Source: an uncultured Salinisphaerales bacterium (lineage in GTDB: Bacteria > Pseudomonadota > Gammaproteobacteria > Nevskiales > CAJXLF01). Taken from it: a stretch of 64,000 bases of DNA. Position numbers and translations under genes: made by a program. Shown here one piece after another: positions 1 through 64,000 of this stretch; the first letter of the stretch is position 1, and each line of letters starts with the position of its first letter. The notes below the pieces were generated by a model that worked only from the letters and a program-made list of their open reading frames with translations, was not told the origin of the DNA and made no database searches. The stretch lies in contig CAJXLF010000002.1 in the NCBI GenBank assembly GCA_913055805.1, positions 310,001 to 374,000 of the forward strand. The letters run 5' to 3'.

Positions 1-215
1 TGGCAGACGTCAACATGCCGCGCATGGACGGCATCACGCTCATCAAATCCCTGCGTGGCCTTGCCGACTACAAGTTCACCCCCCTCCTCATGCTGACCAC
101 GGAAGCGGGTATGGACAAAAAGCAGGAAGGCAAGGCTGCCGGTGCAACCGGCTGGATCGTCAAACCTTTCGAACCGGACCAGCTGGTGGCCACCCTGCAG
201 CGCGTTCTGGGCTGA
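1..215 (+). CDS. cheY: CheY-like response regulator, 3' part only
   Basis: The reading frame is open from the window edge, so the N-terminus lies outside. The visible part has the receiver phosphorylation motif DVNMPRMDG (acceptor Asp codon at 6-8), the switch Thr (LMLTTEAG) and the conserved Lys of VKPF, and it ends at a normal receiver end with no output domain. This is a single-domain CheY. It lies directly upstream of cheA on the same strand, so it should be the phospho-output of this pathway that acts on the flagellar switch. The exact symbol rests on context. Confidence 0.9.
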   Translation, partial: ADVNMPRMDGITLIKSLRGLADYKFTPLLMLTTEAGMDKKQEGKAAGATGWIVKPFEPDQLVATLQRVLG

Positions 216-247
216 TCGGCGCATGACGGGGGAAACAAGGAGCGCTC

Positions 248-2245
248 ATGGGAATTGATTTCGAACGCCTGCACGCCATTTTCTTCGAAGAAAGCTTCGA
301 AGGCCTGGACGCGCTTGAAGCCGGCCTGCTGAAGCTGGATGCCGGCGATCGCGACCCCGAAACCCTGAATGCCATTTTCCGCGCCGCGCACTCCATCAAG
401 GGCGGCGCCGGCACCTTCGGTTTTTCAGATGTGGCGAATGTCACACATGCCCTGGAAACCCTGCTGGACCAGCTGCGCGACGGTGAGCGTGCAGTTACTC
501 CGGAACTGATTACATCCCTGCTGGAATCGGTCGACGGCCTGCGCGAACTGCTCTCCATCGCCCGCGACGGCAACCAGGCCGATCCGGCCTTTGTCAGCGG
601 CCTGCGCCAGGTATTCGAACGCTTGCTCGGCGAGGAACCTGCAGCGGCCGCGGAACAAACGGCTGCAAACGCGCCAACTCCTGAAACACCAGCACCCACT
701 GGAGGCTGGCAAATCCATTTCCAGCCGCATGAGCATATGTTCATGACCGGCAATGATCCGCTGCGCATACTGCAGGAACTGCAACGGCTCGGCGATGCAG
801 ATATCACGGCCATTACCGGCAAACTGCCTCCCCTGTCCGAACTGGACCCGGAAAAAGCCTACCTGGGCTGGGATATCAAGTTGCAGGGTGAAATCTGCGA
901 GGAGGCGGTACGCGACGTTTTCGCCTGGGTAGAGGATGACTGCGACCTGAGCATCCAGCCCCTGGAAAGCGCCGCCGAAACTGAAACCGCTGATGCAACA
1001 CCCGCCGAAACCGCCCCGGCTGAACAGGCCCGGGCTGCAGCCCCGGCGACTGCGCCCGCTGCCAAGAAAGCCAAGACCAGCAGCGACAGCTCCATCCGTG
1101 TATCCGTCGACAAGGTCGACTCGCTGATCAACCTGGTCGGCGAGCTGGTGATTACCCAGGCCATGCTCAAGCAGATGTCCACCGGGCTCGACCCGACCGA
1201 CCACGAGCAGATGATGGCCGGCCTGGAAACCCTGGAACGTAACACCCGGGAACTGCAGGAAGCGGTCATGTCCGTGCGCATGCTGCCCATGCAGTTTGTC
1301 TTCAGCCGCTTCCCGCGCGTGGTCCGCGACGCAGCCGGCAAGCTGAGCAAGAAGGTCAACCTGGTCACCGAAGGCGAAGGCACCGAACTGGACAAGGGCG
1401 TGATCGAAAAGATTACCGACCCGCTGACGCACATTGTGCGTAATGCAGTCGACCACGGCATCGAATCACCTGCCGAGCGCAAGGCGGCCGGCAAGTCCGA
1501 GACCGGCACCCTGACGCTGAAGGCCGCTCACCAGGGCGGACACATCGTGATCGAGGTTTCAGACGACGGCGGCGGCCTCAAGCGCGACAAGATCATTGCC
1601 TCGGCGCGAAAAAATGGCCTCGAAATCGATGACAACATCAGCGACGACGAAGCTTATCAGTTGATTTTCGCACCCGGCCTGTCAACCGCCGCAGAGGTCA
1701 CCGACCTGTCCGGCCGAGGTGTCGGCATGGACGTGGTGCGCAAGAACATCCATGAACTGGGCGGCCAGGTGCATGTCACATCCGAACCCGGCAAGGGCAC
1801 CAAGGTCTGTATCCGGCTGCCTCTGACGCTGGCCATCCTCGATGGCATGTCGGTGAAAGTGGGCGGAGAAATATTCATCGTACCGCTCAACTACATCATT
1901 GAATCGCTGCAACCGGTCGCGGAAAACATCAAGACCATTACCGGCAGCCAGCGCGTGATCCGCGTGCGCGGTGAGTATCTGCCGCTCATGTCCCTGCATG
2001 ACATTTACAGCACCGCTGCCGCCAATGACGAAAACAGCCTGGTGGTTCTGCTGGAAAGCGACGGCCGCAAGCTGGCCGTGGAAGTCGACGAACTGCTCGG
2101 TCAGCAGCAGGTGGTTATCAAGAACCTGGAAAGCAATTACCGACGGGTACACGGCGTGGCCGGCGCAACCATCCTCGGGGATGGCCGCGTCGCGCTGATC
2201 GTGGATGTTCCCGCATTAACCGAGGTGGCGCCGAAAGCCGCCTGA
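248..2245 (+). CDS. cheA: Chemotaxis sensor histidine kinase CheA
   Basis: 665 residues with the full CheA order: an N-terminal HPt domain with phospho-His48 (AAHSIKGGAG), an Ala/Pro/Glu-rich linker, a P2-like domain at about 150-240, a second linker, a dimerisation domain starting near 280 (SSIRVSVDKVD), a HATPase with N-box NAVDHGIE near 398 and G-boxes (DDGGGL, GRGVGMDVV), and a C-terminal CheW-like domain at about 530-660. It autophosphorylates under receptor control and passes phosphate to CheY and CheB. A ribosome site aaggag (236-241) precedes the ATG. It follows the cheY end by 32 bp and is followed by cheW after 12 bp, so these are one operon. Confidence 0.97.
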   Translation: MGIDFERLHAIFFEESFEGLDALEAGLLKLDAGDRDPETLNAIFRAAHSIKGGAGTFGFSDVANVTHALETLLDQLRDGERAVTPELITSLLESVDGLRELLSIARDGNQADPAFVSGLRQVFERLLGEEPAAAAEQTAANAPTPETPAPTGGWQIHFQPHEHMFMTGNDPLRILQELQRLGDADITAITGKLPPLSELDPEKAYLGWDIKLQGEICEEAVRDVFAWVEDDCDLSIQPLESAAETETADATPAETAPAEQARAAAPATAPAAKKAKTSSDSSIRVSVDKVDSLINLVGELVITQAMLKQMSTGLDPTDHEQMMAGLETLERNTRELQEAVMSVRMLPMQFVFSRFPRVVRDAAGKLSKKVNLVTEGEGTELDKGVIEKITDPLTHIVRNAVDHGIESPAERKAAGKSETGTLTLKAAHQGGHIVIEVSDDGGGLKRDKIIASARKNGLEIDDNISDDEAYQLIFAPGLSTAAEVTDLSGRGVGMDVVRKNIHELGGQVHVTSEPGKGTKVCIRLPLTLAILDGMSVKVGGEIFIVPLNYIIESLQPVAENIKTITGSQRVIRVRGEYLPLMSLHDIYSTAAANDENSLVVLLESDGRKLAVEVDELLGQQQVVIKNLESNYRRVHGVAGATILGDGRVALIVDVPALTEVAPKAA

Positions 2246-2257
2246 ATGGAGTGAAAC

Positions 2258-2785
2258 ATGGATATGGATGATCCAACAAACCTGCCGCAGGCAGCCGCAA
2301 CCCACGCCATCGATGATGCCCAGAACACGGGTGACGAGCAGGAGTTCCTGACCTTCACCCTGGGCGACGAGGAATACGGCGTGGACATACTCAAGGTGCA
2401 GGAAATCCGCGGCTACGACACGGTCACGGCCCTGCCGGATGCGCCCGAGTTCATCAAGGGTGTGATCAACCTGCGCGGCACCATCGTGCCGATTCTGGAC
2501 CTGCGTCTGAAGTTTCATCTGAGCAAGGCCGAGTACAACGACTTCACCGTCATGATCATCCTCAACGTGGCCGACCGGGTGGTGGGCATCGTTGTCGACG
2601 GTGTCTCGGACGTGATCGACCTGCCCGAAGAATCCATCCGCCCTGCCCCGGAAATCGGCGGCAGTGTGGACAGTCAGCACATTACAGGTATCGGCACGGT
2701 GGACAACCGCATGCTGATCCTGCTGGACATTGAAAAACTGATTACGAGTGCCGACATGGGGCTCGTTTCTGCAACTTCGCACTGA
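2258..2785 (+). CDS. cheW: Chemotaxis coupling protein CheW
   Basis: 175 residues forming one CheW/SH3-like domain after a short acidic N-terminus. Typical segments are visible: [45 protein letters not shown] and the closing ILLDIEKLI. It bridges receptors and CheA in the signalling array. The end of the gene holds an upstream in-frame ATG for the next gene (2748), but that start would overlap cheW and lacks a ribosome site. Confidence 0.96.
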
Positions 2786-2804
2786 TTTAACAAGGAGACA
2801 CCCC

Positions 2805-5711
2805 ATGGCCAAGTTATTCGACTACTTCCTGCACAGCGGCAACCAGGACAGTGACATCGCGGATCTGAAAGGTCAGATTACCGCCATCAACAAATCGCAG
2901 GCCGTCATCGAATTCAAACCTGACGGCACCATTATCAAGGCCAACGACAACTTCCTGAATGCCCTCGGTTACAAGCTTGAGGAAATTCAGGGTCAGCACC
3001 ACCGCATGTTCGTTGATGCGACGGAACGCGAATCCGAGGAATACAAGCACTTCTGGGAGAAGCTCGGCCGTGGTGAATTCGATGCCGGGCAGTACAAGCG
3101 CATCACCAAGGACGGTAGTGAAATCTGGATTCAGGCTTCCTACAACCCGATCCTGGATGACGCCGGCAAGCCCTTCAAGGTGGTCAAATACGCAACCGAC
3201 GTTACGGAGCAGGTGCTGGCCAAGTTGTCCATGGAAGAGGCCGAGAAGCAGCGCCAGGAAGAGGAGCGCAAGGTCGCTGGCGCCAACGCGCGTCTGAAAA
3301 ACGCCCTGGATGTCGCCGCCACCAACATCATGGTGGCGGACGCCGAACTCAATATCGTCTATATCAACGAAGCCATCGACGAGATGCTGCACACGGCGGA
3401 AGCCGACCTGAAGAAGGACCTGCCCAGCTTCAATGCTGACAAGGTCATTGGCAGCAATATTGACGTCTTCCACAAAAACCCGGCCTACCAGCGTGACATG
3501 CTGGCCAAGATGAAAGATGCCCACGAAGCCGACCTTGAAGTCGGTGGCCGCAACTTCAACCTGATCATCAATCCAATCTTCGGTGACGAAGACGAGCGCC
3601 TGGGTTATGTGGTCGAGTGGAAAGACATGACCGCCCAACTGGCGGCCGAAAAAGCGGAAAAGGAACGTCAGGAAAAGGAACGCGTCATTGCCAGTGCCAA
3701 CTCACGCGTAAAGAGTGCCCTGGATGTCGCCGCCACCAACATCATGGTCGCCGATGCCGAATTGAACATCGTCTACATCAACAAGGCGATCGACGAAATG
3801 CTGCACACCGCCGAAGCCGACCTGAGGAAGGATCTGCCCAAATTCAGTGCTGACACCGTTGTGGGCAGCAATATCGACATCTTCCACAAGAACCCGGCCT
3901 ACCAGCGTGAAATGCTCGGCAAGATGACCAGCGCCCATGAAGCTGACCTGGAAGTCGGCGGTCGCAACTTCAACCTCATCATTAACCCGATCTTCGGAGA
4001 AAACGAGGAACGACTGGGCTATGTCGTCGAATGGAAAGACATGACCGCTCAACTGGCGGCCGAAAAGGCGGAAGCCGAGCGCCAGACAGAAGAGCGTCGT
4101 ATTGCTTCTGAAAACCTGCGCATCAAGAACGCGCTGGACGGCGTATCCAGCAATGTGATGATCGCCAACAACGACCGCGACATCATCTACATGAACCAGG
4201 CAGTCAGCCAGATGCTGCAGACGGCGGAAGAAGATATTCGCAAGTCATTGCCCAACTTCGACGCGCGCAACCTGATCGGCAAGAAGATCGACGAGTTTCA
4301 CAAGAATCCGGCACACCAGATCGGCCTGCTGGAAAAACTCAAGAGTACCTACCGCTCGGAAATCAAGATCAGTGGCCGCACCTTCGGCCTGATTGCCAGC
4401 CCGATTGTGGATGCCGACGGCGCGCGTATCGGCACCGTGGTGGAATGGAAGGACCGTACCGCCGAAGTAGCCGTGGAAGAGGAAGTAAGCACCATCGTCA
4501 GCGCCGCCGCCGATGGCGACTTCAGCCAGCGCGTCAGCCTGGAAGGCAAGGACGGCTTCTTTGAACAGCTGGCCCTGAACCTGAACAACCTGCTCGATAC
4601 CACGACGGTGGGTATCGATGAAGTTGGCAGGGTCATGGCTTCACTGGCCAAGGGCGACCTGACCAACTCTATCGAAGCCGATCTGAAAGGCACCTTCGGC
4701 GAACTGAAGGGCCATGTGAACGGCACCATCGAGCAGCTCACCAGCATCGTCACCCAGATCAAGGGCGCGACCGACCTGATCAACACCGCCGCCAGCGAAA
4801 TTGCCGCCGGCAACGCCGATCTGTCACAGCGTACCGAGGAACAGGCCGCCAGCCTGGAGGAAACCGCTTCCAGCATGGAAGAGCTGACCTCAACCGTGAA
4901 GCAGAACGCCGAGAACGCCAGTCAGGCCAACCAGCTGGCCATCGGCGCCAGCGACGTGGCGGTCAAGGGTGGCGACGTGGTCGGCAAGGTGGTCACCACC
5001 ATGTCGGATATCAACGAGTCTTCCAAGAAGATCGTGGAAATCATCAGTGTCATCGACGGCATCGCCTTCCAGACCAACATCCTGGCGCTCAATGCGGCGG
5101 TGGAAGCCGCCCGTGCCGGCGAACAGGGCCGCGGCTTCGCGGTGGTCGCCAGCGAGGTTCGCTCCCTGGCGCAACGCTCGGCCAATGCCGCCAAGGAAAT
5201 CAAGACCCTGATTTCCGACTCTGTTGACAAGGTGGAGAACGGCGCCCAGCTGGTGGAACAGGCAGGCAAGACCATGGAAGAGATCGTGTCTTCAGTGAAG
5301 CGCGTGACCGACATCATGGCCGACATCACCGCCGCTTCCCAGGAACAGAGCTCCGGCATCGAGCAGGTCAACCAGACCATCACGCAGATGGACCAGGTCA
5401 CCCAGCAGAACGCCGCGCTGGTGGAAGAGGCCACCTCCTCCGCCAAGTCACTGGAACAGCAGGCCGAGGAACTCATGCAATCGGTTGCGCAGTTCGTCCT
5501 GGCCAAGCACCAGGAGCAGGCGTCTGCCAGGCCAAAAGCCGCAGAGAAAGCTTCTGCAGCAGACAAGCAAAGCTCCGTGGAAGAACTGAGTGTACCCGCC
5601 GCGGCACGTGGCCTGCTGCAGGGCAAACCGGTTCACAAAAACAACGGCGCCAATGGTCATCACCCCGTGGCCGGTAAACCACGGGACGATGAACACTGGA
5701 GCGAGTTCTGA
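2805..5711 (+). CDS. Soluble methyl-accepting chemotaxis protein with four PAS domains
   Basis: 968 residues from the ATG at 2805, which has a good ribosome site (aaggag, 2792-2797). There is no signal peptide or membrane segment, so it is a cytoplasmic receptor. Order: a PAS domain (about 30-125), then three tandem PAS units starting at residues 167, 305 and 443, spaced exactly 138 residues apart. Units two and three are nearly identical; the last has diverged. Then come HAMP-like helices (about 580-680) and a methyl-accepting signalling domain with the hairpin tip [20 protein letters not shown]. The last five residues, HWSEF, fit the CheR/CheB tethering pentapeptide (NWETF type). PAS ligand unknown; a redox or energy sensor of Aer type is plausible. 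Confidence 0.93.
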
Positions 5712-5740
5712 TTCCGGGTATGTCACAAGGAGCGTCAGCC

Positions 5741-5869
5741 ATGTCACAGATTCACATGATGGGAATGATCCTGCTGTACTGGCTGGCGCTCTGGGGATTG
5801 TCACTCGAGGGATTGAGCAGTGAGAGCAACACCGCTGAAAACCGCCCTGCCGATACCAATGTGGATTAA
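5741..5869 (+). CDS. Small single-helix membrane protein in the che operon
   Basis: 42 residues, ATG at 5741, TAA at 5867-5869. A ribosome site (aaggag, 5727-5732) precedes the start at good spacing. The sequence is a short Met-rich N-terminus, one hydrophobic helix (MILLYWLALWGLSLEGL) and a polar tail rich in Glu, Asn and Asp. The stop lies three bases before the cheR ATG, and cheR has no clear ribosome site of its own, which suggests translational coupling and supports this frame being real. I do not recognise the family; an accessory membrane tether or a leader for cheR is possible. Confidence 0.6.
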   Translation: MSQIHMMGMILLYWLALWGLSLEGLSSESNTAENRPADTNVD

Positions 5870-5872
5870 AGC

Positions 5873-6715
5873 ATGGAAAACATCGGCCATACCGAGTTCA
5901 CTTTCAACAGTGAGGACTTCGAAAGAGTCCGCAAGCTGATCCACGCGCGGGCCGGCATTTCACTGGCGGATTCAAAACAGAACCTGGTTTACAGCCGGCT
6001 GTCCCGGCGCATTCGCAAACTCGGCATGCGGGGGTTTACCCAGTATCTCGATTTTCTGGAACGCAGCCACGGTGAGGAATGGACGGAATTCACCAACGCC
6101 CTGACCACCAACCTGACCTCGTTCTTCCGCGAAGCCCATCACTTCGACATCCTGCGTGAACACCTGTTGTCGCAGCCCGCGGGCAAGATCCGCCTCTGGT
6201 CTGCCGCCAGTTCCACGGGTGAAGAACCCTACAGCATGGCCATTACCGCCTGCGAAGCGTTCAACAGCGAATGCCCACCGGTCGAAATCATTGCTACCGA
6301 CCTGGATACCCAGGTGCTGGAAAAAGCGGCGCGTGGTGTCTACAGCATTGACCGGATTGCCGGCCTGAGCAAGGAGCGCCAGAAAAAACATTTCATGAAA
6401 GGCGGCGGCCCGAATGCCGGACAATGTCGCGTCAAGGAACATCTGCGCAGGATGGTGACCTTCCGCCAGCTGAACCTGTTGGCACCCAGTTGGCATATAG
6501 AAGGACAGTTCAGCGCCATATTCTGCCGCAATGTCATGATCTACTTTGACAAGGACACACAATACCGTGTCATTGCCAAACTGGTTCGGCATCTGAATCC
6601 CGACGGGCTGCTGTTCGCAGGCCATTCAGAATCCTTCTTCCATGCTGCCGACCTGGTGCGCTCCTGCGGTAAAACGGTCTACCGGCCGGTGCAGAACATG
6701 AAGGAGGCCTCATGA
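5873..6715 (+). CDS. cheR: Chemotaxis receptor methyltransferase CheR
   Basis: 280 residues with the CheR N-terminal helical domain (FERVRKLIHARAGISL) and a SAM-dependent methyltransferase domain: RLWSAASSTGEEPYSMA binds SAM, followed by IIATDLDTQVL, then IFCRNVMIYFD and GLLFAGHSES. It methylates receptor glutamates using SAM. The HWSEF tail of the upstream receptor would be its docking site. The stop overlaps the cheD start (ATGA). Confidence 0.96.
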   Translation: MENIGHTEFTFNSEDFERVRKLIHARAGISLADSKQNLVYSRLSRRIRKLGMRGFTQYLDFLERSHGEEWTEFTNALTTNLTSFFREAHHFDILREHLLSQPAGKIRLWSAASSTGEEPYSMAITACEAFNSECPPVEIIATDLDTQVLEKAARGVYSIDRIAGLSKERQKKHFMKGGGPNAGQCRVKEHLRRMVTFRQLNLLAPSWHIEGQFSAIFCRNVMIYFDKDTQYRVIAKLVRHLNPDGLLFAGHSESFFHAADLVRSCGKTVYRPVQNMKEAS

Positions 6716-7329
6716 CCGGCATGCCGGAAACGACATTCCAGGCCGATTTCATTTCAGATAATGGGGCCAATTATTACCATGACCGCATTTTCGACCGGCA
6801 GGCCGTCATGCTGCTGCCCGGTCACTATGTGGTGAGCCAGGCCGGCCTGTTGCTGGTCACCGTACTCGGTTCCTGTATTGCCACCTGTCTGCGCGATCCG
6901 GTCAGCGGTGTATGTGGCATGAATCATTTCATGCTGCCCAGCGGTGAATTGACGCCCTTCGGCGCCCCCGCACGTTACGGCAGCAATGCCATGGAACTGT
7001 TGATCAACGAAATGCTGAAATCCGGCGCCAGCCGTCACCGGCTGGAGGCCAAGCTGTTTGGCGGCGGCCATATTCAGACCATGATCACATCCTCATCGGT
7101 CGGCCAACGCAACGCCAACTTTGCACGCCAGTATCTGGCGGCCGAAAACATCAAGATCCTGTCCGAGGATCTTTATGGTTTCAGTGCACGCAAGGTGTAT
7201 TTCTTTACCGACACAGGTGTGGTCAAGGTCAAGCGCCTGGAACAGGACGACACGCTGGAAAACGAAAGCCGCTATCAGCGGGTCATGAATACCAAACGCG
7301 CCGGCGGCGGCTCGGTGGAGTTGTTCTGA
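6712..7329 (+). CDS. cheD: Chemoreceptor glutamine deamidase CheD
   Basis: 205 residues. The CheD catalytic region is visible: [15 protein letters not shown] carries the nucleophilic Cys and GMNHFMLP the His, followed by AKLFGGGH. It deamidates receptor glutamines and can interact with CheC-type phosphatases; none is seen here. It overlaps cheR by four bases and cheB by one. The C-terminus ends in GSVELF, six residues also found at the end of the MCP-like protein encoded after cheB. Confidence 0.95.
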
Positions 7330-8450
7330 TGCCTCGGGTGCTGATCATTGATGACTCGGCCCTGGTACGCCAGGTGCTGACAGACATCCTGTCTGCCGAC
7401 CCGGAGATTGAGGTGGTGGGTTCCGCCCCCGATCCGTTTATCGCCCGCAACAAGATCAAGCAGCTGCAGCCCGATGTGCTGACGCTGGATGTCGAAATGC
7501 CGCGCATGGATGGCCTCACCTTCCTGGAAAATCTCATGCGCCTGCATCCCCTGCCGGTCGTGATGGTGTCGTCGCTGACCGAAAAAGGCGCCGATGTCAC
7601 CCTCTCCGCGCTGGAACTCGGGGCTATCGATTTCGTGACCAAGCCCAAGCTGGACGTCAAGGCGGGACTGAACGAATACGGCCAGGACCTGATCGCCAAA
7701 CTGAAGATGGCGGCACGCGCCAATGTGCGGACGCGAACTGCTTCTTCAGCGCCCGAGCGTCATAGTGTTGACGCCGTCATCAAGACGGCGCCGAAGCCGC
7801 GTCAATTCAGCACTACGGACAAACTGATTGCCATCGGCGCCTCAACCGGAGGCACCGAAGCACTGCGTGACGTGCTGATGGACATGCCAGCCGACGCGCC
7901 AGCTGTGGTGATTACGCAACATATTCCAGCAGCGTTCAGCGGCCCTTTCGCACAGCGCATGGATCGCAATTCCGCCATGCACGTCAGCGAAGCACGCGAT
8001 GGTCAGCAGATCATGCCGGGGCACGCCTACATTGCCCCAGGCGACCGGCACCTGATCGTGGAACGCAGCGGCGCACGCTGGATCTGCAAGTTGTCTGACG
8101 GACCGCCCGTGAACCGCCACCGCCCCAGCGTGGATGTGATGTTCCGTTCGGTGGCCCAGGCAGCCGGACGTAATGCCGTGGGTGTGATTCTCACCGGCAT
8201 GGGCGACGACGGCGCACGCGGCCTGCTGGAGATGAAGGAATGCGGCGCCCAGACCCTGATTCAGGACGAAGCGTCCTCAGTCGTCTGGGGTATGCCCGGC
8301 GCTGCCTGGAAAATGGGCGCCACTCAGCATCAGTACCCGCTCAGGAACATTGCGGAACAGGTCTTGCAGAGGTGCCGTGACGACAAACCAGCCCCGACTC
8401 AAGGAAACAGCGGAACGGCCGATATAGAGCTTAGAGGAATGGGAACATGA
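7329..8450 (+). CDS. cheB: Chemotaxis methylesterase/deamidase CheB
   Basis: 373 residues: receiver domain with acidic pair DDS and phospho-acceptor Asp54 ([10 protein letters not shown]), a linker, then the CheB methylesterase domain with the Ser of GASTGGTEA, the His of [10 protein letters not shown] and the Asp of [11 protein letters not shown]. It removes methyl groups that CheR adds and is activated by CheA. The stop overlaps the next start by four bases. Confidence 0.96.
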
Positions 8451-9634
8451 CATTGAAACCATCAAAAACCGATATAGAAGACGTGCTGCGCTGGCTGCCC
8501 CTGCCGGTCGTGCTGACACTTGTGCATGCGGGCAGCGAAGTCATGCAGGCTTCTGCGCCTTTCCGCTGGACAGCGCTCACCATCATGATCATGTCCTGGG
8601 GCTGGACACTGACCCTTACCCTGCGCCGCCTGCAGACCGCACGCCGCTACCAGTGCGTGGACGAAGGCATGGTGGCTGCCAAGGAAGCCGCCGCCAGCGA
8701 CCTGCAGCTCAACATTGGCCGTGAAGTCGACGGCCTGGAGCATGAACTCGAACGCGCCAAGGATCTCGTACGCCAGGCGGTGGCGGACCTCTCCGGCAGC
8801 TTCCGCAAGATGGAAAACCAGTCCCGCACGCAAGGCGAAATCGTGACCACCCTGCTGGATACCTCCAGCGGCAAGGGCGACATTCACAGCTTCACCGGCA
8901 AGGCGGCCGGCCAGCTGGAAACGCTTGCCCATGCGCTGACCGAAGTCTGCGAGCAAAGCAACTCCACGGTATCCCATATCGACGAAATGGCCGAGCACCT
9001 GGATGGCATCTTCGACCTGCTCGAAGACGTCAAGTCCATTGCCGACCAGACCAACCTGCTGGCGCTGAACGCCGCCATTGAGGCGGCACGCGCCGGTGAA
9101 GCCGGTCGCGGTTTCGCGGTGGTTGCCGACGAAGTGCGTTCGCTGTCAGAACGCTCTACCAGCTTTAACGAACAAATACGCAAACTGGTATTCAGCGCCA
9201 AGGATTCCATCGACAAGGTGCGCAGCACGGTTGAAAACATGGCCACCCGCGACATGGACCGCAGCAAGGCCGCACAGGAAGAGGTGGGCAACCTGCTGAG
9301 CCAGGTCGAGGAAATGAACAACAGGATTGCCGACGGTATTCGCAAGGTCTCCAGCTGCAACAGCGATGTGCATCAGGCGGTAGGCGCCGCCGTGCGCTCC
9401 CTGCAATTCGAGGACATTACCAAGCAGGCGCTGGATGCGGCCTGCACCCATCTGGTCCGCCTCGGCGAATTAACCGGTCACGTGGTCGATCTCAGTCACA
9501 AGCCGGTGAAAGACAGTGCAGAACTCGACGCCAAGCTTGAGAAAGCCAAACAGGCCAAGCAAGCCACGGATCTGCCGCCGCACAAGCCTGTCACTCAGGT
9601 GTCCATGGATTCCGGCTCGGTGGAACTCTTCTAG
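8447..9634 (+). CDS. Membrane-bound MCP-like protein without a periplasmic sensor domain
   Basis: 395 residues. Two hydrophobic segments close together at about 15-60 would form a short hairpin with almost no periplasmic loop. A coiled coil follows, then a methyl-accepting-type signalling tip ([33 protein letters not shown]). There is no HAMP or PAS domain. The tail ends in GSVELF, the same six residues that end CheD. It is the last gene of the overlapping che series. It may be a receptor for an internal signal or an array scaffold; true methylation sites are unclear. Confidence 0.85.
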
Positions 9635-9697
9635 ACGCATCGCATAAAGCCAAACGTTTAGCTGTTTCCATTCCTCTGCCATACTGCAGGCAGGCAT

Positions 9698-10453
9698 ATG
9701 ACTGAGCAACGGACCATAGACACTCGATCTTTACCCCCCTTGCCTGCCGATGGTGATATCGAGGCACGGCTCAAGGTCAGCGAGGAACGCGAACGCTGGC
9801 TGCTGGAGCATTTCCAGGCACTGTCCGAATACCTGCTGGTGGAACAGGAAGACGAGCGCCGGCAACTTTCCAGAATCCTGCATGACCGTATCGGCCAGTC
9901 ACTGACGGCAGCCATCATCAATCTGCAGACGGCGCAGATGAGCGAAACGGGCATCGACAACGAAACGCTCGATCTGACCTGCCGCACACTTTCCGAATGC
10001 CTCAGCGAAGTCAGGGAAATGGAGCTTAACCTGCGACCTTCCCAGCTGGATGCGCTGGGCCTGAAGCTTGCTGTTGAAGCCTATTTGCAACGGGTGCTCA
10101 CCGGCGGCGGAGAGAGCTATGAACTCTGCGCAGACAACCTCGACGACCGCCTGGACGCACAGGTGGAAACCACGGCCTTCCGCATCATTCAGGACCTCGT
10201 CAAACTCCTGCGCCGCCAGCCAAGCAGTTTCAGACTGAAGATAACCATGGGCAGAACTGGTCGCCAGTTACGGCTCAGACTCGACTATGAACTGACGCCC
10301 GGCGACCAGCAGATAGAAGGCATTGATGAAAAGCAGCTGCTCGGCATCCGCGAACGCATAGCACTCATCATGGGAGAATCCACTCTGGATATTGCACCTG
10401 CAAACGGCGCACTGGAGATACGCCTGCCCCTGCAAACCGGCAGCAATGGTTGA
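9698..10453 (+). CDS. NarX-type sensor-kinase-like protein with degenerate ATPase domain
   Basis: 251 residues, no membrane segment. A coiled coil leads into a HisKA_3-type dimerisation helix with a candidate phospho-His62 (RRQLSRILHDRIGQSL). The following domain keeps the fold signature (FRIIQDLVK, LLGIRERIALIMGES) but lacks the ATPase N-box Asn (QDLVKLLRRQP instead of the usual QEALNN-AxxHA) and the DxGxG box. It therefore probably cannot bind ATP normally and may act as a phosphotransfer or allosteric partner. It lies 63 bp after the che operon. Confidence 0.75.
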   Translation: MTEQRTIDTRSLPPLPADGDIEARLKVSEERERWLLEHFQALSEYLLVEQEDERRQLSRILHDRIGQSLTAAIINLQTAQMSETGIDNETLDLTCRTLSECLSEVREMELNLRPSQLDALGLKLAVEAYLQRVLTGGGESYELCADNLDDRLDAQVETTAFRIIQDLVKLLRRQPSSFRLKITMGRTGRQLRLRLDYELTPGDQQIEGIDEKQLLGIRERIALIMGESTLDIAPANGALEIRLPLQTGSNG

Positions 10454-10510
10454 CGCCGGAGAGGCTAAACAAGCAAATTGTGCGCAATCAGAGAATAAAA
10501 CAGGTTCGCA

Positions 10511-10975
10511 ATGAAATTTGAAAACGCCACCCTGTATCGACAGGTGCTGTCCCGTTCCGTCCCCTTCAATGGCGTAGACGCCAGTATTATCGATTCCCTG
10601 CTGGAACATGGTCTGGTCCTCAGCGCCAAGGAAGACGAACTGGTGTTCTACGAACATATGCGCGGCGGACTGGGGCTGTATGTCATTCTGGACGGTGAGA
10701 TCGAAATCTACCGCACACAGAAATCGGATAACGGCGACGAACACAGTAGTGAAATGCATCTGGCCACGCTGACGCCCGGCCAATGCTTTGGTGAATACTC
10801 ACTGCTGGATGGTCAAAACACCTCGGCGGCCGCCAAGGCGATGGTGGATTCAAAGCTGTTTCTACTGTCGCGCGGAGAGTTCGAGAAAGTCATCCAGCAT
10901 GATGCCGAAGCCGCCAGAACCATCTATCGCAACCTCCTGCTATTCCTGATCGACCGGCTGCGCAAATACCCCTAA
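10511..10975 (+). CDS. Stand-alone cyclic nucleotide-binding (Crp-fold) protein
   Basis: 154 residues with one cNMP-binding beta-roll (about 15-140) and no DNA-binding domain. The phosphate-binding cassette reads FGEYSLLDGQNTSAAAKA: the Gly-Glu is kept but the Arg that grips the cyclic phosphate is replaced, so the ligand may not be cAMP or may be absent. It lies 57 bp downstream of the degenerate kinase gene on the same strand, and the two may be co-transcribed. Partner unknown. Confidence 0.8.
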   Translation: MKFENATLYRQVLSRSVPFNGVDASIIDSLLEHGLVLSAKEDELVFYEHMRGGLGLYVILDGEIEIYRTQKSDNGDEHSSEMHLATLTPGQCFGEYSLLDGQNTSAAAKAMVDSKLFLLSRGEFEKVIQHDAEAARTIYRNLLLFLIDRLRKYP

Positions 10976-10978
10976 CGC

Positions 10979-11800
10979 CTACATCGCCTGTTCGCTGAGT
11001 TCCCAGAGCCTGGCGGCCAGTGCCTCGTCACGGCTGATTCCGGAACCGGACTTGAGTTTTCGCCGCACGAAATATTCTCCCGAATAACGCCCGCCCTCAG
11101 CGGACGTGGCCAGCCACACGGCGGTATCTGCACCCTTGATCGCATCGATCAGAAAGAGACCGATGATCTTCTGGTGCCAACCCGGCATTTCGGCCCAGAT
11201 GCCCGTCGTGACGGCACCGGGATGAAAGGCGTTAACAGTGACATTCGTGCCTGCCAGACGCCGCGCCAGTTCCCGGGTAAACAGCAGGTTCGCCAGTTTG
11301 GCCTGGGCATAACCGAAGAAGGGATGCCAGTGCATAGAGGGGTCTTTAAAGCTGCTTTCGTCAATCTTGCCGCCGTTATGCCCGACGGAACTGGTGACGA
11401 CGATCCGGCCCTGAGAGGCTGCCTTGATCGCCCCCAGGATATGCCGGGTCAGGCGGAAGTGCCCAAAATGCATGATGCCAATCATCGCCTCGAAACCGTT
11501 GGGCAGTTTCCTGAGCGGGTTGGCATACAGGCCGGAGTTCATCATGAACACATCAATCACCGGCATTTTCGCCAGCAACTCGGGGGCAAAACGGTCGATG
11601 TCATCGAAATCACCCAGGTCCAGCGCCATGGCCTCGATCTCGGCAGTCGGCTGTATGGTCTTGATGTCATCCACTGCGGCCTGTGATTTCGCCAGGTCGC
11701 GGGAGGCAATAATCACCCGGTAGCCCTGCCCGGCCAGCGCCCGCGCCATTTCCTTGCCGATACCACTGTTGCCACCGGTGATGAATGCATTCCTAGTCAT
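10979..11800 (-). CDS. Short-chain dehydrogenase/reductase (retinol-dehydrogenase-like)
   Basis: 273 residues from the ATG at 11800, which follows a GAGGTGG ribosome site and overlaps the stop of the upstream CNNM gene; an earlier in-frame ATG at 11818 would add six residues. Classical SDR features: the cofactor loop GGNSGIGKE, the NSG segment after strand four, Ser of VVTSSVGHNGG and the catalytic YAQAK. NAD(P)(H)-dependent oxidoreductase; substrate not deducible. It ends four bases from the converging cNMP gene. Confidence 0.9.
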   Translation of the reverse strand: MTRNAFITGGNSGIGKEMARALAGQGYRVIIASRDLAKSQAAVDDIKTIQPTAEIEAMALDLGDFDDIDRFAPELLAKMPVIDVFMMNSGLYANPLRKLPNGFEAMIGIMHFGHFRLTRHILGAIKAASQGRIVVTSSVGHNGGKIDESSFKDPSMHWHPFFGYAQAKLANLLFTRELARRLAGTNVTVNAFHPGAVTTGIWAEMPGWHQKIIGLFLIDAIKGADTAVWLATSAEGGRYSGEYFVRRKLKSGSGISRDEALAARLWELSEQAM

Positions 11801-12992
11801 CTGCCACCTCGTCTTCAATCAGTATTCCCTGGGCCCGCGCACGTTTCTGCCAGCGCTCCCTGGCCCAGGCCTGCATGTCTTCGACCTTGTCCATCTCGTC
11901 AATGATCTCGGCGCCCAGCAGCGTCTCCAGAATATCTTCCATCGTCACCAGCCCTCTGGTGCCGCCATAGTCACCGCTGATAATGGCAATATGCTGACGC
12001 CTGTCGAGCATCTGTTCCAGCAACTGCGACAAGGGCGTATTGGCCGCCACCGAAATAATCGGTCTTCTTAATACTGCGAGCGTCTGCTCCCCCTGCTGCC
12101 TGGCGGCCGTCAACAGCAGATCGTCCTTCATCACAAAACCGGTAATATCGTCGGCGTCTTTCTCAAACACCGGCAACCGGGAAAACGGCTCCACGCTGGG
12201 ACTGGTGAGTGCTTCATCTACCGTGAGATTCTGGGAAAGGGCGACCATGACGGTACGCGGTGTCATCACATCCCCGGCCACCAGCGACTTGAAGCGGAAA
12301 AGATTGCGGATAATTCGCGACTCATTGTCGTCGATCTGTCCCGCCCTTTTACCCACATCAGCCATCGCCACGAATTCATCACGGCTGAACACATGCGGCT
12401 TTTTGCCCCGGGCCACCAGCTTGGTCAATTGCTCGGTCACCAGAATCAACGGGTAGAGTGCAAAAATCAGCAGCCGTACAAATTGCGCGGTCAACCCGAC
12501 CAGGTGCCGCCAGTACACCGCACCCAGCGTCTTGGGAATGATCTCCGACAGGAACAGGATCATCAGCGTCATCACCGCCGAGAACAGGCCGAACCAGGCG
12601 CTGCCGAAAACGACGGTGGCCTTGGCCCCGGAACCGATGGCGCCCACGGTATGGGCAATGGTGTTGAGGGTGAGAATCGCGGCCAGCGAGCGATCCACGT
12701 TGTCGATCTTAAGCTGCTTGACCAGGGCTGCACGCCGCGGACGCTTCTCCTGCAGCCCGGCGATATACGACGGCGTAATACTCAGCAGCACCGCCTCGGC
12801 AACGGAACAGAGAAAAGAGAACACCAGCGCCAGAGACACATAGGCAATCAGCAGAATGACATCCAACTGCGTGTAACCTGTTGCGCCAGTCTCGGCCGAA
12901 GGCAGGGCCACCGCGAAGGCAGGACTACAGATAGACAGTAATAACAGCCCGGCCGTCATCTCGACCGAACGCAGTGAGTGGAGAGATCTCAT
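11793..12992 (-). CDS. CNNM/DUF21 membrane protein with CBS pair (CorC/hemolysin-like)
   Basis: 399 residues. A signal-like first hydrophobic stretch is followed by the DUF21 transmembrane domain with helices near 45-70, 100-125 and 130-185 and the family motif LSEIIPKTLG. A CBS pair follows (VMTPRTVMVALS; GFVMKDDLLL; MEDILETLLGAEI). The family is linked to magnesium/cobalt efflux or homeostasis. The CorC_HlyC C-terminal domain seen in longer homologues is missing. Its start is preceded by GGAGGA. It forms a two-gene unit with the SDR. Confidence 0.88.
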   Translation of the reverse strand: MRSLHSLRSVEMTAGLLLLSICSPAFAVALPSAETGATGYTQLDVILLIAYVSLALVFSFLCSVAEAVLLSITPSYIAGLQEKRPRRAALVKQLKIDNVDRSLAAILTLNTIAHTVGAIGSGAKATVVFGSAWFGLFSAVMTLMILFLSEIIPKTLGAVYWRHLVGLTAQFVRLLIFALYPLILVTEQLTKLVARGKKPHVFSRDEFVAMADVGKRAGQIDDNESRIIRNLFRFKSLVAGDVMTPRTVMVALSQNLTVDEALTSPSVEPFSRLPVFEKDADDITGFVMKDDLLLTAARQQGEQTLAVLRRPIISVAANTPLSQLLEQMLDRRQHIAIISGDYGGTRGLVTMEDILETLLGAEIIDEMDKVEDMQAWARERWQKRARAQGILIEDEVADD

Positions 12993-13048
12993 TGGCTTAG
13001 AGATTCCTCCAATCGCTCATTTCATTCGCTCCGTCGGAATGACAGCAC

Positions 13049-14569
13049 TCATGCAGCCACAACAGGAATCTTGCCGATCTTGCCCTGCCACTGCTTCGGC
13101 CCGGTCTGATGCACCGACTCGCCGTTGGCATCCACGGCCACCGTCACCGGCATATCCTCCACCGTGAACTCATAGATGGCTTCCATGCCCAGGTCTTCAA
13201 AGCCCACCACTTTCGAGCCCTTGATGGCCTTGGACACCAGGTAGGCCGAACCACCGACGGCCATGAGGTAGGCCGACTTGTGTTTCCTGATCGCCTCGAT
13301 AGCCGCCGGCCCACGTTCGGCCTTGCCGACCATGGCAATCAGGCCGGTCTGCTCCAGCATCATGTCGGTGAACTTGTCCATGCGCGTGGCCGTGGTCGGG
13401 CCGGCCGGACCCACCACTTCCTCGCGCACCGGATCGACCGGGCCCACGTAGTAGATCACGCGGTTCTTGAAATCCACCGGCAGAGGTTCGCCCTTGTCCA
13501 GCATATCCTTGATGCGCTTGTGCGCGGCATCGCGGCCGGTCAGCATCTTGCCGTTGAGCAGCAGCTTCTGACCCGGCGTCCAGGTGGCCACCTCTTCCGG
13601 CGTCAGGGTATCCAGATTCACGCGGGTCGCAGTGGCGGCATCGGCCTGCCAGGTCACGTCCGGCCAGTCTTCCAGACGCGGCGGCTTCAATTCCGCCGGG
13701 CCGGAACCGTCCAGCCAGAAATGGGCATGACGGGTGGCGGCACAGTTCGGAATCATCGCGACCGGCAGATTCGCCGCATGCGTGGGGTAGTCCAGAATCT
13801 TCACGTCCAGCACCGTGGTCAGGCCGCCCAGACCCTGGGCGCCGATACCCAGGGCGTTGACCTTGTCCATGATTTCCAGGCGCAGTTCTTCCACACGGTT
13901 CTGCGGCCCGCGGGCGCGCAGCTCATGGATATCAATCGGCGCCATAATGGATTCCTTGGCCAGCAACATGGCCTTTTCCGGCGTACCGCCAATACCGATA
14001 CCCAGCATACCCGGCGGGCACCAGCCCGCGCCCATGGTCGGCACGGTTTTTATAACCCAGTCCACAATGGAATCGGAAGGGTTCAGCATGGCCATCTTGC
14101 TCTTGGCCTCCGAGCCACCACCCTTGGCCGCCACGATCACTTCCACCTTGTCGCCGGGCACGATTTCGTAATGCACCACCGCCGGTGTGTTGTCCTTGGT
14201 GTTGGTGCGCTTGCCGGCCGGGTCGGCCAGCACCGAGGCGCGCAGCACGTTGTCCGGATTCAGGTAGGCCTGGCGCACACCCTCGTTGATCATCTCCTGC
14301 ACGGACATGGTCGCATCCCATTGCACATTCATGCCCACCTTCAGAAACACCAGGGCAATCCCCGTGTCCTGACAGATCGGCCGGTGCCCCTCGGCGCACA
14401 TCCGCGAATTGGTCAGAATCTGGGCAATGGCGTCCTTGGCCGCCGGGCTTTCTTCCTTTTCATAGGCCTCGCCCAGCGCCTTGATGTAATCCAGCGGGTG
14501 GTAATAGCTGATGTACTGGAAGGCGTCGGCGATGGACTGGATGAGGTCGTCTTGCTTGATGATGGTCAT
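13049..14569 (-). CDS. fumA: Fumarate hydratase class I, iron-sulfur type
   Basis: 506 residues from the ATG at 14569 (MTIIKQDDLIQ); the reading frame stays open about 28 codons further but without homology. Single-chain class I fumarase: the N-terminal alpha-type domain has cluster Cys residues in CAEGHRPICQDTG and CPPGMLGIGIGG, and the C-terminal beta-type domain has PVGPAGPTTATRMDKF and VGGSAYLVSKAIKG. It hydrates fumarate to malate in the TCA cycle with an oxygen-sensitive 4Fe-4S centre. It is monocistronic. Confidence 0.95.
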   Translation of the reverse strand: MTIIKQDDLIQSIADAFQYISYYHPLDYIKALGEAYEKEESPAAKDAIAQILTNSRMCAEGHRPICQDTGIALVFLKVGMNVQWDATMSVQEMINEGVRQAYLNPDNVLRASVLADPAGKRTNTKDNTPAVVHYEIVPGDKVEVIVAAKGGGSEAKSKMAMLNPSDSIVDWVIKTVPTMGAGWCPPGMLGIGIGGTPEKAMLLAKESIMAPIDIHELRARGPQNRVEELRLEIMDKVNALGIGAQGLGGLTTVLDVKILDYPTHAANLPVAMIPNCAATRHAHFWLDGSGPAELKPPRLEDWPDVTWQADAATATRVNLDTLTPEEVATWTPGQKLLLNGKMLTGRDAAHKRIKDMLDKGEPLPVDFKNRVIYYVGPVDPVREEVVGPAGPTTATRMDKFTDMMLEQTGLIAMVGKAERGPAAIEAIRKHKSAYLMAVGGSAYLVSKAIKGSKVVGFEDLGMEAIYEFTVEDMPVTVAVDANGESVHQTGPKQWQGKIGKIPVVAA

Positions 14570-14644
14570 GATGTATCGGTGCTGTGTATGCAGAGGCGCT
14601 ATTTTCCCAGCAAGCCCCCGGCAATGCCAGTGACAGGTGGGTTG

Positions 14645-14795
14645 GAACGTCACCCCGGCTCCCCACTCACGTCACCCCGGACTCCGATCCGGGGTCTCAG
14701 CCAGAACCATGAGATGCCGCATCAAGTGCGGCATGACGGTAGTGAGAGATGCCGGATCAAGTCGGGCATGACAGTGGTGAGGATGCGGCATAACA
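14645..14795. repeat. Dispersed palindromic intergenic repeat cluster
   Basis: Several short units sit in the gap between fumA and the response regulator. One is a CCCCGGA...TCCGGGG unit; others are inverted units such as ATGCCGCATCAAGTGCGGCAT and GATGCCGGATCAAGTCGGGCAT. Related units recur at 17680-17870, 22350-22435 and 27410-27450. This is a REP-like family: non-coding, possibly acting as terminators or nuclease barriers. Confidence 0.65.
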
Positions 14796-14869
14796 GTGAT
14801 ACAAACGCAGACACAAGCCGCCACAGGCGCTACTCTTGGTAAAAACAAGTGCAGGGACTGCGCCAACCA

Positions 14870-15484
14870 ATGACAACAGAATACACACTGCTCTTTATCG
14901 ACGACCATCCCATCTATTGTGAAGGCATGGCGCTCGCATTGAGCCAGCAGGTGGACAATCTCTCGGTACACACCGCGGACAGCAGTGAAAGCGCGCTGGC
15001 ACTGCTGGCCGGGCAGGATATCGATCTCGTACTCTGTGACTACCGGCTCAGGGACGAAGACGGCATCAGCTTGTTACGTGAGCTTTCCGCCAAATACCCT
15101 TACATGGCCGTGGGCATACTCAGTGCTGACCCCACACCACAGCTTGCCGCCCGGGCCGCCGAAGCAGGCGCGGTTGCTTATCTGTCCAAGGAACGCGATG
15201 CAGCGTCCATGGCTGCCGCACTTCGTCAACTCTTCCGCGGCGTGACAGTGTTTGATGTAGAGCCCGCCACGCTGGATGACATGGGCATTACCTCAAGGCG
15301 TATAGACGTTCTGCGCCTGGCAGCCCAGGGACATTCCAACCGCGAAATCGCAGAACAACTCAACATCGCCGAAAGCACTATCAAGGACCACTGGGCCGCA
15401 ATCTATAAACGTCTTGGCACTAACAACCGCGTCGTCGCCATACGCAAGGCGCACGAACTCGGGCTCATAGAAGCACATGGCTGA
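14870..15484 (+). CDS. LuxR/NarL-family response regulator
   Basis: 204 residues from the ATG at 14870; a GTG at 14849 could add seven residues but looks less natural. Receiver domain with DDHP, phospho-acceptor Asp57 (LVLCDYRLRDEDG) and Lys of YLSKE; C-terminal LuxR-type HTH (VLRLAAQGHSNREIAEQL, STIKDHWAAIYKRLG). Its last eight bases overlap the start of the hybrid kinase, so the two are translated together and form a cognate pair. Regulon unknown. Confidence 0.93.
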   Translation: MTTEYTLLFIDDHPIYCEGMALALSQQVDNLSVHTADSSESALALLAGQDIDLVLCDYRLRDEDGISLLRELSAKYPYMAVGILSADPTPQLAARAAEAGAVAYLSKERDAASMAAALRQLFRGVTVFDVEPATLDDMGITSRRIDVLRLAAQGHSNREIAEQLNIAESTIKDHWAAIYKRLGTNNRVVAIRKAHELGLIEAHG

Positions 15485-17270
15485 AACACGTCCGGCAACC
15501 GCCGAGCAGGAACTCGTCGTTCTGGATGAATGCCTGAGCAAGCACCTGCAACTCAGTTACCTGGCCTCCGGCGGCGTCTGCTTCGTCAGTGTGTTGTTCG
15601 CCGTTCCCGCCTGGTTCATCGTACCGCAGCACATTGTCATTCAGATCGTGCTGGCCACCTTTCTTTACCAGGGTGTCATTCTGTCCATCAGCCAGTGGTA
15701 TTTCCGCCAGCGCCGCTACACTTTCAGTTACCGCCACCGCTCCATCGCCGCCAGCCTCATCTATGGCTACAGCGGAGTGATGATCGCCATTGGCTGCATC
15801 GTCTACTATCACTACGGCGGCGCCGCCATGCTGTTGTACGTCATGGGCATCCAGTTGGGTCTGGCCGAAGGCAGCCTCGGCGTCTCGGCCTACCATGTGC
15901 CGGCCATGTACGCGTACCTGCTGACCTCCACGCCCATTTTTCTGATTTACCTGCTATTCGTGGAGCGGGATTTTCAGCTCAACGTGATACTGGTCGGCCT
16001 CACCTTCAACACCTTTTACTGCATAGGCGTCGGCCTGCAGCAGGCGCGTAACATCCGCACCGCCATCCGTCTGCAACACCGCAACGACGACCTGGTAAGT
16101 GAGTTACGCGAACAAACCGGCGTATTGCAGGAAGCCCGGGCCGAAGCCGAGCACAGCAACCAGGAACGCGCCCGCTTCTTTGCCAACGCCAGTCACGATC
16201 TGCGTCAGCCCGTGCATGCACTCAACGTTTACACCGCCTTGCTGCGTTCCAGCAAAACCCGCAGCGCGCGCGAAGACATCCTCGGACGCATAGAGGCCTG
16301 CGTGCACACCCTGGCCGATCTGTTCAAGGCCCTGCTTACCGTAGCCCGCCTGGAAAACCGCGACGAAGCACAGGAACCGGCCTATCCCGTACCGCTCCAG
16401 CCCTCCATCGATCGCGTCATCGCCCTGGTACAACCTACCGCCGAGCTGAGCGGTATCAACCTGCGTGTTGTACCCAGCAGTGCCTGGGTACAGGGCGAGC
16501 AGACCGCCATAGAGCGAATCCTCAGTAACCTGTTAAGCAACGCCATTCAGTTCACCAAGGGCGGCAAGGTTCTGATCGGCGTGCGCCGTCGCCCCGACCA
16601 CATTGAACTGCAGGTACTGGATAACGGCATAGGCATCAGCGAAACCGAGCAGGCACGCATCTTCGGTGAGTTTTACCAGGTGGACAATCCCGGCCGTCAT
16701 GCCGAAAAAGGCTATGGTCTGGGATTGGTCATCGTGCAACGCCTCAGCGCCAGCCTGGGCTATCAGGTCAAGGTACGTTCCAGACTGGGTGCGGGCAGTT
16801 GCTTCAGCATCATCATGCCACTGGCGAAACCCACAAAGGCCCAGCCGTCAGACGAACAGCGGTCACAGGCGCAATCACTTGATCCCGGCATCCGCGTACT
16901 GGTCGTCGACGATGATCCCGTAGTACGCGATGCCATGCAGCGCATACTCGAAGACTGGTCAGTCGCCGCCGACATACACGCCTCATCCGCCGAAGCACTG
17001 GAAGACCTGCCGGGTCATGGTGAGCAATGGACCTGTATGTTGCTCGACCAGCGACTGGCCGAATCCGTTACCGGTGTTGAACTCGCTCAGGCACTCAATG
17101 AAAAACTGGGCCGACCCATTCCCACAGCCATCATGACCGGTGAAAACGCCGGCACCTGGATGGCGCAGGCCCACGATCTGGACTACCTCATCCTTCCCAA
17201 ACCGGTAAAACTGCTGCGCCTGCGCAGCTTTATTGCCGGGTCCGCGAAGCAGGTTAAGGCGAACGATTAG
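15477..17270 (+). CDS. Membrane hybrid histidine kinase with C-terminal receiver
   Basis: 597 residues. About six hydrophobic helices lie between residues 25 and 190, then a coiled coil, HisKA with phospho-His240 (NASHDLRQPVHALN), HATPase (NLLSNAIQF, DNGIGIS, GYGLGLVIV) and a receiver (from about 472) with Asp524 in LLDQRL. The DLRQPVHAL type of phospho-His motif is typical of kinases paired with LuxR-type regulators. The integral membrane input domain has no recognised ligand site. It overlaps its response regulator by 8 bp. Confidence 0.93.
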   Translation: MAETRPATAEQELVVLDECLSKHLQLSYLASGGVCFVSVLFAVPAWFIVPQHIVIQIVLATFLYQGVILSISQWYFRQRRYTFSYRHRSIAASLIYGYSGVMIAIGCIVYYHYGGAAMLLYVMGIQLGLAEGSLGVSAYHVPAMYAYLLTSTPIFLIYLLFVERDFQLNVILVGLTFNTFYCIGVGLQQARNIRTAIRLQHRNDDLVSELREQTGVLQEARAEAEHSNQERARFFANASHDLRQPVHALNVYTALLRSSKTRSAREDILGRIEACVHTLADLFKALLTVARLENRDEAQEPAYPVPLQPSIDRVIALVQPTAELSGINLRVVPSSAWVQGEQTAIERILSNLLSNAIQFTKGGKVLIGVRRRPDHIELQVLDNGIGISETEQARIFGEFYQVDNPGRHAEKGYGLGLVIVQRLSASLGYQVKVRSRLGAGSCFSIIMPLAKPTKAQPSDEQRSQAQSLDPGIRVLVVDDDPVVRDAMQRILEDWSVAADIHASSAEALEDLPGHGEQWTCMLLDQRLAESVTGVELAQALNEKLGRPIPTAIMTGENAGTWMAQAHDLDYLILPKPVKLLRLRSFIAGSAKQVKAND

Positions 17271-17313
17271 AGTTCATATTGTCCGAGCGTTCTATCAACG
17301 CTAAGCTAAACGC

Positions 17314-17529
17314 ATGAGCAGTCTCACTATTGAAAACATGTCTACGGCCGAAAAACTTCAGGCCATGGAAGACTTGTGGGTGTCACTCAGTCAGAACGAA
17401 GCAGAACTGGACTCTCCGGCCTGGCATGCCAAGGCACTCAGTCAGACAGAGATGCGCTTCAATGCCGGCCAGGAACAACCTGTGGAATGGACCGACGCAA
17501 AAGAGAAACTTCGTCAATCTAATAAATGA
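17314..17529 (+). CDS. Addiction-module antitoxin (TIGR02574-like)
   Basis: 71 residues, mainly helical: a start like MSTAEKLQAMEDLWVSLS and an end EWTDAKEKLRQSNK, as in the small antitoxins that pair with ParE/RelE toxins. An internal ATG at 17338 is an alternative start. No good ribosome site is visible. The toxin gene that should follow is truncated, so this antitoxin is an orphan. Confidence 0.75.
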   Translation: MSSLTIENMSTAEKLQAMEDLWVSLSQNEAELDSPAWHAKALSQTEMRFNAGQEQPVEWTDAKEKLRQSNK

Positions 17530-17670
17530 AAATTCGAACTGTTGGCGAAACGTTTTCCTTTCGCCATCTATTACAAAATCGAAGACGACATATGCACCGT
17601 ATGGCGTGTGCTCGACTGTCGCCAAAACCCTGTCGCTGCCAGCCAGGTGCTGTTATCCGAGCCTGATTAA
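17530..17670 (+). pseudogene. Truncated ParE/RelE-type toxin, C-terminal half
   Basis: Immediately after the antitoxin stop codon, and in the same frame, the sequence reads as a RelE/ParE toxin C-terminus (FELLAKRFPFAIYYKIED, then VWRVLDCRQNP) up to TAA at 17668-17670. The N-terminal half of the toxin, including its start, is missing. A deletion joining the end of the antitoxin gene to mid-toxin explains this. Short out-of-frame ATG readings here have no family resemblance. Confidence 0.7.
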
Positions 17671-17870
17671 CGAGATGCCGCATCCGTCACCCCGGACACC
17701 GATCCGGGACCGGCATGACGCTAAAGATGAACCGTCATCCCGGAAAATGCGTCAGCATTTATCCGGGAACTCAGCCAGAACGATGAGATACCGGATAACG
17801 GCTGCGCCGTTTCCGGTATGACGCTGTTTGTGTTGACGTCACACCGGACTTGATCCGGTGTCTCATACAT
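17671..17870. repeat. Dispersed palindromic intergenic repeat cluster
   Basis: No gene is supported between the toxin remnant and the first giant gene. This stretch has three repeat units: CCCCGGACACCGATCCGGG, a CCCGGAAAATGCG...TTTATCCGGG unit, and a roughly 55-bp unit around ATACCGGATAACGG...CCGTTTCCGGTAT. The last unit is repeated almost exactly at 22386-22440. From about 17866 the sequence becomes the promoter region shared with the second giant gene. Confidence 0.7.
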
Positions 17871-17974
17871 ATCCGGCGCCCATCCACTAGCGCAACAAAC
17901 CCCGTTTTCCCCGCTTTTTCGCCCCCCAAAAGCCACCCAACCCTATAAAGCAATAACATTCAAATACTTAACAC

Positions 17975-18036
17975 ACCCTCCGGTCGGAGGGTTGTGCGTT
18001 TTGGCGCCCTGGGCTATAGAAAGACGGTTAACCGTC
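17975..18036 (+). promoter_or_regulatory. Promoter of giant gene 1 with two palindromes
   Basis: A sigma70-like pair is visible: TTGTGC at 17992-17997 and TATAGA at 18015-18020 with a 17-bp spacer. A palindrome ACCCTCCGGTCGGAGGGT (17975-17992) abuts the -35 box, and a perfect 14-bp palindrome GACGGTTAACCGTC (18023-18036) lies where transcription should start, the classic position for an activator site plus an operator. The same arrangement precedes giant gene 2 at 23413-23474. Boxes are by eye. Confidence 0.55.
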
Positions 18037-18052
18037 GATCTGGACAGGGACG

Positions 18053-21000
18053 ATGAACATAAATCAGGGATTCAAGGCATTCACAGGCGGGCTGTTGGCC
18101 CTGGGGTTGTTGGTGTCGGTGCTGCCGGCGCAGGCGGCGGATTTCACGGTCGATCAAAACGACAATGACTGCGGCGACTTGATCTGCGACCTGGTCAGCG
18201 CCATCGAAACCGCCAACACCAACGGCGAGGAAGACAGCATCGACCTGAACGGCAACACCATCCTGCTCACCGTGCCTTACGCCAACGGCGGTGACATGGA
18301 TAGCGGCCTGCCGACCATCGGCTCGGACAACGGCGGCGGCGGCGGTACGGACAAGAGTCTCATCACCATCAAAAACGGCACCATCAAACGGGCCAAATGC
18401 CAGGATGGCTCGGACGCAAGCGACTGCTCAAGCGCAGGTGGCAATACCGGTGCATTCCGCCTTCTTGCCGTGAACTTCGATGCCCGTCTCACGCTGGACC
18501 ACATCGCGCTGACAGGTGGCCAGGTATCTAGCGGTGGTGCTTTGTATGTCAATGGCGCGTCCAGCGTCATCAACATCATTCAGAGCAGCATCTCGAAAAA
18601 TTCGGCTACAGGGGGCAACTACGGTGGCTACGGCGGTGCTGTTTACGTTGCAAACGGAAAAGTTGCTTTCTCCAACAGTGCGCTTTCGGACAATACGGTC
18701 GCCACTGCCTACGGTGACAAACTTGGCGGTGGCGTCTATGTGTCCGGAGGCACGGTTAGCTTTATCAATAGCACGCTCTCTGGGAATGCAGGCGTCGCAG
18801 GTGGACCTCAAAGTGGAGGTGGCGGCATATACGTGCATGGTGGAAGCGCAAGCTTTATTAACAGCACCGTGTCCAATAACGATGCAATCTATGGTGGTGG
18901 CATCGCCGTATACGGTAGTGCCAAGGTCAGCCTGCTTAATACCGTTATCGCAGAGCAAACCGCCGGCAGTGATTGCTATGCGACTGTTGGGGGCACCTTG
19001 ATTTCACTTGGTCACAACCTTGATAGCGATAACAGCTGCAGTCTCAATGCTTCGGGCGATGTGTCGAACACCAACCCACAACTCGGCCCGCTCACCGATA
19101 ACGGCGGCCCCACGCACACCCATGCACTGTGCACGGCCAGTAGCGTACCGGATGCAGCTTGCACCGGTGCCAGCCCGGCGCTAGACGCCGGGGATGAAAC
19201 CCGCTGCCCGACCACCGACCAACGCGGCGAGCCGCGGCGGGGCCTGAGTTGCGACATCGGCGCGTTTGAAGCCACTCCGGCCAGCGTGCTTACGGTGAAC
19301 AGCCTGGCCGATCCGGGCGACGGCACTTGCGATGCCACGGAATGCACCCTGCGCGAGGCGGTGACGGCGGCCAATGCCGATGCCGACAGCAGCCAGATCG
19401 AATTTGCGACCGGCCTCACCGGCACCATCCCCCTCAGCAACGGCTATCTGCCCGTGACCGCGCCGCTGGCGGTGAACGGCCCCGGCCGCGATCTGCTCGT
19501 TATCGACGCGCAAAACAACTCGCGCATTTTTGGTGACCGCAGCCCGGGCACCGCCAGCTACACGCTGCGTGGCCTCACCGTCACGCGCGGCAATGGCGGC
19601 GGCGGCAGCAGCACACGCGGCGGCGCGCTGGCCGGGTGGACCGGCACTACCCTCCGGCTCAACGACGTGCTGGTGAGTGATTCCCGTACGGACCGGGGCG
19701 GCGGTGTCTATACCGATGGCGACGCCTGGCTGCTGAACAGCCTGGTGCGCGGCAACTTCGCCTCGATATCCGGCGGCGGTATTGATGTAGGCGGCACCCT
19801 GTATCTGATCAACAGCGGCCTGGTGGCGAACACCGCAGAGTCGGCCACGACCGTGGGTGGCAGCGGTGGAGGGGGCAGAGCCGCCACCCTGTATGCCAGC
19901 AACTGCCTGATCCAGGACAACCAGGCGCTGGGCAACAGCAGTGGGGGTGGTGACAGTGGCGGATTCTCTCCCGGTATTGCAGAGATGACCGGCTGCACCC
20001 TGCGTGGCAACCGGGCCACCGATAAAGGTGGTGCTCTTACATTTTTACTTGGCGGCACCTCCACTATCCGCAACTCGACCTTTGTCGATAATGAGGCAGA
20101 CGGGGCCGGCGGCGTCCTGTTTCTGTCAGCTAGCTCGCTTAATATCGTGCAGTGCACCCTGAGCAACAATGACGCGGGCAACCTGGCAGTCGCAGCGTTG
20201 CCATCTGGTGGCAGCTTAATCTTCGACCGCAGCCTGCTGGCCGGCAACAGCTCGGGCTGCAGTGGTAATGTCAGCGCCACCCATACCCTCAGCAGCGGCG
20301 AGGGCGGTTGCGGGGCCACCACGGCGACCACCCTGGCCGCCCTCAACCTCGGCCCGCTGGGCGATTACGGCGGCCCCACGCCCACCATCCCGCTGCTGCG
20401 CAGTAGCGACCCCAGCGGCAATGGCATGGACAGCGCCGCCCTCGACGCCGTGGGCTGCCTGAGCGACATCAACAAAGACCAGCGCGGCGTGAGCCGCCCG
20501 CAGGGCGGCAACTGCGACATCGGCGCCTTTGAACGCGAAGCCAGCGGCACGCTCGCCATCGACTTCGGCGATGCGCCGGATGCCAGCGTGAGCACCAGCA
20601 ATCCCAAGGGCTACCCGGTGACGATTGCCGATAGCGGCGCCGGGCATCTGCTGGGCGGGCCTGCGCTTGGCGTGACCGACCCGGACGCCGAAGCCGATGG
20701 TCAGCCCAATGAAGCCGCCGATCTGGACGGCGCCGCCGAGGAAGACGGCCTGGGTACGCCGGTGAACCTCACAGTGGGCAACAGCGGCAGCATTCCGGTC
20801 ACCGCCACGGGCGGCTACCTCAGCGCCTGGCTGGATATTAACCGCGATGGCGACTGGGACGACGACGGCGAACAGCTTGCCAACGGCCTGGACATGAGCG
20901 GCGGCAGCGCCACGCTCACGCCCGACCTCTTCACGGCCAGCGCCGGTGCGACTTACCTGCGCCTGCGCGTCTGCTCCGTCGCCGCGCAGTGCAATACGCC

Positions 21001-22348
21001 GCGCGATGTCGCCGCCGACGGCGAGGTGGAAGATCATCTCGTGGAACTTGAATCCGGCTCGGTGGACTTTGGCAGCGTGGTTACGGGCGACAGTAATGAA
21101 CAAACCTACACCATCACCAACAACACGGATTCGGCGGTAACGCTGGAAGGCTTCATGGTCAGCGGCGCGGGCTACAGTTTCAGCACAGACTGCGGCGCCA
21201 CACTGGCCGCTGGCGATAGCTGCGAGGTGACGATCACCTACAACCCAACCCAGAGCGGCACGGACAGCGGCACGCTGAGCTACACCGCCAATGGCGTTGC
21301 GCAAACGGTGGCACTGAGCGGCGTCGCAATTGACGCTCTGGTAACGCTGAGCCTGAGTGGCTCGCCGTTTGACGAAGACGGTGGGGTGGCGACGGTTACC
21401 GCCATGCTGTCTGATGCCAGCACGCAGGATGTGACCGTGAGCCTGGGCTTTGCCGGCAGCGCCACCAACGGCACAGACTACACTCCCAGCGGTACGCAGA
21501 TCGTGATTCCGGCCGGTGCGCTGACTGCCAGTATTGATCTGCTGGGCAATGACGATGATCTGTTTGAAGGCAATGAAACCGTGATTGTGTCGATTACCTC
21601 TGTGACCAATGCCACGGAGAACGATGAGCAATCCGTCACTGCCGAAATCACAGAGGACGACAGTCTGCCCGAAATCACCCTGAAGAAAGCCTCGGGTGGC
21701 GTCACCTCAGCCAAAGTCGGCAACAAGAACGTGGTGATGCTGGCCGTGGATGTAAAAATCCCCACCTACCCCGAAGCCCTGAATGTGAGCAGCCTTGACC
21801 TCACCGCTGGCGGCTCCGGCCATGACCAGCGCGATGTTTCCAAAGTCCAGCTCTGGCTGGACGATGGCGATGGCAAGTTCAGTGCCAGCAAGGACACCGC
21901 GCTGGCCTCCGGCAGCTACAGCAAGGACAACGGCACCCTCAAACTGACCAAGGACGTCAGCCTGGCCGCAGGCAAGACCCATCGGCTGTTTGTGACCTAC
22001 GACTTCGGCAGCAGCCTGGCCGCCCTGGCCCTGCCGATGATGGCTGGCCTGCCGCTGCTGGCCGGGCTGGGGTTGATTGGCTTCGGTGGCCAGAGGCGGC
22101 GTGCACTGGCGCTGTGCCTGATCCTGCTGTCACCCATCGCCCTCACCGGCTGCCCCGGCGCCCCGGAAGGCGCGGCCGCCTATGTGGCCTACAAGGAAAT
22201 CACGGATGACGACGATGACGATGATGCGGTACAGACCGAAACCTTCCGCGTGGCGCCAAGCGCAGTCACCGCCAGTTTCCCGTCTGTAGAAAAACCCACC
22301 GTCACCGGCCTGCCGATTGTGGGAGACACGGTGACGGTGAGTGAGTGA
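18053..22348 (+). CDS. Giant secreted CSLREA/choice-of-anchor surface protein, paralogue 1
   Basis: 1431 residues. Signal peptide ending AQA-AD; a degenerate CSLREA-like start; right-handed beta-helix repeats rich in Gly and Asn; a first choice-of-anchor Q motif (DQRGEPRRG...CDIGAFE, about 385-405); a clear CSLREA domain (about 416-450, CTLREAVTAAN); more beta-helix; a second choice-of-anchor Q; a GEVED domain; a choice-of-anchor D-like domain (about 1000-1095); a Calx-beta domain (about 1095-1205); and a last beta-sandwich. A cassette interrupts that sandwich: helix 1325-1345, RRR 1348-1350, a second helix ending in lipobox LTGC (Cys1367), Asp 1385-1391. Beta strands resume to the end. Likely a cell-surface adhesin or stalk protein; function unproven. 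Confidence 0.85.
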   Translation: MNINQGFKAFTGGLLALGLLVSVLPAQAADFTVDQNDNDCGDLICDLVSAIETANTNGEEDSIDLNGNTILLTVPYANGGDMDSGLPTIGSDNGGGGGTDKSLITIKNGTIKRAKCQDGSDASDCSSAGGNTGAFRLLAVNFDARLTLDHIALTGGQVSSGGALYVNGASSVINIIQSSISKNSATGGNYGGYGGAVYVANGKVAFSNSALSDNTVATAYGDKLGGGVYVSGGTVSFINSTLSGNAGVAGGPQSGGGGIYVHGGSASFINSTVSNNDAIYGGGIAVYGSAKVSLLNTVIAEQTAGSDCYATVGGTLISLGHNLDSDNSCSLNASGDVSNTNPQLGPLTDNGGPTHTHALCTASSVPDAACTGASPALDAGDETRCPTTDQRGEPRRGLSCDIGAFEATPASVLTVNSLADPGDGTCDATECTLREAVTAANADADSSQIEFATGLTGTIPLSNGYLPVTAPLAVNGPGRDLLVIDAQNNSRIFGDRSPGTASYTLRGLTVTRGNGGGGSSTRGGALAGWTGTTLRLNDVLVSDSRTDRGGGVYTDGDAWLLNSLVRGNFASISGGGIDVGGTLYLINSGLVANTAESATTVGGSGGGGRAATLYASNCLIQDNQALGNSSGGGDSGGFSPGIAEMTGCTLRGNRATDKGGALTFLLGGTSTIRNSTFVDNEADGAGGVLFLSASSLNIVQCTLSNNDAGNLAVAALPSGGSLIFDRSLLAGNSSGCSGNVSATHTLSSGEGGCGATTATTLAALNLGPLGDYGGPTPTIPLLRSSDPSGNGMDSAALDAVGCLSDINKDQRGVSRPQGGNCDIGAFEREASGTLAIDFGDAPDASVSTSNPKGYPVTIADSGAGHLLGGPALGVTDPDAEADGQPNEAADLDGAAEEDGLGTPVNLTVGNSGSIPVTATGGYLSAWLDINRDGDWDDDGEQLANGLDMSGGSATLTPDLFTASAGATYLRLRVCSVAAQCNTPRDVAADGEVEDHLVELESGSVDFGSVVTGDSNEQTYTITNNTDSAVTLEGFMVSGAGYSFSTDCGATLAAGDSCEVTITYNPTQSGTDSGTLSYTANGVAQTVALSGVAIDALVTLSLSGSPFDEDGGVATVTAMLSDASTQDVTVSLGFAGSATNGTDYTPSGTQIVIPAGALTASIDLLGNDDDLFEGNETVIVSITSVTNATENDEQSVTAEITEDDSLPEITLKKASGGVTSAKVGNKNVVMLAVDVKIPTYPEALNVSSLDLTAGGSGHDQRDVSKVQLWLDDGDGKFSASKDTALASGSYSKDNGTLKLTKDVSLAAGKTHRLFVTYDFGSSLAALALPMMAGLPLLAGLGLIGFGGQRRRALALCLILLSPIALTGCPGAPEGAAAYVAYKEITDDDDDDDAVQTETFRVAPSAVTASFPSVEKPTVTGLPIVGDTVTVSE

Positions 22349-22349
22349 C

Positions 22350-22445
22350 GCACGTCACCCCGGACTACGATCCGGGGTCTCTGCCAGAACGATGAGATAC
22401 CGGATAACGGCAGTGCCGTTTCCGGTATGACGCTGTTTGGAAAAC
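22350..22445. repeat. Dispersed palindromic repeat after giant gene 1
   Basis: A CCCCGGACTACGATCCGGGG unit followed by the unit ATACCGGATAACGGCAGTGCC...TTTCCGGTAT, nearly identical to the copy at 17786-17830. It begins directly after the stop codon and could terminate transcription of the giant gene, though there is no T-run. Confidence 0.65.
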
Positions 22446-22504
22446 GTGGTCTGACTCCGGTTTTCGCCTTGCGGTTTTTGCGCCGGTTTTATCCGGAGAT
22501 CAGC

Positions 22505-22555
22505 TTGATCATATCAATCAACATGATCATAATGATTGGGTTGATGTGTCACGGA
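22505..22555 (+). promoter_or_regulatory. Probable operator/promoter of the Phd-PIN toxin-antitoxin pair
   Basis: AT-rich stretch unlike its surroundings, with GATCATA twice and the palindrome ATGATCAT (22523-22530), 30 bp before the antitoxin start. Phd-type antitoxins usually bind palindromes here and repress their own operon. The assignment is inference from position. Confidence 0.35.
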
Positions 22556-22562
22556 GTTACCC

Positions 22563-22838
22563 ATGATCAGTGAAACCAGCGCAGTTAACTTTCGCCAGAA
22601 GCTGGGCGACATGCTCAGTCGCGTGCAATACCGCCACGACAGCATCGTGATTAATAAAGATGGCAAGCCGGTGGCCGCGCTGGTTGATGCGCGACTGTTT
22701 GAGCGTATTCGGCGCATGCAGGGGCGGTTCGACGCCCTGAGTGAGCGGATTGAAAAGGGGTTCTCGAGCATTCCCCAGGAACAGGGCCTTGCCGAAATCG
22801 ATGCCGCCGTGGCCGACGACCGTCGCTCCGAAAAATAG
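22563..22838 (+). CDS. Phd/YefM-family antitoxin
   Basis: 91 residues. N-terminal Phd fold (ISETSAVNFRQKLGDMLSRV, then IVINKDGKPVAALVDARLFERI), a DNA-binding dimer, followed by a charged helical tail that would cover the toxin. A cggag ribosome site precedes the ATG. The toxin gene starts 12 bp downstream. Part of a type II toxin-antitoxin module lodged between the two giant paralogues. Confidence 0.88.
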   Translation: MISETSAVNFRQKLGDMLSRVQYRHDSIVINKDGKPVAALVDARLFERIRRMQGRFDALSERIEKGFSSIPQEQGLAEIDAAVADDRRSEK

Positions 22839-22850
22839 CAGACGGCTTGA

Positions 22851-23285
22851 ATGTCTGAGCTGAAAGTGGTGCTCGACACCAATATTTTACTATCTGGCAT
22901 TGCTTATCCGGGCAGCCTGCCCGGCAAAATTCTGGCGGCATGGAGATCCGGGTCGGTTGAAGTGGTTCTTTCTGACTTCATCCTGGATGAGCTGCGACGT
23001 GTGCTTCCACGGCTTGAGCACCGACATGGCCTTTCGGCTTCGGAAATTGAAGATCTGGTGGATATCCTGTCCATTCAGGCTGAGCTTGTGGCGCCAAACG
23101 CCGCCAGTGAGGTGAAAATCCGGGATGAGCAGGACAGACCCGTTCTGGGCACCTTGCTGACGGCTCTGCAGGCCAGTGGCGCCCGGTACCTGATCACGGG
23201 TGACAAAGACCTGTTGGCGCTGGCCGCCCAGTATCCTGTGATTACAGCCGCTGATTTCTGGGCAGAACATGGAGGGCTGCTATAG
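22851..23285 (+). CDS. PIN-domain toxin (COG1569 type)
   Basis: 144 residues, a complete PIN domain with the acidic metal site: Asp9 (VVLDTNILLSG), Glu47 (LDELRR), Asp95 (DEQDRPVL) and Asp118/120 (LITGDKDLL). Such proteins are Mg-dependent ribonucleases held inactive by the antitoxin encoded just upstream. No truncation is visible, so the pair should be functional. Confidence 0.88.
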   Translation: MSELKVVLDTNILLSGIAYPGSLPGKILAAWRSGSVEVVLSDFILDELRRVLPRLEHRHGLSASEIEDLVDILSIQAELVAPNAASEVKIRDEQDRPVLGTLLTALQASGARYLITGDKDLLALAAQYPVITAADFWAEHGGLL

Positions 23286-23412
23286 CGGGCAGGATCAATA
23301 AAAACATATCCGGCGCCCATCCCCCCAGCGCAACAAACCCCGTTTTCCCCGCTTTTTCGGCCCCAAAATGCCGCCCGACCCTGTAAAGCAATAACATTCA
23401 AATACTTAACAC

Positions 23413-23474
23413 ACCCTCCGGTCAGAGGGTTGTGCGTTTTGATGCCCTGGGCTATAGAAAGAAGGTTAACCGTC
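23413..23474 (+). promoter_or_regulatory. Promoter of giant gene 2, duplicate of the one at 17975
   Basis: TTGTGC (23430-23435), a 17-bp spacer and TATAGA (23453-23458), flanked by the same two dyads as giant gene 1. Each dyad carries one base change that weakens it: CCCTCCGGTCAGAGGG upstream and GAAGGTTAACCGTC (23461-23474) downstream. The homology with the first promoter runs from about 23306 into the signal peptide. Confidence 0.55.
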
Positions 23475-23490
23475 GATCAGGACAGGGAAA

Positions 23491-26400
23491 ATGACCATAA
23501 ATCAGGGATTCAAGGCATTCACGGGCGGGCTGTTGGCCCTGGTGTTGCTGGTGTCGGCGTTGCCGGCGCAGGCGGCGGATTTCACGGTCAATCAGAGCGA
23601 CAGTGATTGCAGCGACTTGGTCTGCGACCTGGTCAGCGCGATCGAAACCGCCAACGCCAGCGCCGAAGATGACGTGATCGACCTCGGCGATCAGACAATC
23701 ACCCTGACATTAGCCTATGACAACGGCGGTGATATGAGTACCGGCCTGCCGACTATCGTCGACGCCGCGACTGCGGGCAGGCTCAGGGTACAGAACGGCA
23801 GCATCACGCGCAGCAGCGACGGCGGCACACCGCAGTTCCGCCTGCTCTATGTGGCTGAAAATGCCGATCTCAGTCTGGATCGGGTCACGCTGAGCAACGG
23901 CCACGCGCCAGACGGAGCGGACGGTGCCAATGGTTCGTCTTCTGGGGGGGCAGGCGATGAGGGCGCTTCTGGCGGCGCCATCTATAATCGCGGCAACCTG
24001 AACCTGGCTTATTGCCGTCTGGAAAACAATCAGGCGGGCGATGGCGGCGCCGGCGGCAGCGCTACTGCCAGTAATTCCGGCGGCGGTAGTCTCAGTGTTT
24101 CTGGGGGGGTAGGCAATGAGGGGGGGCATGGCGGTGCGATCTATTCCGCCGGCAGCGGCGATCTGCGCATCATGCACAGTACTTTCATCAATAACCGTGC
24201 GGGTGACGGCGGTAACGGCGGCGCGGCCACGGCCACCGGCACCGCTGGTGGCGATGTTCAAGCGACTGGTGGTGTCGCATCGCGCGGCGGGTACGGTGGT
24301 GCGATCTATTTTGATCAGGGTTCCCTGAGCATTCTTCACAGCAGTTTGACCGGCAATCGCAGCGGGAACAACGGTACCGGCGGCCAGGCCGAAGCAACTG
24401 TCAACGGCGGTACATCAGGTGCGACCGGGGGCGCAAGCGAAGGGACAGCACAGGGGGGCGGCGCAATCTATGCCAGGGCAGGCGACAAGGTGATTAGCCA
24501 CAGCACCATTGCCGGCAATCTGGCGGGTAACGGCGGCGCCGGCGGTACGGCTACAGCTACCGGCGGCTCTTCTGCGCGAGCTGTCGGCGGGGCTGGCAGT
24601 GCTACCGGCGATGGCGGCGCCGTTTTCTCCGGCGGTGGTACTCTGCACATCACCAACAGCACCCTCACCGGTAATCGCGGTGGCAATGCCGGGGGCGGCG
24701 GCAACGCCACCGCCAGCACCACCAGCGGTGATAGCCAAGCTATTGGCGGCGCCGGGGGTACGGCGCATGATTCGGGCGGCGCGATTACTGCCAGCGGCAC
24801 AGACTTCAGCCTGGTCAACAGCACCGTTACGGACAACCGGGCGGGCGATGGCGGCGCCGGGGGTACGGCCACCGCCACCGGCGGCACTTATGATTTTCCG
24901 GGCCATATTGTGGACGACTCTGGTGCTTTTGCAGGCGCCACCGGCGGCGTCGCTGGCCGGGGATACCGGGGCGGCGACGGTGGCCAGGCCGTTGCCGTTG
25001 CCGGCAATGCCGCCAGCGGCAGCAACGCTGATGGAGGCTTTGCCTCTGCGACTGGCGGCAAAGGCGGCGCCGGCCGCCAACCGGGTGCGGGGGGCATGGC
25101 CACAGCCACTGCCGGCAGTGGCGACGGGACGGGGGACAACGGCAATACTTTTGAGGATGATGGCGCGGACGGCAATCTTGAAGAAGTACCGGGCAGCCTC
25201 TATCTGGCGCAAGGTACTGCCGGTCTCAACAACAATATCCTCAGCGGCGATGCCGGTTTTTGTAAATTGAATTCTGTGACCCCCACCGGTACCAGCAACC
25301 TCGCCACGGACGATTCCTGCGGAACGGGCATTCTCGTCAACGGCACGCCAGTTGGCGACCCTGCCGATCTCATGCTTGATTCCGGTGGCCTGCAGTTCAA
25401 CGGCGGCCCCACGCAGACCATCGCCCTGCTGCCCGGCAGTCCGGCCATTGATGCGGCTGGTGATTGCGCCAGCTTGATGCCGCCCATCACCACCGACCAG
25501 CGCGGCGTGCCGCGGCCGCAGGATGCTGCCTGCGACATCGGCGCTTTCGAGTTGATCACCACCCCCATCCTTGACTTTGGCGATGCGCCGGCGGGTTACC
25601 CGGTCACCCTGGCCGAGAATGGCGCGGCGCATGCCTTGGGTGGCCCGTCGCTGGGTGCTATCGGCCCGGATGCCGAGGCGGATGGCACGGCCTCACCCGA
25701 CGCTGATGCTGACGATGTCAATGCGACGCCCGATGATGAAGACGCGGTGCCAATGATCCTGGCCGCAGGGGCTACCGTCAGCATCCCGGTGAGTAATGCC
25801 AGCGTGGGCACCGTCGGCAGCGCATGGTTGAATCTGAATGACGACGATGATGACGACACTGACTGGAAAGATGCTGGCGAAGTTCTGGTAAGCGATGCTT
25901 CTGCCGCAGGCGGCAGCTTCGATATCACCGTGCCGGCCAAACCGGGTGCACACATCATGCGGCTGCGCACCTGTAACAACACAGGCAATTGCAACCTGCC
26001 CACCGGCATCGCTCTGGATGGCGAGGTGGAAGACCATCTGGTCACGATCCAGCCCACCGTGACCCTGAATGTGGATATGAACACTATCAGTGAGGACGGT
26101 GGCGTGGCCATGGTGACGGCATCCCTGAATACCGCCAGGAAAAGCCGGGATGTCACTGTCACCCTGGGTATTGATGCTGCCTCCACGGCTGGCGCCTCGG
26201 ATTACACACCCCCGGCCGATCTGACCCTGAGCATTCCTGCTGGAGAACTCATCAGCAACGCGCTCAGTTTCACGGCCCTGCCCGATGAAATTGATGAGCC
26301 GGATGAAACCCTGATCGTGAATATCGCCTCGGTAGACAATGCAGTTGAAGCTGTCGACCAGCAACAGACCATCACCATTGCCGACAACGACGGCCCGCCG

Positions 26401-27405
26401 GTGCTGACCGTTACCGGCAGCAGCGCCAGTGAAACCGACGGCACACTCAGTTTCACCGTGACCAAGGGCGGCGACAGCCCCACGCCCGTGACGGTGGACT
26501 ATGCCACTGCGGATGGCAGTGCCACGGCCGGCAGTGACTACACCGCCAGCAACGGCAGCCTGAGCTTTGCGCCGGGCGAACTGATGCAAACGGTGTCCGT
26601 GCCGCTGACCAATGATGCGCTGTTTGAAGATAATGAAACCCTGACCCTGACACTTAGCAATGTGTCGGCCAATGCCAACATCGGCACGGCCAGTGCCACC
26701 GGTACCATTACCAGCGAGGATGCCCGGCCGGTGGTCACGATTACCAGCGCACCGGGCGCTGCTAGCACGGCGAAGGTTGGTGACAGCAACGTAGTGATGC
26801 TGGCGGTGGATGTGGCCGTGCAGGCCTATCCGGAGAAGCTGAATGTGACCCGACTGGAACTCACCGCAGCAGGCTCCGGCCATGACCGCAATGATGTCAC
26901 CCGGGTACGTCTGTGGAAGGACAATGGCGATAACAGCTTCTCCACCGCGGATACCGAACTGCTTACGGGCGTGTTTGACGCTGACAACGGCAAGCTGACC
27001 TTTACCGGCAACGAGATGTTTGATGCGGGCAGTACCACCCGGCTGTATGTGACCTACGACTTCAATACCTCGCTGGCCGCCCTGGCCCTGCCGATGATGG
27101 CCGGCCTGCCGCTGCTGGCCGGACTGGGGTTGATGGGTCTGGGTGGGCGAAGAAGGCGTGCACTGGCGCTGTGCCTGATCCTGCTGTCACCCATCGCCCT
27201 CACCGGCTGCCCCGGCGCCCCGGAAGGCGCGGCCGCCTATGTGGCCTACAAGGAAATCACGGATGACGACGATGACGATGATGCGGTACAGACCGAAACC
27301 TTCCGCGTGGCGCCAAGCGCAGTCACCGCCAGTTTCCCGTCTGTAGAAAAACCCACCGTCACCGGCCTGCCGATTGTGGGGGATACGGTGACGGTGAGTG
27401 AGTGA
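23491..27405 (+). CDS. Giant secreted choice-of-anchor surface protein, paralogue 2
   Basis: 1304 residues. Signal peptide and first 60 residues nearly identical to paralogue 1. Then about six Gly/Ala-rich beta-helix repeats of roughly 45-50 residues (core like NSTLTGNRGGNAGGGGNATA, about 130-560), a choice-of-anchor Q motif (DQRGVPRPQ...CDIGAFE), a GEVED domain (DGEVEDHLV), two Calx-beta domains (about 850-965 and 970-1075) and the same interrupted final beta-sandwich, with lipobox Cys1240 and Asp7. The last part of the gene (27157-27380) is base-for-base identical to giant gene 1. It lacks the choice-of-anchor D domain and second CSLREA of paralogue 1. Probably a surface fibre or adhesin. 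Confidence 0.85.
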   Translation: MTINQGFKAFTGGLLALVLLVSALPAQAADFTVNQSDSDCSDLVCDLVSAIETANASAEDDVIDLGDQTITLTLAYDNGGDMSTGLPTIVDAATAGRLRVQNGSITRSSDGGTPQFRLLYVAENADLSLDRVTLSNGHAPDGADGANGSSSGGAGDEGASGGAIYNRGNLNLAYCRLENNQAGDGGAGGSATASNSGGGSLSVSGGVGNEGGHGGAIYSAGSGDLRIMHSTFINNRAGDGGNGGAATATGTAGGDVQATGGVASRGGYGGAIYFDQGSLSILHSSLTGNRSGNNGTGGQAEATVNGGTSGATGGASEGTAQGGGAIYARAGDKVISHSTIAGNLAGNGGAGGTATATGGSSARAVGGAGSATGDGGAVFSGGGTLHITNSTLTGNRGGNAGGGGNATASTTSGDSQAIGGAGGTAHDSGGAITASGTDFSLVNSTVTDNRAGDGGAGGTATATGGTYDFPGHIVDDSGAFAGATGGVAGRGYRGGDGGQAVAVAGNAASGSNADGGFASATGGKGGAGRQPGAGGMATATAGSGDGTGDNGNTFEDDGADGNLEEVPGSLYLAQGTAGLNNNILSGDAGFCKLNSVTPTGTSNLATDDSCGTGILVNGTPVGDPADLMLDSGGLQFNGGPTQTIALLPGSPAIDAAGDCASLMPPITTDQRGVPRPQDAACDIGAFELITTPILDFGDAPAGYPVTLAENGAAHALGGPSLGAIGPDAEADGTASPDADADDVNATPDDEDAVPMILAAGATVSIPVSNASVGTVGSAWLNLNDDDDDDTDWKDAGEVLVSDASAAGGSFDITVPAKPGAHIMRLRTCNNTGNCNLPTGIALDGEVEDHLVTIQPTVTLNVDMNTISEDGGVAMVTASLNTARKSRDVTVTLGIDAASTAGASDYTPPADLTLSIPAGELISNALSFTALPDEIDEPDETLIVNIASVDNAVEAVDQQQTITIADNDGPPVLTVTGSSASETDGTLSFTVTKGGDSPTPVTVDYATADGSATAGSDYTASNGSLSFAPGELMQTVSVPLTNDALFEDNETLTLTLSNVSANANIGTASATGTITSEDARPVVTITSAPGAASTAKVGDSNVVMLAVDVAVQAYPEKLNVTRLELTAAGSGHDRNDVTRVRLWKDNGDNSFSTADTELLTGVFDADNGKLTFTGNEMFDAGSTTRLYVTYDFNTSLAALALPMMAGLPLLAGLGLMGLGGRRRRALALCLILLSPIALTGCPGAPEGAAAYVAYKEITDDDDDDDAVQTETFRVAPSAVTASFPSVEKPTVTGLPIVGDTVTVSE

Positions 27406-27411
27406 CGCGAA

Positions 27412-27452
27412 TCGTCATGAGATGCCGGGTCAGGCCCGGCATGACGGGGTTT
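27412..27452. repeat. Dispersed palindromic repeat after giant gene 2
   Basis: A unit GATGCCGGGTCAGGCCCGGCAT flanked by GTCATGA and TGACGGG, of the same family as the repeats at 14.7, 17.7 and 22.4 kb. It begins seven bases after the stop of giant gene 2, the same position as the repeat after giant gene 1. Confidence 0.6.
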
Positions 27453-27521
27453 ATGATGTGGAATGAGGTATGTCTTTTTAATCTCACCCCACTGAGTGGG
27501 AACTGTAGAGAATGAACACGG

Positions 27522-27665
27522 ATGGCTACGATTCTTGCCCTCTTTGACAAGGCCCGCAGCCGGCACTACGACGCAGGCGCCTTATTTCTGCATGAAGGCG
27601 ATGCCGGCGTTGCCATATATAATCTGCTTGCTGGCGGTCTGCCTGCCAGAACAATAGGGGGATAG
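27522..27665 (+). pseudogene. Short Crp-fold fragment (N-terminal cNMP-binding segment)
   Basis: A 47-codon frame whose middle, RSRHYDAGALFLHEGDAG followed by IYNLLAGGL, resembles the first strands of a Crp/Fnr cyclic-nucleotide-binding domain. It stops before the phosphate-binding cassette. There is no ribosome site. It is probably a remnant of a regulator that once headed the exosortase locus; a real small protein is the alternative. Confidence 0.35.
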
Positions 27666-27674
27666 CGGGAACTC

Positions 27675-27872
27675 ATGAAAGTATTTGCTGAAAGCCTGGC
27701 ATGTTTTCTTTTATTGCTTGTCAGTGCGCTGAACGAGCCGGCCTGGGCCGGCATGATAGATCCGGCGCCGGTGCCAGCCCCGGTTGCCGGCGCAGTCGGT
27801 CCCTGGGGCCTGCTTGCAGCCTGTGTGGTTTATGCGGGTTACCGTCTGGTCAGATATTTACGGCGGCGATAA
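27675..27872 (+). CDS. Tiny secreted protein consisting of signal peptide plus sorting tail
   Basis: 65 residues: N-terminal signal peptide (ending AWA-G near residue 25), a short Pro/Ala linker (DPAPVPAPVAGAVGP), one hydrophobic helix (WGLLAACVVYAGY) and a basic end (RLVRYLRRR). Apart from the linker it is just the three-part C-terminal tail recognised by exosortases. It lies 20 bp before the exosortase gene, so it is a likely minimal substrate or marker protein. No database family is claimed. Confidence 0.6.
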   Translation: MKVFAESLACFLLLLVSALNEPAWAGMIDPAPVPAPVAGAVGPWGLLAACVVYAGYRLVRYLRRR

Positions 27873-27892
27873 TCCAGCCATACGGACCGTTC

Positions 27893-28744
27893 ATGCGGAA
27901 TCTGGCAAAAGCGGCCTGGCTGCCCGGCATGTCGCGCAGGGAGCTGCTGTTCTGGCTGGCTGGCGGCGTGCTCGCGGTTCATTTTCTCAATACCCTGGAT
28001 CTGACCTCACCGGCAACCCTTTTGCTGAGTCTGTTTTCTGCAAATCTTGTCTATTGCTTTGCCTGCTTTGCCGTGATTCAGCGGCTGCGGCAAAGCAACG
28101 CCGCGATAGCAGCCACCGCGCCGGAAACCGGGTTGACTCTGCTGGGCATGCTGGCCACCGTGGGAGTCAGTCTGTTTGCCAATGCCTATGCTATTGGCAT
28201 CATGAGTACGCTGCTGTCCCTGGTGCTGATCTGCCATTACCGCAGTGACCCTTATCTGCGCACCGCCGGCATGATCCTTGCCGCCATTTCCGTGCATGTG
28301 CTCTGGGCGCCGTTGCTGTTTGTTCTGTTGCAGCCCATGTTGTTGGTAGCCGATGCCGCTGCGGTATCACTGTGGCTGTCGTTTCTGCGGCCCGATATCA
28401 CACTGCAGGGGCAGACTTTCGCCGCACCCGGCGGACATGCCATTGCATTAATCGGCGCCTGCTCTTCGTTTCACAATATTTCAATTGCGATATTGGCTTA
28501 TGTTTCCGTGGCCTTGTTGCTGCGCAAGCAGTGGCTGCCTGCCGATGTGCTGTGGCTGGCGGCCATTGTGGTCATCATGGTCATGTTCAATGTGTTGCGC
28601 ATTGGGCTGGTGGCCTGGAGCAGGGAGGCGTATCTCTATTGGCATGATGGCAGTGGCAGTCAGTGGCTGGCGCTGTTGCAGACGCTGGTGCTGTTTGGCG
28701 TCAGCTTCTGGGGTGCCAACGCTGTCAGGCGTTCCGCTGCATGA
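27893..28744 (+). CDS. Exosortase/archaeosortase family transpeptidase
   Basis: 283 residues, eight or so membrane helices. The family's catalytic triad is visible in order: Cys190 (GACSSFHNIS), Arg236 (FNVLRIG) and His251 (YWHDGSGS). Exosortases cleave the C-terminal tail of secreted proteins at the membrane and pass them on for surface attachment. The start ATG at 27893 lacks a good ribosome site; the gene follows the 65-aa protein by 20 bp. The next gene overlaps by ATGA. No polysaccharide genes of the classical PEP-CTERM type lie nearby. The subfamily is not assigned. Confidence 0.8.
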   Translation: MRNLAKAAWLPGMSRRELLFWLAGGVLAVHFLNTLDLTSPATLLLSLFSANLVYCFACFAVIQRLRQSNAAIAATAPETGLTLLGMLATVGVSLFANAYAIGIMSTLLSLVLICHYRSDPYLRTAGMILAAISVHVLWAPLLFVLLQPMLLVADAAAVSLWLSFLRPDITLQGQTFAAPGGHAIALIGACSSFHNISIAILAYVSVALLLRKQWLPADVLWLAAIVVIMVMFNVLRIGLVAWSREAYLYWHDGSGSQWLALLQTLVLFGVSFWGANAVRRSAA

Positions 28745-29286
28745 GCCGTCTGTGGCTGCGGCTGTTTCTGGCGGCATGCCTGCTGGCTTCCATGCTGTTG
28801 CACGCGCGCGCCATGCGGGCTGAGCAGCAATTGATAGCTTCCTTTGACATCTATCAGGCGATAACCCGTGTCTTGAGTGCGCATGATGTCGAAATCCTGC
28901 GCAGTGGCTGGCCGCGGCAAACGGTTCAGCCAAGGACGGTGTACTTCCAGCGCAGGGGCTGCAGTGCGGCCTCGGTAGCGATGCCGTTTCATATTACGAC
29001 CGATGCCTCTGCCAAAATTCTCAACATTGAGCTGGCTGACCGCAGGCAGACAATAAAGTATCTGGAAAAAAGCTGGCGCAAACAGCAGAGTTTTGAGCTC
29101 ATCATGGACTGGACGTCCAATGCCATGCTCGCGGCTGCCGGGCGTTCGCCTTATGCCACAGTCCGTCAGGCGATTCTGCTGATCGAGCCTGCACAATGCA
29201 GCGCAGGGCCTGATCCGGTGGATTGGGCGCAGGTGTGGCGTTTGCCTGTCCCATTGGTGTCTCTGCTGTCAGGCGCAATGACATGA
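28741..29286 (+). CDS. Secreted or membrane-anchored partner of the exosortase
   Basis: 181 residues, overlapping the exosortase by four bases and the next gene by four. An N-terminal signal anchor (LWLRLFLAACLLASMLL) is followed by a soluble domain of about 150 residues containing two Cys (RRGCSAAS, PAQCSAG) that could pair outside the cytoplasm. The position matches EpsI-like accessory proteins of exosortase loci, but I do not see a clear EpsI signature. Unknown function; probably required with the exosortase. Confidence 0.6.
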   Translation: MSRLWLRLFLAACLLASMLLHARAMRAEQQLIASFDIYQAITRVLSAHDVEILRSGWPRQTVQPRTVYFQRRGCSAASVAMPFHITTDASAKILNIELADRRQTIKYLEKSWRKQQSFELIMDWTSNAMLAAAGRSPYATVRQAILLIEPAQCSAGPDPVDWAQVWRLPVPLVSLLSGAMT

Positions 29287-30116
29287 TGCTCGACAGCTGG
29301 TGGTGGTTTTTTCTGTTCTGGGGCCTGCTGGCATTGCTGGCGAGTGCCGAGTGGCAGGCCGCAAGTCCGGCCCGGTCGCTGCTGCGCCGCGGACGCTGGC
29401 CAGCGAATCTGGGGCTGGGATTTGCCAACGGTCTGCTGGTGGCGTTGTTGCCAGTCAGTGTGCTTGCGATTGCGTTCTGGGCTGAGCAGAAGTCGCTGGG
29501 GTTGTTTAACATTCTGGAGCTGCCCGTTGTGCTGGTGGTGGCCGCAACGCTGGTGTTGCGCAGCTTTGCCCAGTATCTGCAGCACCGGCTGATGCATCGC
29601 GTGCCGCTGTTGTGGCGTGTGCATCGCGTGCATCATTGCGATCCGCGTTGCGACGTGACTACCGCATTGCGCTTTCATCCACTGGAATATGCCGTCGTTC
29701 TGCCCCTGCTGGGCGGCCTGACCCTGTTGGGTGGGCTCGACCCTTACACATTGGCCGTATACGAAATCGTCGAGTCGATTTTCGGTCTGGCGACGCACGC
29801 TTGTCTGCAGTTGCCCGGCAGGTTGGAACGCGTGCTGCGTCTGGTATTTGTTACGCCCGCCGTGCATCAGATTCATCATTCCATTGACCGCGATGAATCG
29901 GAAATGAACTATGCCGCCGTTTTTTCGTTGTGGGACCGGCTGTTTGGCAGCTTCCAGGCGTTACCCTCTGTGCCCATGGATGAACGCAGATTCGGCTGCG
30001 ATCAGATAGCGCCGGCGCAGGCGTCCAGTTTTGACCAGCTGATGGATATGCCCTTCAGATCCCGGGCTTATACAGTCGGGCAGACAGCCGGACATTTGGG
30101 TGGAGACGGCGGCTAA
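29283..30116 (+). CDS. Sterol desaturase/fatty acid hydroxylase superfamily membrane enzyme
   Basis: 277 residues from the ATG at 29283 (overlap ATGA). Four to five membrane helices and the three His clusters of the di-iron site: HRLMH, HRVHH and HQIHH. Such enzymes hydroxylate or desaturate lipids using oxygen. Its place at the end of the exosortase unit suggests modification of a lipid involved in the anchored surface layer, but the substrate cannot be read from the sequence. The end FSLWDRLFGSF is typical of the family. Confidence 0.82.
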   Translation: MMLDSWWWFFLFWGLLALLASAEWQAASPARSLLRRGRWPANLGLGFANGLLVALLPVSVLAIAFWAEQKSLGLFNILELPVVLVVAATLVLRSFAQYLQHRLMHRVPLLWRVHRVHHCDPRCDVTTALRFHPLEYAVVLPLLGGLTLLGGLDPYTLAVYEIVESIFGLATHACLQLPGRLERVLRLVFVTPAVHQIHHSIDRDESEMNYAAVFSLWDRLFGSFQALPSVPMDERRFGCDQIAPAQASSFDQLMDMPFRSRAYTVGQTAGHLGGDGG

Positions 30117-30239
30117 TAGCGCTAACGCTGCACCTGATGTGCACCGGCAGTGTGATTTCAGGCCCGCTTTTTGCGTGTTTTTGTTGCAGATTAAAAAGAG
30201 TGGGCCTCGTCACGACGAGCCCGGGTGGAGAGTGTGTAA

Positions 30240-32087
30240 ATGACAGTAAAGACAGCGGGGATCACCTCGCCGATTACGGCCTATCTTGAAGAATTGCATG
30301 CCAGGTTCAAGAGCGAACGCGGCGGTGCAGTAGCGGACTATATTCCCGAACTTGCCAAGGTGGATGAAGATGGCTTCGGTATTGCCGTGGCGACCATTGA
30401 CGGCCATGTGTATGAGGCCGGTGATTCGCAGCGTGAGTTCACCATCCAGTCGATGTCCAAGCCCTTTACTTATGGTCTGGCCATTGCCGACCAGGGGCTG
30501 GATACGGTGCTGTCCAGAATCGGAGTGGAGCCGACCGGCGATGCCTTCAATTCCATCAGCCTGGAAGCGGAAACCGGCCGCCCGCTGAATCCCATGATCA
30601 ATGCCGGCGCCATTGCCGCCGCTTCCATGGTGGCGGGCCATTCCCAGGAGGACCGTAACCAGCGCCTGCTGGCCACCTATTCCATGTATGCCGGGCGCCC
30701 GCTGGCAGTGGATATGGCGGTATTCGAGTCGGAGTCTGAAACCGGCCACCGCAACCGCGCCATTGCGCACATGCTGCGCAACTTCGACATTCTGCAGGAC
30801 CCGGACTCAGCACTGGATGTGTACTTCCGCCAGTGCTCGGTAAATGTGACCAGCCGCGACCTGAGCCTGATGGCGGCGACGCTGGCCAATAACGGCACAC
30901 ATCCGATTACCGGCGATTCGCCGATCAGCCCGACGCATGTGCAGCAGGTGTTGAGCGTGATGACCACCTGCGGCCTGTACGACGCGGCCGGCGACTGGTT
31001 CTTTCACGTGGGCCTGCCGGCCAAGAGCGGCGTGGGCGGCGGTATTTTCGCGGTGCTGCCCGGCCAGCTCGGCATCGGTGTGTATTCGCCGCGCCTGGAT
31101 GAACACGGCAACAGCGTGCGCGGGCTGGCGGCGTGCAAGACGATGGCGTATGACCTGGGCTTGCATGTACTCAAGACCAGCAAGCCGGCCGCCTCCGCCG
31201 TGCGTTCCGCCTATAACGTGAGCCAGGTGCGTTCCAGGCGTGTACGCAACAATGCGGACCGGGACGTGCTCAAGGCGCATGGCCACAGCATCCGCGTGTT
31301 TGAACTGCAGGGCGATGTGTTCTTCGCCACCCTGGAGCCGCTGGTACGGCAGGTGGTGGAAATGGGCGCCGAGCTGGAAGTGGTGATTCTGGATCTGCGT
31401 CGTGTCAGCTCGATTGATCCGACGGCTTTTGCGCTGTTCAAATCCCTGATTCAACAGGTGGAAGGTTCGGGCAAACGCCTGCTGCTGTCCTCAGTGGGCG
31501 CGCATACGCGCCTTATGCGTTACCTGGAAGAACAACAGGCCAGCGATGAAATCTCCCGCAGCATGCTGTTCTGCCCCGATCTGGATGTGGCCCTGGAGCA
31601 TGGCGAGGACATGCTGATCAGCCGCCAGGGTAAACGCAAGGTCGAAAAGGTTTCGGTCGCGGAGAATCTGCTCTGTCAGGGCCTGAGCGAGCACCAGGTC
31701 AGCGCACTGGAGGCCCTGCTGGAAGACGCGCACTTCAAGTCCGGTGAGTACATCGTGCACCAGGGCGATGCCGCCAATGCCCTGTTTCTGCTGCTGGAAG
31801 GCGAAGCTACCGTGGCCATCGGCGCCAATGGCGGCAAGCGCAAGCGCCTTTCCACCATCACCGCAGGCATGCACTTTGGCGACGTGGCGGTATACGCCGG
31901 CGGCGTGCGCTCGGCAGACGTGGTGGCCAATACGCCGCTGCACTGCAAGGCCCTGAGCCAGGAAGCCTTCGCCCGACTCAGCCAGACCCACCCGGACATC
32001 AGCATTGTCATTTTGCAGAACCTGCTGAAAACCTCCAGCCAGGTCATTGGGCGGCTGAACAAGGAGATGGCTGCCTACGTGGAGTAG
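30240..32087 (+). CDS. glsA: Glutaminase fused to STAS and cyclic nucleotide-binding domains
   Basis: 615 residues. Residues 1-315 are a serine-dependent glutaminase with the Ser71-x-x-Lys74 pair (QSMSKPFTYG) and NPMINAGAI and SGVGGGIFAVLP motifs. Residues about 350-440 are a STAS domain (VILDLRRVSSIDPTAFALF), and about 477-600 a cNMP-binding domain with an intact Arg in the cassette (FGDVAVYAGGVRSADVVA). It converts glutamine to glutamate and ammonia; the added domains suggest allosteric control by a nucleotide and by a STAS partner. A gtggag site precedes the start. About 120 bp without features separate it from the desaturase gene. Confidence 0.92.
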   Translation: MTVKTAGITSPITAYLEELHARFKSERGGAVADYIPELAKVDEDGFGIAVATIDGHVYEAGDSQREFTIQSMSKPFTYGLAIADQGLDTVLSRIGVEPTGDAFNSISLEAETGRPLNPMINAGAIAAASMVAGHSQEDRNQRLLATYSMYAGRPLAVDMAVFESESETGHRNRAIAHMLRNFDILQDPDSALDVYFRQCSVNVTSRDLSLMAATLANNGTHPITGDSPISPTHVQQVLSVMTTCGLYDAAGDWFFHVGLPAKSGVGGGIFAVLPGQLGIGVYSPRLDEHGNSVRGLAACKTMAYDLGLHVLKTSKPAASAVRSAYNVSQVRSRRVRNNADRDVLKAHGHSIRVFELQGDVFFATLEPLVRQVVEMGAELEVVILDLRRVSSIDPTAFALFKSLIQQVEGSGKRLLLSSVGAHTRLMRYLEEQQASDEISRSMLFCPDLDVALEHGEDMLISRQGKRKVEKVSVAENLLCQGLSEHQVSALEALLEDAHFKSGEYIVHQGDAANALFLLLEGEATVAIGANGGKRKRLSTITAGMHFGDVAVYAGGVRSADVVANTPLHCKALSQEAFARLSQTHPDISIVILQNLLKTSSQVIGRLNKEMAAYVE

Positions 32088-32124
32088 TCAAAAACGAACG
32101 ACTTATCGATTGTGAGGAATGCAG

Positions 32125-35100
32125 TCACGCTGAGTGCGTGATTACCAACGCCGGACTGATAACTCGCCGCCGTGAGCGAATCCAGCACAACGATACAGCT
32201 ATCATCAGCCACAACAGCGGGTCGAATGACGCATGCCCGCCGGCCAGACTACAGCCGGAGATGTCATACCACTTGTCATCGTCGCTACTGCTGCCGCTGC
32301 TTGAGCCACCGCCTGAAGTGCCGGAGTCATCACCACTCTCACTATCGCTGTCAGAGTCTGTGTCTGTTTCCTCTGAGGCAACACCCGGACCGCCCGGGTC
32401 CACGATTACACCGTTGACCACACCGTCTGCATCGCCACGGCCACCGTCCACAAAATTCAGAACCACGGTGTTGCCGCTGATTTGCGCACCGGTGTTGTCC
32501 GCAGCGTTGAACAAAAATTCGTAGTAATGGTCGCTCGTGTTACCTGGCTCGGGGCCGAACTTGTACCAGGTTTCCGGATTGTCGCCAGCATGCAGCGTGA
32601 CCGTGACCTGCACAGGTGTGGCACATACGCCGCCCGGGCAATTAATGCTGTAACTGAATAGCCCGCGTGAGAAGTTAACGTCATCGGGTCGACTGGGATC
32701 GTCAGGCGCGGTATTAACTGCCACGGAAACCAGGTCACCACCGTCACTGGCCATGGTCACGTAGTCATCGTTTTCATCCTGAAATGAAGCGACATTGGCC
32801 TGCTGGTTATCCGGCGTTCCGTCACCGTTGCCATCACCGGTACCGCCGCTGCCGTCTGCGTCAGGCACGCCGGATTCCTCGTCGTCCGCTATGCCGTCCG
32901 CATCACCACTGCTTGTGCCGTTGAGCGGTACGCTGAGATTGGGCGTATCCGGATCATCAGACTGAATATCCAGGCTGGCTGACTTGATACCGGTACCGGT
33001 GGGCGTAAAGGTGAGCATGGCGGTGCAATTACCGCCCTCGGCAGGCAAGGACGCACCGCAGTCATTGCTCTGACTGAAATCACTGGCATTACTGCCTGCC
33101 AGCGCTATACCTGACAGATTCAACGCCGCCGAACCCTGATTCGTGATCGTCACAGAGAGCGGCCCTGCTGTGTCGCCTTCAGTCACGTCGCCGAAATCAA
33201 CCGAGGTCGGGTCAACCGTAACATCCGGTGTCGGTACCGCATCGCCCCGCCCGCTCAGAGGCACGCTGACATCCGATTCATCCGCGTCATTGGACTGAAT
33301 GCTCAGTGTGGCCGATTTATCGCCGGAGCTCGACGGTGTGAAACTGACCTCGAAAATACAGTTGTCACCCGCGGATATTGTGGCGTTGTCACAGGCGCTG
33401 TTCTGCGAGAACTGGCCAGCGTCAGTACCCCCGATACCCGGGGCGCCAGAAATGGCGAGGTCGGCGGAACCCGTATTTGCCACGGTAATTTCCAGAGTCA
33501 CCGCGTCACCCACCAAGGTCCCACCGAAATCCAGGCTGGTTGGCGCAACCTCGATTTCGGGCGCGATGCCGTTGACCTGCAGGGAAATGTTCAGCGGGTT
33601 CTCGTCCGGATCATTCGATGATATGACCAGGGTTGCCGTGCGCGCGCCGGTTGCCGAGGGCATGGCTTCGACCGTGACTTCACAATCAGCCCCCGACGCC
33701 AGGGAAGCAGGACAATCGTTAGTCTGACTGAAATCCCCGACATGAGCGCCACTCAGGGAGATTGAATTGAGCGCCAGCGGCCCGGTGCCCTCGTTGTCGA
33801 GCATCACGGTTTCACTGGCCGTGCCGGAGGTCGGGATATCGCCGAAATTCACCGCAGTGGGATCGGCTGCAATATCGGGCACGGTGCCGGTTCCCGACAG
33901 GTTGACCACGACACTGGACTCGTCCGCATCGTTGGAATTAATTGTCACTGTCGCGGTTTTGTTGCCGGTGGAGTCGGGTGTGAATGTCACATCGATCCCG
34001 CAGTTTTCCCCGGGAGCAACCGTGTCGCAATCCTCCGTGAGCCCGAACTGACCAGCATCCGTTCCACCCAGACTCACGGAAGCGATGAGCAGGTTCGCAT
34101 TACCGGTATTGCTCACGGTCAGGGAAAGTGATGCATTGTCGTTCACGAGCACGTCATCGAAATCCAGGGAAGTCGGGCTGACTTCAATCTCCGGCGCAGG
34201 TGCAGGGTCCACGGTGGTGTTTTCTGTCGCTGAATCATTGGCCGCGTTTGTGTCACTGCTGCTGGTTGTTGCACTGGCCGTAAAACTCAGGGCACCGCTG
34301 GACTGGGGAATGACGGTGATACTGGCCATGCCACTGTCACCGTTTGCAATGTTGCCCAGGCTGCAGGTCACGGTACCCGCATTGTGGTTGCAGCCGGCCG
34401 ACGCTGAATCGAAATTACTACCGGAAGGCACATTCGAGCTCAGCTCACTGGCGCCGGCCACATCCGGTCCGTTGTTTGTCACGGTTACGGTATAGGTTAC
34501 ATTCTGACCGACGAAGGCGGGATCAGGACTGTCGGTAACAGACACACTCAGGTCCGCAGAAGCGGTAACCGTCGTGGTTTCGCTGTCACTGTTATCCTGC
34601 GGCTGCGGATCAGGCTCGCTGGCGCTTACCGTTGCGCTGTTTGTGATCTCGCCCGCGGTTTCAGCCGTAACCACAATTTCGACCATGTCGGACCCACCAC
34701 TGTCGATATTCGAGAGTGCGCATGTCACTACCCCGCCGGATTCGTTGCAGCCAGCGCTGGCGCTGTCGAACATGACGCCGCCCGGCAGAGTATCCACGAC
34801 CTGCACCCCGGTCGCTGTCTCGGGTCCGGCATTGTCGACAATCAACTCATAGGTAATGCTGCCGCCTGTCGCCACGGGATCGGGCGAACCTGTCTTGGTC
34901 AGCGACAGATCCGCGGATGGCAATGAATAACGGGCGAAGTTTGTCGAAGGCAGGCTGCCAGACTGCGTAAACAGCCCATTGGCGCTGATGAAGTTGCCTG
35001 CCACGTAAAGCTCGGAGCCTACCAGGGCGATGTCGCTGCCGGAGTTTCCGCCAAGACCTGCGTCCAGGGCACTCCAGCTGCTGCCGTTCCACATGGCGAC

Positions 35101-37182
35101 TTCACGTGCGGGACTTCCCCCGGCTGTAAGGAAGTTGCCGGTCACGAAGACCTTGTTGCCAAGCGTTGCAATGCCGTTCACGGTATTGCCGAAACTCTCA
35201 CCGGCCAGGCCTGTACCAAGGCCCGACCAGTTGCCGCCATCCCAGCGCGCGATACGATTCTCCCCTGCACCACCCCCGGCGTTTGTGAAACTGCCGCCTG
35301 CGTAGACGTCGGCCCCGGAAGCCGCGAGGCTGTTTACCGGGCCGTTTGTGCCGGTGCCCAATACCGACCAGCTTGAATCACTGGTGTCGAAAAGTACGAT
35401 GTTATTGGCCGTCATGCTGTTGGCCGTGTCGAATTCACCGCCGATGTAAAGCAGGTCGTCAACTGCAAGCAATGCATACACGCCGTTGAGGAAACTGCAG
35501 CCACCACAACTGATGCCCGAACCCACGGCATGCCACATGGCACCGTCCCAGCGTGCCAGATCCGTAGCCGCGACACCGCCGACCTCGGTGAAGTCGCCGC
35601 CGGCGTAAAGATTCGAACCCACAACAGCCAGGGCGCGAATATCAAAGCCACCGGTAAGCCCGCCGCCAACATCGGACCAGCTCTGGGTGTTGTTGTCCCA
35701 AACGGCGATGGACTGCGTGCCGGCCAGGCCAGCGGCATCGCTGAAGGTGCCTGCCACATAAACCAGGTCGCCCATCACGGCCACGTCGCTTACAGCACCG
35801 CTAACGCCCTCTCCCAGCGGACTCCAGGTGCCGGCGCTGGTATCGAATACACCAACGCCGCTAATAATCTCCCCGCCCGCCGCCAGTTTTTCGCTCGCGC
35901 CGATGTACAGCAGATTGCCGTCCTTCGTGATACTGGCCAGTCTGCCAAAGTTGCTGATCCCGGTACCATTGGCGGCGCCACCGTCCTGCAGAGCCTCCCA
36001 GCTACCGCTATTCAGGCGGGCAATACCCAAGGCGCCCGCATCATCGATGAAATTGAAAACACCGGCGGCGTACAAGCCGCTGGCCACCAGTACAAAATCA
36101 GTAACTGTACTGTTTCCGGTCTCGGTACCGCTGCCGGTCGCCGACCAGTTGCTGGTGGACGTATCCCATTGCGCGTACCCGTTGGTTGAGGTGGCACCCG
36201 CTACCGTGAAATTGCCGCCTACATGCAGTGTTGTTCCCTGCACCTGCAAAGCCCGCACACCATTGCTGAAGGCGCCGCATGTGACACCACTTCCGAGTGC
36301 AGACCAGCCTCCCGCACCCAGATCAAACTGCGCCACACAGTTCACGCCACTGCCGCCCGCACTGGTGAAATTGCCACCGGCAAACAGGGTGGTATCGGAT
36401 ATGGAAATATCATCCACGAAGAAGCCGCCGGTTGAATTCATGCCACTGCCCAGGGCCGACCAGTTGCTGCCATCCCATTTGGCAATATGGTTCACGGTGC
36501 TGCCACCGGCACTGAAGAAATGGCCTCCTACATAGATATCACTGCCATCACCGGTGATGATGCGCACTGTGGGACTAAAGGGCGAATGGGAGACGCTGAC
36601 ACCCGAACCCAGCGCAGAAAAACTGGAGCCGTTCCAGCTGGCAATGTTGTTGACACTGGCTGCACCAGCGCTTGAAAAACTGCCGCCTACGTACAGGGCG
36701 GTGCCGTCATGGTAGAGGGCGAACACATTGCCGTTTGTGCCACTGCCCAGCGCCGACCAGGTCTCGGTATTACTGTCCCAGACCGCGATATTGACGGCAC
36801 TGATCCCGCCGGCACGGTCAAAATCACCGCCGACATAAACTTTGTCGCCATGTATGGCAATGGCATTAACCAGACCCGTACCGGCAATACCGCTTGTGTT
36901 GGTCACGCCGCCACCAAGGTCGGAGAAACTCTGGCTGGAAGGATCCCACCGAACAATATTGCTGACTTTCGCATGCCCGGCCATGGTGAACTCGCCACCC
37001 AGATAGATACTGCCATCCGGCGCTTCAGCGACCACATTCACGGCATGGGTAACTACATCTTCCACGCCCGGCACGCCGAATTCCTCCGACCAGCCCGCTG
37101 CCCATGATGCCGAACAGAGCAGCGACAGCGAGACCATCAGCACGGCCCTGGCTAAAACAATTCTTTTGCCTATGTAGCGCAT
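32125..37182 (-). CDS. Giant secreted protein: beta-propeller, DUF11, choice-of-anchor D and U
   Basis: 1685 residues. Signal peptide (ending SWA-AG); a long run of propeller blades (about 40-770), each with a YVGG-F motif and NIA-WD...WSALGSG, like Rax2/delta-60 repeats; two DUF11 domains (about 775-1010, DLSLTKTGSPDPV); about five choice-of-anchor D domains of some 100 residues (VDFGDV...GTDAGQFS...C); an Asp-rich linker; a choice-of-anchor U domain (YKFGPEPGNTSDHYYEF, DGGRGDADG, VDPGGPG); a Ser/Asp tract; and a tail with GCSLAGG, a helix and RSRRR, followed by 12 more residues. Exported and probably sorted to the surface. It is the third giant surface protein in the window and has its own strand and promoter. 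Confidence 0.85.
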   Translation of the reverse strand: MRYIGKRIVLARAVLMVSLSLLCSASWAAGWSEEFGVPGVEDVVTHAVNVVAEAPDGSIYLGGEFTMAGHAKVSNIVRWDPSSQSFSDLGGGVTNTSGIAGTGLVNAIAIHGDKVYVGGDFDRAGGISAVNIAVWDSNTETWSALGSGTNGNVFALYHDGTALYVGGSFSSAGAASVNNIASWNGSSFSALGSGVSVSHSPFSPTVRIITGDGSDIYVGGHFFSAGGSTVNHIAKWDGSNWSALGSGMNSTGGFFVDDISISDTTLFAGGNFTSAGGSGVNCVAQFDLGAGGWSALGSGVTCGAFSNGVRALQVQGTTLHVGGNFTVAGATSTNGYAQWDTSTSNWSATGSGTETGNSTVTDFVLVASGLYAAGVFNFIDDAGALGIARLNSGSWEALQDGGAANGTGISNFGRLASITKDGNLLYIGASEKLAAGGEIISGVGVFDTSAGTWSPLGEGVSGAVSDVAVMGDLVYVAGTFSDAAGLAGTQSIAVWDNNTQSWSDVGGGLTGGFDIRALAVVGSNLYAGGDFTEVGGVAATDLARWDGAMWHAVGSGISCGGCSFLNGVYALLAVDDLLYIGGEFDTANSMTANNIVLFDTSDSSWSVLGTGTNGPVNSLAASGADVYAGGSFTNAGGGAGENRIARWDGGNWSGLGTGLAGESFGNTVNGIATLGNKVFVTGNFLTAGGSPAREVAMWNGSSWSALDAGLGGNSGSDIALVGSELYVAGNFISANGLFTQSGSLPSTNFARYSLPSADLSLTKTGSPDPVATGGSITYELIVDNAGPETATGVQVVDTLPGGVMFDSASAGCNESGGVVTCALSNIDSGGSDMVEIVVTAETAGEITNSATVSASEPDPQPQDNSDSETTTVTASADLSVSVTDSPDPAFVGQNVTYTVTVTNNGPDVAGASELSSNVPSGSNFDSASAGCNHNAGTVTCSLGNIANGDSGMASITVIPQSSGALSFTASATTSSSDTNAANDSATENTTVDPAPAPEIEVSPTSLDFDDVLVNDNASLSLTVSNTGNANLLIASVSLGGTDAGQFGLTEDCDTVAPGENCGIDVTFTPDSTGNKTATVTINSNDADESSVVVNLSGTGTVPDIAADPTAVNFGDIPTSGTASETVMLDNEGTGPLALNSISLSGAHVGDFSQTNDCPASLASGADCEVTVEAMPSATGARTATLVISSNDPDENPLNISLQVNGIAPEIEVAPTSLDFGGTLVGDAVTLEITVANTGSADLAISGAPGIGGTDAGQFSQNSACDNATISAGDNCIFEVSFTPSSSGDKSATLSIQSNDADESDVSVPLSGRGDAVPTPDVTVDPTSVDFGDVTEGDTAGPLSVTITNQGSAALNLSGIALAGSNASDFSQSNDCGASLPAEGGNCTAMLTFTPTGTGIKSASLDIQSDDPDTPNLSVPLNGTSSGDADGIADDEESGVPDADGSGGTGDGNGDGTPDNQQANVASFQDENDDYVTMASDGGDLVSVAVNTAPDDPSRPDDVNFSRGLFSYSINCPGGVCATPVQVTVTLHAGDNPETWYKFGPEPGNTSDHYYEFLFNAADNTGAQISGNTVVLNFVDGGRGDADGVVNGVIVDPGGPGVASEETDTDSDSDSESGDDSGTSGGGSSSGSSSDDDKWYDISGCSLAGGHASFDPLLWLMIAVSLCWIRSRRRVISPALVITHSA

Positions 37183-37259
37183 TTTCCTGTCCCCGCTAGC
37201 CTGTTTTCTAATGACACTGGAAAGCTAGTCTTCGGAGACACCTAAAGCCATGAGCATCC

Positions 37260-37523
37260 CTACTCATTCGCATGAGTATCTGTACTCATGTGCCTGGTGT
37301 TGCCTCTGGGCGTAATCTCTTCTGCCACGAACTGGAGCAACGCGTTGGGACCGGCCAGCCCCAGCCTTTTACAGATGTGCGCCCTGTGGTTTTGCACAGT
37401 GCGGTGGCTCATGCCCAGTTCCGAGGCGATCTGACGACTGGTTTTGTACTCGGCAACTCTCTTGAGCACCGTTCTTTCAGTCGGCGTCAGAAGATTCAGG
37501 TGCTGTGAATACGAATGAGGCAT
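37260..37523 (-). CDS. Solo LuxR-type HTH protein
   Basis: 87 residues from the ATG at 37523 (a TTG at 37538 could add five). Only a LuxR/NarL DNA-binding domain is present (LTPTERTVLKRVAEYKTSR, HRTVQNHRAHICKRLGL) with no receiver or ligand domain. By hand, 30 of 58 residues match the HTH of the response regulator encoded at 39793-40431. It lies between that two-component operon and the giant gene at 32125, and could regulate either. There is a 77-bp gap to the giant gene. Confidence 0.8.
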   Translation of the reverse strand: MPHSYSQHLNLLTPTERTVLKRVAEYKTSRQIASELGMSHRTVQNHRAHICKRLGLAGPNALLQFVAEEITPRGNTRHMSTDTHANE

Positions 37524-37615
37524 GACGGTTTCTCGCAACGTTCCGCTTGAAGGTTAGGGAAAGCAGGAGATACCAGCTATAAGTATGACCACTCAATTGG
37601 TCATGGCTGTAAGTT

Positions 37616-39793
37616 TCAGTTATTCATCGTTCCCATGACACTCACAGGCACCACAATAATTACCTTGCATCCTTGGCCTGGTGCCGAATCCCACGTCAAC
37701 CGCGTTTGAATATCGTCTGCACGCAACTGCATGGATTTCATGCCTTCACCCCCGGAGCGTTCACTTTCACCTGCCGGGTCAAAGCCCTTGCCATCGTCTT
37801 CAATGCAGAGTGTCAGGCCGGATTGAAGGTCGTAATTGCCGGACAGCGTCACTTGGCTGGCGTCACCGTGCTTGATGGCGTTGGAAACAATCTCACGCAG
37901 AATCCTGGAAAGGTTGATACGGGTGCGTGCATCAATACGTATATCGGGCAGAGACTCGGGCATTGACCACCGGTGCCCGATGCCGGCTGCCTTCAGGCGT
38001 TGATCGAATTCCTGTCGCCACTGTTCCACCGCCTGTTTCAGACTGCAGCCTTCGCCGGAAAGGGCAGAAATTACAGTTCTCAGGTCCTGCAGGGCGGATT
38101 TACCCAGATCCTTCGTTTCCTTTTCACGCGTGCTGTAAACCAGGGTCAACAGCTTGGCTCCCAGATCATCATGCAGGTCGCGCATGATGCGCTTGCGTTC
38201 CTGCAGGGCGCCCTGATTGCGCGCCTGCAGAGCGTTGCGCGCACGGTGCGCAAACTCCATCAGCACCCTGACCAGTTCCAGGTCCTGGGGACGAAACAAC
38301 CTGGCACCGGCATCGGGATAACTGATGCTGATATGGCTGTCGCCGGCAATGCCGGGCACCAGCAAAGTCATGCCATCGTTAGAGACCTCGATATCTTCGA
38401 GCATGCCGGCATCGGTTTTCATTTCCAGCGGGGTGAAAACTTCACGAAGTATGCCCTCCCATTCGTACGCCACCTGCTCCAGGGAATTCACGGCAAAGAG
38501 ACGGGAAGCGAAGCCCGGCAGAATGGATTCAACACGCCGCGCCGAACCGGGGTGCAAACGCTCCCATATCCTTTGCCTGATGGGAAAGTACAGCCAGCCT
38601 ATTAAGGCCAATGCCACCGCAGCCGACACCGCCTGACGCAGGCCGAAGCCCACGAACAGGATCAAGTCGATTGCAATCACCGCCACCCCGCCGAAGAACC
38701 AGGCCCAGGCACGGAACCACCACTGCTCGAGTTCGAACAGGCGGTAGCGGGTGATCGCCAGCGCCAGACCCAGATGAAACACGCAGGCAGTGAGATACAT
38801 CAGCCATTGCGGCGCCAGCGGTTGTCCACCGACGAGTACGGGAATGATGATGAAGGCGGTGAAGACCCCGCTGCTGACCAATACCAGAAGCACGAACCAG
38901 GAGATGGCGGCACGATCCGCCGGCCGGTTCCTGGCACGGCGACGCTGCACAAGTACAAATATCCAGGCCGCCGCCACCCCTACCGTCACCAGCGCATAAA
39001 CCGCATGGTATGGCGCGGAAAGCACCTGCAATGCACTGAGCAGAATCACCAGCGTCGCGGCGGCGAACAGCATGGGCACCACGGGCAGCAGCGCAAGGCG
39101 CTGCGGATAAATCCAGAGCAATCCGGTAAAAGAAGCAATCATGTAACTGGCGCCGAGATGGTTGATGACCGATAACACCTGAAACCAGTTGCCATCAATC
39201 GCCAGTTCCCTGGCGCCATAGTAGCCGGCGACATGCAGCTGCAGGAACAGACAGGCGCCCACCGTTGCCAGCAAGCGTGCAGCGCCGGTTTGGTTGGAAA
39301 AGCCCCAAACACCAATACCTATCAACAGGGCCGCACTGCCAAACAACAGTTGAGACCAGTAGGGAAAACCCAGGGACAGCGGCGAACGTGCGGGCAGAGT
39401 CGCCAGATGGATTTCGCCACCTGAATCCGTGACCGCAGTCACGGGCGGATGCTTCAGCGCCTGGAACAGCGCCGTTTGCTGCTCGAAGAAACGATTAAAG
39501 GCCGCATAGCTCTCAAGAACATCAGGCTCCTCGATCAGGGTCTGGTCGCTCAAGGGCACGATCACGTCACCTGAAGTGCGAATGCCTGCGAACACGGTGT
39601 CCGGAGTGACAGTCTTGTGATTGGGATGCGCTTCATTCACCCCGGCCACCCGCAATCCGTGCTCGGCCGGCGCAAATTCAATGCCCAGCCAGGGAACCCG
39701 CAGCGTCATATAAATATTGACCGCCAAAGCCAGCAACACCACCAGCGTTGCACTGAGCAACATGGTTTGCGGGGCCAAGCGGAATGTGGCCAT
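37616..39793 (-). CDS. Membrane sensor histidine kinase, NarX/DesK type
   Basis: 725 residues. A first helix at 12-30, an extracytoplasmic domain of about 130 residues (containing a PDZ-like GLRVAGVNEAHP...VFAGIRTSGDVI), then about seven more helices to residue 415, a GAF-like stretch, HisKA_3 with phospho-His541 (RIMRDLHDDLGAKLL) and a complete HATPase (REIVSNAIKHG, DDGKGF, GEGMKSM). Cognate kinase of the regulator whose stop overlaps its start (TAATG). The ligand is unknown; the operon context hints at a 4-hydroxybutyrate or related metabolite. Confidence 0.9.
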   Translation of the reverse strand: MATFRLAPQTMLLSATLVVLLALAVNIYMTLRVPWLGIEFAPAEHGLRVAGVNEAHPNHKTVTPDTVFAGIRTSGDVIVPLSDQTLIEEPDVLESYAAFNRFFEQQTALFQALKHPPVTAVTDSGGEIHLATLPARSPLSLGFPYWSQLLFGSAALLIGIGVWGFSNQTGAARLLATVGACLFLQLHVAGYYGARELAIDGNWFQVLSVINHLGASYMIASFTGLLWIYPQRLALLPVVPMLFAAATLVILLSALQVLSAPYHAVYALVTVGVAAAWIFVLVQRRRARNRPADRAAISWFVLLVLVSSGVFTAFIIIPVLVGGQPLAPQWLMYLTACVFHLGLALAITRYRLFELEQWWFRAWAWFFGGVAVIAIDLILFVGFGLRQAVSAAVALALIGWLYFPIRQRIWERLHPGSARRVESILPGFASRLFAVNSLEQVAYEWEGILREVFTPLEMKTDAGMLEDIEVSNDGMTLLVPGIAGDSHISISYPDAGARLFRPQDLELVRVLMEFAHRARNALQARNQGALQERKRIMRDLHDDLGAKLLTLVYSTREKETKDLGKSALQDLRTVISALSGEGCSLKQAVEQWRQEFDQRLKAAGIGHRWSMPESLPDIRIDARTRINLSRILREIVSNAIKHGDASQVTLSGNYDLQSGLTLCIEDDGKGFDPAGESERSGGEGMKSMQLRADDIQTRLTWDSAPGQGCKVIIVVPVSVMGTMNN

Positions 39794-40431
39794 TATTCCT
39801 GCTGGGGAAATTGCTCCAGCGCAAAGCGCAGCAAGGCATGCGTGCCGTGCAGGCCCAGCTTGCGGGCAATGTTGTTTCTGTGATTTTCCACGGTGCGATG
39901 ACTGATGGACAGCAAGTCACCGATCTCCCGGCTGGTTCGATGTTCGGCAATCAGTCTGAGAATACGGGTTTCCGCTGGCGTCAGGCTCGTCAGTGGGCCT
40001 GTGACCTGGGTTGCATTGCTGTCCTCGACCAGCTTCCAGGAAATGGCCGGACTCAGGTAGCGCTGCCCTCGGGAAATCTTCTCCAGACAGGTAATCAGTT
40101 CATCCTCGGCATTTTCCTTGAGCAGATAACCCAGGGCGCCGAGCTCGATGGCCTGGCGAAAATAGGCCTCTTCCTCGTATAAGGTGAGAATGACGAAGCG
40201 CGGTGCATCCTGCCAGCGGCTGGCCTGCGCCATCACATCCAGGCCATTGGCCCGGGGCATGGCGATATCCAGAATGGCGATATCCGGTTTGTGTGCACGA
40301 ATCAGGCTAATGGCCGTGGCACCGTCGCCTGCTTCGGCCACCATTTCAAACCCGGGATGTGCCTCCACAACCTCGTGCAACCCCCGACGGAATATCGGGT
40401 GGTCGTCCGCGATCAGGACGGTTTCAGGCAT
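39793..40431 (-). CDS. LuxR/NarL-family response regulator
   Basis: 212 residues from the ATG at 40431, which overlaps the dehydratase stop by eight bases (ATGCCTGA). Receiver with DDHP, phospho-Asp55 (IAILDIAMPRANG) and Lys of LLKEN; LuxR HTH at 145-205 (LTPAETRILRLIAEHRTSR). It forms a translationally coupled unit with the upstream dehydratase and the downstream kinase. Confidence 0.93.
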   Translation of the reverse strand: MPETVLIADDHPIFRRGLHEVVEAHPGFEMVAEAGDGATAISLIRAHKPDIAILDIAMPRANGLDVMAQASRWQDAPRFVILTLYEEEAYFRQAIELGALGYLLKENAEDELITCLEKISRGQRYLSPAISWKLVEDSNATQVTGPLTSLTPAETRILRLIAEHRTSREIGDLLSISHRTVENHRNNIARKLGLHGTHALLRFALEQFPQQE

Positions 40432-41974
40432 CGCCCGGCAATGAAAACACCCGGCTGAAGTAGCTGCCCAGTTCCTCGACCAGCGCGTCCGGGTCGCCCT
40501 CGACCTCAAGCCCGGCCAGTACCCTGGCCAGACGCTTCTTGTATTCCAGCTGCATGGTGCGGCCGATTTCGATGCGCTGGGCCTGCGGGCTGCCGGCGCC
40601 GTGCATGGACTCGGTGAGGTAACCCACGGCATTGCGGCCCAGGGTCATGTTCTCGATCAGGCGCAGGATGCGCATGCGTTCTTCAGTGGTGAAGCTGTCG
40701 CTGCCCTTGAGGTATTTCCGGATCAGCTTGCCGATTTCCGGGTGATTCAGTTCCTGCTCGGAGGGCATGGTCACCACCAGGCCGCCGGCCAGGTCCTGGG
40801 CGATGCGGCCGATTTCGTAGGGCATCTTGGTCACATGATGCTTGCAGACATTGGCCAGCATGTCGTCGCAGATCCAGGCGCCGGACTTGGTGGCGTGGCC
40901 CTGGTAGCTGGCCGCGATGCCGGTGCCGTAGATGGTTTCGTTCAGGTGCGTCATTTCCACCAGCTTGTCTTTCACATGGCTGGCCCTGTCGACGCCGTTC
41001 ATCTCGGCCACCTGGGCGGCGGCGCCGATCAACACGTCGCCCACACCGCTTTTGCAGACATAGCTGCGGCGATGATAGGTGGTGAAACGCTGCACCAGCA
41101 TGGCGGCGTAGTCGGTTTCGCCGTCCATGAAGATCAGTTCATTGGGGATGAACACATCGTCGAAGATGACCATGGCTTCCTGGCCGCTGTAGTCGGCATT
41201 GCCCACATCCAGGTCGCCCTCCTCCATGCTGCGGCTGTCACAGGACTGACGACCGTAGATATAGGTGATGCCCTCGGCATCCACCGGGATGGCGCCGATG
41301 ATGGCGAAGTCCTTGTCCTTCGACCCGAGGCGCAGGGTGGGCATGACGATCAGCCAGTGCGAGTTGATGCAGCCGGTCTGGTGCGCCTTGGCGCCGCGGA
41401 TATACACGCCTTCATCGGTACGCTTGCTGATATGCACGAACATATCCGGATCGGACTGCTCATGCGGCGCCTTGCCGCGATCGCCCTTCACATCGGTCAT
41501 GGCGCCGCCCACCACGTAGTTGTGGCGGTGCATCTCGGTAAGAAATTCCTTCATGCGCTGGTGATAGGACGTGCCATGGGCTTCGTCCATTTCCCAGGTC
41601 ACCGAGTACAGCGAGTTGAAGGCATCCATGCCCACGCAGCGCTGGAAGCAGGTGCCTGTCAACTGGCCGAGGCGGCGCTGCATCTTGTTCTGCAGCACCA
41701 GATCGTTGACGTCGGTGCAGACATGCAGGAAGCGGCTGACCCGCTCGCCGGTGAACGGCGATACCACCGAGGCCAGCTCGGGATTGGATACGGCCAGATC
41801 GTAGGTTTTGGCCACGGCATTGATCGATGGCCGGATCATGGGGTGGTCGACCGGCTCGTCGACCTCCTCGCCAAACAGCCAGACCTTGAGCCCACGGCCA
41901 CGCAGGCTGTCGATGTAATCCTCACCAGTGGTGATCTTCTCGGGACTGACGTCCTCTGATACTGCGGCATTCAT
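40424..41974 (-). CDS. 4-hydroxybutyryl-CoA dehydratase/vinylacetyl-CoA isomerase family enzyme
   Basis: 516 residues from the ATG at 41974 with a GGAG site. The whole protein matches the AbfD branch of the 4-hydroxyphenylacetate 3-hydroxylase family. Candidate 4Fe-4S ligands are Cys109 and Cys113 (TCFQRC), His301 and Cys307 (YHRRSYVCKSG). The His-to-Cys spacing is six, whereas the clostridial enzyme numbering (His292, Cys299) gives seven, so alignment is needed. AbfD is an FAD/Fe-S enzyme that dehydrates 4-hydroxybutyryl-CoA towards crotonyl-CoA. No CoA-transferase or dehydrogenase partner is nearby; it heads an operon with a two-component system. Confidence 0.8.
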   Translation of the reverse strand: MNAAVSEDVSPEKITTGEDYIDSLRGRGLKVWLFGEEVDEPVDHPMIRPSINAVAKTYDLAVSNPELASVVSPFTGERVSRFLHVCTDVNDLVLQNKMQRRLGQLTGTCFQRCVGMDAFNSLYSVTWEMDEAHGTSYHQRMKEFLTEMHRHNYVVGGAMTDVKGDRGKAPHEQSDPDMFVHISKRTDEGVYIRGAKAHQTGCINSHWLIVMPTLRLGSKDKDFAIIGAIPVDAEGITYIYGRQSCDSRSMEEGDLDVGNADYSGQEAMVIFDDVFIPNELIFMDGETDYAAMLVQRFTTYHRRSYVCKSGVGDVLIGAAAQVAEMNGVDRASHVKDKLVEMTHLNETIYGTGIAASYQGHATKSGAWICDDMLANVCKHHVTKMPYEIGRIAQDLAGGLVVTMPSEQELNHPEIGKLIRKYLKGSDSFTTEERMRILRLIENMTLGRNAVGYLTESMHGAGSPQAQRIEIGRTMQLEYKKRLARVLAGLEVEGDPDALVEELGSYFSRVFSLPGDA

Positions 41975-42071
41975 GGCTCGCTCCGAAACGCGGGTTATTC
42001 CTGCATTATGGCAGGCAAGCGTGGGAACATCATGGCCTGCGGCGACATGTAGTTGGCTGGAGGCGCAACCC

Positions 42072-42182
42072 CTGTCATTTCGAGCGACCGCCAGGGAGTC
42101 GAGAAATCCCGACGTACAGACTCTCTCCACTCACGTAGCCTGCCCTGAGCTTGTCGCACGGGTTCGGCCGAGATGACGAAGT
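42072..42182. repeat. Dispersed GTCATTTCGAG...CGAGATGAC intergenic repeat
   Basis: Between the dehydratase and the next gene lies a unit starting GTCATTTCGAGCGACCG and ending GGCCGAGATGAC, with inner segments GGGAGTCGAGAAATC and CTGAGCTTGTCGCAC. It resembles the widespread TCATTTCGA intergenic repeats and has no coding potential. Confidence 0.5.
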
Positions 42183-42185
42183 ACG

Positions 42186-42761
42186 TCAGTCCTCACCGGT
42201 ACGGAAGGCATTGCGCCAGTCCGCACCCGGCGGCCCGATCAAGGTCATGGTCTTGATGGATGCCGAGCGTTGCTCAGTACGACTTTCGTATATGCGTACC
42301 TTGAACATGGCATCTTCGCTGGGCCCGTCCGTACGAAATTCCATCTCCTCAACCACGTAGGAACCGAGCAGTTCCACCGATTTGATTTCCCAGCCATCGC
42401 CCAGTTCCTTGGTGCCGAATAGCTCGAACACATAGGAGCGCGGATTGCGGCTACCACTGGCGAACTGCTCCACCACCATGGTACCGGCATCGTAATGTGC
42501 CAGACCCAGGCGGGTCTTGTAGCCGTCGTTGGGCTCAGCGCTGAAACCGCCATCTGGCACGCACTTGGCGTCTTCCTGGCCATCAACGCAGTGCCCGTAC
42601 TGGATGCGGAAGGTGAAACCGCTCTGTGAAGCGGCTTCCCAGGCCAGTGTGCCGGGCACCACGTATTCACGTTCCAGTTCGTGACCGGCCGAGGCCAGGC
42701 CACCAAGCAGGGCCAGGCTCAGCGCTATCCAGTGGAATCCGTAGTATTGACGTTTGTTCAT
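42186..42761 (-). CDS. Secreted protein of unknown function
   Basis: 191 residues from the ATG at 42761, preceded by GGGGGAG. N-terminal signal peptide (WIALSLALLGGLASA-GHE). The mature part is probably all-beta, with two Cys (GHCVDG, AKCVPDG) likely forming a disulfide in the periplasm. No known domain recognised. It is followed by nothing on the same strand for 200 bp and stands apart from its SDR neighbour. Confidence 0.75.
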   Translation of the reverse strand: MNKRQYYGFHWIALSLALLGGLASAGHELEREYVVPGTLAWEAASQSGFTFRIQYGHCVDGQEDAKCVPDGGFSAEPNDGYKTRLGLAHYDAGTMVVEQFASGSRNPRSYVFELFGTKELGDGWEIKSVELLGSYVVEEMEFRTDGPSEDAMFKVRIYESRTEQRSASIKTMTLIGPPGADWRNAFRTGED

Positions 42762-42822
42762 GGTCTCCCCCATGCCGATCCCAGAGACTAAGCATAGAAG
42801 AGTTTGAAGCAAAGGGGGATTT

Positions 42823-43587
42823 TTACCAGTCGGTCTGTTCGCGGTTGGCGAAGAAGCCGCCATTGGGACCGCCGTCCTCCAGCGTAGCCAGCCACAGAAT
42901 GGTATCGGCGCCCTGCTCCGGCGTGAGTTCGGCATTGTCGCCGCCCATGCGGGTTCTCACCCAGCCCGGAGAAGCAGCATTGACCAGGATGTTCGTGCCT
43001 TCCAGTTCCCTGCCAAGAAGCGCGGTCAGGGCATTCAGAGCCACCTTGGTCGCCCGGTAGGCCGGCCAGCCGGGCTGGATGCTGCTCAGGCGCGCCATAC
43101 CGGTAGAGACATTCACGATACGGCCGTAATTCTGTTCGCGCATCATCGGCAAAACGCCGCGGATAATCGCCAGGGGTCCGTAAAAATGGGTCTCGAAGCC
43201 GAGCTCGAAGGCGGACCTTGCAGTGTCCACGATACTCACAGGCTCATCATGGCCGGTTTCATCAGGCACTACGCCGGCATTGTTAACCAGCACATCGAGA
43301 CGACCATATTTACGGCGAATCCAGTCACCGATGAAATTGCCATCCACATTGGCGCCGTGCTTGATCTCCACCATATTCGGATCAGTCACATCCAGCATGA
43401 TGGTGTCCACCTTCAAACCCTCCGCCGCCAGATCCACCTTGGCGTGACGCAGATTGGCTTCGTCACGCCCGGACATCACCACACGGTAACCCTGCCTTGC
43501 CAGGCCGCGGCAGACTTCCAGGCCAATACCGCGATTGCCACCCGTGACCAGGGCGACGCGCTCTTCAGTTTTCAAGCCAATACTCAT
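42823..43587 (-). CDS. Short-chain dehydrogenase/reductase
   Basis: 254 residues from the ATG at 43587, which overlaps the upstream stop (ATGA); a start 11 codons earlier is possible. SDR motifs: ALVTGGNRGIGLEV (cofactor loop), VLVNNAGVV, Ser in IVNVSTGMA and the catalytic YRATK. It resembles carbonyl reductases. Substrate unknown. Likely co-transcribed with the CinA-like gene before it. Confidence 0.9.
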   Translation of the reverse strand: MSIGLKTEERVALVTGGNRGIGLEVCRGLARQGYRVVMSGRDEANLRHAKVDLAAEGLKVDTIMLDVTDPNMVEIKHGANVDGNFIGDWIRRKYGRLDVLVNNAGVVPDETGHDEPVSIVDTARSAFELGFETHFYGPLAIIRGVLPMMREQNYGRIVNVSTGMARLSSIQPGWPAYRATKVALNALTALLGRELEGTNILVNAASPGWVRTRMGGDNAELTPEQGADTILWLATLEDGGPNGGFFANREQTDW

Positions 43588-44357
43588 TCGTGCCAAACCT
43601 TCTTGTCTTCTTCCGGACAACGAATGTCCGTAATTTCCAATTGTCTTTCCAGCAGCCCGGCGTGCATCTGCCGCCAGGCCTGCGCCGCCAGGCCGGGCAA
43701 CCCGCGCACGCTCAGTTCTATAAAACGTCCAGTCTCACTGTCGGGAAGACTGGACAGACGCAGACCTTCGTAAGCCTCGAGAATGGCCTCCATCAGGTCC
43801 AGCAATTCGCTTTCGGGCACATTGTGCACCCGCATGCCGTATTCCACTGCAAATTCCTGTGGAAACAGCCGGGCGTAGTGATTATCCAGCACCCACTCGA
43901 TCATCGGCCAGGCCATCTTGGGAAAGCCCGGCACAAAATGATGATGCCCAACGCTGAAGCCGGGCACGGCGCTGACCGGGTTGGGAATGAGACCCGCGCC
44001 CTCCGGCAATTCCGCCATGCGGATGCGATTGGGATACAACGCCTCGCCGAAACGCTCTTGCATGATGGCGACTGCTTCGGGATGCCGCAGCAGCGCCCTG
44101 CCTGCCGCCTTCGCGGCTGCCTGGCGAGTGCGGTCGTCCGGCGTGGCGCCAATACCGCCGCAGGAAAACACGAGGTCTTCTGTACCCAGGGTACGGCTGA
44201 ACAGCTCTACAAGCTGCTCTTCCTCATCACCGACGATGTGGCACCAGGACAGTTCCAGACCGCGCCTTGCAAGCGCCTGCGTCATCCACGGGAAATGCTT
44301 GTCCTGGCGTTTGCCGGACAGCAGTTCATCGCCGATGAGGATGAGGCCGATTTTCAT
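43584..44357 (-). CDS. CinA/MoaB-like molybdopterin-binding-fold protein
   Basis: 257 residues. N-terminal MoCF domain with IGDELLSGKRQDKH, then FSCGGIGATPDDRT and PGFPKMAW, as in the nucleotide-processing half of CinA. The C-terminal deamidase half of CinA is absent, and about 80 residues of different character follow. It may be a pyrophosphatase for ADP-ribose-type compounds; function unproven. It forms an operon with the following SDR. Confidence 0.8.
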   Translation of the reverse strand: MKIGLILIGDELLSGKRQDKHFPWMTQALARRGLELSWCHIVGDEEEQLVELFSRTLGTEDLVFSCGGIGATPDDRTRQAAAKAAGRALLRHPEAVAIMQERFGEALYPNRIRMAELPEGAGLIPNPVSAVPGFSVGHHHFVPGFPKMAWPMIEWVLDNHYARLFPQEFAVEYGMRVHNVPESELLDLMEAILEAYEGLRLSSLPDSETGRFIELSVRGLPGLAAQAWRQMHAGLLERQLEITDIRCPEEDKKVWHE

Positions 44358-44376
44358 ACAAGCCCGAAATCAGAAA

Positions 44377-44396
44377 CCACAGATGGACACAGATTA
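44377..44396. repeat. Partial copy of the CACAGAT terminal repeat
   Basis: CCACAGATGGACACAGATTA resembles one end of the element at 47098-47402 and appears here alone, in the gap between icd and the CinA-like gene. Confidence 0.5.
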
Positions 44397-44403
44397 TTCC
44401 CAT

Positions 44404-44433
44404 CCCTTCTCCCCCTGCTCAGGGGGAGAAGGG
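44404..44433 (-). terminator. Perfect 14-bp hairpin downstream of icd
   Basis: CCCTTCTCCCCCTG and its exact complement are separated by only CT. It lies between the icd stop and the CinA-like start, so it could end icd transcription. No T-run follows on the minus strand, so a palindromic repeat unit is equally possible. Confidence 0.4.
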
Positions 44434-44472
44434 TATCGCGTTCCACAGCGCCTTTGCGCCTTGGCGTGAGAG

Positions 44473-46236
<1,764 letters not shown>

Positions 46237-46390
46237 GCTTTACTCCTAAATTCCGGGTTCGTTCGTATCTCTGCCCAGCCGGGCAGGTTTCTGGTCTTTC
46301 ATCAGGCCGCATAGTTTAGCACTGCGCCCGATGCTTCGAGGGCCTTTAAGGTACAATAAATATGCCAGTTTGCATCATTACTTCAGACTA

Positions 46391-47089
46391 ATGTCTAACA
46401 GCGCTTCCACCAATCCTCTCAGCCTGGAAAACTACCAGCGCCCCACCGACCTCGCACCACCAGGGGGCGAAAAAAAGGTGCTGTTGCACTCCTGTTGTGC
46501 ACCCTGCGCCGGTGAAGTGATTGAAGCGATGGCGGCATCCGGCCTGGATCTGACCATTTTCTTCTACAACCCTAACATTCATCCGCGTAAGGAATATGAA
46601 ATCCGCAAGCAGGAAAACATCCGCCAGGCGGAACTGCTGGGGATCCACTTCGTGGACGCGGATTACGACACCGATAACTGGTTTGCCCGCACCAAGGGCA
46701 TGGAATGGGAACCGGAAAAGGGCAAGCGCTGCACCGAATGTTTTGACATGCGGTTCGAGCGCACCGCCCTGTATGCCCATGAGCACGGCTTCCCCGTTTA
46801 CACCAGTTCTCTGGGCATCTCGCGCTGGAAGGACATGAACCAGATCAACGGCAGTGGCGAGCGCAGCGCAGCGCGCTATGAAAACCTGACCTACTGGACC
46901 TACAACTGGCGCAAACAGGGCGGCGCCAACCGCATGCTGGAAATCTCCAAACGCGACGGCTACTACCAGCAGGAATACTGCGGCTGCGTCTATTCCCTGC
47001 GCGACACCAACCGCTGGCGCACCCTAAACGGCCGCGACAAGATCGAAATCGGCGTGAAGTTCTACGGTCAGGATGAAATCAGCAGCTGA
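46391..47089 (+). CDS. queH: Epoxyqueuosine reductase QueH
   Basis: 232 residues from the ATG at 46391; the frame is open 20 codons upstream but that part shows no conservation. Family Cys sets: Cys35, Cys36 and Cys39 (HSCCAPC), CTECFDMR and YCGCVYS, which bind a 4Fe-4S cluster and a second metal. It performs the last step of queuosine formation in tRNA wobble position 34. It diverges from icd across 154 bp that should hold both promoters. Confidence 0.92.
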
Positions 47090-47097
47090 TAAGACTC

Positions 47098-47402
47098 ATC
47101 CACAGATTACACAGATTGCACAGATTTAATAAAGAGAAAGTCATCAGATTGACGGAAACGAAAGCAGTTTTAAAAGGCTTAAAAGGCTTAAAAGGCACGG
47201 ATGTACGAATGGCCTCCCGCCAAATCAAGTTAAGGAGGCAAGGGGTCGTCATTCCATACAAGACGCGAAGCGTCACGATACTGAATCCGAGTCTAAAGGT
47301 GTTTGTCGCACCCGGATTCCGAATAACCGCGCTGCGGTTTCCAGAATGACGAAAACCATTTTTTAATCTGTGAAATCTGTGAAATCTGTGTAATCTGTGG
47401 AT
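47098..47402. mobile_element. 305-bp MITE-like element with 30-bp terminal inverted repeats
   Basis: The left end (47098-47127) and the reverse complement of the right end (47373-47402) agree at 29 of 30 bases. Each end is built of CACAGATT units. Inside are three AAAAGGCTT-type repeats (about 47170-47200) and a nested GTCATTC...GAATGAC palindromic repeat (47249-47350). No transposase is encoded. The flanks agactc/agattc are a weak candidate target duplication. This explains the 320-bp gap between queH and the next gene. Confidence 0.6.
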
Positions 47403-47409
47403 AGATTCT

Positions 47410-48183
47410 TCACCTGATCCTCCAGGTCTCACCCAACCGAAACAGCCGCAGCTCACTCTTCTCCATCCGGTTCCAGGTTTCGTTATCAGTCAGCGGCTGG
47501 GTCGCCACTACCGTGACCACATCCTTGCGGGTGGTTTCCTGGGCAAAGTCCACCTGCATCTCGGAATCGATCAACTTGCTCTCGCCGAAGGGCGCCTGAC
47601 GCGTAATCCAGCACATTTTGGTGCTGCAATGCGCATACAGCGACTGCGAATCGCTTAGCAGGAAGTTGGCCACTCCCAGCGCATCCAGTTCCCAGCCGAG
47701 CTCGGATATGTAGCCATGCAACCGCTTCGCGCTCCGGGGTGGTGTGGGGAACTGTTCGCGGATCCGGTCCAGCAACCAGCAGAAAGCATGTTCACTGTCG
47801 GTCGTTCCGACCGGCTGATAGAACTTCAATCCACGCTTCTTGATGCCTTTCAACTGACCGTTGTGTGCAAAACACCACATGCGGCCCCATAGTTCACGCA
47901 CAAACGGGTGGGTGTTCTCCAGGCAGACCTTGCCGCGGTTGGCGCGGCGGATGTGGCTGATGACCGTGCGGCTCTTGATGGGATAGTGCTTGATGAACTG
48001 CGCCACCGGCGAGTCGATACTCGGCGCCGGATCGCGAAACAGGCGGCATCCCCGCCCCTCATAGAAGGCGATGCCCCAGCCGTCCCGGTGCGGGCCCGTG
48101 CGGCCGCCCCGTTCAATCAGCCCGGTAACGCTGAAAACGATATCCGTAGGGACGTTGGCACTCATGCCGAGCAGTTCGCACAT
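47410..48183 (-). CDS. Class II glutamine amidotransferase (YafJ type)
   Basis: 257 residues. The N-terminal nucleophile Cys2 (M-CELLGMS) and GRTGPHRDGWGIAFYEG, VISHIRRANRG and FAHNGQL motifs define a GATase type 2 domain without a synthase domain. It would hydrolyse glutamine; YafJ-like proteins act on small substrates not defined here. It ends eight bases from the repeat element. Confidence 0.88.
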   Translation of the reverse strand: MCELLGMSANVPTDIVFSVTGLIERGGRTGPHRDGWGIAFYEGRGCRLFRDPAPSIDSPVAQFIKHYPIKSRTVISHIRRANRGKVCLENTHPFVRELWGRMWCFAHNGQLKGIKKRGLKFYQPVGTTDSEHAFCWLLDRIREQFPTPPRSAKRLHGYISELGWELDALGVANFLLSDSQSLYAHCSTKMCWITRQAPFGESKLIDSEMQVDFAQETTRKDVVTVVATQPLTDNETWNRMEKSELRLFRLGETWRIR

Positions 48184-48260
48184 AGCGCAACATTAGCGAA
48201 AAAAGCCGCCCCTCAAAAGCGCCGCGATCCCGATATGGGAAAAAGCGGGACACGCAGACA

Positions 48261-48290
48261 AAAAAATGCCCGCCACGGGGCGGGCATTTC
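48261..48290 (-). terminator. Rho-independent terminator of grxD
   Basis: On the minus strand, ATGCCCGCC pairs with GGCGGGCAT around a short loop, followed by a run of seven T (A-run at 48261-48267 on plus). It lies directly after the glutaredoxin stop. Confidence 0.8.
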
Positions 48291-48306
48291 CATTCCGGAA
48301 ACGGTA

Positions 48307-48630
48307 TCAGGCAGTACTGCCGACGGCCTCTTCCACCATTTTCTGTAATTCGCCCTGTTCGTAGAGGTCCAGCGTGATGTCACAACCGCCAATCAGTTCG
48401 CCCTTGATGAATACCTGGGGAAAGGTCGGCCAGTTGGAAAACTGTGGCAAGGCCCGATAAACGTCTTCGTTCTCATAGATATTGACGTAGGCGAAAGGTT
48501 TGCCGCAGGCCTTCAGGGCCTCACTGGTGCGGGCGGAAAAGCCGCATTGTGGAAAATCCGGGCTGCCCTTCATGAAAATCACGACAGGATTGTTCTCAAC
48601 GGTTTCCTTGATGCTTTGTAAAGCGTCCAT
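48307..48630 (-). CDS. grxD: Monothiol glutaredoxin, Grx4 family
   Basis: 107 residues from the ATG at 48630 (GAGGTC site). It has the CGFS active site with Cys29 (FPQCGFSART), WPTFPQVFI and GGCDI for glutathione. These proteins carry 2Fe-2S clusters with glutathione and pass them to apoproteins. Full-length single domain. Its own terminator follows. Confidence 0.95.
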   Translation of the reverse strand: MDALQSIKETVENNPVVIFMKGSPDFPQCGFSARTSEALKACGKPFAYVNIYENEDVYRALPQFSNWPTFPQVFIKGELIGGCDITLDLYEQGELQKMVEEAVGSTA

Positions 48631-48698
48631 GTTGACCTCGATTCGTCGGGGGAAATACGCAGCCGCTGTGGGCGCGAACACAAACGGCTAATTATACC

Positions 48699-50240
48699 TT
48701 ATTCGGCTTTTGCTTTGCCCCAGCCCCCTCCGCCGGGCGTTTCTATGCGTAGCCGGTCACCAGCCGCCAGCGAGACCGACTGCTTGCCTGCAAGCAGCTC
48801 CCCATTCAGGCTGTTATGGCCGCGTGAACCTGCTTCAGCGCCAGCCAGGCCCCAGGGCGCATGCTGGCGGCGCTCAGTCAGCAACGTCGCCTGGGCCGGC
48901 GCCAGAAATTCGTACTCGCGCACCAGTCCGTCGCCACCACGCCGGCGGCCGTGGCCGCCTGAATGCCGGCGAATACCGTAATGCGTGATGCGTAACGGGT
49001 AACTGCGCTCCAGCACCTCGACAGGTGTATTCAGCGTATTGGTCATATGGGTTTGCACTGCTGACAAGCCATCTGTGCGCGGTCCGGCGCCCATGCCACC
49101 GGCCAGCGTTTCATAGTAATCCCAGCCCTGTTCGCCCCGGGCGCCCATCGCCAGATTGTTCATACTGCCGTGACTGGCCGCAGGTATGCGGTCTGGCAGC
49201 GCCTGCGCCAAGGCCCCCAGCACTACGTCTACCACCCGGGTGCTGGTTTCCACATTGCCTGCCGCCGTCGCCGCAGGACGCTGCGCATTCAGCAAACAGC
49301 CTTCAGGCGCCAGCACGCGTATGGCGCGGAAACTGCCCGCACAGGCTGGCGTTTGCGGCGGCATAAGGCAGCGAAACACGTAATACACGGCCGCCGCGGT
49401 CACCGACAGGGGGCAATTGATATTGCCGGCGACCTGCTCCGTAGTACCCCGGAAATCGACGGTGACCTGCCCGCCGCTGACACTCACCCTGGCCTTGATT
49501 GGAATATCACGGTGTCCCAGGCCATCGTCGTCCATGAGGTCTTCAAAGTCATATTCACCTTGCGGAATCTGCCGCAGGGTTTCTGCGGCCAGACGTTCGG
49601 CGTAGTCGTTCAACGCCTGCAGGCGGCTGGCAAACATCTGCAGACCGTCTTTTTCAATCAAGGCCTGCAGGCGTTGGCCACCCAGCTGGTTGGCGCTGAC
49701 CTGGGCTGCAAAATCGCCACGCATGATGACCGGGTGCGTGGTAGCCGCCAGCATTTGCTCCATCACGGCATCGACCATGCGGCCTTCCCGCATCAACCAG
49801 GTGGGCGGCAGCACCATGCCTTCTTCGTACATGCTGGAGGAGATGGGCATGGACCCTGGAGACTCGGCCCCGATATCCGCATGATGGGCACGATTAACAA
49901 CGAAAGCCGCAAGACGGGACTGCAGGAACACGGGCGCGATAACCGTCACATCCGGCAGGTGCGTGCCCCCCAGGAAGGGGTCGTTCAACACCACCATGTC
50001 GCCAGCCCGCCATTCCAGACGGCTGACAATATCCCGCATGGCGTAGGCCATGCTGCCGAGATGCACCGGGATGTGGGCCGCCTGGGCACAAAGCTCGCCA
50101 CCGGCATCAAATACCGCACAGGAAAAATCCAGACGATCCCGGATATTTGGTGAAAACGCCGCACGCTGCAGCAATGCCCCCATTTCCTCGCACACCGCAT
50201 TGATACGGCTGGCGAACAGGCTCAGGCTCACTACATCCAT
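48699..50240 (-). CDS. Hydantoinase B/oxoprolinase family protein
   Basis: 513 residues from the ATG at 50240 ([20 protein letters not shown] aligns with the usual family start); an ATG at 50252 would add four residues. Motifs: [41 protein letters not shown] and the C-terminal [13 protein letters not shown]. It is the B subunit of ATP-dependent hydantoinase or 5-oxoprolinase. The A subunit gene, normally adjacent, is not in the neighbourhood. Confidence 0.9.
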
Positions 50241-50384
50241 TGCGCACCCCATGATTCAGCACTCGAATTCATAAGCTTATAAACAGTCATGCCTTTAAAC
50301 CGCCGCCCTAAAGTGCCATCATATGCGCGCTGAATTACACCGCGCCTGCCTTTGGCGGGCGTCCAATGAACAACGGAGAGTTAA

Positions 50385-50963
50385 ATGGCATTCTCATTAC
50401 CCGATCTGCCTTACGCCAAGGGTGCTCTGGCCCCTCATATGTCCGAGGAAACCCTCGATTTCCATTATGGCAAACACCATAAGACCTATGTGGACAAGGC
50501 GAACGGCTTGGTCGAAGGTACCGATTTCGCCAACGCTTCGCTGGAAGAAGTCATCATGAATTCCGAAGGCGGCCTGTTCAACAACGTGGCCCAGATCTGG
50601 AACCATACCTTCTTCTGGAATTCGTTGACCCCGAACGGCGGTGCCCCGAGCGCCACCCTGCAAGGCGAACTGGAAAAGGCCTTCGGCTCGGTCGATGCCT
50701 TCAAGGAAAAGTTCACCAACACCGCTATCAACACCTTCGGCTCAGGCTGGGCCTGGCTGGTGAAAACCGCTGACGGCGGTCTCGACGTGGTCAGCACCAG
50801 CAACGCCGGCACGCCGATGACCTCCGGCCAGTCCGCGCTGCTCACCTGCGATGTATGGGAACACGCCTATTACATCGATTACCGAAACGCCCGACCCAAG
50901 TACCTGGAAGCGTTCTGGGCACTGGTCAACTGGGATTTCGTGGAGCAAAATCTGAACGCCTGA
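50385..50963 (+). CDS. sodB: Iron superoxide dismutase
   Basis: 192 residues with metal ligands His27, His74 (WNHTFFW), Asp156 and His160 (CDVWEHAYYIDY), and FGSGWAWLV. Sequence flavour around AQIWNHTFFW favours iron. It removes superoxide in the cytoplasm. An ggagagtt site precedes the start, and a strong terminator follows. Confidence 0.95.
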   Translation: MAFSLPDLPYAKGALAPHMSEETLDFHYGKHHKTYVDKANGLVEGTDFANASLEEVIMNSEGGLFNNVAQIWNHTFFWNSLTPNGGAPSATLQGELEKAFGSVDAFKEKFTNTAINTFGSGWAWLVKTADGGLDVVSTSNAGTPMTSGQSALLTCDVWEHAYYIDYRNARPKYLEAFWALVNWDFVEQNLNA

Positions 50964-50986
50964 TCCCTAGACCTAAACAGTTGTCC

Positions 50987-51013
50987 GGGGCGCCCTCGCG
51001 GCGCCCCTTTTCG
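50987..51013 (+). terminator. Rho-independent terminator of sodB
   Basis: GGGGCGCC and GGCGCCCC form a perfect 8-bp stem around CTCGC, followed by TTTT. Confidence 0.85.
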
Positions 51014-51031
51014 TTTAGGATGGAAAAAACA

Positions 51032-52210
51032 ATGAGCCACCTGTTCAAGAATTATCAGTCACTCGATGTCACCTTCAGTCACGGTGAAGGGGTATGGCTG
51101 TGGGACACCGAGGGCAAGCAATATCTGGATGCCCTCGGTGGTATTGCGGTTACCTCACTGGGGCATGCGCATCCGCGCCTGGTGAAAGCCGTGGCTGAAC
51201 AGGCGGCTCGCTATCTGCACTGCTCCAATATCTACCGCATTCCCGAACAGGAAAAGCTGGCGGACCGGCTCTGCCGCCTCAGTGGCATGGAGCGGGCTTT
51301 CTTTTGCAATTCCGGTACCGAAGCCAACGAGGCCGCCATCAAGCTGGCAAGACTGCACGGTCACGCCAAGGGCATTGATGTGCCAACGGTCATTGTCACC
51401 GAAGGCGCCTTCCACGGACGCACACTGGCGGCGCTGGCGGCCACTGCCAATGCCAAGGCCAAGGTTGGCTTCGAACCGCTGCCCGAACGCTTCCTGCGGG
51501 TACCGTTCGGCGACTCAGAGGCAGTAGCCGAACTGGCATCGGACAGCCAGGTTTGCGCCGTACTGGTCGAACCCATCCAGGGTGAAGGCGGCATCAACAT
51601 TCCGCCGGCCGGTTATTTACAGCAGCTGCGCAAGATCTGTGACGACAATGGCTGGCTGCTGATGCTGGATGAAATCCAGACCGGCGTGGCGCGCAGCGGC
51701 CGCTGGTTTGCCTGTCAGCATGAAGACGTGTTGCCGGATGTCATGACCCTGGCCAAGGGCCTGGGCGGTGGCGTACCAGTGGGCGCCGTGCTGGCCAGCG
51801 GCGTGGCGTCGGAGCTGTTCGGCCCCGGCAGCCATGGTTCAACTTTTGGCGGCAACCCGCTGGCCTGCACTGCCGCCATGACGGTGCTGGAAAGCATTGA
51901 AGGCGCGGGCCTGTGCAGCAATGCGGCTGCCATGGGCGAACATATGCTGAACGGTCTGAAAACGCAGCTGGGCGATTTGCCCGGCGTCGTTGACATCCGC
52001 GGTTGCGGCCTGCTGCTGGCGGTGGAACTCGACCGCGCCGCCGCGCCCCTGGTGAAGACGGCGCTGGAAGCCGGCCTGCTGATCAACGTCACCGCGGGCA
52101 ACGTGGTGCGCCTGTTGCCGCCGCTGACCATCACTCGGGAAGAAGCAGACGAAGTACTGGCGCGCTTGTGTCCGCTGATCAACACCTTTCTGCAGGAGGA
52201 AGCCGCATGA
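51032..52210 (+). CDS. argD: Acetylornithine aminotransferase
   Basis: 392 residues from the ATG at 51032; an ATG four codons earlier sits too close to AGGA. PLP class III aminotransferase: [51 protein letters not shown] and the PLP lysine in [14 protein letters not shown]. It makes N-acetylornithine in arginine synthesis. It overlaps argF by ATGA, so the two form an arginine unit. Confidence 0.95.
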
Positions 52211-53118
52211 GCACACGGCACTTTCTGACCCTCTTTGACGCCAGTCCGGCAGAACTGCGGGGCATACTTGAGCGTGCTATTGAGCTGAAAGGCATGACGG
52301 CGCGTGGCGAGATTTACGAGCCGCTCAAGAACCGCACATTGGCCATGCTGTTCGAAAAGTCCTCGACCCGCACCCGCGTTTCCTTCGAGGTCGGCATGGC
52401 GCAATTCGGCGGTCATGCCCTGTTCCTGTCGCCCAAGGACACCCAGATCGGGCGTGGTGAACCGGTGGAGGATACCGCCGTGGTGCTGTCGAGCATGGTC
52501 GACGTGATCATGGTGCGCAATCATTCGCATGCCATTCTGGAAGAAATGGCGGCGCATTCACGCGTGCCGGTCATCAACGGATTGACTGATCGTTTCCATC
52601 CCTGCCAGCTGTTGGCAGACATGCAGACCTGGTGGGAACACCGCGGCGACATTGCCGGCGCCACCGTGGCATGGATCGGCGACGGCAACAACATGTGTCA
52701 TTCCTATATCAATGCCGCCCTGCAATTCGGCTTCAAGCTGAACATCGGCTGCCCGGCCGGTTACCTGCCTGATGCCGATGTACTGGAAAAAGGCGGCAGC
52801 TCGGTATCGGTTATGCACGACCCTCGTGATGCCGTATCCGGCGCCGACCTGATCGTAACCGATGTCTGGGCCAGCATGGGTGACGAAGCCGAGTACGACC
52901 AGCGTATGTCAGACTTCGCGGGCTTCATCGTGGACGAGGCGCTGATGAAACTGGCGCACAAGGATGCGCTGTTCATGCACTGCCTGCCCGCTCATCGTGG
53001 CGAGGAAGTGTCTGCGGAAATTATTGACGGACCGCAAAGCGTCGTCTGGGACGAAGCCGAGAACCGTCTGCATGCCCAGAAGGCGCTGCTGGAATTCCTG
53101 CTGGCTCCAAACCGTTAG
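52207..53118 (+). CDS. argF: Ornithine carbamoyltransferase
   Basis: 303 residues. Carbamoyl-phosphate loop S-T-R-T-R at 53-57 ([11 protein letters not shown]), [12 protein letters not shown], the ornithine region DVWASMGDE and [11 protein letters not shown]. It converts ornithine and carbamoyl phosphate to citrulline. Its end overlaps the converging AstE-like gene by four bases. Confidence 0.96.
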
Positions 53119-54161
53119 GTCAACGGCGGTTCCTCTGACACCGAAGGCAGGGTTTCGGTCGCCGTCTGGAATTTTTCCACTGTTTCGGCAGCTTCATGCA
53201 AGTGTTCAACCCGGGCTATATGGAACAGCGCATCGCCTTCGTTGACCGGCGGCAGGCTGGTACGTCCAATGACCAGGCCCGGCTCAGGCGATACCAGCGG
53301 CATCTCCTCCTGGCCATAGGGGTCGGCAATCACCCCGAGCACCTGATTGGCCTTGACCCGCTCACCCAGGGCCACGGTAGTGCGCAGAATGCCGCTGGAG
53401 GGAGCACGTAACCAGAAGGTGGACTGGGCCACGACCGGGTCCATGAAATGCCGCGAACTTTTCCGGGGCGGCAGCATGCCGATTTCACGCATCACGTTCA
53501 CCACGCCCCGCACACCGGCGCGGATGCAGAGTTCGTCATAGCGCAGCGCCTCACCCGACTCGTACAGCAACACAGGTATCTGCTTGTTGCTGGTGTATTC
53601 ACGCAGGGAGCCGGGCCGTATCGGCGCATTCATCATCAAGGGTGCGCCAAAGACTTCCGCCAGGCGGCGGGTCTCGGCATGTGTGAGATCGGCGCGAATC
53701 TGTGGCAGGTTGGGCCGGTGCACGGCCCCGGTGTGCAGGTCTATACCGTAGTCCGCCCGCTCCACGATTTCCTTGAGAAAGGCATGCGCCATGCGCGCCG
53801 CCAGCGAGCCGGTTTCACTACCAGGAAAACTGCGATTTAGATCACGGCGATCAGGCAGATAACGCGACTGCATGAGGAACGCCTGCACGTTCACGATGGG
53901 CACCGCAATCAGGCAACCACGCAGGCTGCGCACATGCTTGAGACTGAGCAGACGGCGAATAATCTCCACGCCAATCAGTTCGTCGCCATGCAGGGCCGCA
54001 CTGACGAACATGACCGGGCCGCCACGGCGCCCGCGCTGTACGCGCACCGGCATGGTCAACGGCGTGTGATAAAGCTGGGTGATCGGCAGATCTATGAAAC
54101 GATGCTCACCGGGCGCGATGGACACGCCACCGATGCTGAACTCATCGTCGGACCTGAGCAT
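53115..54161 (-). CDS. AstE/aspartoacylase-like zinc deacylase of the rim cluster
   Basis: 348 residues. Zn carboxypeptidase-type fold: [11 protein letters not shown] (His and Glu ligands), [18 protein letters not shown] (His ligand) and the Glu of [10 protein letters not shown]. The last 90 residues form a lipoyl-like beta-domain ([19 protein letters not shown]). Family members remove acyl groups from amino acids. In an operon after rimB and rimK it may act on glutamylated or related products; the specificity is not known. Confidence 0.88.
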
Positions 54162-55066
54162 TAACCCTGCCCACGCGTACGCGTCTTGCCGGGTTTGGCG
54201 TGCTTCTCGATGAAATGATAGATCATGCCCGCCACATCCTTGCCGGTCGCCTGCTCAATGCCCTCCAGGCCCGGAGAAGAATTCACTTCCATGACCACAG
54301 GTCCGTGATTGGATCTGAGGATATCCACGCCGGCGACATTCAGCCCCATGATACGCGCTGCCCTGACGGCCGTTGAGCGCTCCTCCGGAGTGATGCGAAT
54401 AGTCGAGGCTGAGCCTCCACGATGCAGGTTGGAACGGAACTCGCCCTCCGGCGCCTGCCGCTGCATCGAGGCCACGACCCGCTCACCCACGACAAAGCAG
54501 CGGATATCCGCGCCGCCGGCTTCCTTGATGTATTCCTGCACCAGGATATGCGTCTTGAGGCCGAGGAAGGCCTCGATCACGCTCTCCGCCGCTTTCTGGG
54601 TTTCTGCCAGCACCACGCCAATACCCTGGGTGCCTTCCAGCAGCTTGATCACGACCGGCGGGCCGCCCACCATTTTGAGCAGATCCTGAATATCATCCGG
54701 CGAATGTGCGAAGCCGGTCACCGGTAACCCGATACCCTTGCGCGAAAGCAGTTGCAGGGAACGCAGCTTGTCCCGCGAACGGCTGATGGCCACCGATTCG
54801 TTCAGCGAGTAAACACCCATCATTTCGAACTGACGCACCACGGCGGTTCCGTAGAAAGTCACCGACGCACCAATACGCGGAATCACCGCATCGAAGTCCT
54901 CAAGCTGCTCACCCTTGTAGTGAATCTCCGGCTTGTGGGATGCGATGTTCATATAACTTCGCAGCACGTCCAGCACATGAACTTCATGCCCTCTCGCCTT
55001 GCCGGCCTCGACCAGGCGACGGGTGGAATACAGGGACTTGTTGCGCGAAAGGATGGCGATTTTCAT
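54161..55066 (-). CDS. rimK: ATP-grasp glutamate ligase RimK
   Basis: 301 residues: RimK N-terminal domain ([18 protein letters not shown]), ATP-grasp core with [33 protein letters not shown], and [13 protein letters not shown] for Mg. E. coli RimK adds Glu residues to ribosomal protein S6 and can make poly-alpha-glutamate. It overlaps rimB by four bases and abuts the AstE-like gene. Confidence 0.94.
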
Positions 55067-55539
55067 GACTGCTCGTCGGCTCCGGGTTGCCGCCCGAGTA
55101 GGTAGGATGCCTGTGGATCAACTATCAGGCGGTCATGCATAGCGGTTCTTCCAAGTAACATACGAAAACGCATTGTCTCCCGGTTCGTCAAGGTCAACTC
55201 GATCGGCCAGCACTGGTCTGCCAGCGCCAACGTCGTGCGTATCACCGGGCGCAACTCCTTGTGGCCGCCTGAATCAGTGACGTAGCGCTCATCCTGAAGC
55301 GGCACACTGACCTGAACCACCTCATCACTCTTCTGCAGGGGGTGCAGCGCGAAACGCACCCAGCCCGCGCCGTCCTGCTCGTAGGTTTGCAGATCAAAGG
55401 TGTGCAGCGCCGAGGTTCTGGCGCCGGTATCCACCTTCGCCTTGATATGCGCCACTCCCAGGTCGGGCAGACTGACCCATTCCCGCCATCCCACCGTTTG
55501 CTTCGTCACAGCCTTGGTCACAATGATTCCCGACATCAT
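55063..55539 (-). CDS. rimB: RimB-like retropepsin-fold protease (COG4067)
   Basis: 158 residues from tandem ATGs at 55539/55536. The [10 protein letters not shown] motif (Asp37) is the aspartic-protease-like active site of this family, often labelled ATP-dependent zinc protease; the visible motif is retropepsin-like and no zinc site is evident. Second family motif: RMLLGRTAM. Gene order rimB-rimK matches Pseudomonas rim loci. Confidence 0.88.
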
Positions 55540-55646
55540 TTCCGCGCATTTTATGCTGATTACCCGGCTGCGTGATAGCAAGCATGGATGATTCGTGCAT
55601 CTGCCCTGCCTCATGACTTAAACTTGCACGCATCCTGGGAGGAACC

Positions 55647-56516
55647 ATGCAAGAAGAGATCAAAAAAGATATTGAAAGCGTTGTGCGTTTTGCGCTGGCC
55701 GAGGATGTGGGCGATGGTGACCTGACCGCAGCGCTGGTTGCCGAAGATGAAACTTCTGATGCCCATATCATTGCGCGCGAATCTGCGGTGCTCTGCGGCC
55801 AGGCCTGGTTCGACGAAGTCTTCCGGCAGGTTGACGAACGTATTCGTATCGACTGGCAGGTCAAGGACGGCGATTATGTCGCCCCCAAACAGGTCCTGTG
55901 CCGACTGAGTGGCCCGTCCCGCGGCATCCTCACCGGCGAGCGTACGGCCCTTAATTTTCTGCAGACGCTATCCGGCACAGCTACGCAAACCCGGAAGTTC
56001 GTGGAACGGGTCAAAGGCACCAACACCCGCATTCTGGATACGCGCAAGACCCTGCCGGGATTGCGCTCGGCGCAGAAATACGCCGTGCGATGTGGCGGCG
56101 GTGTGAATCACCGCTTCGGACTTTTCGATGCCATCCTGATCAAGGAAAACCATATTGAGGCGATCGGTTCGATCAGTGCAGCCGTCAAGAGCGCCAGGGA
56201 ATCCACTAGCGGCGTCAGGATTATTGTCGAGGTGGAAACCCTGCAGCAGGTCCAGAAAGCGCTGGAGGCCGGCGCCGACCAGCTGCTGATTGACAACCTG
56301 CCCACGCATATCCTCGCCCGCGCGGTCCAGATCGGCCAGCAGCATCGGCGCATGCATCGCGGCAGCGAGGTCAAGCTGGAAGCCTCCGGAAACATCGACA
56401 TCAACAACGTACGTGATATTGCCGACACCGGGGTTGATTACATTTCCATCGGCGGTCTGACCAAGCATGTCACGGCCATCGATCTGTCGATGCGCTTTGG
56501 CGAAGAAGAAAGCTAG
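55647..56516 (+). CDS. nadC: Nicotinate-nucleotide pyrophosphorylase (carboxylating)
   Basis: 289 residues; ribosome site ggagg before the ATG. Motifs: AEDVGDGDLTAALV, ERTALNFLQTLSGTAT, LDTRKTLPGLR, GGGVNHRFGL, VEVETLQQ and YISIGGLTKH. It converts quinolinate and PRPP to nicotinate mononucleotide in NAD synthesis. Its end overlaps the converging lyase gene by four bases. Confidence 0.96.
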   Translation: MQEEIKKDIESVVRFALAEDVGDGDLTAALVAEDETSDAHIIARESAVLCGQAWFDEVFRQVDERIRIDWQVKDGDYVAPKQVLCRLSGPSRGILTGERTALNFLQTLSGTATQTRKFVERVKGTNTRILDTRKTLPGLRSAQKYAVRCGGGVNHRFGLFDAILIKENHIEAIGSISAAVKSARESTSGVRIIVEVETLQQVQKALEAGADQLLIDNLPTHILARAVQIGQQHRRMHRGSEVKLEASGNIDINNVRDIADTGVDYISIGGLTKHVTAIDLSMRFGEEES

Positions 56517-57691
56517 CGGGCGTTTCTGAGGCGTTCGAAACCGGCTTCCAGATCACCCAGCAGATCCGCAGGGGACTCCAGGCCAGCATGCACGCGCAGG
56601 CAAAGGCCGGACTGCCAGGCCGTGGCGGTACGCATACCCGCAGGCTGCGTCGGCAGGATCAGGCTTTCATAGCCACCCCAGCTATAGCCCATGCCGAACA
56701 ATTGCATGCCGTCGAGCATGGCCGTCAGCGCTGCTTCGCTCACTGAGTCATCGAGCACTACTCCGAACAGGCCGCTTGCGCCGCTGAAGTCCCGTTGCCA
56801 GATTGAATAGCCGGGGTCGTTTTCCAGCGCCGGGTACAGAACCCTGACCACTTCGGGTTGCTGGCCGAACCAGTGACATAACTGGCTTGCATGCTCTGCA
56901 TGCTGCACCAGCCGGGCCTGCAGGCTGCGCAGCCCGCGCAAGCCCAGATTGACATCATCCGGCCCGGCGCACTGCCCAAGCTCCACGGCAGTACGCTTGA
57001 CGGCAGCATAGCTGTCTTCGGTACAGACCAAGGCGCCCAGCATGGCGTCGGCATGCCCCACGATGTACTTGGTGGCCGCGTGAATCACGATATCCACGCC
57101 ATGATCGATGGCCTTGAAATACAGCGGCGTTGCCCAGGTGTTATCCATGATCACCATGAGTCCGCGGGCATGCGCGGCCGCGCTGATGGCCGGCACATCC
57201 TGCATTTCGAAGGTCAGCGAGCCTGGCGATTCCAGAAAAACAGCGCGCGTGTTGTCGCGGATCAGGGCCTCTATTCCGCTGCCAATCAGTGGATCGTAGT
57301 AAGTGGTCTCGATCCCCATGCGCTTGAGCATACCGTCACAGAATTTGCGCGTTGGCCCGTAAACCGTATCCGCTACCAGCACGTGATCGCCGGCCTGCAG
57401 ACAACTGAGCAGGGCGATGCTTATCGCTGCCAGTCCCGAGCTGGCCGTCACCGCCCGGTAACCATGCTCCAGTTCGGACAGCGCCTGTTCGAAGGCAAAA
57501 TGTGTAGGTGTGCCAAAGCGACCGTAGTACACGCCTTCAAACGGGTTCGCACTGGCCGCATGCAGCTTTTCCACGGTCGGGAAAAGCACCGTGGAAGCAT
57601 GGTAAACCGGCGGATTCACCACCCCGTCAAAACGTTCGGGCTGACGCCCGGCGTGCACCAGGCGGGTCTTGTCGTCCTGCTTGCCCGTCAT
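56513..57691 (-). CDS. metC: Cystathionine beta-lyase-type PLP enzyme
   Basis: 392 residues, Cys/Met-metabolism PLP family: YGRFGTPTHFAFE, ASSGLAAIS, MDNTWATPLYF, and PLP Lys208 in HAATKYIVGHADAM. YSWGGYESL near 320-330 is typical of cystathionine beta-lyase. It cleaves cystathionine to homocysteine, pyruvate and ammonia. Related lyases cannot be fully excluded. It begins nine bases after the sppA stop on the same strand. Confidence 0.9.
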   Translation of the reverse strand: MTGKQDDKTRLVHAGRQPERFDGVVNPPVYHASTVLFPTVEKLHAASANPFEGVYYGRFGTPTHFAFEQALSELEHGYRAVTASSGLAAISIALLSCLQAGDHVLVADTVYGPTRKFCDGMLKRMGIETTYYDPLIGSGIEALIRDNTRAVFLESPGSLTFEMQDVPAISAAAHARGLMVIMDNTWATPLYFKAIDHGVDIVIHAATKYIVGHADAMLGALVCTEDSYAAVKRTAVELGQCAGPDDVNLGLRGLRSLQARLVQHAEHASQLCHWFGQQPEVVRVLYPALENDPGYSIWQRDFSGASGLFGVVLDDSVSEAALTAMLDGMQLFGMGYSWGGYESLILPTQPAGMRTATAWQSGLCLRVHAGLESPADLLGDLEAGFERLRNAR

Positions 57692-57700
57692 CAGCCCGCT

Positions 57701-59620
57701 TTATTGCGGCCCTGTCGCCCGATGCTGAGTGCCCGGCATATGCGAAACACCCGCGACATCCGGCACACACAGGCAGTGTGCATATACCGACCTGCGATCA
57801 TTCAGCCAGGCCAGGCCCAGCGTTTCCAGGCTCAGATTATTTTCCAGCCAGCCGAGACCCTGTTGCAGCCAGCGTCCGTAGCCGCTTTGCATGTTGAGCT
57901 TGATCATGCCGGAGAAGCGATCCAGCAGGAGCATGCGCCAGTCCGTCGGCGACTGTACCGGCGCCAGCTTGTATTTCCCTACATCGAGCCCGGCCCGTTT
58001 GGCCGCCGCATCCGCGGCATCACGCAATCCGCCCAGCTGGTCGACCAGACCGAGGCGCTTGGCATCCGCGCCGCTCCAGACCCGGCCCTGGGCAACCCTT
58101 TCGGTAGACGCCAAACTCAGTTCGCGCGCCTCGGCTACACGGGAGACAAACGTCCGGTAATAGTTTTCTACCGAAGACTGGACGGCCGCTGCGACCTCGG
58201 GTGTAAGCGGACGATCCGGACGCATGGCGCCACTCATGCGGGTAGTGCCGACGCCGTCGGTATAAATACCCATTTTCTGCAGAGGTTGTTCGAACGTCGG
58301 AATCACACCGAATACCCCGATGGAACCGGTCACCGTCGAGGCCTGCGCCCAGATTTCGTCGGCATTCATGGCGATCCAGTAACCACCGGAAGCGGCCACG
58401 CTGGACATGGACACCACTACCGGCTTGCCATCCCGCTTTGCGAGTTCGATTTCGCGCCGCACGGTCTCCGAAGCCGTCACGCTGCCGCCGGGGCTGTCGA
58501 TACGCAGAACGATCGCCCTGGTTTTTTCATCGCGCCGGGCCTCATCGATATGCCAGGCGAGGTCTTCGCCATTGACTGTACCGCTGCCGATACCTCCGTC
58601 CACCAGCGCGCCTTCGGCCACCACCAGGGCAACATGACCATCTACCACCGTATCCTGCTCACTGCGTTCCTCCGAGCGTACGGCCCAGAGGTAGCGACGG
58701 TGATCAATCTGACGGAAGCTGCCATGCTCCTTGTCACGACCCACTTCCTGACTCACGCGTGCACGCATTTCCTCGCGCGTCATCAGCTTGTCCACCAGGC
58801 CGGCATCCAGCGCCAGCCTGGCGGCATCGCCCTGCAGCTCAACCAGGCGTTCCGCAAAACGGTTGGCATAGCTGTCGATACTGTCCGCCGGCATATTGCG
58901 GTTGTCCGTAATGCCCTTCTGGTAAACAGACCACAGCGTAGACAGCCATTCGCGGTTGGCGGCACGCGCTTCGGCCGACATGTCATTACGCATGAAAGGT
59001 TCGACCGCGGACTTGTACTGGCCTACGCGAAATACGTGGATATCGACACCCAGCTTGTCCAGCGCCTCCTTGAAGTATTGCTGGTAAACGCCAAAGCCGT
59101 CGATCCATACGCCGCCCAGCGGATCCAGGAAAACCTCATCGGCCTGGGCCGCCAGAAAATACTGGCCCTGACTGTATTGCCCGGCATGCGTGAACACCGG
59201 CTTGCCGCTGAGCTTGAAGCGGCGGATAGCCGCTGCCAGTTCCTCCAGCTGCGCCATCCCCGCATAGTCGAGTTCATCAACCTTGAGAAACAGGGTCTTG
59301 ATGCGTGGATCAGTGGCCGCCTTGTCCAGCGCCTCGACCAGATCACGCACCAGGGTGACGGGTTGCTGATCACCCAGTAACTCATCCCGCAGGGCCTGGT
59401 TGAAATCCAGCTGCGAACTTTCCACCAGAATGCCCTGTGGCGCCCATACCAAGGCTACGTCATTTTCCACATCAGGTTGTGGGCGCATTAACCACAGGCC
59501 GGCGAATAACAGCAGTGGCAGCAGAATAAAAACGGCCAGTACGACGCGTTGCAGAATAACCAGCAGCCGCCAGAAGCGTTGCCACAGGCCGGATGATTTC
59601 TTGTTACCGGAATTAGCCAT
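57701..59620 (-). CDS. sppA: Signal peptide peptidase SppA, 67K type
   Basis: 639 residues with two tandem SppA halves and one N-terminal membrane helix (about 22-45). Catalytic Lys203 (VGQYKSAVEPF) lies in the first half and Ser411 (SVAASGGYW) in the second, the split arrangement of E. coli SppA. It degrades cleaved signal peptides in the inner membrane, facing the periplasm. It is followed after nine bases by metC, an unusual pairing. Confidence 0.94.
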   Translation of the reverse strand: MANSGNKKSSGLWQRFWRLLVILQRVVLAVFILLPLLLFAGLWLMRPQPDVENDVALVWAPQGILVESSQLDFNQALRDELLGDQQPVTLVRDLVEALDKAATDPRIKTLFLKVDELDYAGMAQLEELAAAIRRFKLSGKPVFTHAGQYSQGQYFLAAQADEVFLDPLGGVWIDGFGVYQQYFKEALDKLGVDIHVFRVGQYKSAVEPFMRNDMSAEARAANREWLSTLWSVYQKGITDNRNMPADSIDSYANRFAERLVELQGDAARLALDAGLVDKLMTREEMRARVSQEVGRDKEHGSFRQIDHRRYLWAVRSEERSEQDTVVDGHVALVVAEGALVDGGIGSGTVNGEDLAWHIDEARRDEKTRAIVLRIDSPGGSVTASETVRREIELAKRDGKPVVVSMSSVAASGGYWIAMNADEIWAQASTVTGSIGVFGVIPTFEQPLQKMGIYTDGVGTTRMSGAMRPDRPLTPEVAAAVQSSVENYYRTFVSRVAEARELSLASTERVAQGRVWSGADAKRLGLVDQLGGLRDAADAAAKRAGLDVGKYKLAPVQSPTDWRMLLLDRFSGMIKLNMQSGYGRWLQQGLGWLENNLSLETLGLAWLNDRRSVYAHCLCVPDVAGVSHMPGTQHRATGPQ

Positions 59621-59712
59621 GTATTGATCTTGGTCAGTCTTGAGGGGTAAACGATTCTATCCTAAGTGATTATCCGGCCTCGCCCAACAATCCGCTGCCG
59701 TGCCTCATATTT

Positions 59713-59731
59713 CGATTAATTTTATTAATCG
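59713..59731. promoter_or_regulatory. Inverted repeat upstream of the peroxiredoxin promoter
   Basis: CGATTAAT and ATTAATCG form a perfect 8-bp dyad with a 3-bp centre, 20 bp upstream of the -35 box. This suits a dimeric activator such as a LysR-type regulator; the identity is not known. Confidence 0.45.
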
Positions 59732-59751
59732 TCCGTATATAAATAATTGCC

Positions 59752-59780
59752 TTGCGCTATGCCTTTTTGATTCCTACAAT
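59752..59780 (+). promoter_or_regulatory. Sigma70-like promoter of the peroxiredoxin gene
   Basis: TTGCGC (59752-59757) and TACAAT (59775-59780) with a 17-bp spacer, in an AT-rich stretch about 90 bp before the start codon. Confidence 0.55.
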
Positions 59781-59868
59781 GCACATCGTTCCCTGACGGA
59801 CTCGGTCATGAGGACGTCACCAACGACATGGAACTTTGATACCCCGAATCCTGTAAGGAGGAGTAAAC

Positions 59869-60471
59869 ATGAGCGTCTTAGTAGGCCGCGAAGCCCCCGA
59901 TTTTAACGCTGCCGCCGTCATGGGCGATGGCAGCATCAAGGAAGATTTCAAACTCTCCGATTACCGCGGCAAGTACGTCGTGCTGTTCTTCTACCCCCTG
60001 GACTTCACCTTTGTCTGTCCTTCGGAAATCATTGCTCACGACCACCGTGCCGCCGCTTTCGAAGAGCGTAACGTACAGCTGGTCGGTGTATCGATCGACT
60101 CACAGTTCACCCATTTTGCCTGGCGCAACACCGATACCAAGAACGGTGGTATCGGGCCGGTGAAGTTCCCGCTGGTGGCCGACACCAAGCAGGAAATCAT
60201 GAAGTCCTATGGTATTGATCATCCCGAAGCCGGCGTTGCCATGCGCGCTTCCTTCCTGATCGACAAGGACGGTGTGGTGCAGCATCAGGTCGTCAACAAC
60301 CTGCCGCTGGGCCGCAACGTGGATGAAATGCTGCGTCTGGTCGACGCCCTGCAGTTCACCGAAGAACACGGCGAAGTCTGCCCGGCCGGCTGGCAAAAAG
60401 GCGAATCCGGTATGAAGCCGACCACCGAAGGTGTGGCCGACTACCTGGCCTCGAATGCCGACGCCCTCTAG
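59869..60471 (+). CDS. Typical 2-Cys peroxiredoxin (AhpC/Prx1 type)
   Basis: 200 residues with a strong site aaggagg. Peroxidatic Cys50 (DFTFVCPSE) and resolving Cys171 (GEVCPAGW). A GGIG motif is present, but there is no C-terminal YF motif, suggesting a robust enzyme not prone to overoxidation. It reduces peroxides, probably using thioredoxin, since trxB follows in the same direction after 88 bp. Confidence 0.94.
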   Translation: MSVLVGREAPDFNAAAVMGDGSIKEDFKLSDYRGKYVVLFFYPLDFTFVCPSEIIAHDHRAAAFEERNVQLVGVSIDSQFTHFAWRNTDTKNGGIGPVKFPLVADTKQEIMKSYGIDHPEAGVAMRASFLIDKDGVVQHQVVNNLPLGRNVDEMLRLVDALQFTEEHGEVCPAGWQKGESGMKPTTEGVADYLASNADAL

Positions 60472-60498
60472 GGCTTAGCAGCGAAAATAGCGGTCACC

Positions 60499-60522
60499 GC
60501 CCTCCCCGCCTGCGGGGAGGGC
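60499..60522 (+). terminator. Hairpin between peroxiredoxin and trxB
   Basis: A perfect 11-bp GC stem (GCCCTCCCCGC) with a CT loop. There is no T-run, so it may attenuate or protect the transcript rather than terminate. Confidence 0.4.
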
Positions 60523-60535
60523 CTGGCCCGACTGA

Positions 60536-61568
<1,033 letters not shown>

Positions 61569-61572
61569 TGCC

Positions 61573-62376
61573 TCAGGAGGCGTGCCGGCTAATTACCAGA
61601 CTCTGAAGTCCCCGCCCGATTACAGCTTCCTCGTCCCGGAGTTCACTCACAGCCAGCCCAATGCCATCCGGCTGCGGCGTGGTGCCGGCATCCAGGCAGA
61701 CCCACTCCCCCTGCGGGTAGCGGTGCAGGTAGACAGTGAGATCAGGATTCACGAAGCCGTATTCCCGGGGATTGAGCACCATGCTGATCCCGTTACCCGA
61801 ATCGGCCGCAATCATTACCCGCTGCAACGGACTCGGTGTTTCTCCTGCCACCAGTGGAATACGCATGCGCATCCAGATGGCGCAGGGACCCTTGCCGAAT
61901 TCACCTTCGGCGCGGGCCAGTTGCATGGCCCTGTGATAACCCTGCTCTCCGGTGAAGAAATTGAATTCAAAATCGGCACTATTGCCAGGACCCGCCAATG
62001 ACCGACCCGGCGGTACGGACACGGCCGGCAGCTCCAGTGGATTTTCCCTGATCGCCAGACCCACAGCCTGCATAAGCAGTTTGCCTGACGCATCGTAAAG
62101 GCTGGCGCCGACATAGCGAACCGTGCGTCCCGAACGTGTGACCTCGGCTTTAAGTGCCAGGCGTGCAATGGGAACCGGCTTATAGATTTCAACAGTAACG
62201 CGGACGAAACGAAACCCGTCGCCCACTTCCTGCTCCATGGCCCGGGCCAACAATGCCGACGGCGGACCCGCATGCTGATGCCCAGTGCTCCAGGGTCCGC
62301 GGGTCATAACCGTGGCCAGCCAGTCCTGCCCATCTGCCACAAAGAAGCTGTCCTGCGCCTGCTCGTCGCTCATCAT
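61573..62376 (-). CDS. Acyl-CoA thioesterase-like (double hotdog) protein
   Basis: 267 residues; tandem ATGs at 62376/62373. The N-terminal half (GHQHAGPPSALLARAME, RVTVEIYKPVP) and C-terminal half (VNPDLTVYLHRYPQGEWVCLDAGT) match the TesB-like/4HBT_3 double hotdog pattern. It probably hydrolyses an acyl-CoA; substrate unknown. It stands alone and converges with trxB. Confidence 0.8.
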   Translation of the reverse strand: MMSDEQAQDSFFVADGQDWLATVMTRGPWSTGHQHAGPPSALLARAMEQEVGDGFRFVRVTVEIYKPVPIARLALKAEVTRSGRTVRYVGASLYDASGKLLMQAVGLAIRENPLELPAVSVPPGRSLAGPGNSADFEFNFFTGEQGYHRAMQLARAEGEFGKGPCAIWMRMRIPLVAGETPSPLQRVMIAADSGNGISMVLNPREYGFVNPDLTVYLHRYPQGEWVCLDAGTTPQPDGIGLAVSELRDEEAVIGRGLQSLVISRHAS

Positions 62377-62461
62377 TTGTCACTCATCTAATTGCCACCG
62401 GGGTTTTTCAACGCAATTCGGCAGTCCATACTAATGCAGACCTAAAAGGGAGCCTATAAAG

Positions 62462-62866
62462 ATGACAATCAGGATTTTCACCGCCACCGTTGCCGCCTTC
62501 ATTTTTATTTTCGTGTTCGGCTGGGCCTTTCACGGCATTCTGCTGAAAGACATCTACGCCGGGCTACCGGCCGGACTGTACCGGCCCGAAGCCGGCATGC
62601 AGGACTTCATCCTGTGGCTGCTGGGCGGTCAATTCGTGGTCGCGATTGCTCTCACTCTGCTGATTTCAAGGGCCGCCAACAACCAGGGTCTCAAGACAGG
62701 CGCTTACTACGGTTTCATGATCGGCCTGCTGTCCGCCGGTTCGCAGATGGCCACCTACGCGCTGATGCCCATCCCCCTGGAACTGCTGGCCTGGTGGGTG
62801 GCGGGCAGCCTGGTCGAAATGACCCTGATTGGCATGTTGATCGCTGATCTGGTCAAACAGGAATAA
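62462..62866 (+). CDS. Four-helix membrane protein of unknown function
   Basis: 134 residues with helices at about 5-27, 48-70, 80-100 and 105-128 and a ggag site before the ATG. A His in the first helix (WAFHGILLKD) is the only notable polar residue. No family recognised with confidence. A second small membrane protein gene follows after nine bases. Confidence 0.75.
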   Translation: MTIRIFTATVAAFIFIFVFGWAFHGILLKDIYAGLPAGLYRPEAGMQDFILWLLGGQFVVAIALTLLISRAANNQGLKTGAYYGFMIGLLSAGSQMATYALMPIPLELLAWWVAGSLVEMTLIGMLIADLVKQE

Positions 62867-62875
62867 TTGCCGGCG

Positions 62876-63232
62876 ATGACACTGGGCCGCGCTTATCTGT
62901 GGACGAGCGCCAGCCTGGCTGGCGGCGTCGCACTGAGCATCTACGAGCAGGACTGGGCGTGGTTTGCACGCAGCGGCTCACTGATCGTGATCATCGGCAT
63001 CCTGCTGACCTCCGCGCTGATCATCGAAGAGTTGCAACACATGCGCCATCGCAGAACGCGCGGCGACCAGGAGAGCTGGTCCAGTCATGACTGGGCGGAC
63101 GAGGCGGAAAATCATAAAAAGCTGAGGGCCGGAGAGGAAGAGTTCAGCGGACGCAGTCACGGGCTCTACCTGCTGGTGCTGGGCACCCTGGTCTGGGGTT
63201 TTGGCGATGTGCTGGGTCGCTTCTTCGTCTAG
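62876..63232 (+). CDS. Small two- to three-helix membrane protein of unknown function
   Basis: 118 residues from the ATG at 62876; a TTG at 62867 is possible. Helices near 5-25 and 32-50, a charged middle (HMRHRRTRGDQESW), then a last helix (GLYLLVLGTLVWGFGDV). Co-directional with the preceding membrane protein and probably in the same transcript. The stop overlaps the converging gene. Confidence 0.7.
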   Translation: MTLGRAYLWTSASLAGGVALSIYEQDWAWFARSGSLIVIIGILLTSALIIEELQHMRHRRTRGDQESWSSHDWADEAENHKKLRAGEEEFSGRSHGLYLLVLGTLVWGFGDVLGRFFV

Positions 63233-64000
63233 CGGCTCACCGGTAGTTGCACGCGGCGCCGCAAATCAGCGGCGGGCTCCTGCAACTCCGGCGAGGACAG
63301 CATTCGATGCCGCAGTTGCGCCGCATCCTCTCTCAGTCCCGAGCGCCACAAGGCTTCGTAGGCCAGTAACGCGAGGTCACTGGATTCAGCATCAGGCATT
63401 TCGGCCAGCTGCGACAGAGCCAGTTTGGCAGCCGGCAGAGGCTGATCCGTAGCCAGCAGTGAGCGCGCGGCATACTCGGCGCCCTGCTGGCGGATATCCT
63501 GATCCCCGCTGACCCTGGCCAGCTTGCCGCCGGCCAGCGCCACCGGCGCATGATAGCCCGCTGCCTGCATGTCTCGCAGCAGGACCAGTAAATCCTGCTG
63601 GCTGCTACGGAACCAGGCACTGAGATTGTCCAGGCCTTCGTTGAGGAAGCGGGTAGCGGCCGCTGGCTCGCCCAGCAACAGGCGTGCATGCACATCCAGT
63701 ACGCCATTGGCCTGGTCTGCAAGCGGGTCGGCGACCGGACCACGGCGTTGCCGCAACTCGCCTACCCGCACCAGATCGGCAATGCGTAACGCTGCGCGCA
63801 TGGCCGCGCGCTGCAAATCATCCGGCAAGTCCACAAAGCTGCGCTGCAGACGTTCACTTTCATTGAACAGCCACAGGGCCTGCTCCGCGCCACGACTTAC
63901 CCGTGGCAAAGCCTCCAGCAGTGTCTTGCCCGCTTCATCCCGAGCCCTCGCAGAACGTCCGCCCAGCACCAGAACGCTGGCCAGCGCCACCTGCTGCCCG
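63229..64000 (-). CDS. Helical-repeat protein, 5' end outside the window
   Basis: The frame is open to the window edge (an internal GTG at 63990 is the first possible start). About 257 residues are visible, almost all alpha-helical and Ala/Leu-rich, with pairs of helices resembling TPR or HEAT-like repeats. No catalytic motif is seen. Function unknown. Confidence 0.65.
   Translation of the reverse strand, partial: GQQVALASVLVLGGRSARARDEAGKTLLEALPRVSRGAEQALWLFNESERLQRSFVDLPDDLQRAAMRAALRIADLVRVGELRQRRGPVADPLADQANGVLDVHARLLLGEPAAATRFLNEGLDNLSAWFRSSQQDLLVLLRDMQAAGYHAPVALAGGKLARVSGDQDIRQQGAEYAARSLLATDQPLPAAKLALSQLAEMPDAESSDLALLAYEALWRSGLREDAAQLRHRMLSSPELQEPAADLRRRVQLPVSR

Follow-up and report, generated by a model that had tools for sequence, protein, structure and literature searches.

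A two-helix cassette with an internal lipobox within the predicted C-terminal beta-sandwich of giant bacterial envelope proteins

The two giant envelope proteins encoded in the stretch of DNA analysed here (64,000 nucleotides from an uncultured Salinisphaerales bacterium; below, the window) carry an internal cassette of two helices placed just before the last strands of a predicted C-terminal beta-sandwich, and the second helix ends in a lipobox. We favour, with modest confidence, the explanation that Lgt and LspA process the cassette as an internal lipoprotein signal, after which the lipidated peptide would remain bound to the giant chain through the split domain. The sorting tags known so far sit at protein ends, and it is for cysteines at the N-terminus that the lipoprotein enzymes are known. 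No description of an internal lipobox splitting a domain was found in the open-licence literature; the single parts have been described before, their arrangement has not.

Results

Layout of the two giant proteins

Profile and sequence searches identified giant envelope protein 1 (1431 aa; 18053..22348, plus strand) and its paralogue, giant envelope protein 2 (1304 aa; 23491..27405, plus strand), which has the same C-terminal layout. Protein 1 consists of a Sec signal peptide, a beta-helix with choice-of-anchor Q, CSLREA, GEVED, ASH/choice-of-anchor D, Calx-beta and the split C-terminal beta-sandwich. The beta-helix, choice-of-anchor Q, GEVED and Calx-beta are common to both proteins and ASH/choice-of-anchor D is found in protein 1. 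By sequence reading, both N-termini have a Sec-type signal peptide that ends in AQA and contains no lipobox. Both window proteins and seven homologues exceeded the cut-off of NF041518 (choice-of-anchor Q), a domain present in every window-type member scanned; the family name refers to varied anchors.

The C-terminal region of protein 1 is made up of consecutive plus-strand segments. The body of the beta-sandwich (residues 1206-1318; 21668..22006), delimited by an AlphaFold2 (AF2) model and a GH33 fold match, ends in VTYDF (1314-1318). It is followed by the first membrane helix region (residues about 1320-1347; 22010..22093), whose PEP-CTERM-like shape is apparent from the sequence and from weak cassette-profile matches, by RRR (1348-1350; 22094..22102), expected to be cytoplasmic, and by the second helix with its lipobox (1351-1367; 22103..22153), in which LTGC occupies 1364-1367 and Cys1367 is invariant. 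A variable linker containing seven Asp (1368-1394; 22154..22234; 7-46 aa in homologues) then leads to the last beta-sandwich strands (1395-1431; 22235..22345), recognised as strands by AF2 and by a conserved GLP..G. This tail comprises ETFRVAPSAVTASFP from residue 1396 and VTGLPIVGDTVTVSE at the stop. In paralogue 2 the body extends through VTYDF (26728..27063, plus strand) and the cassette and tail strands, with Cys1240, follow directly (27064..27402, plus strand). An earlier note on this DNA had described this series of elements in protein 1 and the same layout around Cys1240 in paralogue 2, and each element lies where it had been placed.

The lipobox cysteines are thus residue 1367 of 1431 and residue 1240 of 1304, far from an N-terminal position. 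When all six frames were searched with a regular expression for a basic residue, an h-region and a lipobox Cys (frames of at least 200 aa), the window yielded these two sites and one more in a minus-strand frame.

The paralogues share 96% identity across their last 113 residues. From the second helix to the stop dS is 0-0.11, as compared with about 1.0 in the domain body, and this near-identity of the DNA indicates that cassette and tail strands were recently exchanged as one 3' module. The 5' ends are about 83% identical across 270 bases, with similarity extending upstream, the 3' ends are near-identical and the middle has diverged, a mosaic that suggests gene conversion at both ends. The DNA between the paralogues probably contains a toxin-antitoxin module: a PIN-domain protein is encoded at 22851-23285 (PF13470), and a short ORF of the Phd/YefM-like antitoxin type, recognised by eye, precedes it at about 22563-22838. 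Further along, positions 30240-32087 encode a single 615-aa protein that fuses glutaminase, STAS and cyclic-nucleotide-binding domains.

Fold of the split domain

Residues 1206-1431 were modelled with AF2 from an alignment of seven natural sequences, one of them the window paralogue, and a single model was produced. Confidence (pLDDT) was mostly 75-94 in the body, below 50 in the cassette and about 86-89 in the tail strands, which occupy model residues 190-203, 211-213 and 222-225. Structural alignment with VIA-align matched model residues 2-226 to sialidase residues 22-189 (Z 13.1, 141 aligned residues, 2.7 A), and ten sialidase entries scored Z above 12. The matched region is the contiguous N-terminal beta-sandwich of GH33 sialidases. 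As the body has only 113 residues and 141 were aligned, the tail strands necessarily fall within the match, and the joint match of body and tail to one contiguous beta-sandwich argues that they are parts of one domain. In the model, with strand pairing read from AF2 confidence and the structural alignment, the cassette flanks form a single beta-sandwich domain, as the earlier note had proposed, and are not assigned to separate domains.

The N-terminal domain of GH33 sialidases has the same fold, uninterrupted, at about 8-12% identity, and the match carries no implication of sialidase activity or of a catalytic relation. No significant sequence relative of the split domain was found in the PDB. 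A search for uninterrupted sequence relatives, of the kind that the earlier note had suggested, gave only partial matches, and the best intact one (L082 in G643) covers the body and leaves out the tail. Because these matches are partial, the one-domain claim stands on the structure and on the fibronectin III cases.

Cassettes within fibronectin III domains

The combination of helix, basic residues, helix and lipobox also interrupts a C-terminal fibronectin III (Fn3) domain midway, in two proteins of G092 and one of G111. With the cassette left out, the three proteins scored 25.5, 34.7 and 27.4 bits against PF00041 (cut-off 25) and all three matches were near-full, running from about profile position 10-17 to 80-81. 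Scanned in their natural form, two of these sequences matched the C-terminal part of PF00041 alone (profile 48-81 and 52-80). The profile of the window-type domain showed no similarity to the Fn3 profile. In the Fn3 cases the cassette has been inserted into a domain that already existed. The recurrent choice of a site just ahead of the final strands of a terminal beta-sandwich would be hard to explain unless splitting of the domain matters. Directly upstream of the Fn3-split gene in G111 lies a gene (L138, 2601-7445) for a large protein whose tail, a plain TM-RRK, is shaped like the first helix of the cassette and has no lipobox.

Distribution and conservation

A cassette-profile scan combined with reading found the layout in 19 of 75 genomes of the window's order. 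Matches better than 1e-15 came from 15 of the genomes scanned. The weaker matches in G021 (3e-10, decayed-looking) and in the long frames of family f2 (G028, G030 and G765; 4e-7 to 1e-5) displayed the same arrangement when read. Additional hits in G009 and G039 were ordinary N-terminal lipoproteins. Named carriers include Abyssibacter sp. and uncultured Salinisphaerales MAGs. The layout is also present in G097, which belongs to another order of the same class. Across the class the full cassette is rare, with a scan of 303 genomes detecting it beyond the order only in G092 and G097 and another query adding G111. Altogether the layout occurs in five taxonomic families, in most cases in a domain of one kind, and two further families have the Fn3 version, a recurrence that argues against chance. 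An assembly or frameshift artefact is ruled out by intact frames with the layout in many genomes. The internal cassette that the earlier note described is accordingly found in other proteins, in more than one kind of domain.

The lipobox cysteine is kept in 29 of the 29 cassettes read (19 tabulated and 10 more), which come from seven taxonomic families, and no other position of the second helix is as well conserved. It sits about 18-23 residues past the arginines, a small residue precedes it in every case (29/29) and the h-regions end in typical lipoboxes (LTGC, LAGC, LTAC or LSAC). The surrounding helix drifts, with identity between RR and Cys down to 8/19 in one pair; the RR pair is near-invariant in A6. 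The lipoprotein-signal shape that the earlier note had seen in the second helix is therefore well formed and conserved. Asp occupies position +2 in only one of the 19 tabulated cassettes, and most thus have no copy of the best-known inner-membrane retention signal.

Some homologue linkers are rich in Asp and Asn, others are collagen-like repeats of Gly-Pro-Gln (PF01391, 32.7 bits), and such variability would be expected of a flexible spacer. In L075, L076, L007 and L154, collagen-like Gly-Pro-Gln/Val repeats join the lipobox Cys to the tail strands. The tail strands themselves keep the GLP..G motif and are coding and under purifying selection (dN/dS 0.03-0.5 in the homologue pairs tested), which speaks against the unrelated or non-coding extension that the earlier note had considered for the region past the last Asp. 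L153 (G021) is an exception, in which cassette and tail are intact, an in-frame stop lies upstream and no body is recognisable; this copy is probably decaying. In L155 and L156 (G030 and G765, family f2) the cassette and GLP tail accompany a body that is not recognisably the same domain, possibly a third domain context for the cassette.

Resemblance to sorting tails and candidate partner enzymes

The cassette passes no known sorting-tail model. In a class-wide scan, its first half drew weak partial matches, mostly from C-terminally placed PEP-CTERM tails whose last residue lies 0-4 positions short of the stop codon, and most matches to its second half were N-terminal lipoprotein signals. These half-by-half matches suggest that the cassette couples a helix resembling a sorting tail with a lipoprotein signal. 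Among the PF07589 and NCBIfam PEP-CTERM models, PF07589 had no match in the genome and the window helix alone reached at best 9.9 bits against a cut-off of 20.7. TIGR03901 (MYXO-CTERM) gave 6.7 to 12 bits, below its cut-off of 20, and the cassette tail had no match to the GlyGly-CTERM family TIGR03902.

A divergent exosortase-family protein is encoded beside paralogue 2 (27701..28744, plus strand; TIGR04178, 21.5 bits, or 25.3 in the genome search, against a cut-off of 23), its gene beginning about 300 bases past the end of that paralogue. It may be a partner of the first helix. The gene is nearly private to the window organism, with one weak relative among 369 Gammaproteobacteria genomes. It opens a run of genes whose ends overlap (27701-30116), in which a 181-aa ORF and a gene resembling fatty acid hydroxylases come after it. 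TIGR04178 proteins are present in G000 and some f6 carriers (G019, G023 and G033) and absent from the carriers G002, G005, G007, G009, G011, G015 and G043. As most cassette carriers have none, we rejected an exosortase as the general partner.

Rhombosortase was likewise rejected as a general partner, since its profile distribution does not follow the cassette: it exceeded the cut-off in the f3 carriers, bar one incomplete genome, and did not do so in G000, f1 or any f6 carrier. Of the 'sorting-like' character claimed for the cassette in the earlier note, the resemblance of the first helix to PEP-CTERM tails stands, but neither sorting enzyme accompanies the cassette consistently. Comparison of 15 homologue neighbourhoods and the window revealed no neighbour gene common to cassette loci, and a non-exhaustive search found no separate genes for body and lipoprotein tail.

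Proposed mechanism and alternatives

According to the explanation that we favour, an N-terminal Sec signal would export the giant chain, the first helix would serve as a transfer stop with RRR remaining in the cytoplasm, and the second helix would re-export the last 65 residues and be recognised as a lipoprotein signal by Lgt and LspA, enzymes that every carrier should have. Cleavage by LspA before Cys1367 would produce a lipidated N-terminal cysteine on a peptide bearing the last beta-sandwich strands, and one precursor would become two chains through its internal lipoprotein signal. Because the tail strands belong to one domain with the body on the giant chain, the two chains would remain together without a covalent bond. 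The big protein would thus be tethered by lipid at its C-terminal end, an attachment that lipidation of the N-terminus could not provide by itself. To our knowledge, LspA is not established as acting on a lipoprotein signal that has another helix in front of it.

LspA cleavage would leave the first helix, RRR and the spent signal helix at the end of the giant chain. Since the chain would still finish in a two-helix hairpin, a point that the earlier note does not consider, the lipopeptide would be needed as an anchor only if the hairpin were removed. Delivery to the outer membrane would require such removal by a membrane protease; otherwise the complex would stay in the inner membrane. The spent signal could be trimmed and an intramembrane protease could then cut the first helix, handing the giant chain over to the lipopeptide. 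In the window organism, the exosortase-like gene beside paralogue 2 may remove the hairpin of the giant chain.

The conserved lipobox makes it likely that the second part is lipidated and cut and, given lipidation and cleavage, the single predicted fold makes it highly probable that the chains stay paired. Release of the giant-chain body from the inner membrane is doubtful, and its final location is one that we infer. Taken as an anchoring principle, the proposal is in our judgement evenly poised: the lipoprotein pathway, acting on an internal signal, would generate a two-chain protein that bears its lipid at the C-terminal end and is held by a split beta-sandwich, and this solution would have arisen at least twice, in domain families unrelated to each other. 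The interpretation offered in the earlier note is partly supported.

The AF2 and GH33 evidence fits an uncut chain equally well, with the two helices as a permanent inner-membrane anchor, the domain completed in cis and the lipobox unused or its cysteine otherwise employed; furthermore, no processing enzyme could be linked to the cassette. Such a hairpin needs no lipobox, yet the cysteine and the small residue ahead of it persist in all cassettes read despite the drift of the helix, and the second half acts as a lipoprotein signal in profile searches, which leads us to consider this alternative unlikely. Sorting might also proceed in two steps, the exosortase-like protein (27701-28744) cutting the first helix and LspA the second, so that both cassette ends would be removed in the window genome. 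Consistent with this are the position of the gene close behind paralogue 2 and the PEP-CTERM resemblance of the first helix; moreover, because PF07589 detects no PEP-CTERM protein in the genome, the substrates of the exosortase are otherwise unaccounted for. However, we judge two-step sorting to be quite improbable, given the lack of a TIGR04178 protein in most cassette carriers, the almost private nature of the window exosortase and the missing PEP-type motif ahead of the first helix.

A history without function, in which a sorting tail fused to a small downstream lipoprotein gene and was spread by duplication as a passive relic that happens to split the domain, strikes us as very improbable. 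The sequence past the cysteine contributes strands to the domain that precedes the cassette, which a fused foreign gene would not do, and the insertion within existing Fn3 domains and the purifying selection on the tail also count against it, even though the succession of a sorting-tail-like helix and a lipoprotein-like signal, and the exchange of the 3' module between the window paralogues, would suit such an origin.

Discussion

If lipidation and cleavage at the internal lipobox are confirmed, near-universal Gram-negative enzymes would place a lipid on the C-terminal end of giant adhesin-like proteins without sortase-type transpeptidation. The cassette would then provide a natural split-domain pair and an extra anchor for choice-of-anchor proteins, and the annotation of internal lipoboxes would change, as signal predictors examine N-termini. 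If instead the cysteine is not cut, the cassette would be an odd variant of a hairpin anchor.

With bacterial lipoprotein signals handled by Lgt, LspA and Lnt, the cassette shares the basic residues, an h-region of usual length, the lipobox, the invariant cysteine and a flexible linker. In contrast to such type II signals it is placed internally (over 1200 residues precede it in the window proteins), follows another membrane helix and lies inside a folded domain. PEP-CTERM tails of the exosortase system (TIGR02595, PF07589) have in common with it a helix rich in small residues followed by RRR, but the cassette has no PEP motif, is not C-terminal, scores below all cut-offs and is usually found without an exosortase. 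Nearest in concept are MYXO-CTERM tails, processed by myxosortase, which provide C-terminal anchoring through a helix and an Arg cluster, with an intramembrane protease and a cysteine for which acylation by an Lgt-like enzyme has been proposed; this cysteine precedes the helix, in an inverted topology and without a defined lipobox (PMC11980579). In the cassette, by contrast, the cysteine follows the second helix in normal lipoprotein topology. The GlyGly-CTERM/rhombosortase system (TIGR03902) is likewise built on a three-part tail of Gram-negative surface proteins. In pilin donor-strand complementation, a strand from another chain completes an immunoglobulin-like fold. The split domain described here differs in that a single gene encodes both pieces and the lipid would be on the donor piece.

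Follow-up and report, generated by a model that had tools for sequence, protein, structure and literature searches.

Three proteins encoded side by side in the window (the whole stretch of 64,000 nucleotides that was analysed), namely a tiny one that carries a sorting tail, an exosortase, and a small partner with two cysteines, probably make up a recurring variant of the exosortase system, the three genes being its conserved unit. The first-pass annotation had proposed an exosortase-type enzyme with a full catalytic triad, together with its own partner and a minimal substrate that is only a tail, and this combination recurs among 17 further copies of the exosortase. The four genes at 27675-30116 are real, and all are open as described there, with a 20-bp gap between the genes for the 65-aa protein and the exosortase, and ATGA overlaps between exosortase and partner and between partner and hydroxylase:

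27675-27872, + strand: 65-aa tail-only protein, with a signal peptide, PAPVPAPVAG, a hydrophobic stretch and RLVRYLRRR; the tail starts at about 27762
27893-28744, + strand: exosortase, 283 aa, of no named subfamily (from motifs and profile searches)
28460-28645, + strand: codons of the predicted catalytic triad, Cys190 (28460-28462, TGC), Arg236 (28598-28600) and His251 (28643-28645)
28741-29286, + strand: secreted or membrane-tethered partner, 181 aa, with two conserved cysteines (74 and 153)
29283-30116, + strand: fatty-acid hydroxylase/sterol-desaturase superfamily protein, 277 aa, with histidine boxes (PF04116)

How might such a unit work? The explanation that best fits the sequences, and in which we have fairly good confidence, is that a short pre-protein (little besides a Sec signal and a sorting tail at its C-terminus) would be exported, with its tail staying in the membrane and the arginine cluster inside. 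The exosortase, with Cys190 as the nucleophile aided by Arg236 and His251, would then cut near the PAPVPAP stretch, and the remaining c. 10-15 residues would be either released or transferred to an acceptor. The partner, placed on the periplasmic side of the inner membrane, probably assists the exosortase, in the position held elsewhere by EpsI or the XrtF-associated protein. Among the relatives, the client or acceptor would mostly be linked to exopolysaccharide. For the question of what exosortases attach their targets to and what role their partners have, this three-gene unit, with one 65-residue client and outside any polysaccharide cluster, would offer a tractable test case, its product being of a size that mass spectrometry can analyse directly.

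The exosortase and its relatives

The 283-aa protein carries the exosortase motifs in the form of Cys190, Asn233-x-x-Arg236 (Asn-Val-Leu-Arg236) and His251-x-x-x-Gly255 (His251-Asp-Gly-Ser-Gly255). It is the Cys, NxxR and HxxxG motifs that define EpsH, for which the argument from motif and mechanism has been made (PMC1569441). Cys190, Asn233, Arg236 and His251 are invariant across 18 exosortases (that of the window and its 17 relatives), Gly255 is invariant or nearly so, and the Cys190, Arg236 and His251 motifs align to those of a bona fide XrtA, so the candidate catalytic residues picked out from the window alone do align.

Placement within the superfamily is less straightforward. Against TIGR04178 the window exosortase scores 22.1 bits (cut-off 23), rising to 25.3 bits, over the cut-off, in a six-frame search of its genome, where it is the only protein of this type; nine of the 18 family members match the model at E values up to 0.01. 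None of the named NCBIfam subfamilies (XrtA to XrtX, the cyanoexosortases and the archaeosortases) is matched by the window exosortase, and the other 17 give weak matches only, far under the cut-offs. An XrtA (locus L044) that served as a control, and is not counted among the 17 relatives, passes the same test with 276 bits, its EpsI domain giving 84 bits. A search of the window's genome with Pfam PF09721 gave no match, no relative was found among PDB sequences, and predicted structures of exosortase and partner, made from two-row alignments, were unusable (pLDDT 42). When the window exosortase is left out of its family profile, the profile still recovers it with an E value of 3e-39; the window partner, treated likewise, ranks first of 896 segments of the window (E 4e-4). 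Both are thus more than chance open frames. Since no named exosortase subfamily, EpsI or PEP-CTERM model fits, we regard this as a new exosortase subfamily of a known kind: in the superfamily by its motifs yet outside every named subfamily, it is best called a new variant with a dedicated mini-substrate and a new partner family.

The 17 further copies of the exosortase were found by surveying about 1,200 genomes together with plasmid records. The first homologue, 28% identical and from a gammaproteobacterial metagenome-assembled genome, is preceded by a small tail protein and followed by a secreted partner, as in the window. With profiles made from it, copies were found in other proteobacterial genomes, and the plasmid search gave two in Rhizobium, where exosortase and partner are each annotated on the plasmid only as 'hypothetical protein'. 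Sampling suggests a frequency, counted per genome, of about 3% in the class of genome G580 and of less than 1% in the window's own class. No relative turned up in the closest 99 genomes, which would fit a sporadic and perhaps horizontally moved unit. Viral contigs yielded no relatives, and a scan of genome contigs returned only the contig already known. Four gammaproteobacterial matches (L077-L080) were excluded because they look like other exosortases: one adjoins an IPTL-type tail, and two lie in loci that also encode a PEP-type tail protein.

The two-cysteine partner and the polysaccharide context

The most constant companion of the exosortase is the partner gene, which lies directly downstream in all 18 copies, mostly with overlapping stop and start codons; the expectation that it would occur with homologous exosortases is thereby upheld in 17 of 17 other copies. 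Its products are about 145-205 aa long and have a hydrophobic segment at the N-terminus and two near-invariant cysteines (Cys153 in 18/18, Cys74 in 17/18). Distances within the exosortase family correlate with those within the partner family (r 0.67, falling to 0.57 when one Rhizobium copy is left out), to a degree reached in none of 5000 permutations. No Pfam or NCBIfam family was matched by the partner. That it might be EpsI (TIGR02914) was considered and rejected: none of the 18 partners matches the model, and a profile comparison with an EpsI domain was negative.

The EpsH/XrtA and EpsI pair of the PEP-CTERM system resembles the unit in its Cys/NxxR/HxxxG motifs, in having a partner gene directly downstream and in the frequent exopolysaccharide context of the relatives, but differs from it in that the window exosortase and partner match no XrtA, TIGR02602, PF09721 or EpsI models. 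A variant exosortase with an adjacent partner is also found in Flavobacterium johnsoniae, as XrtF and its exosortase F system-associated protein (PMC10936215, PMC12188702); this organism belongs to another phylum, however, and the window proteins match no NCBIfam model of the XrtF system.

Classical exosortase loci sit among exopolysaccharide genes, and it had been remarked that none are present here. This holds for the 64-kb window, in which 16 exopolysaccharide query proteins found no homologue, but not for the family at large: the examined flanks contain exopolysaccharide genes at 11 of the 17 relative loci. The family therefore keeps the classical association, with exceptions that include the window; the same queries found nothing at L014 and some other relative loci.

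The adjoining hydroxylase

The fourth gene encodes a protein that matches PF04116 (1.5e-29) and has the histidine boxes HRLMH, HRVHH and HQIHH. With the ornithine lipid hydroxylase model OlsE (NF052566) it scores 77 bits against an equivalog cut-off of 475. Its coupling to the exosortase had been taken to suggest a modified lipid as the anchor, an idea that the comparison with relatives does not support: none of the other 17 exosortase copies has a hydroxylase homologue in its flanks, and the family is a common one, with nine matches in the window's genome and at least one in 86 of 117 relatives, so that the gene is weak evidence for such an anchor. The nearest hydroxylase homologues sit in unrelated contexts, and a literature search found no publication combining an exosortase with a fatty acid hydroxylase.

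Could the hydroxylase nevertheless be a working part of the system in this organism, making a hydroxylated lipid that acts as acceptor for the exosortase product? The ATGA overlap implies co-translation, and there is a precedent in archaeosortase A (ArtA), for which genes of lipid head-group synthesis (pssA and pssD) are linked in several species and have been shown to be needed (PMC7157517). The likeness lies in a sorting enzyme linked to lipid genes; the linkage in the window, however, is to a hydroxylase and is seen in a single genome. The absence of the hydroxylase from all 17 other copies, the abundance of its family in this genome and in relatives, and the unrelated settings of its nearest homologues make a working role quite unlikely. 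The more specific notion of a one-enzyme, one-peptide system with its own lipid-tailoring enzyme, in which the peptide of c. 10-15 residues would be carried on a hydroxylated lipid as a peptidolipid, must count as speculative and improbable. The hydroxylase is probably an incidental, lineage-specific neighbour, added locally and lying outside the conserved three-gene unit.

Candidate clients

Seven of the 17 relative exosortases adjoin a small protein of about 57-126 aa whose N-terminus is signal-like and whose end is of the PAP/PGP-hydrophobic-basic type (two such proteins at one locus), and at an eighth (L043) a 345-aa protein with a PAP/PGP-type tail adjoins the exosortase; no adjacent tail protein was found at the other nine. 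A motif rule was applied to the 4,012 six-frame segments of 381 kb; as it was set after the tails had been seen, its counts are descriptive. It picks out 18 segments. The 65-aa protein is the only one from the window, nine come from relative loci (the L043 protein and eight small ones), and G1120 supplies four, from a tandem cluster of larger secreted proteins. Of the other four, two are PEP-type controls from loci of different exosortases and two look like chance matches.

In the window's genome, where clients were sought with tail profiles, there is one convincing match, the 65-aa protein, the next being an implausible frame with an E value of 0.06; the 65-aa protein is thus the single recognisable client in this genome. 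A tail profile built without the 65-aa protein fails to recover it; the grounds for its membership are therefore its motif, its position and its signal peptide. It matches no PEP-CTERM substrate model, having the tripartite layout with PAP/PGP in place of Pro-Glu-Pro; the system thus differs from PEP-CTERM systems both in its tail and in having one tiny client in the genome.

The mature parts of the small tail proteins are tiny and have no common sequence, as might be expected if the 65-aa protein were no substrate and instead a small regulatory or structural subunit occupying the exosortase. We think this unlikely, since tails of the same type are found on full-size secreted proteins in two relatives (the 345-aa protein of L043 and a run of 210-237-aa proteins in G1120), and we continue to treat the 65-aa protein as a putative substrate.

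Giant surface proteins near the locus had also been put forward as clients, and here the evidence turned out otherwise. That encoded at 32125-37182 (- strand), with a propeller-like N-terminus and HYDIN/ASH-type repeats, has a JDVT-CTERM-like tail at its end (26.2 bits, cut-off 27); about nine such tails are encoded in the genome, seven of them scoring over the cut-off. The JDVT-CTERM class has its own protease, MrtJ (PMC11980579), which is comparable to the present system as a dedicated enzyme-target two-gene unit but differs in coming from an unrelated protease family and in acting with a tail that has an invariant cysteine. The genes at 18053-22348 and 23491-27405 encode tandem paralogues, choice-of-anchor-Q giants (the first also with CSLREA), whose common C-terminus comprises a hydrophobic-RRRR stretch, a lipobox-like ALTGC, a run of Asp and some 60 further residues. 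This tail is internal, is without the P-x-P pattern and, in a genome-wide search, was found only in the pair. With proximity as the one point in favour, it is very improbable that any of these giants is the real client of the exosortase.

Two further arrangements were seen among other genomes. At locus L085 (G1120:C56), positions 8330-11212 encode secreted proteins one after another, with tails of the PAPVAGxG type, the exosortase of that genome being on another contig; these are likely to be full-size clients. In two related genomes, a small PEP-tail protein of about 110-120 aa (L083, 5846-6211; L084, 4190-4528) is encoded within a few kilobases of a lone exosortase, possibly as another dedicated pair.
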